From Verrucomicrobiota bacterium (GTDB lineage: Bacteria > Verrucomicrobiota > Verrucomicrobiia > Chthoniobacterales > UBA10450): DNA of 34,402 nt. The position numbers were made by a program, and so were the translations under genes. Position 1 is the stretch's first letter. The number at the start of each line of letters is the position of its first letter. The notes below the pieces were generated by a model. The model searched no databases and was not told where the DNA came from. It worked only from the letters and a program-made list of their open reading frames with translations. This document shows positions 1 to 34,402 of this stretch, piece by piece. The stretch spans positions 6,766 to 41,167 of the forward strand of contig QHOX01000168.1 in the NCBI GenBank assembly GCA_003219465.1, written 5' to 3'.

Positions 1-1177
1 GAACATGCACCGTACCCCATTGGGCATCCCCGATGATGATCTCAGGGACACCGTCGTTGTTAACATCGGCTACCTGAATTCCGCCAGTGTTGAAGTTCGG
101 AATCGACCACCGCGGGACCTGGCGGGCAACATCATAAGAGTAAATGATGTCCCATGCATTGGCACCAATGAGCTGCTGATAATTCTCGCCCGGGAACGGG
201 GCCAGCTTCAGATAAGAACCGAAACCGGCGTTGTATGTCCACTGGACAGTATGCGTGCTGGCGTCGACGACATTACCACTGGTTGTCGCGATCTCGATTG
301 CTGGATCATTGTCCATCTGCCCCGCGACCACGTCATAACCACCCGCTCCTGTAACTTGCCAGAGTAACTGTCCCGCGCTATTGAAGACAAATAGGTCGTC
401 TTGTGTGGTGACAATCAACTCCGCAAGTCCATCTCCATCGAGATCGGTTAGGCTTAGCCCCGTCAATCCGTAAGAGCCAGCGATTCCCGTATCGAAGTGG
501 CCGAGTTCCGTTTTGGTCGCAAAGTCATAGAGATAGATCAGCCCGTCATTCAGCATCACAACGAGTTGCCAATTCGACGCACTCGTGACATGCGCAAGCC
601 CAATTCGGCTAATAGTTACGGAGTATTCACCTTCGCGAGGCGGGTAGATTGGACTAACGAAAATCTGATCGTAGCCGCCCGTTGTTTGGTTGTGTTGGAT
701 GGAATGCCAAAAATCGTTGCCCCAGAAATAACCCTGTGAACTGCCGCCAATGACGATCTCCGGAGCCCCATTTGGTACTGTCGGACCAATCACAATATTG
801 CTCGCCCCGATACCGGAGCCGAAGATGGCGTACTGCCAGAACGCTGCCTGGACGATTGGTGGCGGTCGTGGCGTGGGACGCGGCGCCGGAGTCGGTTGAG
901 GCCGCGGTGTCGCCGTAGCACCGGCTATGTGTGCGCGCGCACGACTCGAGCGAAGATTTGGCGAATTCCGCTGCACCCGGGCCATCCGCTCGAGAGTTTT
1001 GCGATCATAATTAACGTGGCGCCCTTGAGCGTCCATCACTGGCGCGCCATATTGATTTACAGGCAATTGCTTCCGATCGGCAGCTTTGACCAAGCCTGGT
1101 GAGCACGCGAGAAGTATGGCAGTTATGCCAAGCTGGGACGAACGAAAAGGGACAACGGAACTTAAAGATTTTGTCAT
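1..1177 (-). CDS. Secreted FG-GAP/VCBS-like beta-propeller protein, C-terminus beyond the window
   Basis: An open minus-strand frame runs from an ATG at 1177 to the window edge without a stop, giving about 392 residues. The N-terminus is a likely signal peptide (basic start, hydrophobic stretch ITAILLACSPGLVKAA). A Pro-rich linker (TPRPQPTPAPRPTPRPPP) follows around residues 90-107. Then come repeated beta-propeller-like blocks with calcium-binding DxDxDG-type loops, for example LTDLDGDGLAELIV and VADVNNDGVPEIIIGD. Such FG-GAP repeats form integrin-type propellers on secreted or surface proteins, so an exported adhesive or carbohydrate-binding role is plausible, but no substrate can be named. 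No Shine-Dalgarno sequence is visible before the ATG. The C-terminus lies outside the window, so it cannot be checked for a VPDGG sorting tail. The frame, the signal peptide and the repeats are seen; the function is inferred. Confidence 0.8.
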   Translation of the reverse strand, partial: MTKSLSSVVPFRSSQLGITAILLACSPGLVKAADRKQLPVNQYGAPVMDAQGRHVNYDRKTLERMARVQRNSPNLRSSRARAHIAGATATPRPQPTPAPRPTPRPPPIVQAAFWQYAIFGSGIGASNIVIGPTVPNGAPEIVIGGSSQGYFWGNDFWHSIQHNQTTGGYDQIFVSPIYPPREGEYSVTISRIGLAHVTSASNWQLVVMLNDGLIYLYDFATKTELGHFDTGIAGSYGLTGLSLTDLDGDGLAELIVTTQDDLFVFNSAGQLLWQVTGAGGYDVVAGQMDNDPAIEIATTSGNVVDASTHTVQWTYNAGFGSYLKLAPFPGENYQQLIGANAWDIIYSYDVARQVPRWSIPNFNTGGIQVADVNNDGVPEIIIGDAQWGTVHV

Positions 1178-1959
1178 GGGGGCGATAAGAGAGAGCCCTT
1201 TTAGCGTCCGCGGGTCCTGTTTACAAGGGATATTTTTGGTCAGTTCCGGAGCAAAACGCGGGTGCCGTGTTTGATCGTGCGCGAGATTCGCTTTGTCTTT
1301 TGCGGCTGGATTTCTGATTCGAGAGCGACATATTCTGCTCGCTTGTTCTGCGCCCGTAGCTCAGCTGGATAGAGCAACGGATTTCTAATTCAAGCCTAAC
1401 GAGTTGCGCATTGTTTCACTGCTTTGCACAGCGTTGCCTACGCTAGGTATTTGGCGATTCAGCATTCGCGGTGTGTTGTGTAGAGTTGCACCGTTTTCCA
1501 GCAAAATTTTAGCCGACCGTAGAAAAAACCGTGAAAAAACCGCCAACGTCTCATAACCACGGATTGCTACTTCGTAAATCTCCGTGACGCGCTAAGCGGT
1601 ACCCGCTAAATGCGTGCCGGCAGACTAAACTTCCGCGGGTGATTTGGAGCCTTAGCAAATTCCCGGGCGGCTGTTGCACTAGTCCGACAGATCTGGCCCC
1701 GGGACTATGACATCGGCACGATCACCGGCGGAAGGATGAGGAATTCGCTGCCCACTGGGACCAGGCGAACGAATACGCCGTCGAACTGCTCGCAGCCAGA
1801 GCCCACCAGCGAGCATTGAAAGGTCAGTGGCTCGCAGCGCCAGGGCCGCGAGTTTAGGCGGCGACGGGAATCGGCCTTTGAACGCGACTCTTTGGGTTAG
1901 GCCATTAGCGCGATTACCCCGATTCGCGCGCGCCGCTATTGGAAAAATAGTGAGGAGAA
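1178..1959. other. Intergenic stretch without a convincing gene
   Basis: About 780 bp between the divergently transcribed FG-GAP gene and the NusG-like gene. It contains the tRNA-Arg fragment at 1350-1389, followed by AT-richer sequence at about 1390-1600 with no credible coding frame. The open frames over 1679-1959 look like random GC-rich frames and match no family I recognise. Promoters for both flanking genes should lie here, but I could not pick a confident pair of boxes. Confidence 0.5.
1350..1389 (+). pseudogene. Truncated tRNA-Arg(UCU), 5' half only
   Basis: The 40 bases match the 5' half of a bacterial tRNA-Arg: acceptor strand GCGCCCG, TA, a D-arm of GCTC-AGCTGGATA-GAGC, an anticodon 5' stem ACGGA and a loop TTTCTAA carrying anticodon TCT. 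The match stops after the first base of the 3' anticodon stem. Downstream sequence to about 1680 contains no TCCGT continuation, no TTCGA-type T-loop and no complementary CGGGCGC acceptor strand. It is therefore not a full tRNA, and I could not find a second exon that would make it an intron-split gene. A half-tRNA with this breakpoint is typical of the remnant left by a site-specific recombinase or a later deletion. Confidence 0.7.
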
Positions 1960-2028
1960 ATGCGCTTCTATCGTTGGGGTGCCACTTCGGCTCATATTGA
2001 AAATCCGCGATTTGCAATTTCAGGGTAA
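1960..2028 (+). CDS. Possible 22-residue leader peptide upstream of the NusG-like gene
   Basis: A short frame, ATG at 1960 to TAA at 2028, encodes MRFYRWGATSAHIENPRFAI plus two residues. It is preceded by one of the clearer Shine-Dalgarno sequences in the window (GAGGAG, three bases before the ATG). It ends about 120 bp before the probable start of the NusG-like gene. It could be a translated leader or a chance frame, and the peptide resembles nothing I recognise. It could also be the remnant of an original start if a frameshift separates it from the downstream gene. Confidence 0.25.
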   Translation: MRFYRWGATSAHIENPRFAISG

Positions 2029-2146
2029 GAAGCGACTGCGACCAACCCCAGAGCGTAGCGCCGCCGCCGCCGCACTTGCGGGCCAATGTCGTTTTTGTAG
2101 CGGGCGTCGATTTGCCCCTCAGCGCTCCTTGGTGTTAGTTGGCTCT

Positions 2147-2680
2147 GTGACGCAGTCATCCGCCTTGCTCGCGCTGGCTAACGATCCTGTGTGGTTCTGC
2201 CTGAGGACTGAGCCCAAGCGAGAGCACCTGGCGGCGGTGGGACTGCGGCGTCACTTTGGAATCGAGTGTTTATCGCCGCGGCTACGTTTTCGCAAGCTGA
2301 CTCAGAGAGGGCCAGTATGGTTTGTGGAGGCGATGTTTCCAGGTTATTTGTTCGCGAAATTTGTCTATTCCACTCAGCGTCGGGCGGTCGAAAGCTCGCA
2401 CGGAGTCCGGGGAATTGTCCGATTTGGAGATCGCCTGGCAACCCTGCAGGAAGAGATCATCGCCGCCCTTCAGTCAAAGGCTGGCTCCGACGAGGTCGTC
2501 ACCATCGATTCGTCTCCCAAAATTGGCCAGCCGGTCCACATAGTAGAGGGACCTTTTCAAGGACTCGAGGTGGTGGTCACCCAACTTTTGCCTGCCAAAG
2601 AACGAATTCGAGTGCTGCTCGACTTTCTCGGGCGATCCTTGGAGATAGAAGTTCCTACGGGAAAAGTGCTCCCCGCCTAA
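2147..2680 (+). CDS. NusG/RfaH-family transcription antitermination factor
   Basis: Specialised NusG paralogues (RfaH, LoaP, UpxY types) bind RNA polymerase and promote readthrough of long polysaccharide operons. The NGN domain starts at WFCLRTEPKREHLAAVGLRR and continues through ECLSPRLRFRK and MFPGYLFAKF, hallmark NGN segments. A KOW-like C-terminal region follows (GQPVHIVEGPFQGLEVVVTQ, then a basic loop and VLLDFLGRSLEIEVP). From GTG 2147 the protein is 177 residues, normal for the family. The frame is open back to a GTG at 1979, but those 56 extra residues are Ala/Arg-rich and unlike NusG, so I prefer 2147; the start remains uncertain. It is transcribed away from the FG-GAP gene and converges on the VPDGG gene. 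Its position beside an EPS locus on the opposite strand suggests it acts on that locus in trans (inference). Confidence 0.85.
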   Translation: MTQSSALLALANDPVWFCLRTEPKREHLAAVGLRRHFGIECLSPRLRFRKLTQRGPVWFVEAMFPGYLFAKFVYSTQRRAVESSHGVRGIVRFGDRLATLQEEIIAALQSKAGSDEVVTIDSSPKIGQPVHIVEGPFQGLEVVVTQLLPAKERIRVLLDFLGRSLEIEVPTGKVLPA

Positions 2681-2702
2681 GGACAAAACACGCTAAAAAA
2701 CA

Positions 2703-2735
2703 CAAAGTGGCCACCCCCCAGGAACAGCCACTTTG
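2703..2735 (-). terminator. Rho-independent terminator of the first VPDGG gene
   Basis: A 9-bp perfect stem, CAAAGTGGC pairing with GCCACTTTG, lies about 57 bp after the stop codon at 2792. On the minus strand it is followed by TGTGTTTTTT, a good U-tract. It sits between two converging genes. On the plus strand no T-run follows, so it probably serves the minus-strand gene. The hairpin closely resembles the one at 8622-8651. Confidence 0.75.
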
Positions 2736-2791
2736 CTTCCAGCTCAGCTTCGCGAGGACCGGGACGCTTTGCTGAAAATCGTTTTTTCTGG

Positions 2792-3391
2792 TTAACCGGT
2801 TAGGTAACGCCGAACCACACCAAGCGCGCCGAGAGCCACCCCGAGTAACGTTACAGTGGCGCCGCCGTCAGGAACAGAACCACCAGTTGGGCCAAAGAGT
2901 ATCCACCCGGAAAGGGCATGCCCTTTGGGCCCAAGCAAAGGAATCGTGATTTGCCCAGTTAAGCCACCGATGTACCAAACTTGAGAAATATCTCTTTGGC
3001 CGTCGTATTTCGCAAACAGGTATGTAAACTTACCGTAGAGGTTAAGGTCTATGGTGATGCCGGTACCGGTTACAGCTCCCGTTGCTGAGGCCGTAGGCAA
3101 GTTAGCGAACATATTCGTTGTGCGCGTGATTTTCTGGATGCCTTCCGCTCCCCCGAAGTCATGGTTTACAGAATCGCCAAGACTCAACTTAATCATAAAG
3201 TTAATATAATCTCTTACGTCGGCGGGACTGGCTGGTGAACCAGGCGTCACGGTGCCAACAACGTGTGTATCCCCCGGAAAGAAGCCCAGAACGGTATTCG
3301 CACTGGCGTTGTGGCTGAATGCGAGCGTAAGGGCACAAAAGGCCGCCGACAATAAGGCCAGTTTGGTAGGGGAGATCTTGTACATGCGCAT
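2792..3391 (-). CDS. VPDGG-type PEP-CTERM secreted protein 1
   Basis: Small exported protein of 199 residues with a signal peptide (MRMYKISPTKLALLSAAF then a hydrophobic run ending near NASA). The C-terminus has the tripartite sorting tail: VPDGG motif, hydrophobic helix (TVTLLGVALGALGVV) and basic end (RRYL). In Verrucomicrobia VPDGG replaces the proteobacterial VPEP motif; exosortases are thought to process such tails at the inner membrane. The central part is rich in Gly, Thr and beta-strand-forming residues, with no recognised domain. The start was chosen from two ATGs (3391, 3385); a longer frame from a TTG at 3448 is ruled out because a sigma-54 promoter sits at 3409-3424. The leader would be only about 7-13 nt and has no Shine-Dalgarno sequence. 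The gene has its own promoter and terminator and is monocistronic. Its partner in the window is the gene at 8695-9342, whose tail is nearly identical. Confidence 0.85.
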   Translation of the reverse strand: MRMYKISPTKLALLSAAFCALTLAFSHNASANTVLGFFPGDTHVVGTVTPGSPASPADVRDYINFMIKLSLGDSVNHDFGGAEGIQKITRTTNMFANLPTASATGAVTGTGITIDLNLYGKFTYLFAKYDGQRDISQVWYIGGLTGQITIPLLGPKGHALSGWILFGPTGGSVPDGGATVTLLGVALGALGVVRRYLTG

Positions 3392-3408
3392 ACGTGTGAT
3401 TGGTAAAA

Positions 3409-3424
3409 AGCAAGCCTTGTGCCA
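3409..3424 (-). promoter_or_regulatory. Sigma-54 (RpoN) promoter of VPDGG gene 1
   Basis: On the minus strand the sequence reads TGGCACAAGGCTTGCT. This is an exact fit to the sigma-54 consensus TGGCAC-N5-TTGCW, with GG and GC separated by the required ten bases. Transcription would start near 3398, just before the ATG codons at 3391 and 3385. PrsR, encoded at 13182-14558, is a sigma-54 activator with a GAFTGA motif and is the obvious candidate regulator. Confidence 0.85.
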
Positions 3425-3751
3425 TAAACTAAGTAAGCTGCAGATCAAATTATAAGTTTCAGTGTCTCAACTCCTTAGGCAGTGAATGAATTCCCGCCGA
3501 TTTACGGTCAAGTCCCCAAAATCGTCAAGTATTCCGACGTTTTACCGGGTTCGTCCACAAAATGCCAGAAGAATGTCGAAGCACCCGCCTTCGTAACGGT
3601 AACACGGCGAGGCAGGCGAATGACGAATGACGCCTGGGCAAATTTTTTTCTTCCCGCGAATCACGCTAATTGACGCGAATCAAGGAAGGGCGCTTTTCCC
3701 AAGCGCCTGAAATCGTTGCCAGTCGGGGAAACCGCGACCCGGGCTCAATCT

Positions 3752-3876
3752 GGGTTGCGGCTGTGCCCGCTTTGCACCTCCCTGTTTTTCGAGTTTTTTG
3801 GCGCCTGCCGGGGGCTGTAGTAGTGCAGCGGCGGCGGGTGTTTTGGCGGATCCCACTTCGGTTGCCGCTGCGCCGC
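3752..3876. repeat. Interspersed GGTTGCGGCTGCGCCGC-like repeats, two copies
   Basis: Copies at 3752-3770 (GGGTTGCGGCTGTGCCCGC) and 3859-3876 (CGGTTGCCGCTGCGCCGC) lie in the same orientation. Two further copies lie at 6031-6050 and 6331-6350. All four are in intergenic DNA flanking the duplicated GT-C genes. They are too short for an insertion sequence and do not code for a recognised protein. Confidence 0.5.
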
Positions 3877-3998
3877 ATTCCTCTTCTGCGTTGAATTCAG
3901 CTCTTTGCCTGCTATTTCCCGACTCAGGCAAAGATGCCCGTCGATCTTCGTGCAAAAACTGCGCTCCGCTGACTGAGCTCGATTCTGGTTACCGAGTC

Positions 3999-5873
3999 TT
4001 ACTTAACCGCTTCTGGGTGTCGCAGTGGAAGGTTTTTTCGATAGCTGGCAATGTCTGATTGAAGGTCTTTTGTCAACGCCGAATTGTCTTGAACAACAGC
4101 CAGTTGGAAGGCTTGTTGAGCTTTGTCGAGGGCTTCAGAAAATCGGCCGGTCTCTGCGTAGCCCGCCGCCAGTATCCGAAGAGCGATTATTGCCTTCTGA
4201 TCATTCCCATGGCCAACGAGCTCGGTTATCTTTTTCGCCAACTCAACGGCCTTGGCGCCATCCCGTAATGACGCGTCTGGAGAAGTAGCAAGCACCCATG
4301 CCAGTTTGGCTTGGGCGTAAATGCCATCTGGGTTGATTTTCAAACTTTCTTTCAAATGCGCGACTGCCTCGTGCACGCGTTCCTTTCGTAAGAGACCTTC
4401 TGCGAGTGCGTCGTGCGCAGGGAAGTAGCGGGCATGAATTTTGATTGCTTCTTCAGAATGAGAAATTGCTTCGTCCACACGATCCGCCCTTAGAAGGACT
4501 TCGGCGAGATTCGCGTGTGCAATATCGTTATTAGAGGTGACAGCGAGTGTGTGATTCCACAGTGTTTCGCTGTCACGCCAATAGGTGTTCTGAACCCAGG
4601 CCAACCACGCGAGAGCGGCAATTACTACTGCGGCTGTAGTCGTAAGGATCTGATGACGGTAGCGCCACGTCACAGACAAGTCTGCTGCAGTCCAGGTCGC
4701 CATCAGATAAAGGCCGATATGCGGGAGATAGGTGTAGCGGTCCGCCCGCGCCTGAGCTCCGACCTGCGCGATTCCAATTATGGGCACAAGCATTCCGATG
4801 TACCAGAACCACCCGGTCACCAAGTATCGATGCCCCTTACCAAAAGCGAGCACAACTGCCGTAACGCCTGCCAAGAATGCGATGGCTGCGGCGACTTTCC
4901 AAAATGCCAGCCGATACTCGGGATGCGGATAAACGAGTGCCAGGTCGATCGGAAAAACCATCTGCCAGATGTAGGCAACGTAGCTCACAAGCGCGTTCTT
5001 GATTCGCCACAAGAGTGGTAAAGATTCGACAGAAACAGTGGCGCGCCTTTGGGCGAACAGCGTGATTATGGAAGACCCGGCAGAGAGAACGAGCAGAGGA
5101 ACCTTTTCCATTACGAGACCGCGAACCACTGACCACCTTGGCTCGCCGTAGCTCCGAGAAGGCGGCTGACGGGTGACCCCTGATCTGCGACTTCTGACTT
5201 GTGACGGCTGATTTCCAACTCTGTTGAGGGGCCAGTAGTCGAGCAAGAGGAGTACGAGCGGGAGTGTTACGAGCGTAGGCTTGGCCATCAGGCCAAGCGC
5301 AAAGACCAACGCGACAATCCCGTAGCGCATGCTTGCTGGCTTGCGGACGTAACAAACATAAGCACCTAGCGTGAGCATGAAAAATACACCGCTAAGCACA
5401 TCCTTGCGTTCTGCAATCCAAGCAACCGACTCCACTCTTAGAGGATGAATAGCAAACACCGCAGCTACAAACGCGCTGCGCCAGAGCGCGCCTGTCATTT
5501 CCCGCAACACAAGGAAAAGCAGGATCACGGCGATCATGTGCAGTAGAACATTAGTAAAGTGGTGTCCCCCTGCATTCAGCCCAAAGAGTTGACAATCCAG
5601 CATGTGCGAGATCCATGTCAGCGGATGCCAGTTCTGCATCCACGAATGTGTGAAAGCCCAGAGAATACCGGTTGAAGTTAAGCCTGTGGTGATCTGGGGA
5701 TTTTGGAAGACGTATCCTTGGTCATCGAAGTTGATGGACGGATGGCGCAACGTCTGTCCGAAGACCAGCCAGGTAATGGCCATCAGAAAAATAACAACAC
5801 CTAGAATGGTCGCACGCGGTGCAGGGGAGTGCGACGATCGGATTTGCTTTGCTTTACGCGATCGGGCGAGCAT
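3999..5873 (-). CDS. GT-C-type membrane glycosyltransferase with TPR tail (TMTC-like), copy A
   Basis: Polytopic membrane protein of 624 residues with about ten hydrophobic segments, then a soluble tail with two to three TPR-like helical repeats (around residues 455-540). The N-terminal loop has FDDQGYVFQNPQI, followed by NWHPLTWISHMLDCQLFG, HHFTNVLLH and HPLRVESVAWIAERKDVLS. These are hallmarks of TMTC-like GT-C proteins, which use lipid-linked sugars on the outer face of the membrane; the paired acidic residues of the first loop are the likely catalytic site. The acceptor is unknown; glycosylation of exported proteins or of the EPS is possible (inference). The start ATG at 5873 is shared with copy B. 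An extra segment of about ten residues near the middle (RQPPSRSYGEPRW) is encoded by an inserted palindromic repeat that copy B lacks. Confidence 0.75.
   Translation of the reverse strand: MLARSRKAKQIRSSHSPAPRATILGVVIFLMAITWLVFGQTLRHPSINFDDQGYVFQNPQITTGLTSTGILWAFTHSWMQNWHPLTWISHMLDCQLFGLNAGGHHFTNVLLHMIAVILLFLVLREMTGALWRSAFVAAVFAIHPLRVESVAWIAERKDVLSGVFFMLTLGAYVCYVRKPASMRYGIVALVFALGLMAKPTLVTLPLVLLLLDYWPLNRVGNQPSQVRSRRSGVTRQPPSRSYGEPRWSVVRGLVMEKVPLLVLSAGSSIITLFAQRRATVSVESLPLLWRIKNALVSYVAYIWQMVFPIDLALVYPHPEYRLAFWKVAAAIAFLAGVTAVVLAFGKGHRYLVTGWFWYIGMLVPIIGIAQVGAQARADRYTYLPHIGLYLMATWTAADLSVTWRYRHQILTTTAAVVIAALAWLAWVQNTYWRDSETLWNHTLAVTSNNDIAHANLAEVLLRADRVDEAISHSEEAIKIHARYFPAHDALAEGLLRKERVHEAVAHLKESLKINPDGIYAQAKLAWVLATSPDASLRDGAKAVELAKKITELVGHGNDQKAIIALRILAAGYAETGRFSEALDKAQQAFQLAVVQDNSALTKDLQSDIASYRKNLPLRHPEAVK
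5144..5165. repeat. GTAG-type REP element inside coding sequence
   Basis: A 22-bp palindromic sequence begins CGCCGTAGCTCC and ends GAAGGCGG, with CGCC and GGCG able to pair. A related copy with GGAG in place of GTAG lies at 8425-8446 in intergenic DNA. At this site copy B of the GT-C gene has only heptamer repeats, so the element is an insertion that keeps the reading frame open. GTAG or GGAG heads followed by a hairpin are the known layout of REP sequences mobilised by RAYT transposases. Confidence 0.55.
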
Positions 5874-6451
5874 TGCTTTTCATCTCAAGGAAGGTCCCAT
5901 CCAAAGCGACACGGAGACCTGTCGCACTCCGAAAGCTCCGCGAAAATCCAGCGGAAATTCTCTCCAATTCGCGTTCATTCGCGCCGGGCACGCCGTAGCC
6001 GAGCCGACGCGGGTGGCTTCGCGGGCTCGACTTGGGTTGCCGCTGCGCCGCCCCTGCGTCCTCTGCGCCGCTATGCGTGAAAGTTTTCGCAGCCTTGCGC
6101 AAGTTTCTCGTTCTCCTTGTTCGTCCTCGACTGCTCGCTTTCTTACAGAAGATAACGAAGACAACAAAGACTGTGTCCTGCGACTTCGGAGCTGAGTTTG
6201 TCTGCCTTCTCATAAAGTGGATGCATCGGAAAAAGGTCTACAGAAGACCGCGAGGAAAGCGAAGTTTTGAATTTGCGTTCCGTTGGAATACAAGCCCTTC
6301 CTTGACTTCGTTTCCTTCTGTAGGAACATTGGGTTGCGGCTGCGCCGCCGCTGGGTCCTTTGTGTTGAATCCAATTCGTTGCCTGCTGTTTCCTGATCGG
6401 GCAACGATGATCGTGCAAAAACTGCGCTCTGCTGACTGAGCTCGATTTTGA
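5874..6451. other. Intergenic stretch between the duplicated GT-C genes
   Basis: The part next to copy A (5874-5995) is similar to 8306-8420 upstream of copy B, so the upstream flank was duplicated with the gene. A GTAG-headed palindrome lies at about 5995-6030 (CGAGCC pairing with GGCTCG). GGTTGCGGCTGCGCCGC-like repeats lie at 6031 and 6331. The part from about 6340 to 6451 matches the 3' flank of copy A. I see no gene. Confidence 0.6.
6031..6350. repeat. Further copies of the interspersed GGTTGCGGCTGCGCCGC repeat
   Basis: Copies at about 6031-6050 and 6331-6350 in the same orientation as those at 3752 and 3859. They flank the duplicated gene unit and could have served as recombination points for the duplication. 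Confidence 0.5.
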
Positions 6452-8305
6452 TTACCGAGTCTTATTTACCGCTTCTGGGTCTCGCAGCGGAATGTTTCTT
6501 CGATAGCTGGCAATGTTTGATTGAAGGTCTTTTGTCAGAGCGAAGTTATCTTGAGCCATGGCGAGTTGCAAAGCTTGTTGAGCTGTCGCGATAGCTTCAG
6601 GGAATCGGCCGCTCTCTGCGTAGCCCGCCGCAAGTGTTCGAAGAGCGATTATTGCCTTCTCATCATTTGCCGGGCCAGCGCGCTCGAGTACTTTTTTCGC
6701 CAAGTAAATGGCCCTGGCGCCATCCCGCAATGACGCATCCGGAGAAGTGGCAAGCACCCACGCCAGGTTGGCCTGGGCACTCAGGTCATGTGGCTTGATT
6801 TTCACAGTTTCTTTCCAATGCCCAACTGCCTCCTCCACACGCCCCCTTCGGAAGAGACCGAGGGCCAATGTATCGTGCGCATTTCCGTCGCTGGGGTGAA
6901 TCCTTAATGCTTCTTCGGAATGAGAAATTGCTTCATCGATGCGATCCTCCCTCAGAAGGACTTCGGCGAGATTCGCATGTGCGACATCGTTATGTGCGGT
7001 AACGGCGAGCGTGTGAGTCCAGAGTGTTTCGCTGTCACGCCAATAGGTGTTCTGAATCCAAGCCAACCACGCGAGAGCGGCAATTACTGCTGCGGCGGTA
7101 GCCGCAAGGATTTGACGGCGGTAGCGCCACGCCACAGACAAATCTGCGATGGTCCAAGTCGCCATCAGGTAAAGGCCGATCTGCGGGAGGTAGGTGTAAC
7201 GGTCCGCTCGCGCTTGAGCGCCGACCTGCACGATTCCGATTACGGGCACAAGCATTGCGACGTACCAGAACCACCCGGTAACCAAATATCGACGCCTTTT
7301 GCGGAAAGCCAGCACAACTGCCGTGACGCCTGCCAAGAATGCGATGGCTGTGGCGACTTTCCAAAACGACAGCCCATATCCGGGATGCGGATAAACGAGT
7401 GCCAAGCGGATTGGACAAATCATTTGCCAGATATAGGCAACATAGCTCACAAGCGCGTTCCTGATTCGCCACAAGAGGGGTAGAGACTCGATGAAACTGG
7501 CGGCGTTCCTTTGGACGAAGAGTGTGATTATAGAAGATCCAGCAGAGAGAACGAGCAAAGGTATCTTTTCCCTTACCAGACCACGAACCACTGACCGCTG
7601 ACCGCTGACCCCTCCTCTGCGATTTCTGACTTCTGCCGTCTGATTTCCAACTCTGTTGAGGGGCCAGTAGTCGAGCAAGAGGAGTACGAGCGGAAGTGTT
7701 ACGAGCATCGGCTTGGCCATGAGGCCAAGCGCGAAGACCAACACGACAATCACATAACGCATGCTTGCTGGCTTCCGGACGTAACGGACATAAGCACCTA
7801 GCGTGAGCATGAAAAATACACCGCTGAGCACATCCTTGCGTTCTGCAATCCACGCAACGGACTCCACTCTTAGGGGGTGAATAGCAAACACCGCAGCTAC
7901 AAACGCGCTGCGCCAGAGCGCGCCTGTCATTTCCCACAACACAAAAAAAAGCAGGATCACAGCGATCATGTGCAGTAGAACATTAGTAAAGTGGTGTCCC
8001 CCTGCATTCAGCCCAAAGAGTTGACAATCCAGCATGTGCGAGATCGAGGTAAGCGGATGCCAATTCTCCATATGCGAATGTGTGAAAGCCCAGAGAATAC
8101 CGGTTGAAGTTAAGCCTGCGGTGATCTGGGGATTTTGGAAGACGTATCCTTGGTCATCGAAGTTGATGGACGGATGGCGCAGCGTCTGTCCGAAGACCAG
8201 CCAGGTAATGGCCATCAGAAAAATAGAAACACCTAGAATGGTCGCACGCGGTGCAGGGGAGTGCGACGATCGGATTTGCTTTGCTTTATGGGAGGGGGCA
8301 AGCAT
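6452..8305 (-). CDS. GT-C-type membrane glycosyltransferase with TPR tail (TMTC-like), copy B
   Basis: A 617-residue paralogue of the gene at 3999-5873, in the same orientation and clearly similar along its whole length. It has the same first-loop FDDQGYVFQNPQI, the same NWHPLT, HHFTNVLLH and HPLRVESVAWIAERKDVLS motifs, about ten membrane segments and a C-terminal TPR region. Differences cluster in the central hydrophilic loop and the TPR tail, where a second TPR unit (HPSDGNAHDTLALGLFRRGR) differs from copy A. Such divergence could shift acceptor specificity (inference). In the central loop a CTGACCG heptamer is repeated about three times at 7591-7610 within the coding sequence. The start is the ATG at 8305. 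The gene appears intact, so both copies are probably expressed. No dedicated promoter was recognised. Confidence 0.75.
   Translation of the reverse strand: MLAPSHKAKQIRSSHSPAPRATILGVSIFLMAITWLVFGQTLRHPSINFDDQGYVFQNPQITAGLTSTGILWAFTHSHMENWHPLTSISHMLDCQLFGLNAGGHHFTNVLLHMIAVILLFFVLWEMTGALWRSAFVAAVFAIHPLRVESVAWIAERKDVLSGVFFMLTLGAYVRYVRKPASMRYVIVVLVFALGLMAKPMLVTLPLVLLLLDYWPLNRVGNQTAEVRNRRGGVSGQRSVVRGLVREKIPLLVLSAGSSIITLFVQRNAASFIESLPLLWRIRNALVSYVAYIWQMICPIRLALVYPHPGYGLSFWKVATAIAFLAGVTAVVLAFRKRRRYLVTGWFWYVAMLVPVIGIVQVGAQARADRYTYLPQIGLYLMATWTIADLSVAWRYRRQILAATAAAVIAALAWLAWIQNTYWRDSETLWTHTLAVTAHNDVAHANLAEVLLREDRIDEAISHSEEALRIHPSDGNAHDTLALGLFRRGRVEEAVGHWKETVKIKPHDLSAQANLAWVLATSPDASLRDGARAIYLAKKVLERAGPANDEKAIIALRTLAAGYAESGRFPEAIATAQQALQLAMAQDNFALTKDLQSNIASYRRNIPLRDPEAVNKTR
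7591..7610. repeat. Heptamer tandem repeat in GT-C copy B
   Basis: CTGACCG repeated nearly three times on the plus strand inside the coding region. The unit is seven bases, so gain or loss of one unit would shift the frame. Copy A has a degenerate version interrupted by the REP element. Confidence 0.6.
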
Positions 8306-8424
8306 TGCTTTTCATCCCAGGGAAGGGTCCCATCCAAAAGGCCACGGAGACGTGTCGCACTGCGAAAACTCCGCGACAATCGAGCGGAAATTCTCTCCAA
8401 TTCGCATTCATTCGCATCTTGCCG

Positions 8425-8446
8425 CGCCGGAGCTTTACGAAGGCGG
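8425..8446. repeat. GGAG-type REP element
   Basis: A 22-bp palindrome of the form CGCC-GGAGCTTTACGAA-GGCG, homologous to the copy at 5144-5165 embedded in the GT-C copy A gene. It is intergenic here. Confidence 0.5.
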
Positions 8447-8621
8447 GTGATTCGCGGGAAGACACGAGAGACACGACTGAATCAAACGCAGAGGACACAG
8501 AGATTATCGGCAGACGAAACTCCAAAAAATAACGGCAGCGGACGATCTGCTACTTTGTCATTAGGCCGTTATTTCGTCATTCGTGCTTCGACATTCTTGT
8601 CTTTGTGCCTTGGGTACAAGA

Positions 8622-8651
8622 AAAGTGGCCGTCCCGAGGAACGGCCACTTT
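8622..8651 (-). terminator. Rho-independent terminator of the second VPDGG gene
   Basis: An 11-bp perfect stem, AAAGTGGCCGT pairing with ACGGCCACTTT, with an 8-base loop, lies about 44 bp after the stop codon at 8695. On the minus strand it is followed by a T-rich TTTTCTTGT-type tract. It is similar in sequence to the terminator at 2703-2735. Confidence 0.8.
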
Positions 8652-8694
8652 ATCAGCTAAACTTTTTTTAAGCGAGGTCGCGAGCACTCGACAT

Positions 8695-9342
8695 TTAACC
8701 CGCAAGATAGCGCCGTGCTACACCGAGCAGACCGAGCGCAGCGCCCAGCAACATCACTGTCGCTCCGCCATCAGGAACCCCGGCGGTTCCGTTCCCGGCT
8801 GCGAAACCGGTTGAGATGCTGCTGTTTCCTATAGCAAAGATGTGAGCCGCTGCTAGCCAGCCCCCATTGTTCCCTGTCGTGAGGACCAGGACGCTCATGG
8901 CGTTTGCCCAACTGCCGCTCGTAAGGGTGAGGGTGAAGGTTACAGAAGTCACCGCACTTGCAAAACCATCATGGTTATTGGTTGTTTGATTGAACGTTCC
9001 AAATCCGTCGACATTACCGCTTCCACCATCGCTGAAAGAGGTGGATCCGTTGCCCCCGGTCCATGAAAAGTTGCCAATTGTCCACCCAGCCCCGTTCACA
9101 TTGACATTAGCGGACGAGCCATCTCCAATAAGAAAACCTGAGTAGGCCGTGAATGTGACGGTGGCGCTGGTGGCGCTGGGGCCCGCCGTCGTGATACTGA
9201 CGTTGGCATAAGGGCCGGAGAACCCGGAGATAGCACTGTTGCCAACGTTGAGGTCAAAGCTGTATGTGTCGGCTTTGGCTTGTTGAAAGCCAAGACCAGC
9301 GATGGCGATCAACGCTGTTGCGAGGTATTTGATTTTATTCAT
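8695..9342 (-). CDS. VPDGG-type PEP-CTERM secreted protein 2
   Basis: Exported protein of 215 residues. The start is the ATG at 9342, preceded by AAAGGA eight bases upstream. The signal peptide is MNKIKYLATALIAIAGLGF followed by a cleavage region near QQAKADT. The mature part is rich in Ser, Thr, Gly and Asn with alternating hydrophobic strands, typical of PEP-CTERM surface proteins, and has no catalytic motif that I recognise. The tail reads VPDGGATVMLLGAALGLLGV followed by ARRYL, nearly the same as in the gene at 2792-3391. A sigma-54 promoter lies 53-71 bp upstream and a strong terminator downstream, so it is a separate transcript from prsT. Its position immediately downstream of the prsT-prsR-prsK genes supports its being a target of that regulatory system. 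Confidence 0.88.
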   Translation of the reverse strand: MNKIKYLATALIAIAGLGFQQAKADTYSFDLNVGNSAISGFSGPYANVSITTAGPSATSATVTFTAYSGFLIGDGSSANVNVNGAGWTIGNFSWTGGNGSTSFSDGGSGNVDGFGTFNQTTNNHDGFASAVTSVTFTLTLTSGSWANAMSVLVLTTGNNGGWLAAAHIFAIGNSSISTGFAAGNGTAGVPDGGATVMLLGAALGLLGVARRYLAG

Positions 9343-9394
9343 GTTATTTATTCCTTTAATCGGTGTAGGGTTTGACTGCATTCGCGTTAACTTG

Positions 9395-9413
9395 AAAGCA
9401 AGCTGCTTGCCAA
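9395..9413 (-). promoter_or_regulatory. Sigma-54 (RpoN) promoter of VPDGG gene 2
   Basis: The minus strand reads TTGGCAAGCAGCTTGCTTT. It fits TTGGCAC-G-N4-TTGCW with one mismatch (A for the final C of GGCAC), and the GG and GC dinucleotides are exactly ten bases apart. Transcription would start near 9386, giving a leader of about 44 nt that contains the AAAGGA ribosome-binding site. It matches the promoter at 3409-3424 of the other VPDGG gene. Confidence 0.85.
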
Positions 9414-9768
9414 ATCGGTGGAGCTCCTGTTGTTCAATTTGTGTTTTTGTTCTAATATCCTGTTTGTAAAAGACTTACGTTTTTTAAAAATTTTGGAATC
9501 TCTCATTCGCGGGAGTAAACAACGAGGGAAAGAGTCGTAAAGCTAGCCGACGGACAGGCCCGCACTGGGAGCGACGGAAAGCCATAACAGCCACGATCAA
9601 AGGCAATTACGATTGACAAGAGAAAACGTATGGACTCTCGACGATTTGGTCCCGTAGATGCCGATTTCAATGGCTGCTACCGCACACAATCCGGGGCGGC
9701 CGATCCCTGTGAGCGCAATCCTAAAGCAGGGTGACAAATGGGCGTCCGTTTGGCGTTGTTTTCTGATG

Positions 9769-9848
9769 TGTAGCCGCTTCGCTGTCCGAAGCATTGACGC
9801 AGGCGCTAAACACCCACGCATGGCGCTGCCTACAGGGCAGCGGCTACA
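9769..9848. repeat. REPIN-like element: two inverted GTAG-headed REPs
   Basis: An 80-bp element bounded by perfect 10-bp inverted ends, TGTAGCCGCT and AGCGGCTACA. Each half has its own hairpin: GCTTCG-CTGTC-CGAAGC on the left and CGCTGCC-TACAG-GGCAGCG on the right. Read inward from each end, both halves start GTAGCCGCT and then fold. This is the layout of a REPIN, a pair of REP sequences mobilised by a RAYT (Y1) transposase. No transposase gene is present in the window. Confidence 0.65.
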
Positions 9849-9949
9849 GGAGTTTAATTAAACCGGCGTTCTGCCAGCGGGCTAACCTCCGGCATTCGGC
9901 AGGGCGCGAATCGGCTTTACGCCGAGAAGCGCGTCCCCAAGATGGGGTT

Positions 9950-12900
9950 TCACTCACGCTGGAGATCTGCGAGGGCACGTTTTGCCTCGGTCGCGAACGG
10001 CTCCTGAAGACCGGCGATCAAAGCTTGATTGAGCGCTCCACGCGCTTCGGTCTTTTGTCTCGCTTGGAGTTGAGACATTCCCAGATAAAAAAGAGAATCG
10101 GCGTTGAGCGGCCGTTTCCGAGCGCTTTCCCGCAATAACTGGATGGCGCGCGGGTATTCTTTTTTCTCGTAACTCAATCGTCCAAGAAGGTCGGACAGCT
10201 CAAGGTCGTCCGGCAGCGTCGTGCGCGCCTTTGTAGCGAGGTCATAGGCGGCAGCGACCGTCGCCGAGTCCTGAGCGTACAACGCGGCGAGGCGTTTCTG
10301 CGCGGGCGCGAAATCGGGGAACCGGCGCAGGATGTCCTTGTAGGTTTCGGTTGCCGGTTTGATCTGACCGCGCTGCATGTCCAGCGCGGCATGCGCCATG
10401 AGCGCGGGCACGTATTCGGGATTCGATTTCAATTCCGTTTGCACCTCCGCTTCCGCGGCTACGAGGCCGCTCGGATTCCCGTCCATGGTTGTCAACGCCA
10501 GAAATTTTTTGGCGTCACCAGCTTGGGGAAAGTTTGGATCGGTCGTCAGAGCTTTTTGCATGTGGTCGCGGGCCTCATTCACTTTGCCCATGCTATAAGC
10601 GGTCCAAGCCAGATCGCGCAGAAGGGCGGGATCGTTTTGGCGCTGGCGCGCGGCTTCCTGCAAAAGACTGTAAGCCCAGGTGAAATTGCCGCTCTCGTAC
10701 GCCACTTTTCCCGCAAGGGCGGCGATCTGGGGATCGGCTGGCGCCAGCTCGCGCGCTTTCTTTGCGTACGCGAGCGCTTTCTCCTTGTTCTGGAGCGGCC
10801 CGGCATAGAGCTGGGCGAGCTTGGTTACGACGAAGATCAACTTGGGATTCACGCTTAACGCTTGCTCAAGCGCCGCGGCCGCCTTGTCTGCTACGCCTTG
10901 TTTTTCGTAAGCTTCTCCCAAGCGCATTTGGACGATGACATCGTTAGGCTGCTCTTTGGCCACGGCTTCGAGTTGAGAGACTGGCAAGCCCGCGCCCTCG
11001 AGCAAGGCCAGACGGCGGTTGCTCTCGTCCTTGTGTGGGAAATCTTTGGCGCCGCCAACGGCTTTTTTAAGGGCGACCCTGGCAAGGTCCGTCTGGCCCA
11101 TCATGTAGGCGGCCATGCCGACGTGAAATTGAACTTCAGGGTTATCGGCGGCTTTTTGAGCGCTCTCCTGGAGAATGGGGAGCGCTTGCTGATAATCGCC
11201 GCGTTTATAGAGAACCCAGCCAAAAGTATCGCCGACGGAAGCGTCCTGCCCCTGCAACTGACGGGCTTTACTGGCCAGCTCGTAAGCTTTGTCGAGGTTG
11301 TTCAGGTGCTCGGTGTAAAGATAAGCGAGATTGTTTAAGGCGGGAACGAAGTTCGGCTGGGTAGCGAGCAGTTTCTCATAGGTATCCCCGGCCTTCGGGT
11401 AATCCTTCATCCGGTCATAAACGAGCGCCAGGGTCATCAGCGTTGGCGTGTTGTTTGCATCCTTGGCGAGCAGCGCCTGCAATTGATTGGCTGCCTCCGG
11501 CAGTTTGTTCCTGGCAAGATAACTCTGGGCCAGCAAATCGTATGCGCCGGCGGCAAGATTCGGATCGAGTTGGATCGCCCGTTGAAGCTCTGCCTCGGCC
11601 AAGTCCCATTTTCCTTCCGCGGCCAGGATTTTGCCTTCAAAATAATGTTCAATCGTCGGGTTGGGCGTTTTTTGGAACTGACTCCGTACCCGCTGCCGGG
11701 CAGCGTCGAAATGCTTGTCCAGCAAATCCAGCTCGATGAGCTGATCGACCGGAAACGGGTTATTCGGGGTGAGTTGTGAAGCCCTTTCAAATGCCTGACG
11801 GGCTTCATCATTTCTCTTGGCCTGGCGATAGGTCAGGCCAAGCGCTATCGCGAGCTGTGGATCGTTCGGCGTAAGCTTGGCCTGGTTTTCAAGGACCGCG
11901 GCGGCATCGTCAAACCGCTCAAGTGAGCCATAAGCGCCAGCCAGCGCCAATGCAGCGTTATTTAGATCCGGACGTTTTCGAAGCAAGCGGTTCAGCGGTT
12001 CGATCACTTTGTCGCCATGACCGGTGGCCAGATTGACCTGGGCGAGCAGCAGAACGGCATCGTCGTAATCCGGATTAATTGAGACGGCCTGGTCCAGCGC
12101 CAGCGTCGCCTGATTCATGTTATTGTTTGCGAGATAGGCGCGTGCCAATTTATATTTGAGCAAGGGCACGTTCGGATAGGTCTGATCGAGTCGCTCGAAA
12201 ACTTCGGCGGCTTTTTTCGAGTCGCCCTTTGCTACAAGCACATCGCCTTGCAGTCTGCACCCCTCGAGGTAGTCCGCGTCGCGCCCAAAAACATTTTCAA
12301 GGAGCGAAAGGGCCTCGTCGTATTTCTTGTCCTTATAGGCAACCTCGGCCAGCCAGATCCAGCCTGGGAGATAGTCCGGCGCCTGCTTGGTCATCTCCGT
12401 GGCGACCTTTCTCACCTCGTCGGCGTCACCGGAGTGCCACTTGAACTCCGCGTATTTCACACGCTCGATGGACCGAACCGGCGCGAGGTCTGCCGCTTTC
12501 TTGAATTCTTCGCCGGCTTCTTTCAGGTCTTTCTGGAACAGATGCAAATTTGCCAGCGCCAGGTGCGCCTCGGATGACTTGGGATCGGCAGCGAGCGCCT
12601 GCTGGAGTGCGTTGCCCGCCGCAGCCAAATCGCCCTTGGTGAAAAATAGATTTGCCGAGGCGAGGTGGAAAGCACCGCCGTTCTTTTTAGGGAACTTCTG
12701 GAGTTGTTCCTCGGCGGCCTCGACATTTTCTTTGTTTCGCGCCGCTTCGGTTAAAGCAATAAGGGCATCGCCATCGTCCGGGGCCTGCTCGAGGACCTTG
12801 AGTGCTTCTTTATTTGCGTCGTCGAAGTGTCCCGTAGCCACATAACAACGGGCCAAGCGTGTCCGATTTTCAGCGTTCTTCGGGTCCAGCTCGCTCGCCC

Positions 12901-13162
12901 TTACCAAAAATGCAGCGGCGCGAATGGGCGCTGAATCGTCCTGCCACATTGCTCCGATTCTCTCAAACGCGAGCGCGTTTTGAGGATCGAGCCGGATCAC
13001 GTTCAGGTAAGTCACCTTGGCTTTGTCATAGTCGCCCGCTTTGAAATAACGGTCCGCTTCGCCAAGAAGACGGGCCTTTTTGACTTCCTTGGAGCAGCCG
13101 GCCATGACGGCGGCCGCCAGCGCGAGGGTCACGATTCTGAAGAGGATTTTGGATGTTTGCAT
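9950..13162 (-). CDS. prsT: PEP-CTERM system TPR-repeat lipoprotein PrsT
   Basis: Large periplasmic lipoprotein of about 1,070 residues made almost wholly of tetratricopeptide repeats. The ATG at 13162 gives a clean lipoprotein signal peptide (KILFRIVTLALAAAVMAGC, lipobox MAGC, Cys23). An in-frame ATG at 13195 would overlap prsR and only lengthens the n-region. TPR units such as GDYDKAKVTYLNVIRLDPQN recur throughout, ending in KRALADLQRE. PrsT proteins co-occur with exosortase, PrsK and PrsR in EPS loci; they are thought to scaffold secretion or EPS assembly at the periplasmic face. The exact role is unknown. The gene follows prsR by 19 bp and is probably cotranscribed with it. Length and context fit the family well; individual repeat boundaries were not computed. 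Confidence 0.87.
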   Translation of the reverse strand: MQTSKILFRIVTLALAAAVMAGCSKEVKKARLLGEADRYFKAGDYDKAKVTYLNVIRLDPQNALAFERIGAMWQDDSAPIRAAAFLVRASELDPKNAENRTRLARCYVATGHFDDANKEALKVLEQAPDDGDALIALTEAARNKENVEAAEEQLQKFPKKNGGAFHLASANLFFTKGDLAAAGNALQQALAADPKSSEAHLALANLHLFQKDLKEAGEEFKKAADLAPVRSIERVKYAEFKWHSGDADEVRKVATEMTKQAPDYLPGWIWLAEVAYKDKKYDEALSLLENVFGRDADYLEGCRLQGDVLVAKGDSKKAAEVFERLDQTYPNVPLLKYKLARAYLANNNMNQATLALDQAVSINPDYDDAVLLLAQVNLATGHGDKVIEPLNRLLRKRPDLNNAALALAGAYGSLERFDDAAAVLENQAKLTPNDPQLAIALGLTYRQAKRNDEARQAFERASQLTPNNPFPVDQLIELDLLDKHFDAARQRVRSQFQKTPNPTIEHYFEGKILAAEGKWDLAEAELQRAIQLDPNLAAGAYDLLAQSYLARNKLPEAANQLQALLAKDANNTPTLMTLALVYDRMKDYPKAGDTYEKLLATQPNFVPALNNLAYLYTEHLNNLDKAYELASKARQLQGQDASVGDTFGWVLYKRGDYQQALPILQESAQKAADNPEVQFHVGMAAYMMGQTDLARVALKKAVGGAKDFPHKDESNRRLALLEGAGLPVSQLEAVAKEQPNDVIVQMRLGEAYEKQGVADKAAAALEQALSVNPKLIFVVTKLAQLYAGPLQNKEKALAYAKKARELAPADPQIAALAGKVAYESGNFTWAYSLLQEAARQRQNDPALLRDLAWTAYSMGKVNEARDHMQKALTTDPNFPQAGDAKKFLALTTMDGNPSGLVAAEAEVQTELKSNPEYVPALMAHAALDMQRGQIKPATETYKDILRRFPDFAPAQKRLAALYAQDSATVAAAYDLATKARTTLPDDLELSDLLGRLSYEKKEYPRAIQLLRESARKRPLNADSLFYLGMSQLQARQKTEARGALNQALIAGLQEPFATEAKRALADLQRE

Positions 13163-13181
13163 TTGCTTGCTGATATTGATC

Positions 13182-14558
13182 TTAATGTCCTGCATCTGCC
13201 CGCTCTTTGGCAATGCCAAGTTTGTCCATGAGCTCGTAAAGGGTCGGCCGGCTGATCCCAAGATCAGCAGCTGCGGCAGTAATTTTCCCGGAATGTCGCT
13301 TCAGCGCTTGCTGGATCATGTCGCGTTCCACTTGCTCTCGCGCTTGTTTTAGCGTCCTTGCAGACGAACCCGATACGCCGTCACGTTCATCCAGCTCGAG
13401 ATCCTTTGCGGCCACTCGGGAGCCATCCGCCATGATGACGCCGCGTTTTACTCGGTTTTGCAGTTCGCGGACATTGCCTGGCCAGGAATAATGAGTCATT
13501 GCACGCAGCGCGTCGGGCGCGAACACCACGTTTCCGCGTCCGCTTTGGGCGCCATACCTTTGCAGAAACTCGCGCGCCAAAAATACGACGTCTTCGCCTC
13601 GCTCACGAAGTGGCAGAAGGCGGAGCGTAACAACGGCAATACGAAAATATAAATCCTCGCGGAATTTTCCGCTTTCGACCAATTGTTTTAGGTCAGCATT
13701 GGTCGCGGCAACGAGGCGCGTGTCGACTTGGATTTCCTGCCTTCCACCCACTCGCTGGAAGCGCTGTTCCTGAAGAAACCGGAGCAGCTTCACCTGAATG
13801 GCTGGAGGAAGCTCGCCAATCTCATCCAGAAACAGCGTGCCGCCACTGGCTGTTTCCAGCAGACCTTTACGCTGGATGTGCGCCCCGGTGAACGCGCCTT
13901 TTTCGTGACCGAACAGTTCGCTTTCCAACAGATTCTCAGGAATGGCGTTGCAGTTAATGGCGACAAAAGGGCCATCCTTGCGCCCGCTGCGGCGGTGAAC
14001 TGCGGCTGCCGCCATCTCTTTACCAGTGCCGCTCTCGCCCAGCAAGAGCACCGAAACATTGGTCCCGGCGACCTTGCGAATAAAAGAAAAGACTGACTGC
14101 ATTTGTGGGCTGGTGCCGAGCATGTCCTCAAATACTTCCGATCGTTGGCTCTGTTGTAACTGGCGATATTCTTTCTCGAGGTCCACCACGTGGATACACC
14201 GGCGAAGGAGTAGCTTTAGTGTGTCCATCTCCACTGGCTTGCACAAAAAATCGTAAGCGCCCGCGCCAACCGCCTGGATTGCATTTTGTTTTTCGCTCTG
14301 TCCGGAAACAACGATCACCTTGGCCGAGCGATCGATTGCGAGTATGTCGGATAACGCTGTCATTCCTTCGTCGCACTCGTTAGGCCGAGGCGGAAGGCCC
14401 AAATCAAGCAGCGTCGCTACGGGCGAATTTGCCTCATAAGCTTCAAGCGCACCTCTGCGATCTTCCGCGAAGCACACATCGTAATCCTGGCTCAGCGCCC
14501 ATTTCATCTGGGTGCCGATCGCCTCATCGTCATCAACAATCAGCAATTTCGCTTTCAT
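13182..14558 (-). CDS. prsR: PEP-CTERM-box response regulator PrsR, sigma-54 activator
   Basis: NtrC-class regulator of 458 residues. The receiver domain covers residues 1-120, with acidic pocket DDD at 9-11, phosphoacceptor Asp52 (LLDLGLPP) and KP at 107-108. The AAA+ domain has Walker A GESGTGKE (174-181), the sigma-54 contact loop GAFTGA (221-226) and Walker B LFLDEI. The Fis-type helix-turn-helix is at the C-terminus ([20 protein letters not shown]). It should be phosphorylated by PrsK and then open RpoN promoters. The start ATG overlaps the prsK stop as ATGA, indicating translational coupling. The sigma-54 promoters at 3409-3424 and 9395-9413 are its likely local targets; that link is inferred from motif and proximity. 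All key residues for phosphorylation, ATP hydrolysis and sigma-54 contact are present. Confidence 0.93.
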
Positions 14559-16654
14559 GCCGTCTGGTGATTGAGAGGCAACATCACTCGGAAAGTCGTG
14601 CCGACAGCGGGCTCGCTATCGACTGTAATTCGCCCCCGATGCGCTTCGACAATCATCTTGGATTGAAACATCCCTATGCCCAGTCCTTTCTTCTTTGTAC
14701 TGTGAAAGGGACGGAAAAGTGACGACTTCAGGAACGCCTGGCTCATTCCGCACCCATTGTCGCTGATCGAAACGACCGCCCAGTTATCGTTTTGCGTGGT
14801 CTCAATTCTAATCTCCCCTTTGGGGCCGACAGCGTCGCGGGCATTCAGAAGCAAATTGATGATTACACTGCCGAATTGATCGCGATCGAGCCTCAGCTTT
14901 GGCTGCAGAACAAGCTGTTTCGTCACCTTTATATTCGCTGTGCCATTTAAGGCCTTGAGCGCGTCATCAACGACCGAATTAACGTCCACTTCGGCGAGAT
15001 TGAGCTCGAACTGCCTTAAAGCAGTCAGGCGATTGATGACTGCATTAATGCGATCTGCCGTTTCTCCCATCCCGCGCAAAACGTCTTGTCGGAAAAGCGG
15101 ATCATCAAAATGGACGGGTAGATTTTGAAGCGTTAGACTCAGCGTCGAGGCGGCGTTTTTTAGGTCGTGTACGAAGAACGCAGACATCGCCTGAAACGCT
15201 TCCAGTTGTCTTCCCCGCGCGATCTCATCTGTGAGCCGAAGGTTCAGCAGACCGACAGCAATCTGGTCGCCCATGCACTTCAGCAGATCCAACTCTTCAA
15301 TCGTGTAGGGCGTGCCGCCGACGCGATCTGCCACGATGAGAACCCCCATACAGTGATTCCCAGCGCATAACGGCACACAAACCGGGTTCCCTCCCGTGCG
15401 AAACTGACTGAAACTGATTTGTCTCAGGGCCTCGGCATAATCGCCTTTGGCCTTTTCCAAATCAAAAGGCTTGGTAAACATGCGAATGCCCGCGAAATTT
15501 TGGTCCAGCTTTGGAAGCATGTCGGTGGCCTCTCGTTCTGATCTGCAGGTGGATGCTGCAAACGTCAGATGGTCTTGTTCATCAAGCAGCCAGATTGAAA
15601 CCGAAAGAACGTTGAACGTCTCAGAGATCAATTTCGGCGCTGCCGCGCATAGCCCGGACTGATCGAATACATTGGACATGGATTGCGTCACCCGCGTCCA
15701 TATCTGCCGGAAATCATACTGCGGTCTTTTAAAATGGCGGCTGACAATGCGATGGATCTTTTGGCGGATTCGATTCGAGAGCAACAGCATGGCCAGCAAT
15801 GCAAAGGCCATGAGCACGACCAGCGCTTGGAACTGGAACGCGCCCGCTTTCCCGGTTCGCGCTACCACCTGAGCAAGAACACCTACGACGAAAAGATACG
15901 CTCCAGCCAAAACAAATGTCAGCGATGTGCGTAAGACAGCATGGGAGGGATAAACATCGATTTCGCCAAAACCGCTTCGAACAAAAGCTATCACAATCAA
16001 TGCGTATCCGATCAGAAGCGCAACCGTGTCCACATCACTCAGGACCAGGACGTCCGCGGAAAAAAGCAGGGCCTGACTGAGAGTATAAATTCTGGCTCCG
16101 AACACAATGCCCAAGCCAATAACGAGAAATTTGATTCTCCATTGCATTGTGCCGACTGCTGATCGAAAAGTTTTTTCCAGGTTCATCAGAATCACGACCG
16201 CGGCAACGAGCTGAAACCCATAGAGTATTTTGGCCGCTGCATTGGAACGGACCCACCAGTCTGCGCCTGACTCCGTGTACGGAGAAGCAGGCACCAGTTG
16301 GTCCCGGAAAACCAGGGACATCCCAATTGGAATTACGAGCGCCGCGAGGACAAGAAACCAAGCCCTCGCTGGTAACGGGCGAGCGCTCCCCCGCGAATAC
16401 GTAAGGCTAAAGCAAACCCAGACGCCTGGCACGAATGATTTCGTTACAAGGGTGAGCGTTCCCCAAAACGCCGCGCTTTCGGGATTCACCGCCTCGCGGC
16501 ATATCGCGCCGAATAAACTTTCCAACCCGAAAACCAACATGCCAACCGAGAAACACCAGGTCGCAAGTGAGCGCCGCTTCCCCCACGGAGCGGCCGCGGC
16601 GAAAGCAAAACTGAAGGTCGCGGCGGCCAAAGCTAAAATCGTGTTAAGATTCAC
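14555..16654 (-). CDS. prsK: PEP-CTERM system histidine kinase PrsK
   Basis: Sensor kinase of 699 residues, partner of PrsR. The N-terminal third is a membrane sensor with about eight hydrophobic segments. A GAF-like domain follows (roughly 330-470, including VCVPLCAGNHCMGVLIVADR). The phosphoacceptor is His496 in AFFVHDLKNAAS. The ATPase has the N box NLLLNARDAV, the G1 box SDNGCGM and the G2 region KKGLGIGMFQSKMIVEAHRG. The order membrane-GAF-HisKA-HATPase and the length fit PrsK. The start is a GTG at 16654 with AGGAG seven bases upstream, one of the best ribosome-binding sites in the window. The 294-bp gap upstream (16655-16948) separates it from the exosortase gene and probably contains the promoter of the prsK-prsR-prsT operon, though I found no confident boxes. 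The signal sensed is unknown. Confidence 0.92.
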   Translation of the reverse strand: MNLNTILALAAATFSFAFAAAAPWGKRRSLATWCFSVGMLVFGLESLFGAICREAVNPESAAFWGTLTLVTKSFVPGVWVCFSLTYSRGSARPLPARAWFLVLAALVIPIGMSLVFRDQLVPASPYTESGADWWVRSNAAAKILYGFQLVAAVVILMNLEKTFRSAVGTMQWRIKFLVIGLGIVFGARIYTLSQALLFSADVLVLSDVDTVALLIGYALIVIAFVRSGFGEIDVYPSHAVLRTSLTFVLAGAYLFVVGVLAQVVARTGKAGAFQFQALVVLMAFALLAMLLLSNRIRQKIHRIVSRHFKRPQYDFRQIWTRVTQSMSNVFDQSGLCAAAPKLISETFNVLSVSIWLLDEQDHLTFAASTCRSEREATDMLPKLDQNFAGIRMFTKPFDLEKAKGDYAEALRQISFSQFRTGGNPVCVPLCAGNHCMGVLIVADRVGGTPYTIEELDLLKCMGDQIAVGLLNLRLTDEIARGRQLEAFQAMSAFFVHDLKNAASTLSLTLQNLPVHFDDPLFRQDVLRGMGETADRINAVINRLTALRQFELNLAEVDVNSVVDDALKALNGTANIKVTKQLVLQPKLRLDRDQFGSVIINLLLNARDAVGPKGEIRIETTQNDNWAVVSISDNGCGMSQAFLKSSLFRPFHSTKKKGLGIGMFQSKMIVEAHRGRITVDSEPAVGTTFRVMLPLNHQTA

Positions 16655-16948
16655 TACTTGCTCCTAGCCGACATAATAAATCCCGTTGCAGACCCAGCGA
16701 GGTGACGAGGCTGCAACCGATAAGGAATTCGAAATCTGATCCATCAGTAAGAAAGACACTCTCCAAGCGCGAGCCGCGGCGACACCCAAACTAAGGCCTG
16801 CCTGTCAACACACTGGAGGGCTGGTCCTCTCAAGGCTCTATACGGCAAAACACGAGCAAAGTTTCCCCAAAGGTGCAAAGAGAGGAAAGAGAGCCTCGAA
16901 GCAAAGAAGGCTCACCATGGACGAGTTGCAGATTTCTGAGGTTCAGCG

Positions 16949-17905
16949 CTATTTCGATTGCGGCGCCCGTGCGTCTCCCTTACGCAGCAACCACAACACA
17001 AGAAAAAATGGAATCAGCGAAAGCACAAAGAACAGCGGACCACCGCGTCGATGGATTACACTGTTAATCATCTGCGGGCCTAGCTTCACGCAAAGAAGGC
17101 CGATCACCAGAATGCGAAATCCGTTGCGTAGAATGGCGAGCGGAATGACGAAGGCGACCAGCGCAAGACGTCGCCATGGCGTCCTCAAAAATAAGTTCGC
17201 GGCAAGGATGCTGGTGATGAAAAGCACCCAGCTTGAGCGGATCCCGCTGCATGCCTGTGCAACTTCGATCGTGATGTTTGGGAGTTGAAAAACAAGGCCT
17301 CCCCGCAGAAACGGCGTGCCGCTAAGGTGAAAGAGGAGATCGGCTACTTCGGCCGAGGCATATTTGGATGCCGTTTCGAGGGCGTCCGCCATTGCGTCCG
17401 GCATAGGCACCATGAAGATAAGAAAGCCTAGTGGAAAAGCGGCTGCTCGAATCCATTGGCGACCGAGAAAGAAGAATCCTCCCGCCGCAAGGCAACAAAG
17501 AAAAGAGAAGGTCAACAGCGCAAGGTAATCATTATCGCCCGCAGTTCGCTTGGCGAAATGCAACCAGTAACCAGCGATGAGAACGCCGAGACCGGCAGCC
17601 AGCACGATGATTGTCAGCAAGACGTCTACAGCATAATTCTTCGGTAATTGATCACGCCGGGAATAGAGCAGGTAGGCTGAAACGAACGGAACCAGCAGAA
17701 TGTATGAGAAGAGCTGGCTCGAGGCTGCGTAATTTACCAGTGCCAGAAGGGGGTGGGCGAAAAGTGTTACCAGCGCAATCGCAAAACACACGCCGCTCCA
17801 AAGCCGCCACGTATTTCGGTGAACCGGCGAGGCAGGTCCCGGGAGCTTCTCTTTTTGCACGGGGATAATGTCGCGGGCGAGAGCTTCGTTTCGTGTCGTA
17901 GGCAT
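16949..17905 (-). CDS. Exosortase (archaeosortase/exosortase family transpeptidase)
   Basis: Polytopic inner-membrane protein of 318 residues, about eight membrane segments. It carries the three conserved catalytic positions of the family: Cys219 in EVAQACSGIRSS, Arg264 in LRNGFRI and His285 in NSVIHRRGGPLFF. Exosortases cleave PEP-CTERM-like tails and probably transfer the protein to a cell-surface acceptor. The expected local substrates are the VPDGG proteins at 2792-3391 and 8695-9342. The start was taken at the ATG 17905; a longer frame begins at a TTG (18031) inside the upstream beta-barrel gene, and its extra residues are not membrane-like. It follows the beta-barrel gene by about 95 bp in the same orientation. 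I cannot assign a numbered exosortase subtype from sequence alone. Confidence 0.92.
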   Translation of the reverse strand: MPTTRNEALARDIIPVQKEKLPGPASPVHRNTWRLWSGVCFAIALVTLFAHPLLALVNYAASSQLFSYILLVPFVSAYLLYSRRDQLPKNYAVDVLLTIIVLAAGLGVLIAGYWLHFAKRTAGDNDYLALLTFSFLCCLAAGGFFFLGRQWIRAAAFPLGFLIFMVPMPDAMADALETASKYASAEVADLLFHLSGTPFLRGGLVFQLPNITIEVAQACSGIRSSWVLFITSILAANLFLRTPWRRLALVAFVIPLAILRNGFRILVIGLLCVKLGPQMINSVIHRRGGPLFFVLSLIPFFLVLWLLRKGDARAPQSK

Positions 17906-18000
17906 TTCCAAGGGGCTTTCCGAGGCGGCGGCGGAAAACAGTGCAGATCCTTGTGCGGGAGATCCCGCCGCCCTTGGGGAGCTACTACGTTTCTGGATTC

Positions 18001-19251
18001 TCAGAACGTGTAAGTCACTCCGCCGGAGCAACGATTGCGCGAGTAACCCGGTATCGATCCTAGCGAACCCAGCGTAGTATGGCTGTAGTCAAGATTTAGT
18101 GTGAAATGCTTATTGATCGTATAACGGAGGCCGAGGGTAAGATCGAAAGAATCCTGGGTCCCTGTCGAGCCGGTTCCACCTGTATTTTCATCGTGATGAT
18201 AATAAACACCGGTGGTCGAGGTGATCCGGGACGTCAGATCGTAGGTGAGAGTCAGGCCGGTTCGCCAGGTCTTGGTACTCGTCACGCCTGCTGCGGTGGG
18301 GTTTTCGAATCCATAGCTGCTCGTCCAGCTCAGTGAGTGGTTGCTGCTCACGTAATCAACCGCACTTTCAAAGTACGGACTAGCCGTACTCCCTTCGTTT
18401 TCTTGAGAGCGAAATGATTCGCCGGCGCGCGCGTGAACGATTAGGTGCTCGGTTAGATTATGATTGATACCGGCGAGGATGAAATGACTGGTGGAATCGA
18501 GAGGCGCGGTATCGTAAGTGATTGTCTCAAAGCGGTATTCTCCAATCAGTTTAGTGCGGCCCGTCAGGCTAAATTGAAACTCCTCGCTAAAGGTGTTGTT
18601 GATCTGGTCTTGAGAATTTCCGATCGACGCCTGAGGGTAGATAACGCGGTAGAACGTGTAGCTTGTTATCATGGAAAATCGCGTGGACCAGTGATAAGTC
18701 AGCGAAAAAATATCGGTCGTGTAGAAGTGATCGGAAATTACGTTCTCCGGCCCCACATTCGACCTGAAGTTCGGCTGCGACTGGTAAGCAGCGAAGACAC
18801 TGGTGTAAAACGAAAGCCGTGTAGAGAAGTTGTGCGTCAGCGACATGGTAACATTCCCGTCCACGTCGTTCCGGCTAACATTGAAGTACTGGTCAAAGCG
18901 TCCGATACCAAGCAAATAAAACTGCGTCGCCTGTGCGGGTCGATTATAAGTGAGCACAACGTTTTCTCCGAGGAAAAATGAGCCTTTGCCGCTGGGAGTC
19001 AGGGTAGCGTTGTCGTCGTAGCCCATGTCCACGCCCGCCGTCATCCGAATCGGAATAGCCGGCAGCCAGCTGACACCGGCCCCTTCGAACGGCGAAGTCA
19101 GCGCCTCTTGACCCATCGCCTGGAGGGGAGCCATCAAACAAGCAGCGAATAGAACCGCGAGAGCGAGTGAATCAACGCGTTGAGGGAGCTGGTGAATTCG
19201 ACATGGCAAAATCATGTTTGCAAGTCGCGCCCTGCCGGCACGCCAACTCAA
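18001..19251 (-). CDS. Outer-membrane beta-barrel protein of the EPS/exosortase locus
   Basis: Protein of 416 residues with a signal peptide (hydrophobic LALAVLFAACLMAPLQAMGQ) and many alternating aromatic/hydrophobic strands, such as FYLLGIGRFDQYFNVS and LTYHWSTRFSMITSYTFYRV. It ends in Phe (GGVTYTF), the classic signature of outer-membrane beta-barrels recognised by the Bam complex. Proteins of this kind lie in exosortase-linked EPS loci (EpsL/PEP-CTERM-associated barrel families) and are thought to help EPS cross or anchor to the outer membrane. The start ATG overlaps the stop of the export gene as ATGA, so the two are translationally coupled. An internal ATG at 19215 would give a more typical signal peptide. 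Specific function is not proven. Confidence 0.82.
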   Translation of the reverse strand: MSWRAGRARLANMILPCRIHQLPQRVDSLALAVLFAACLMAPLQAMGQEALTSPFEGAGVSWLPAIPIRMTAGVDMGYDDNATLTPSGKGSFFLGENVVLTYNRPAQATQFYLLGIGRFDQYFNVSRNDVDGNVTMSLTHNFSTRLSFYTSVFAAYQSQPNFRSNVGPENVISDHFYTTDIFSLTYHWSTRFSMITSYTFYRVIYPQASIGNSQDQINNTFSEEFQFSLTGRTKLIGEYRFETITYDTAPLDSTSHFILAGINHNLTEHLIVHARAGESFRSQENEGSTASPYFESAVDYVSSNHSLSWTSSYGFENPTAAGVTSTKTWRTGLTLTYDLTSRITSTTGVYYHHDENTGGTGSTGTQDSFDLTLGLRYTINKHFTLNLDYSHTTLGSLGSIPGYSRNRCSGGVTYTF

Positions 19252-19919
19252 AACAAGCTGCGCGCGATGTAGATCACGTCCCCATCCTGGACATATTCTG
19301 GTCTTACTGGCTGACCGTGAATGGCCGGCCGAAGGTTGATGCTCTCAGTGAGCTGTGCCCCATTGACGATGCGAGTCAGATGTATGTTGCTCGGGCTCCC
19401 GTAGTCACTCACTCCGCCTGCTTCCATAATCGCCTGGTATACAGTCGTCGGGCGATCAAAAGAGTACGTGCCCGGTTTATTGGCAAATCCGGACACGGTC
19501 ACGGTTGCCGTGCTGTTCTCCAACGTGACCAGCACTTCGCTATTATCTAGTTTACCTTCGTAGCGGCTGACGAGCTCATGTTGAAAATCGATTGGCCTCT
19601 TGCCGGCCGCCGTGACTTCGCCGATAAGCGGCAGACTCACCTTACCATCCCTGCGAATTTTCTGTGTTTGGTCCGGGACCGTCTCGTCGGCATAGGCAAC
19701 CTTGATCGCATCTCCGGGAGAAAGTCTCACCGTTGTCTTGGGACCTGGCGGATTTGGCAGAGGCGATAGCGGGCTCTGGCAGCCGCCGCACGCTAGCGCG
19801 GCAGAAACCACAAAAGCGCAAACGCCGAAAACGACTTGCAAACCGCGAATGTTTTGACAAACCGGCTCAGCACGTGGCAATCCTCGATGTTCGCGTGCAT
19901 ATTTTCTGCTCTGGGTCAT
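19248..19919 (-). CDS. Polysaccharide export protein, Wza/GumB-like
   Basis: Periplasmic or outer-membrane export protein of 223 residues. After a hydrophobic signal (LQVVFGVCAFVVSAALACGG) comes the Poly_export domain (VRLSPGDAIKVAYADETVP through KVSLPLIGEVTAAGK). Then one SLBB-type domain follows (VTVSGFANKPGTYSFDRPTT and AIMEAGGVSD). These are the hallmark segments of Wza/GumB/EpsA-type proteins that form the EPS channel. The likely lipid anchor Cys lies in the ALACGGC stretch, though the lipobox is imperfect. The start was chosen at ATG 19919; the frame continues upstream to 20036 without a better start. It has one SLBB domain, so it is smaller than enteric Wza. It is directly upstream of, and overlaps, the beta-barrel gene. 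Confidence 0.88.
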   Translation of the reverse strand: MTQSRKYAREHRGLPRAEPVCQNIRGLQVVFGVCAFVVSAALACGGCQSPLSPLPNPPGPKTTVRLSPGDAIKVAYADETVPDQTQKIRRDGKVSLPLIGEVTAAGKRPIDFQHELVSRYEGKLDNSEVLVTLENSTATVTVSGFANKPGTYSFDRPTTVYQAIMEAGGVSDYGSPSNIHLTRIVNGAQLTESINLRPAIHGQPVRPEYVQDGDVIYIARSLF

Positions 19920-20114
19920 GCGGGCTTGTGTACTCGAAGCAATTGCTGGCAGGCAAGACAAATGCGTTGAAATTATTGCAGCGGTGCGGTCGAGGCGGCA
20001 TAAAAAACAATCCGCCCCAGGTGGTGGCGAGAACAAAAATCCGGAGCCGCTTCACGCGCGAGCGCGTTATTTCAAAGCTTCTGTGAAGGCGGGCGCGTCA
20101 CATGCAGAACCCGT

Positions 20115-20133
20115 CGCAGCCGACACGGCTGCG
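20115..20133. repeat. Short REP-like hairpin between the beta-helix and export genes
   Basis: A perfect 7-bp stem, CGCAGCC and GGCTGCG, with a 5-base loop, lies just beyond the stop of the beta-helix gene. On the minus strand it is preceded by GTAAC and has no T-run, so it looks more like a REP element than a terminator. It may still weaken readthrough or protect mRNA ends. Confidence 0.45.
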
Positions 20134-20140
20134 GTTACAG

Positions 20141-22096
20141 TCAATTGCTGACGGAGATCATCGTTGTCGAGCAAGCGCCGTGGTAGCCAGGCGGCAAGCT
20201 CTGCGACCTGATCTTTTGCCCTGGCGGCCCATTCGTGATTACGTTCGTTGTGAATCCCGCGCTCCGCCACATGCTCTGCGCGTTCAGAATTTTCGCGCCG
20301 ACAAAGTTCGGAGCGGTTCCTAGACAGGGGGTCGGGGTAGCCGTGGGAGAAGGAGTGGCTGTGGGCGTTGGAGTTGGCGTAGCCGTTGCCGTCGGCGTCG
20401 CAGTAGGCGTTGGCGTTGGGGTGGATGTCGGAGCGGGCGTTGGAGTTGGCGTCTGTGATGGAGGAGGATCGCCGCTTACCAATGGGTGCGGGTAAGTGAA
20501 TTCGCCGCGATAATCCAGTCCGTTAATCGATGCCGCGTAAGCTGTTTGAACACTTTGTGGCGCGCTGTCTGGAGGAAAACCAAGCCCCAGGTTAAAGAAA
20601 TCTCGGTTCAACAGTTCGGTGGTAGTCCCGCCGTCGCTGAATCCCAGGCTGTGCCCCGTGGGCGCGTGCATATTGTTCCACGCGTAGCATGGCTCAAGCT
20701 GTTGATTAGGCCACTGGTGGAGACAGGCAGTGGCACAAGTTAAATCGCCCTTGCCGCGGCCTGGTTGGTCTACGGCGACCAGGACTCGATAAATTTGATA
20801 AGTGTCTCCTGTGTTGAACACCAGCGGCGCGCCGCGATCGCCGCTGCTATAGTAGAAATACGTGATAGCAGTGCCTGTATTGGAAATGATGTAAGAACCG
20901 TGATTAAAACAGGCCGCGTTAGGAGTGGTGTTAGTGACGCTGTATCCCGCCCACTGATTAGGGGTCCAGTTCTTCGATGAATCAGACACGGTTGCTGTAT
21001 TGGTCCCAATACTGCCGCCGGTAGCTGTCCCAGACTCGTAGAGGCCGTCCGGATCGTTCGCGTCCCACGGGTTGTTTCCGTTAGCTATTCCCCAGAACGT
21101 CAGGTCGTCACCGATGGCGCCGTCTAAGCGGTAATCGTCCATAACGGCGAGGTAATCGTTGCCGTTCTCGGTTCCGGTCCAAGTGTTATCATGCCACAGA
21201 TCAGAACCGCTGCGCAGCAACGTGCCGCTGTGGGCAATGGTCCAGTTGAACGTGTTATCGTAAACTTCTCTGGCGCGCATGCCACGCTGCGGCCCGCCCT
21301 CGGTGCCATGCGAATTTGGCGAAGCGTTCTGGAAATAATTGTGTCGCGCGACATAACGGCCACCGTTCTTCACATCGATGTTGCCGCTGGTTTGCACCGT
21401 GCCCGAGCCACGGATGGTATTGTCCTCAATGAACCAGAACTTTTCCGTGCCGTAGTAAGGGAACTCGGCCCAGGATCCATTCCCTGTGTCATAATTATCG
21501 TTACCCCAGGCATCGTGCCAGACCAGGAAAGAGAGAGCCGCAGCCAAACAATCAAACACGTTGTGATCCGCCACGCCATAAATCCAGCCGAGCGCCCAGA
21601 CGTAATAACCTTGGTAAAGCGACGAAAAATGGCAATTATCAATTCGGATCGCTGTGTTTGGGGTTGCGCCGCCGCTTTGCACTTGCACCGCCCAAGGCCC
21701 ATACGTATTACGCGCCCCGGCAGCAAATGTGACTCCGGTTAGCCTGAATGCCTTGTTCGCCGCAACCGTGGCTTTGATTATACCGGAGCTGGGCCCGCTG
21801 ATCTGCGGGTTATTATCGAGGATAACCGTAGCATCGTTCACGGTCGGACTGGCTGTGCCCGCGCCGGTGATCGTCGTCTGCCCTTGTATCGTCACGCCCT
21901 TGGTAACGTTGAGCACAGTTCCCCAGCTAAATGTACCTGCAGGCAGCATTATCGTGTCGCCATCCTGCGCGGAGTTATCATTAATGGCCTGGATGTTCGC
22001 AGTCGTGCCATCTGAATACCAAACCGTCGCCTCGCAATGCGAAGCGAAACAAACGCCCAAAAATAGGGCGACCAAAAGTTGGGGGGTCCTTTTCAT
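20141..22096 (-). CDS. Secreted right-handed beta-helix protein with Thr-Pro linker and PASTA-like tail
   Basis: Exported protein of 651 residues. It has a signal peptide (KRTPQLLVALFLGVCFASHCEA). A long pectate-lyase-like beta-helix region follows, with recurring strand-turn units such as TAIRIDNCHFSSLYQGYYVW, HNVFDCLAAALSF and DNTIRGSGTV. A Thr-Pro repeat linker (about residues 545-590) comes next. The C-terminal domain resembles a PASTA fold: APNFVGAKILNAQSMWRSAGF, then GPPGQKIRSQSLPPG and CSTTMISVSN. Beta-helix proteins at EPS loci are often polysaccharide lyases, hydrolases or epimerases that trim the polymer; no catalytic triad can be assigned here. There is no VPDGG tail. The gene sits between the dehydrogenase and export genes, in the same orientation, and may have its own promoter at 22105-22133. 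Confidence 0.78.
   Translation of the reverse strand: MKRTPQLLVALFLGVCFASHCEATVWYSDGTTANIQAINDNSAQDGDTIMLPAGTFSWGTVLNVTKGVTIQGQTTITGAGTASPTVNDATVILDNNPQISGPSSGIIKATVAANKAFRLTGVTFAAGARNTYGPWAVQVQSGGATPNTAIRIDNCHFSSLYQGYYVWALGWIYGVADHNVFDCLAAALSFLVWHDAWGNDNYDTGNGSWAEFPYYGTEKFWFIEDNTIRGSGTVQTSGNIDVKNGGRYVARHNYFQNASPNSHGTEGGPQRGMRAREVYDNTFNWTIAHSGTLLRSGSDLWHDNTWTGTENGNDYLAVMDDYRLDGAIGDDLTFWGIANGNNPWDANDPDGLYESGTATGGSIGTNTATVSDSSKNWTPNQWAGYSVTNTTPNAACFNHGSYIISNTGTAITYFYYSSGDRGAPLVFNTGDTYQIYRVLVAVDQPGRGKGDLTCATACLHQWPNQQLEPCYAWNNMHAPTGHSLGFSDGGTTTELLNRDFFNLGLGFPPDSAPQSVQTAYAASINGLDYRGEFTYPHPLVSGDPPPSQTPTPTPAPTSTPTPTPTATPTATATPTPTPTATPSPTATPTPCLGTAPNFVGAKILNAQSMWRSAGFTTNVITNGPPGQKIRSQSLPPGYHGACSTTMISVSN
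20331..20454. repeat. Hexamer-based coding repeat for the Thr-Pro linker
   Basis: A run of degenerate GGCGTT/GGAGTT-type hexamers (plus strand) encodes alternating Thr, Pro and Ala. Being a multiple of three, changes in copy number would alter linker length without breaking the frame. Confidence 0.7.
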
Positions 22097-22104
22097 AAGG
22101 ACCG

Positions 22105-22133
22105 CTTGTATTAGGATGAAAAGGACGTGTCAA
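22105..22133 (-). promoter_or_regulatory. Possible sigma-70 promoter of the beta-helix gene
   Basis: The minus strand has a perfect TTGACA (22128-22133), a 17-base spacer, and TACAAG (22105-22110), matching four of six bases of the -10 consensus. The expected transcript start falls within a few bases of the ATG at 22096, so the mRNA would be almost leaderless. This agrees with the lack of a Shine-Dalgarno sequence. Confidence 0.4.
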
Positions 22134-22363
22134 CACTTTTCTTAGGTCTTTTGCCTTAGGTATTTATGGCGAATAAGTGGGAAGTTCTTAGGAGAGGCGC
22201 TGTGAAGAACTGTGTAAAACCTTGTTGCTAGCGTAGCCGGCGGCGCAAAAGCGAAATCTATTTTTGGCATCCAGTGCAGGACTCTCATGACCAGCTACAT
22301 GTACGGTATGCCTAACGCACAAACCCCTCGTCCGCTGCACGAGCGGAGGCGAGGCGCGCCAGA

Positions 22364-22869
22364 TCAGAGCGGGTATTTTTCCCGTGTTCCTGGACCGGAA
22401 GTAAGCATAAACTTATCAGCGTTTGCCCGTTCAGCCTCAGTTGCGTCGATGTTCAACCCCATTTCATTCGCCAAAGCGTCATCCAGCCACCATTCCTCCG
22501 GAGGATTTGGCATCGAAATCTCACCAGAACCATGGATCAAAGCCCACCCGCTAAATCGACGTAATGCGGCCGAGTGCACCGAACCGCCAGAGCGCACCAT
22601 CACTGTGCGCCCTTGCGGCGGCGCGACTTGCGATGTAGGGACGAAGCGACCGCTCATTTCACCGCTCTCCGAAGCATGTCCCCCGAGAACCAAAGGCCAG
22701 ACAATAATGATCGCCGAGAATGCGGGTAGTTTTTCCCAACGATCTCCTGGAAGTCCAGCGCAAACCAAGCGTAGAGAAGGAGCCAACCAGCCAGATTGTG
22801 AAACTGGTGTGAGACCGAATGGTGAATATGGGGGAAAACGGCGCCTCGTGCTAGCCTCGCTTCTCTCAT
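22364..22869 (-). pseudogene. Unrecognised small gene, possibly frameshifted
   Basis: An ATG at 22869 lies 6 bp after the stop of the dehydrogenase gene and reads 71 residues (VSHQFHNLAGWLLLYAWFAL) to a stop at 22654. A second frame, open across the same region to 22364, gives FSAIIIVWPLVLGGHASESG, an apparent membrane helix. It then gives a plausible soluble C-terminus (SMPNPPEEWWLDDALANEMG), for which an ATG at 22657 is also available. The two halves would join into one protein of about 165 residues if a single-base shift occurred around 22740-22780. I do not recognise either half. It may be a real frameshifted gene, two small genes, or an assembly error; its position in the operon suggests a small membrane-associated EPS accessory protein. 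Confidence 0.35.
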
Positions 22870-22875
22870 GAGCGC

Positions 22876-24162
22876 CTACGCTTTCCAGATTTTCTCCGAC
22901 GCGACCCGCACCCCAGCCATCGCATTTCGGGTGTCGACAATGCATCGCGCCCACTCACCAAGCTCGTGGTAGTTGACGGATGAATGGTTGGTTGCAATAA
23001 GCACCAAGTCGAAGCTTTCTATTGCAGCGCGGTCCCACTCGACAGATTTTCTGCCAGCGAATTGCGGATGCTCGCGGGTTAGCTTGATCACGGGTACATA
23101 TGGATCGTAATAGGCCACTTCTGCGCCTCGGTTCGCTAACAAATTCATCAATACGTAACTGGGCGACTCGCGCTCGTCATCGACGTTTGGTTTATACGCC
23201 AGCCCTAAAATCAGTACCCGACTGCCCTTTACGGCCTTGTTTTGAGCGTTCAGCGCATCGGCGACTCGGTGCACCACGCGTTCTGGCATTGCGGTGTTTA
23301 TCTCACCCGCAAGTTCAATAAAGCGCGTGTGTTTGCCATACTCGCGCGCTTTCCATGTGAGATAGAACGGATCGATCGGGATGCAGTGCCCCCCCAGACC
23401 AGGACCTGGATAGAACGGCATAAACCCGAACGGCTTCGTTTTGGCGGCATCGATTACTTCCCAGATGTCAATTCCCATCGCGCCATAAACCAGTTTGAGC
23501 TCGTTAACCAACGCGATATTGACACTCCGGAAGATGTTCTCGAGAAGTTTGGTGGCTTCAGCCACGCGACAAGATGAAACCGGGACAAGCGTGTCGATCG
23601 CGCGCCGATAGAGCGCCGTCGCTCTCTCAAGACAAGCCGGGGTGTAACCGCCCACGACTTTCGGGATCTTTTTGACTTTGCTTTGTTCATTGGCCGGATC
23701 CTCACGTTCCGGTGAAAACGCCAGATGAAAGTCCGAACCTGCTTTCATTCCGGAGGCTTGCTCCAAAATCGCGCGCAAGTCCTCATCCGTTGTTCCTGGG
23801 TAGGTTGTCGATTCAAGCACAACCAAAGTGCCTCTGGAGAGATATGGCCCGAGTGTCCGCCCCGTTTCCAGAACGAACGAAATATCCGGTTCCCGGTTTT
23901 TAGTAAGCGGTGTCGGCACACAGATAATCACCGCCTCAACCTCTTTGACGAGACTAAAGTCCGTCGAGGCCAAAAACTTCCCGGCGCCAACTAACTCTGC
24001 GATCGCCGAAGCTTCAATATGTTTGATGTAGCTCTGCCCGTTGTTCAGAAGCTCGACCTTTTGCGGATCGACATCGATCCCCAGCACCTTCACGCACGAG
24101 CGCGCAAACCGGATCGCCAGTGGCAATCCAACGTAGCCGAGGCCGATAATAGCTATTTTCAT
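22876..24162 (-). CDS. UDP-sugar 6-dehydrogenase (UDP-Glc/UDP-GlcNAc/UDP-ManNAc type)
   Basis: NAD-dependent enzyme of 428 residues that oxidises a UDP-hexose to the UDP-uronic acid. The Rossmann start is MKIAIIGLGYVGLPLAIRF with GxGxxG. The catalytic region has Lys205 (VAEATKLLENIFRSVNIA) and Cys260 in GPGLGGHCIPIDP, the thiohemiacetal cysteine. The C-terminal substrate-binding domain begins near GLAYKPNVDDERESP. The ESTTYPGTTDE segment favours the UDP-N-acetylhexosamine branch (WbpA/WecC-like) over UDP-glucose dehydrogenase, but substrate cannot be fixed by reading alone. The ATG overlaps the stop of the upstream YdcF-like gene as ATGA. The frame extends upstream to 24300, but the Rossmann motif starts at this ATG. 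It supplies a uronic acid to the EPS. Confidence 0.9.
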   Translation of the reverse strand: MKIAIIGLGYVGLPLAIRFARSCVKVLGIDVDPQKVELLNNGQSYIKHIEASAIAELVGAGKFLASTDFSLVKEVEAVIICVPTPLTKNREPDISFVLETGRTLGPYLSRGTLVVLESTTYPGTTDEDLRAILEQASGMKAGSDFHLAFSPEREDPANEQSKVKKIPKVVGGYTPACLERATALYRRAIDTLVPVSSCRVAEATKLLENIFRSVNIALVNELKLVYGAMGIDIWEVIDAAKTKPFGFMPFYPGPGLGGHCIPIDPFYLTWKAREYGKHTRFIELAGEINTAMPERVVHRVADALNAQNKAVKGSRVLILGLAYKPNVDDERESPSYVLMNLLANRGAEVAYYDPYVPVIKLTREHPQFAGRKSVEWDRAAIESFDLVLIATNHSSVNYHELGEWARCIVDTRNAMAGVRVASEKIWKA

Positions 24163-24986
24163 TGTCTGGTATCGCGCCCACGGGCTACGGCTTCTTTCTG
24201 CGCCCGTGGCAAGCGCCAAGGTTGAAAGAGAAATCGGCCATATACGTAGGCTATCGTTTCGCTGCTGACGTCTTTGACACCTTGACTGTACCACCACCAA
24301 CGGCGCGCATCATAATCGGGGTGCGGCACAGCGATAATACCTACCGATATTTCAGGGCCGAGTGCTTCCGAGAAGAGAAGGCGGGTCCGTCGTGCGTGGA
24401 CATTCTCCGTTAGCACGTTAAGGCTGCGGACATGCAAATCGTGTTCGCGAAACCAGTTCCGCAACGCAACAGCTGAACCGTATGTCCTGTCGCGATCCAT
24501 GACTCGCGACGGGACCATCTGTAAAGATTCATCCGAGAGACCGTATTTTTTCAAGAGATCCGCACCGATGCTAGCGTTCGTGTGATAATCGTTAATGTAG
24601 CCGCCACTTCCCTCTACAGGTCCTCCGGTGGTAAAAACCCGCTGATAAGAACTTCGCCTGAACTCCTCCACCGCGCCCTTAATGGCGTACTCATGTATCC
24701 ACCCCTCGACCACCAGGACGTCTGCATCGACGCGATGGGTAATTGCAAGAAACGGATAAATGCCTTTCAAAAAAAGCGCGCCGGCCACCACCATGGTGAA
24801 AGCTAGGATCAGCCAGCCACGCCAGGTAGGCGACCATCGCTCCTTGCAATCAAACAGACCCCACAAGGCGCGGCGCGGCGCAGCCTGCGTCAGCAGAGAA
24901 TGCGCCATTGCGGTTGATGGGTCTTCGGATGTGCCGCTCACTGCATCTGGCCTGCAGATTTCAGCCGACTGACGCCGCGCGTGCAT
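24159..24986 (-). CDS. YdcF/SanA/ElyC-like DUF218 membrane protein
   Basis: Protein of 275 residues with one N-terminal membrane anchor (WLILAFTMVVAGALFLKGIY). A DUF218-like periplasmic domain follows: ADVLVVEGWIHEYAIKGAVE, RVFTTGG, then LNVLTENVHARRTRLLFSEA. DUF218 proteins (SanA, YdcF, ElyC) act in envelope barrier function and envelope polysaccharide metabolism; members recur in EPS and exosortase loci, but the enzymatic reaction is not established. The ATG at 24986 overlaps the end of the flippase gene by 26 bp and has GGGA about nine bases upstream. An ATG at 24908 is an alternative start. The gene overlaps the dehydrogenase, so flippase, DUF218 and dehydrogenase genes form one coupled block. 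Confidence 0.78.
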   Translation of the reverse strand: MHARRQSAEICRPDAVSGTSEDPSTAMAHSLLTQAAPRRALWGLFDCKERWSPTWRGWLILAFTMVVAGALFLKGIYPFLAITHRVDADVLVVEGWIHEYAIKGAVEEFRRSSYQRVFTTGGPVEGSGGYINDYHTNASIGADLLKKYGLSDESLQMVPSRVMDRDRTYGSAVALRNWFREHDLHVRSLNVLTENVHARRTRLLFSEALGPEISVGIIAVPHPDYDARRWWWYSQGVKDVSSETIAYVYGRFLFQPWRLPRAQKEAVARGRDTRQ

Positions 24987-26553
24987 TTTTTAAATCCCGC
25001 ATAACGGAGAACAGGTTCGCGGCTACTCGGCGGGAGGGAGTCGAAATTGCGATGTATGCAGCTGCAGCCAGCAGCCCTACCGGGCTGCACAGCAGTAGTT
25101 GTATCCACGGGCTAAAGTCCAGAGCGAAAGTGCGTGCCAGCCAGACCGTGCCGCAAACCACTCCCCAGGCAGGCAGATGCCGCAGGCATCCGGTCCAAAG
25201 ATCTTTCCTGCTCACCGGACCTTGTCGGCCGGCGATGTAATAGATAAACGGCAGCTCTATTAGGACGCACGACGCCGAATACGATATCGCCACGCCAGCG
25301 GGTCCGAAGGGCAATCCGACCAGGAAAGAACAAAGCGTAACAGCCGAGACGGTAGAACTGGTAAGGACCCAATCTTTCCCACGTCCCTGGCTGGCGAACA
25401 ACCACGTGGACGCAGTCGTAAGTGGAGAAGATAACGCTACCACGGTAAATGCGGCGAAGATCACAGCGGCTGCGTTCCACTTTGGTCCAAGCACGGCCAG
25501 TGTTATCGGGTAGGACAATGCCAGAAACAGACCCGCGAACAGAAAGCTCACCAGCGCGATCGCCTCGAACACCTGAAGGAAGCTTCGCCGATACCGCTCG
25601 TGCTGGCCTTGCAGCCGTGACAAAGCCGGCACCAACACAGCATTGATTGGCGTGAGGAATCGTTCCATGGGCCGTATGAGGAGGATGGAGCCCCTGGAAT
25701 ACAGGCCGACCGCAGCGGGACCAAAAAACCGGCCAACCAAAAGGCTGTCCGCACCCCGAGCGAGCGAGTACATGAGGGTTCCCGCGGTAATATTGGCGCC
25801 GAAACGTAGGAGGTGCCACGTTTGACTGTCCCGGGAGGGCAATCGAGGCCGCCACCGCGAGACCGACCACGTCAGTATAAGTTTGATGGTCACCTGGGTC
25901 ACACTGGTGCCAACCAGAGCCCAGTAGCCATATCCACTTACCGCCATGCCGATACCTATCAGATAGCCGACAAACATGGAAACAATGTCGATCACCGCGA
26001 TGACCTTGAAACGCATCTGCCGGTTCAACAGCGCAATGTGTTGAACCGCGGAACTCGCCAACACGAAGGTAAGCGAAAGCACAAGCGTAATTCTTACCAG
26101 TCGGGGTTCGCGAAAGAACCACGCGATCGCCGGTGCAGACGCAGCGATCAGCACCGTAATCGCACCACCTACGACGACGTTAACCCAGAACAAATTTGAG
26201 ACCTGGACATGAGTGATCTCCTGCCGCTGCACCGTGGCTGTCGAAAGCCCGGCATCCTGAAAAATGCGAAGAAAGCCCATGATGGTCGTAACCATTGCAA
26301 CCAGCCCGAAATCTTGTGGCACGAGCAGCCGGGCGACTACCATGATGTACGCCAGGTTTAGGAAAAACTGGGCGCCTTGCGACGCCGTTGTAACAAGTCC
26401 ACTGGAGATTGTGCGCCCCTTGAGGTTCGCCAATAGATGATCAGTTTTGAAGTGCTCTCGATTGCGTTCTTCCTCCTTTATGTGGAGTAAGCACGCTGCC
26501 GAACCGCTAGGCGCGCTCGCCCTAGCAAGACTATGAGGACTTTGAATGTTCAT
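24961..26553 (-). CDS. Wzx-type oligosaccharide flippase (MOP superfamily, WzxC-like)
   Basis: Integral membrane protein of 530 residues with 12 or more hydrophobic segments. The N-terminal signature GLVTTASQGAQFFLNLAYI followed by ARLLVPQDFGLVAMVTTI is typical of MOP polysaccharide flippases (WzxC/RfbX), which move lipid-linked repeat units across the inner membrane. The pattern GLYSRGSILLIRPMERFLTP is also conserved in WzxC. The ATG at 26553 overlaps the GT2 gene by 23 bp; a GTG at 26601 is further upstream, and the domain begins only at about residue 45, so the start is uncertain. No polymerase (Wzy) gene was recognised in the window. Confidence 0.87.
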   Translation of the reverse strand: MNIQSPHSLARASAPSGSAACLLHIKEEERNREHFKTDHLLANLKGRTISSGLVTTASQGAQFFLNLAYIMVVARLLVPQDFGLVAMVTTIMGFLRIFQDAGLSTATVQRQEITHVQVSNLFWVNVVVGGAITVLIAASAPAIAWFFREPRLVRITLVLSLTFVLASSAVQHIALLNRQMRFKVIAVIDIVSMFVGYLIGIGMAVSGYGYWALVGTSVTQVTIKLILTWSVSRWRPRLPSRDSQTWHLLRFGANITAGTLMYSLARGADSLLVGRFFGPAAVGLYSRGSILLIRPMERFLTPINAVLVPALSRLQGQHERYRRSFLQVFEAIALVSFLFAGLFLALSYPITLAVLGPKWNAAAVIFAAFTVVALSSPLTTASTWLFASQGRGKDWVLTSSTVSAVTLCSFLVGLPFGPAGVAISYSASCVLIELPFIYYIAGRQGPVSRKDLWTGCLRHLPAWGVVCGTVWLARTFALDFSPWIQLLLCSPVGLLAAAAYIAISTPSRRVAANLFSVMRDLKNARAASVG

Positions 26554-27619
26554 TGAAAGGGATGAGAGTATTAAAGGGGGACTTTCTGTTACAACTTCCA
26601 CTCCTAGCGCCCAAGGTCTGACGCCCCAAATAAAAGAGCGCTTTGTCCCAAGATCTCGCAGCAGACGATTTCCAGCGGTTATAATGCTGCCGGGTACGCT
26701 TGGTCACCGTCCACCCGAAGAGTTTCTGCATCCACAAGTATTTCCAAGATAATGGCGGTATATCCAATCGCCCTCCAACGGTTGCCGCTAGCTGCTGCAA
26801 TTGGTTAACGAGGGCGACCTCTTCCGGGTAGAAGCGCATAAACCGTCTTTGCAGGTACTTCAAACATGCCGCTCGAACCCTGTCACTATCCTCCAGAGAC
26901 CTAAGATAACCAACGTGAAATCGCATCGATAGAAACTGGGATTGCAATTTTCTGCGTGATTCACCCACGTTACTCAGGCTGTCGCAACCTGATATCCGAT
27001 AGAGTACTTTCGCTTCCGGTACAAACCGGATCGCATCGCTCGCCAGTATGACCCGGCAAAAATACTCACCATCATCGTCCAGCGACAGCCGGCGGTCCCA
27101 ACACCCTGCGGCTTGGGTCAATTCGCGACTCACCAGCCAAGTCGAATTCGGCATGTGAAGGTTCTGCCCCATCTTGTGTACGAGCCATTCAACGGGAGAA
27201 AGATCGCACCACAGCGACGTGGGAGTGAAGTTGGCTCGATCCCATCGATAGTAGAAGTACGCCCACGCGGAAGAAAAGAGCATTCGAGTGCTGCCGCAGC
27301 GATCCGATGCCTCCATCTGTTTGGCGATCTTGTCCGGCCAAAGAAGGTCGTCGGCATCCAACCACTGGATATAATCTCCCTGGCATAGCTCGAACGCTCT
27401 GTTTCTAGCAGCGGCAGCTCCCTGGTTTTCTTGGGTGACTACGAATACATAATCTGAGGAAAATTGCTGCGCGATCTCGAAGGTACGGTCGCGTGAGCCA
27501 TCATCAACGATGATGATCTCCGTTCGTGGCCAGGTCTGCCGCAGCGTCGATCGAATTGTATCAGCGATCCACGGCTCGGCGTTATACGCCGGTATGAGAA
27601 TTGAAACGAGAGGCGTCAT
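26531..27619 (-). CDS. Glycosyltransferase family 2 (GT-A fold)
   Basis: Cytoplasmic or membrane-associated inverting glycosyltransferase of 362 residues. The N-terminus MTPLVSILIPAYNAEPWI, the nucleotide-binding IIIVDDGSRD (Asp39, Asp40), NQGAAAARNRAF and the DxD metal motif in QWLDADDL (88-91) define the GT2 fold. SLDDDGEYFCRVIL supplies the likely catalytic base region. The chosen ATG (27619) starts exactly at the first beta strand; the open frame continues upstream through heptamer repeats that look non-coding. It follows the GT4 gene by 20 bp and overlaps the flippase gene. It adds one sugar to the EPS repeat unit; donor and acceptor are unknown. Confidence 0.9.
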   Translation of the reverse strand: MTPLVSILIPAYNAEPWIADTIRSTLRQTWPRTEIIIVDDGSRDRTFEIAQQFSSDYVFVVTQENQGAAAARNRAFELCQGDYIQWLDADDLLWPDKIAKQMEASDRCGSTRMLFSSAWAYFYYRWDRANFTPTSLWCDLSPVEWLVHKMGQNLHMPNSTWLVSRELTQAAGCWDRRLSLDDDGEYFCRVILASDAIRFVPEAKVLYRISGCDSLSNVGESRRKLQSQFLSMRFHVGYLRSLEDSDRVRAACLKYLQRRFMRFYPEEVALVNQLQQLAATVGGRLDIPPLSWKYLWMQKLFGWTVTKRTRQHYNRWKSSAARSWDKALFYLGRQTLGARSGSCNRKSPFNTLIPFNEHSKSS

Positions 27620-27620
27620 T

Positions 27621-27645
27621 AGAGGTCGGAGGTCGGAGGTCAGCG
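27621..27645. repeat. GGAGGTC-type heptamer repeats before the GT2 start
   Basis: AGAGGTC, GGAGGTC, GGAGGTC and degenerate neighbours on the plus strand fill the 20-bp gap between the GT4 stop and the GT2 start and extend into the end of GT4. They place an anti-Shine-Dalgarno-poor sequence before the GT2 start. Confidence 0.55.
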
Positions 27646-28953
27646 ACCAGAGGTCAGAAGCCGTGAATACACCACCGTTATTATCGCGGCCACCCTGGCC
27701 CACGAGTAGCGTTCGTTAGCGTAATCCCAGATCACCTTTCTGTTTCGATCCAAATTTCGGTAGAGATCGCTCTCGAAATAAGCCCGAATCGCCTGCCCAA
27801 GTGCAGCCGGATTCCTTGCTTCGTGTATGAATCCGGTTTTGCCTTCAACAACTTCGTCTTTCAACGAGCCGGCATCCGACGCGATAACCGGCAGCCCGAA
27901 GCTATAACTCAGAAACAGCACGCCGCTCTGAAAAACGTGTGTGTAAGGCAGTATCAGCACATCGGCCGCTTTAAAGTACAATTCTGTCTCATGATCCGGC
28001 ACATATTCAATCTTCCGTATTACGCGATCATTGACGCCACTAGACCAAACCGTGCGCTCGATACCGCGCCAATAATTCTCGTCCCCCTTTGGCCTGCCCA
28101 CGATTATCAGCCGATAATTTGCGTCTTCCTTCGCAACTTCTGTAAAAGCATCAACCAGGTATTCGAGGCCTTTGTAAGGAGCAATATTTCCAAAGAACAG
28201 CATGGCTTTATCGACGTTATCCAGGCCCAAATGGCGTCTTGCCTCGCCGCGTGAAAGGCTAGTATTCGGAACGGTATTGTTAATCCCGAACGGAATGACG
28301 CTCACCTTGCTTCCCGGAACCCGAAACTCCGAGCACATTTCATTCTTCATCGCTTGGGTGTGAACGAAAATGTAATCGAGCAAGCGATACTGCAGCCGGA
28401 GGGTCATCCGATTTAACCAGGAATCGTTTCCATCCCGTTTTCCGGCGTTCACATTATGGGCGGTAAAAACCAGGCGTTTGCCGAGCAGTTTATAGTAAAG
28501 CATCAGCAGGGTTCGATCGAATAGCTCAAACTTGTTGTGCCAAAGAATGTGAAAGAGTTTCGGCCTGGCAGTCGCAGCGTAAGGGATCAGCTTCGCGTAA
28601 TACCTGAAGACTCTAACCGCCTTCTCGACCACGTTTGCTTCCGGACATTGATCCCCTCGCAAATTAAGAAAATTGACTCGGTAATTGCCGGTCACTTCCG
28701 GCACGCAATGGTCGTCGCTGCCGATAAAATCCACTAATATGCCCGCCGATGTGAGTGCTGCTGCCATTCCAAGCGCGTAGGGCTTGTCCCCGCCGCCGGT
28801 CAGCAGGGCGATGTGAGGGGTTAATGCTTGAGAGTTGAGCGTTGAGCGTTGAGCGTTGAGCGGAATCTCAGCGTGCTCTGCTCGCACCTTTTTCTCCAAC
28901 TCTATCGGATCGAGCTGAGATCTCGCAGTCGAGAGTTGAGCGTCGTTTATCAC
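27640..28953 (-). CDS. Glycosyltransferase family 4 (GT-B fold)
   Basis: Retaining glycosyltransferase of 437 residues. The N-terminal Rossmann domain starts at HIALLTGGGDKPYALGMAAA. The C-terminal domain has MLFFGNIAPYKGLEYLVDAF, YRLIIVGRPKGDENYW, and the donor-site stretch VFQSGVLFLSYSFGLPVIAS ahead of EVVEGKTGFI, typical of GT4. The start is a GTG at 28953 whose GTGA overlaps the stop of the GT9 gene, so coupling is likely. No in-frame start exists between the repeat at 28835-28862 and the first beta strand, so the first 45 or so residues, including the heptamer-encoded LNAQRSTLNS, must be translated. Those residues are not part of the GT fold. The acceptor and donor are unknown. Confidence 0.87.
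   Translation of the reverse strand: MINDAQLSTARSQLDPIELEKKVRAEHAEIPLNAQRSTLNSQALTPHIALLTGGGDKPYALGMAAALTSAGILVDFIGSDDHCVPEVTGNYRVNFLNLRGDQCPEANVVEKAVRVFRYYAKLIPYAATARPKLFHILWHNKFELFDRTLLMLYYKLLGKRLVFTAHNVNAGKRDGNDSWLNRMTLRLQYRLLDYIFVHTQAMKNEMCSEFRVPGSKVSVIPFGINNTVPNTSLSRGEARRHLGLDNVDKAMLFFGNIAPYKGLEYLVDAFTEVAKEDANYRLIIVGRPKGDENYWRGIERTVWSSGVNDRVIRKIEYVPDHETELYFKAADVLILPYTHVFQSGVLFLSYSFGLPVIASDAGSLKDEVVEGKTGFIHEARNPAALGQAIRAYFESDLYRNLDRNRKVIWDYANERYSWARVAAIITVVYSRLLTSGR
28835..28862. repeat. Heptamer tandem repeat inside the 5' coding region of the GT4 gene
   Basis: Four perfect copies of TTGAGCG (plus strand). They encode the LNAQRST-type stretch of the GT4 N-terminus. The unit is not a multiple of three, so slippage would shift the frame ahead of the catalytic domain. 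Confidence 0.8.
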
Positions 28954-29864
28954 TGGATAATAGCCACCCTGGCCACTGGTGGCGTCGCTTCGAGCCGCGC
29001 CATCACAGCTTCAAATACTTCATCAACGGTTATGGCAGTCGTCGCGCGCTCGTCGTAACCACGCTTGTAGAAGAACTCTTCCAGCAGCGGTGAAACGATC
29101 TTTGTCTGCATCCCATAATCGTAAATTTCCCAGGGGCTGGTACACGTGAACAGAGTCACGCATCGCGTACCCGTCCCCAACGCGAAATGCATCGGCAAGC
29201 TATCACCGCCGACCAGGCAGCAGTGGTTCCGAACATCAGCCAGATGCTCGAGTAGCGATGATCTTTTCGGCAGGACATTGACGATCAAGCCTTGATCCTC
29301 AAGCCGCCGGTTCAATTCCCCGTAGTAAGCCCATTTCTTCATCGGCCAGATAGGGCCAGCGTCAGCTGTTATCGCCACATCGCCTGATAGCCCGGTTTCG
29401 ATCGGTTCCGGAAGCATATACGGTTCACCCGCAAACCGCAGGCCCAGACCCTTAAAGATTAGCTCCTGATATGTCTGCCGATTAAGCAGCTTCAGTCGGT
29501 TAGCCCGCTGCCGGCCATAGGAACTGATCAAGCTAAGATCAAACCAAGGCCTGGAACTCTCTGTATATTTCACTGAGTTATTGGAGCCGAGGTAAGCACC
29601 GAATATTTCGTGGCAGCCAACTGTTCCAAGAAACTGAGCACAATCGAGCGTATCTTCCAAATTGATTGCGAGGTCGTAATGACGATCCAGAGCTTTTGCC
29701 CGTTGTTCCCACGAGAAACAACGCAGGTTCTCTGTCAGGCCATCGAGCAAAACGCTGTTTGTCGCTGCGGTAAGCCAGGTCACCGCGGCGTTCAGGCGGC
29801 TCAATATCGGCGTGGTCCTTACTACGTCGCCCGTAGCGCCGAGCTTAATGATCAATACATTCAT
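28950..29864 (-). CDS. Glycosyltransferase family 9 (heptosyltransferase-like)
   Basis: GT-B enzyme of 304 residues. The start MNVLIIKLGATGDVVRTTPI is the signature of ADP-heptose:LPS heptosyltransferases (GT9). The C-terminal half has the donor-side pattern CCLVGGDSLPMHFALGTGTR followed by CVTLFTCTSPWEIYDYG. Family members transfer heptose or other sugars to LPS or to EPS; here the donor is not determined. The ATG at 29864 lies 12 bp after the stop of the sulfotransferase gene, and the stop overlaps the GT4 start. The gene is intact. Confidence 0.87.
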   Translation of the reverse strand: MNVLIIKLGATGDVVRTTPILSRLNAAVTWLTAATNSVLLDGLTENLRCFSWEQRAKALDRHYDLAINLEDTLDCAQFLGTVGCHEIFGAYLGSNNSVKYTESSRPWFDLSLISSYGRQRANRLKLLNRQTYQELIFKGLGLRFAGEPYMLPEPIETGLSGDVAITADAGPIWPMKKWAYYGELNRRLEDQGLIVNVLPKRSSLLEHLADVRNHCCLVGGDSLPMHFALGTGTRCVTLFTCTSPWEIYDYGMQTKIVSPLLEEFFYKRGYDERATTAITVDEVFEAVMARLEATPPVARVAIIQ

Positions 29865-29876
29865 GATTCCTAAGCT

Positions 29877-30560
29877 TCAAAATTGGTAGCCGTACGTTTT
29901 TAGATCGTAAGAGCACGCAAAGCCTACTACAAGGGCTGTCAGTCGAGAGTAATACGATCTGTAATCCCGATCGGTTCTTTCTTCGGTGCGGTTTACAGTC
30001 GGAATACTTGCTTTCCATGTGATCCCCGATTCGTTGAACACCACTTTCAGATCTTCTTCAATCCGTTCATATCGCAGAATGACATCCACGCCTTGCACGT
30101 ACTCGCTAAAAAAGGATGCTCGAAATCCCAGGAGCCTCTTAATTACCTTTCTAGAACACGCTTTTAAGATCCACTGGTTAAAAGAATGCGTCCGGCAGTA
30201 CTTCATGTCCGCAGCGTAGCGCGGTCTGCGATTCACCCACGAGGCAGAATCGGACAGCAACGGTTGATACTTGGAGCGTTTTTTGACGTAGAGCGAGACG
30301 AGGCTGTCGAACGGATTTCGGACAGCCGCAATTTTTAGCAGTGATTTAGCCTCTTCCGCGGTTAGAGCCTTATGCTGGATGAGCTGCGATAGAGTACTGT
30401 GCTTTTTCTCGACCAGTATGCGTCCACGAGAATCCAAGATATTTTCGGCCGGCAAAAATTGCCCCCCGTAGTGTTCGCAAAGGAGCTCTCCGACGGCAGT
30501 ACACGCTGTCCTTGGCGTCATTATAAATAACAGATTATAATCTCGACAAATGATCGCCAT
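29877..30560 (-). CDS. PAPS-dependent sulfotransferase 1
   Basis: Protein of 227 residues. The 5'-phosphosulfate-binding loop is FIMTPRTACTAVGELL (residues 12-27). The 3'-phosphate motif is AVRNPFDSLVSLYVKKR, with Arg81 and Ser87. The end RLTALVVGFACSYDLKTYGY resembles Sulfotransfer_2-type carbohydrate sulfotransferases. It would transfer sulfate from PAPS to a glycan of the EPS or to another cytosolic acceptor. The ATG at 30560 follows the amidotransferase stop by 19 bp. There is no signal peptide, so it acts in the cytoplasm before flipping. The exact acceptor is unknown. Confidence 0.78.
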   Translation of the reverse strand: MAIICRDYNLLFIMTPRTACTAVGELLCEHYGGQFLPAENILDSRGRILVEKKHSTLSQLIQHKALTAEEAKSLLKIAAVRNPFDSLVSLYVKKRSKYQPLLSDSASWVNRRPRYAADMKYCRTHSFNQWILKACSRKVIKRLLGFRASFFSEYVQGVDVILRYERIEEDLKVVFNESGITWKASIPTVNRTEERTDRDYRSYYSRLTALVVGFACSYDLKTYGYQF

Positions 30561-30579
30561 CCTTGTCAGGCAGTTACCT

Positions 30580-32463
30580 TCAACTTGTTACCATCTCAAC
30601 CGGTGGCCGCGTTGCAGCAATGGTAGGCCGCTCGATCCCGCGAGGGAGATCACGAAAAAGAAGCCTCTCAACCGTTCCCAATGTGATTACTGCATTGATT
30701 TCATGCACGTAATTCCCCCGACCCGAAATGTGATCACCCGCAACACTCTCAAGGAACTGCGCATTCCAGAGCCAGCTCTGGAGGAGCTGGCTGTCTTTAA
30801 TGGACTCGGTTACATATGCTGCTAGCTCTCCCCTGAACCAGGCGCGGTAATTCAAAAACTTGTATCGGCCCAACGCTCCGAAACCGGAACCGACGGCCGC
30901 AAGCCAAAAATCCAGTGGTGATAGCCAATGAGGTAATCCTTCACTGTAGAGGTAATCAAGCTTGAAGAGGCTTCTGTAAAAGCGTTGCCGTAAGACTGCC
31001 GCTAGCGTTGAACTCTTGCCCGTAGCTCCCATATCGGTCGGAATTTTGTTCAAGCTCGCGTTATTAGCCTTCACCAAGCTCCAGGCAGCGCGAGTCGATG
31101 AGCTTAATCCCGCTGGAACACGATACGCGAGTGCCACGATTTCGTTATCCAGGTATGGAGTTCGAAAACCTAGCTGCGAGCGACTAGCCGCTGGAGTACC
31201 ATATCGTTTCTCGGGTATCTCACTGAAGGCCGCAAAAGTTACCGGATGCCGACCTTTACCCTTCCGCTCATGTGCAAGATATTTTAAAGACCTCCCCACG
31301 TCCGTGTTTACGAGACGAGGGGAAAGGCGAACCGGTTTGAACATGGATACCCCTCGCAAAATTTCACCGCCGAAAGCACCTGTTATACGGACTGGAGCTA
31401 ATAAGCGGGCCTGAGCGTTCAAATAAATCTCGTGAGTGCCCAGCGGACCGAGACAGCCATCGGTAATGTAAACAGTTCGATCCGTGTAATGCCCGAAATT
31501 CGAGAAAAAATCCGGCATTATTCGCACAATTTCGTGTTCCAAATCACACGTTGCGGCAACTCGGGCAGCTAACCGGTCATCAAATGTCTTACCTTCTCTT
31601 CCAGAGAATGTATAACAGATAGGCTTGTCTCCCATCTCTGGCCGACAAGCCATGATCATCCGGCTGTCCAAACCGCCGGTGAGAGAAATTCCGATGGTGG
31701 ATTTCGATCGGAAGTAACGAGGTAAAACTCTTTTGAATGTTTCTTGAAACTGAGCTTCAAAGGCTTCGGGCGAAAGAGTCTTTTGAGTCTCCCACATTTC
31801 GGGAGAAAAATACTTCGTCTTACTGCAAATTCCATTTTCAAAAGACCACAGCGACCCTCCCGGTAATAGACTGATGCTTTGAAATAACGTTTTTCCGTCA
31901 AAAGTGCACCCGAACGCAAGGAACTGCCCTATCCCTTCTTCATCAAATCCTCTCAATTCCGGAAGAACCCGAAGCAACGCTTTGGCTTCGCTGGCAAAGT
32001 AGAAGCAATCTTGGGTCCTGTGCCAGTAGATCCGTTCAACACCATACCGGTCGTTAAACAGGAAAGCTTTTCTTAGTCTTCGATCTATCAGAAGACCGCT
32101 AAAAACGCCGTTCAACTCCTCAAAAAAGCGATCGCCGTGCTCTTCGTAAAGGTGGACGAGCCAACCACCCTCGTCCTTTGCCAAGCGATGCCCTCTCTGT
32201 CTGAGACCGTTCTCCGTTTCAACGTCCATGAAGCATTCGCCGCAAAAAACGAGCACGATATCCTCGTCCTCGTTAACAAAAACCTGATTCGCAGCGAGCG
32301 AGCCTTCGTGCGCAATCCAGCCTGCATAGATTCCCATCTTGGGCACCAGGTGCGTTCCACAGACGTAAGAGGGCTCGTGTTTCATCGAAGCCAGCATTGA
32401 TCGCACCTGGGAAGCGCACTCGTCAGCGGATCGATGGCCAATGATACCAACTATGCCGGGCAT
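30580..32463 (-). CDS. Asparagine-synthase-like amidotransferase lacking the glutaminase cysteine
   Basis: Protein of 627 residues with AsnB layout. The N-terminal Ntn-like domain begins MPGIVGIIGHR; in active class II glutaminases residue 2 is the catalytic Cys (MCGI), here Pro (codon CCC). The synthase domain has a PP-loop ISLTGGLDSRMI (residues 259-270), the AMP-forming ATP-pyrophosphatase motif. AsnB-like proteins in EPS loci amidate uronic acids or similar carboxyl groups (for example WbpS-type, and the exosortase-associated amidotransferase families). With the UDP-sugar dehydrogenase in the same locus, amidation of a uronic acid is a reasonable inference. Without Cys2 it would need free ammonia or another nitrogen donor. 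The ATG at 32463 lacks a Shine-Dalgarno sequence. A 138-bp gap separates it from the sulfotransferase 2 gene. Confidence 0.85.
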   Translation of the reverse strand: MPGIVGIIGHRSADECASQVRSMLASMKHEPSYVCGTHLVPKMGIYAGWIAHEGSLAANQVFVNEDEDIVLVFCGECFMDVETENGLRQRGHRLAKDEGGWLVHLYEEHGDRFFEELNGVFSGLLIDRRLRKAFLFNDRYGVERIYWHRTQDCFYFASEAKALLRVLPELRGFDEEGIGQFLAFGCTFDGKTLFQSISLLPGGSLWSFENGICSKTKYFSPEMWETQKTLSPEAFEAQFQETFKRVLPRYFRSKSTIGISLTGGLDSRMIMACRPEMGDKPICYTFSGREGKTFDDRLAARVAATCDLEHEIVRIMPDFFSNFGHYTDRTVYITDGCLGPLGTHEIYLNAQARLLAPVRITGAFGGEILRGVSMFKPVRLSPRLVNTDVGRSLKYLAHERKGKGRHPVTFAAFSEIPEKRYGTPAASRSQLGFRTPYLDNEIVALAYRVPAGLSSSTRAAWSLVKANNASLNKIPTDMGATGKSSTLAAVLRQRFYRSLFKLDYLYSEGLPHWLSPLDFWLAAVGSGFGALGRYKFLNYRAWFRGELAAYVTESIKDSQLLQSWLWNAQFLESVAGDHISGRGNYVHEINAVITLGTVERLLFRDLPRGIERPTIAATRPPVEMVTS

Positions 32464-32490
32464 ATTTTAGGCAATCTGTGTCAAACAGCT

Positions 32491-32520
32491 GAATCGTTGA
32501 ATCGTTGAATCGTTGAATCG
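32491..32520. repeat. Octamer tandem repeat upstream of the amidotransferase gene
   Basis: GAATCGTT repeated 3.75 times. It lies about 28 bp before the start codon, so length changes could alter promoter or leader spacing rather than the reading frame. Confidence 0.8.
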
Positions 32521-32601
32521 ATGGAGAGCGTACGTCCGAAGTCAGCGGACGGAAGTCGGATCAAGGAGAACACAGAGGCAACGCAGGCGTTTTCGAACCA
32601 T

Positions 32602-33588
32602 CTAGCATGCAACTTCTTCGCACAATCTCCGCTCAGCCCGTTGGTCACCTCGAAAAATCGGATGCGTATCAGGATCGTAATCCAGAATCTTCATGCTCCG
32701 TTTCGTCAACGTTGTGATCAGCCACTTGTCGATCGGTGAGATCATGTCTTGCCACCGCACTGCAGCACTGGGATCAAACGCCTTCTTCTGTTCGCCAGTG
32801 AGACTTGACGGCTGATGGAGATGCATTCCCTTTTCCGGATGCAATAATTCCTCGCTAAATTCTACGTCTATGAATTTGCAGAGGCCCTTCAGCGTTTTCT
32901 CGGGCTCGGCCAGCAAGTCTTCATAGCGAAATAGCCTATAGTTGGCAAGATGCCGGAAGCGACGATGGGCCCGTGCCGTTGTTCGGTATTGGGCAATAAC
33001 AGAACAGATGCTTAGTTTCCGTATAAGCCAGGCCATTCGCGGGTGCCGCAAAACCTTAATCGCCGTGCCCGACGGATCGTTGGTTTTCGACATGGCAACC
33101 GCTCTCGGGTCGCGAGTGATGTGAATGATTCTGCAGTTCGGAAACCATTGCAGCAACTCGGGTATATGCCCAACATCGACCGGGAATTTCACACAAGCGC
33201 GATCGCAGCCGCTGAACCGGGTAATTTCCTCAATAAAAGTCTTGGCGATCACACCAAGATTCCCGTCTGACCCTTTGATTCGGCGAGAAATCTCCCCCTT
33301 TAGCTCCGGATCATCAGCTACTTCTATACGCACGAACCTCCAGAAGACGCCTTCCAATCCTGGGATTGCCTTTTTGGCAAAACACAGTTCGACCATTCTA
33401 TCTACATTTTCGTCACAGGATAAATCACCTACGGACGTTCGGAGGAAATATCGGAAATCTTTATGTGCTTTGTCGCTTAGAAACCTCGGGTCCGTTAGCC
33501 TCATTAAACCCGGGCACATCGCAATAATGTTATGCCAAAGCGTGCTTCCGCTACGATGTGGACCAACAATGAATATAGGAGGTTTCAT
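32602..33588 (-). CDS. PAPS-dependent sulfotransferase 2
   Basis: Protein of 328 residues, clearly different from the one at 29877-30560. The 5'-phosphosulfate loop is IFIVGPHRSGSTLWHNII (5-22). The 3'-phosphate site is IIHITRDPRAVAMSKTND, with Arg159 and Ser167. FRYEDLLAEPEKTLKGLCKF is the conserved C-terminal helix of Sulfotransfer_1/3 enzymes. The ATG at 33588 has AGGAGAG about ten bases upstream. It heads the EPS run after the tRNA gene. Two sulfotransferases in one locus suggest a sulfated EPS; substrate is not known. Confidence 0.85.
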   Translation of the reverse strand: MKPPIFIVGPHRSGSTLWHNIIAMCPGLMRLTDPRFLSDKAHKDFRYFLRTSVGDLSCDENVDRMVELCFAKKAIPGLEGVFWRFVRIEVADDPELKGEISRRIKGSDGNLGVIAKTFIEEITRFSGCDRACVKFPVDVGHIPELLQWFPNCRIIHITRDPRAVAMSKTNDPSGTAIKVLRHPRMAWLIRKLSICSVIAQYRTTARAHRRFRHLANYRLFRYEDLLAEPEKTLKGLCKFIDVEFSEELLHPEKGMHLHQPSSLTGEQKKAFDPSAAVRWQDMISPIDKWLITTLTKRSMKILDYDPDTHPIFRGDQRAERRLCEEVAC

Positions 33589-33667
33589 CAGGCGATTTCT
33601 CTCCTGGGATAATTGCTTAAGGCTAATTAAAATTTGGCCGAAGGTATTTAGCTCCTTAGAGAGTCAG

Positions 33668-33739
33668 AGCCGGCGGGAGGAGTTGAACGCTCCATCTGCT
33701 GCATACGATGCAATTATTCTACCATTGAACTACGCCGGC
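33668..33739 (-). tRNA. tRNA-Thr(CGU)-like gene
   Basis: On the minus strand: acceptor GCCGGCG pairs perfectly with CGCCGGC, the D-arm is GTTC-AATGGTA-GAAT, and the anticodon loop ATCGTAT carries anticodon CGT with the conserved T33. The T-loop is TTCAACT. The T-stem needs a bulged C (GGAG-c-G against CCTCC) and the anticodon stem has an A-C mismatch, so the gene is a little degenerate. No CCA is encoded. It may be a functional tRNA with unusual arms or a decaying copy. Confidence 0.7.
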
Positions 33740-33759
33740 CAACCGTGAAGGCTGGTACA

Positions 33760-34402
33760 TCAAACTTCCGTCTCACCGTTAGAACTGGGCTCTCCGCCGG
33801 TATCCATCTGGCGGGCCCGGTACAGCCGGTTGTAGAACGCACCTCTTAAATTTAGAAGTGCGGTCATGAACCTATCCGGAACGCGCGTACGCATATCGCG
33901 GTGAAGTCCGAGTTTTAACGCGATCTTGCCTCTGTTAGTCAGGGCAACCCAATACCTCGGCACCGAAGTTCTCTCAAAGCCGTGTCGGATAAGAAACTCT
34001 GCTTGAGTCCCTCTTCGCCAATTCGTGTAGGTCAAATAGGGTAACCCGAGCTCGCAGCAAACCTCAACAGATTTCGCTATAAGAGCATTGTTGACGTACT
34101 TCTTGCGGGCTTCCAATCTTGAAATAATCAGCCCAGGATTCGCAAATCGTCCCGGCGCACAGTCCAACTTGACAAAGCCTACCAGTTCTTCTCGGTCATA
34201 GGCCGCAATAAATTTGCTAGTCGCGAGGCGTGTTGAAAGTCCCTCTTTGACCGTCTCAAAGCTCTTACCATAGTGCCGAAATGGCTTCCCTCGTCTCACT
34301 GGGGTCTCGTTGAAGATTCCCATGACCCCCCGCACAAACGCGTCGTGGAGTGAGACAACTTTAAGTTCGATCCCCCTTTTCTCCGCGCGTTTTGTCTTCT
34401 TC
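33760..34402 (-). CDS. GNAT-like acyltransferase, N-terminus beyond the window
   Basis: The frame is open to the window edge, so the start is outside; about 213 residues are visible. The visible N-terminal part (RGIELKVVSLHDAFVRGVMG, then IFNETPVRRGKPFRHYGKSF) has no stop up to the edge, and a GTG at 34335 is not the likely start. The core KFIAAYDREELVGFVKLD followed by NALIAKSVEVCCELGLPYLT has the strand-turn-helix pattern of GNAT acetyltransferases. TYTNWRRGTQAEFLIRHGFE follows. Members of this type recur next to EPS and sulfotransferase genes and could acylate an amino sugar or peptide (inference). Stop at 33760; the tRNA gene lies 20 bp downstream on the same strand. Confidence 0.62.
   Translation of the reverse strand, partial: KKTKRAEKRGIELKVVSLHDAFVRGVMGIFNETPVRRGKPFRHYGKSFETVKEGLSTRLATSKFIAAYDREELVGFVKLDCAPGRFANPGLIISRLEARKKYVNNALIAKSVEVCCELGLPYLTYTNWRRGTQAEFLIRHGFERTSVPRYWVALTNRGKIALKLGLHRDMRTRVPDRFMTALLNLRGAFYNRLYRARQMDTGGEPSSNGETEV

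Follow-up and report, generated by a model that had tools for sequence, protein, structure and literature searches.

The two VPDGG-tailed genes of the window (the whole 34,402-nucleotide stretch of verrucomicrobial DNA analysed here) are very probably targets of a PrsK/PrsR/RpoN regulon, as an earlier note on this DNA had proposed. This reading is supported by an rpoN gene in the genome, enrichment of the promoter motif, an upstream element and the GAFTGA motif of PrsR. Computation shows that the two elements are paired, that they concentrate before VPDSG-type genes at preferred spacings, that they are conserved in the family and that the same pair occurs before a PEP-CTERM gene in Vibrio; PrsR binding and the transcript starts we infer from the sequence. 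A literature search returned no paper on the control of sorted surface proteins in such bacteria.

The xrtC-like, prsK, prsR and prsT genes are clustered in the window (Table 1). PrsR, PrsK and PrsT all exceed their NCBI equivalog cut-offs, the TPR scores of PrsT being in part generic. PrsR is composed of a receiver domain, an AAA+ sigma-54 activator domain and a Fis-type helix-turn-helix (Pfam PF00072, PF00158 and PF02954); the sigma-54 contact motif GAFTGA, which the earlier note had attributed to this protein, lies in the AAA+ domain. The same reading called for rpoN, and a single copy is present in the genome (424.7 bits, cut-off 277), its product carrying the sequence ARRTVAKYR, which we take to be the RpoN box. 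The exosortase has its best match in the XrtC profile TIGR04151, yet at 264.7 bits it falls under the cut-off of 300 and is thus named XrtC-like only; that cut-off is reached by exosortases in none of the 83 family genomes.

Table 1. Features of the proposed regulon, with positions in the window
Feature	Position	Strand	Description or score
VPDGG gene 1	2792..3391	minus	199 aa; signal peptide-like start; VPDSG-CTERM tail
Sigma-54 (-24/-12) promoter 1, TGGCACAAGGCTTGCT	3409..3424	minus	7/7 against consensus
Upstream activator site 1, putative PrsR box, GTCGGAATACTTGAC	3524..3538	minus	one mismatch to GTCG-N7-TTAC
VPDGG gene 2	8695..9342	minus	215 aa; VPDSG-CTERM tail
Sigma-54 promoter 2, TGGCAAGCAGCTTGCT	9397..9412	minus	6/7 against consensus
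Upstream activator site 2, putative PrsR box, GTCGGCTAGCTTTAC	9537..9551	minus	exact core
prsT, TPR protein	9950..13261	minus	TIGR02917, 379.1 bits (cut-off 312.2); start codon unrefined
prsR	13182..14558	minus	TIGR02915, 587 bits (cut-off 502.6)
prsK, histidine kinase	14555..16654	minus	TIGR02916, 381.6 bits (cut-off 300)
XrtC-like exosortase	16949..18031	minus	TIGR02602, 108.8 bits (cut-off 105.55)

The tail of VPDGG gene 1 matches Pfam PF18205 (33.3 bits, cut-off 25) and, in a longer ORF, TIGR03778 (25.4 bits, cut-off 22). The tail of gene 2 scores 28.4 bits with PF18205, and the gene scores 25.5 bits in one search and 21.3 in another with TIGR03778, above and just under that cut-off, respectively. 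With starts picked by script, translation most likely begins at ATG 3391 in gene 1, not at the first ORF start (3448), and most likely at ATG 9342 in gene 2, not at 9381. A third VPDSG gene of this bin, on contig C62, has neither a sigma-54 site nor the upstream element. The gene shares 99.3% identity, and its 900 upstream bases 99.9%, with a contig from a different genus; C62 therefore probably represents contamination of one or other bin, and it was dropped as a third native target.

The sigma-54 consensus is TGGCAC-N5-TTGCW, and sites were scored against it with GG-N10-GC held fixed (maximum score of 7). The earlier note had read sigma-54-like sites on the minus strand upstream of both VPDGG genes, the first an exact fit, and before no other gene checked. 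Each of these observations stands: both sites occur at the positions given and have GG-N10-GC in a TGGCAC/TTGCW context, and a scan of the 34-kb window finds no further site scoring at least 6/7. Transcripts are predicted to start at approximately 3398 and 9386 on the minus strand. Genome-wide (4.19 Mb in 413 contigs), TGGCA-N6-TTGCW has 29 matches, compared with 11 for the reversed pattern. Only two of the 29 have an activator-type site (one mismatch or fewer) 60-185 bp upstream, and these are the two window promoters.

Enrichment of the motif before VPDSG genes, also predicted, is borne out across the family, for which 83 genomes (Candidatus Udaeobacter-like) were surveyed; the eight named relatives that we looked at are all metagenome bins. 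A sigma-54 site scoring at least 5/7 is found within 150 bp upstream of 55 of the 99 usable VPDSG-CTERM genes, in contrast to 2/131 control genes, 1/95 VPDSG genes at 150-300 bp, 0/99 on the reverse strand and 1.16 in dinucleotide shuffles. The VPDGG genes could instead use housekeeping promoters and merely lie near chance matches to a loose consensus, which is short and has 29 matches in 4.19 Mb. The enrichment of approximately 47-fold over shuffles, together with the presence of a second element, makes this explanation exceedingly improbable. The site is missing before 44 of the 99 genes, 14 of which have VPDGG/VPEGG tails; among the 95 genes with 300 bp of upstream sequence, 30 have neither element and nine have the upstream element only.

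This second element, GTCGG-N6-TTACR, was found upstream of the sigma-54 sites in relatives' promoters. Of 56 distinct promoters, 41 contain its core, GTCG-N7-TTAC, in exact form (mononucleotide shuffles, 0.14) and 52 contain it with one mismatch or fewer (shuffles, 3.98); the base after the core is A or G in most promoters. For the upstream regulator site that the earlier note had suggested looking for, the window offers activator-type elements 99 bp before promoter 1, with TTGAC in place of TTTAC, and 124 bp before promoter 2. No further two-part site was found in the window, including upstream of prsK or the exosortase gene.

A search of the 83 genomes with the two-part pattern returned 53+19 rows, versus 5+3 for the reversed pattern; this pattern was derived from these same promoters, so a match counts as independent only if it comes from elsewhere. 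Among the 69 distinct sites, 41 are followed by a CTERM match (VPDxG-tailed genes), eight are cut by a contig end (including that on contig C269 of G060), seven precede one RNA candidate and 13 are of other kinds. VADGG genes in G019 and G455, exosortase substrates with a differing tail, were picked up via this promoter. Among 16 stretches from relatives, eight show the order XrtC, PrsK, PrsR, PrsT, and most of the rest have a partial set.

Exact elements lie 76-179 bp from the promoter (mean 104). The spacing is phased, with a best period of 11.6 bp (R 0.60 for 45 cluster representatives; 0/3000 null draws), a value that exceeds 10.5 bp, and common lineage may inflate the phasing. Common descent could also account for the pairs themselves if duplication of a VPDGG gene took its upstream DNA along with no regulatory role: the upstream DNA of some genes is near-identical (for example, in G013 and G016), and several VPDGG genes are in tandem. 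However, the boxes are kept while the intervening DNA diverges (51 promoters form 45 clusters at 60% ungapped identity), spacing changes in steps of approximately one helical turn, and the pair is common to different proteins and one non-coding RNA. We therefore consider descent without function very improbable.

The sigma-54 promoters may be real and the element bound by a different NtrC-type activator, with prsR nearby by chance. There are several NtrC-type genes per genome (up to 60 first-look candidates, with PrsR paralogs of 31-43% identity). The first search returned no PrsR match for ten genomes that carry both VPDSG genes and a two-part match; in the nine that were checked (all but G005), PrsR pieces were found at contig ends in three, and no PrsR ortholog was found in six site-bearing genomes (G014, G033, G046, G053, G076 and G077; bins 59-90% complete). 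PrsR occurs without a VPDSG match in eight genomes, and a two-part match without a VPDSG match in six. Against a different activator, two-part matches and PrsR co-occur in the 30 good-quality genomes (p 0.0016): eight have both, one has PrsR only, five have a match only and 16 have neither. Two of the five match-only genomes have no VPDSG match and appear chance-like, and in a third, G078, a fragment of PrsR lies at the end of a contig. Furthermore, a Vibrio alfacsensis plasmid with the two-part promoter also encodes prsK, prsR and prsT, and the proteobacterial upstream motif matches the profile of PrsR (Haft et al. 2006, PMC1569441). Control by another activator is thus improbable, and PrsR is the preferred candidate.

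The likeness to the proteobacterial PEP-CTERM regulon drawn in the earlier note is upheld, the present circuit being a variant of the one published in 2006. Haft et al. (PMC1569441) described PrsK-PrsR-PrsT with motif 1 and motif 2 as the PEP-CTERM/XrtA regulon of Proteobacteria, motif 1 being 17 nt, ending in TTTACA and lying upstream of the sigma-54 motif 2; the motif was seen in Proteobacteria only, and no Prs genes were reported for Verrucomicrobium spinosum. As in that regulon, the response regulator, kinase and TPR families are above cut-off here and a sigma-54 site lies upstream of sortable surface genes. GTCG-N7-TTAC(R) may correspond to motif 1, with which it is compatible as judged from the text of that paper and one Vibrio site. 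That site, in V. alfacsensis, has the order TGTCGATATATTTTACA, 73 bp, sigma-54 site, PEP-CTERM gene. Unlike the 2006 system, with its PEP-CTERM cargo and XrtA, the tails here are of the VPDGG/VPDSG type, the exosortase best matches TIGR04151, the host phylum is Verrucomicrobiota and the element-promoter spacing is longer (mean 104 versus 62.8, the ends being measured slightly differently). Experimental support for the circuit comes from Proteobacteria: Aquincola tertiaricarbonis pepA is RpoN1-dependent with a mapped start (PMC9850573) and Zoogloea resiniphila PEP-CTERM genes are reported as PrsK/PrsR-dependent (PMC9012009), whereas the present case concerns another phylum and another tag, and sequence evidence.

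In a second family, 3/3 two-part sites in G369 and 1/1 in G455 lie before CTERM genes; nine of the 12 records searched gave no convincing site at the single spacing range tried. The study family and the f10 family form supported sister clades in a PrsR tree whose topology follows taxonomy, and a recent transfer of prsR from Proteobacteria is therefore disfavoured; an old transfer may have occurred, as the tree contains only three outside sequences, all on long branches.

In the proposed circuit, the membrane histidine kinase PrsK would sense some envelope or exopolysaccharide signal and phosphorylate PrsR, an NtrC-type activator predicted to bind GTCGGAA-N4-TTACR at 3538-3524 and 9551-9537. 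Through DNA looping, the GAFTGA loops of PrsR would reach RNA polymerase-sigma-54 at 3424-3409 and 9412-9397; hydrolysis of ATP would open the promoters for transcription from the predicted starts. By analogy with PEP-CTERM systems, the VPDGG proteins would be exported via their signal peptides, and the XrtC-like exosortase would read the VPDGG tail, so that the protein becomes part of the cell surface or exopolysaccharide.

In one sister genus, the two-part promoter is followed by a conserved 112-nt non-coding RNA candidate. An RNA model search finds it in seven of 83 genomes, all of that genus, and an Rfam search gave sub-threshold matches only. Its folding energy has a z of -4.3 (one of seven sequences tested); compensatory changes were seen in 0/39 pairs, so the candidate structure rests on energy.

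These results suggest that surface proteins with different tags share a single, reused control circuit, such that a circuit described in Proteobacteria appears to act in another phylum with a different sorting tag and enzyme. The two-part promoter is a computable marker of the regulon that finds exosortase substrates even with differing tails, and the putative PrsR binding site is pinned to named bases and hence directly testable. More tentatively, and with somewhat less than an even chance in our estimation, PrsK, PrsR, its box and sigma-54 may constitute an old, self-contained module across phyla, in which tag and exosortase have been swapped (PEP/XrtA to VPDSG/XrtC) and which drives a structured 112-nt regulatory RNA in one sister genus. 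In that case, surface-protein output and RNA-level control would be linked through the regulon.

Both sigma-54 promoters that the earlier note had placed on the minus strand before the VPDGG genes, which encode putative exosortase substrates with a VPDSG-CTERM tail, were found at those positions. Sites were scored over seven positions of the sigma-54 consensus TGGCAC-N5-TTGCW, with GG and GC held fixed: in a scan of the window, site 1 scored 7/7 and site 2 6/7, with no further site above 5/7. The draft genome (4.19 Mb, 413 contigs, 88.8% complete, 5.5% contaminated) has the expected rpoN, a single copy with a 480-aa open frame and the ARRTVAKYR box.

The window's main genes, exopolysaccharide genes among them, are on the minus strand. 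In relatives' stretches, prsR and prsT are adjacent in 15 of 16 (in L076, the exception, prsT lies on the other side), and the exosortase is upstream of prsK in 8 of 16, two of these being the same contig; the remaining stretches hold the region only in part, or no exosortase was seen. Of the eight named related exosortase loci, six come from bins titled Verrucomicrobia bacterium and two from bins titled Candidatus Udaeobacter. The two TM+TPR genes of the window, each with a membrane region plus TPRs, are 81% identical; they may resemble TMTC-like glycosyltransferases and might modify the VPDGG proteins.

Features of the window and their coordinates
Feature	Position	Strand	Remark
XrtC-like exosortase	18031-16949	-	
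prsK	16654-14555	-	
prsR	14558-13182	-	
prsT	13261-9950	-	
Upstream element 2	9551-9537	-	GTCGGCTAGCTTTAC; exact core; 124 bp before promoter 2
VPDGG gene 2	9342-8695	-	
TM+TPR gene	6452-8305	-	between both VPDGG genes
TM+TPR gene	3999-5873	-	between both VPDGG genes
Upstream element 1	3538-3524	-	GTCGGAATACTTGAC; one mismatch; 99 bp before promoter 1
VPDGG gene 1	3391-2792	-	
ORF	20141-22096	-	no Pfam match; no match in NCBIfam scan
ORF	22364-22954	-	no Pfam match; no match in NCBIfam scan
ORF	33760-34335	-	no Pfam match

Across a family of 83 Candidatus Udaeobacter-like genomes, TIGR03778 matches occur in 38, PrsR above the cut-off in 28 and an XrtC-like exosortase (E 1e-40) in 21. The VPDSG sample comprised 132 of 150 matches, among the matches listed; 99 of these were usable, having a credible start, a length of at least 120 aa and 150 bases of clean sequence upstream. 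The enrichment predicted in the earlier note is pronounced: a sigma-54 site within 150 bp upstream scores at least 5/7 in 55/99 genes, at least 6/7 in 32/99 and 7/7 in 10/99, versus dinucleotide shuffle expectations of 1.16, 0.16 and 0, and only 2/131 other genes of the same stretches have such a site. None was found on the reverse strand upstream of the 99 genes, and the 150-300 bp zone holds one in 95 genes. By tail type, sites precede 38/52 VPDGG/VPEGG, 15/29 VPDSG and 2/18 other genes.

Spaced words were enumerated upstream of 56 distinct sigma-54 promoters. The top word, GTCG-N7-TTAC, was found at 37 of the 56 and in none of three shuffles. Exact matches to this core, a putative PrsR box, precede 41/56 promoters, and 52/56 have it with at most one mismatch (0.14 and 3.98 expected from mononucleotide shuffles, 0 and 4 seen on the reverse strand). 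Its profile, C-GTCGGAA-N4-TTACR-A-TTT, is an imperfect inverted repeat (TCGGAA/TTACGA), which fits the expectation for a Fis-type dimer; both window promoters have the element within the 80-200 bp upstream where an inverted repeat had been anticipated. Element-promoter spacings (51 promoters, 60-135 bp) group near 77, 88, 100, 113 and 123. They are phased, with a best period of 11.6 bp (R 0.64, or 0.60 for 45 representatives); 0/3000 smoothed null draws reach R at the best period, although shared lineage may inflate it. At 10.5 bp, R is 0.48 and 0.43. For 95 genes the upstream sequence reached 300 bp: both elements occur at 43 of them, the sigma-54 site alone at 13, the upstream element alone at 9 and neither at 30. 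Some VPDGG promoters (L198 on G080 C249; L196 on G074 C377) have a pair of upstream sites separated by 20 bases, roughly two turns of the helix, an arrangement that would fit binding by a PrsR oligomer.

The strict two-part pattern (upstream element plus sigma-54 site) gave 53 rows at spacing 74-104 in the 83 genomes, versus 5 in the reversed control, and 19 versus 3 at spacing 105-135. With three rows sharing a sigma-54 site dropped, 69 distinct sites remain. Of these, 41 lie before a match with a VPDxG-type (or VADGG) tail, some judged by coordinates only and a few with frames that contain gaps. A contig end truncates 8, one conserved RNA candidate follows 7, and 13 are other, 8 of these chance-like. 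The window's own genome has a single strict match, before VPDGG gene 2; its 29 TGGCA-N6-TTGCW sites have the upstream element only at the two window sites.

The pattern is associated with PrsR. In 30 good-quality genomes, 8 have PrsR and a match, 1 PrsR only, 5 a match only and 16 neither (p 0.0016); the counts for all 83 are 18, 10, 16 and 39 (p 0.004). In the PrsR search, ten genomes that have VPDSG genes and a match showed no PrsR. Nine of them were examined, all but G005, whose one match is chance-like: fragments of PrsR lie at contig ends in three (G060, 86% identity; G078, 81%; G016, 67%), and in the other six the best match is only a paralog (36-43%). In the HTH, PrsR shares 71-94% identity with the 18 other rows of the family and 42-45% with the two Vibrionaceae, in both of which LGI(S/T)RPTLY is conserved. 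A second prsR in the window's genome (L211 on C126, 3150 bases), 82% identical to the window copy over aligned columns, may be a paralog or may again point to a mixture of strains in the bin.

Outside the family, PrsR is present in 11/387 genomes drawn from the phylum, and the PrsR tree agrees with taxonomy. Ten of these 11 genomes and two plasmid records were scanned at spacing 61-91, giving 7 matches in 5 records (reversed control, 4) and none in the other 7 records at that spacing. CTERM genes lie downstream of 3/3 matches in G369 and 1/1 in G455, and the Vibrio alfacsensis match precedes a PEP-CTERM gene (tail SVPEPGSLGL); the G419 and G442 matches are chance-like.

The RNA candidate is a 112-nt block (L186:1669-1780, plus strand; also L184, L185, L187, L188, L189 and L190) found in 7/83 family genomes, all of sister genus g5. 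It is preceded by the two-part promoter, at a distance of 11-12 bases from the sigma-54 site wherever this was measured (5 loci); its conservation is far above that of the flanks, its fold is strong (z -4.3, one sequence) and it has no Rfam match. We regard it as a candidate PrsR/sigma-54-driven small RNA. Separately, a VPDTG-tailed gene in L030 (C62 of the window's genome) is 99.3% identical to that in L093 (G016 C142), with 900 upstream bases 99.9% identical; such identity across bins of two genera is probably cross-bin contamination.

Start codons lie a median of 35 bases from the GC of the promoter (-12 element; 55 promoters with a site). For gene 1 and several genes of its type in the genus, the distance is 14-19 bases, which suggests near-leaderless translation. 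If the usual +1 position holds, gene 1 would have a leader of about 7 bases (predicted start 3398, ATG at 3391, minus strand).

In Haft et al. 2006 (PMC1569441), PrsK/PrsR/PrsT are described with their motifs for Proteobacteria only: a 17-nt motif 1 ending in TTTACA, a spacer of 62.8 and a sigma-54 motif 2, found before 99/167 PEP-CTERM genes. pepA is RpoN1-dependent with a mapped transcript start (PMC9850573), and PrsK/PrsR dependence is reported for Zoogloea (PMC9012009). Verrucomicrobiota are named in a survey of sigma-54 regulons (PMC12316311), but its main text lacks PEP-CTERM, exosortase and PrsR; these terms are also absent from PMC3162934. Among the matches listed, no publication on VPDSG-CTERM regulation was found in the open-access literature. 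Judged from sequence, the PrsK/PrsR/RpoN regulon proposed in the earlier note stands, and is strengthened by the putative activator site found upstream. It would be the same circuit as that of Proteobacteria, here with another tag, another exosortase and in another phylum.
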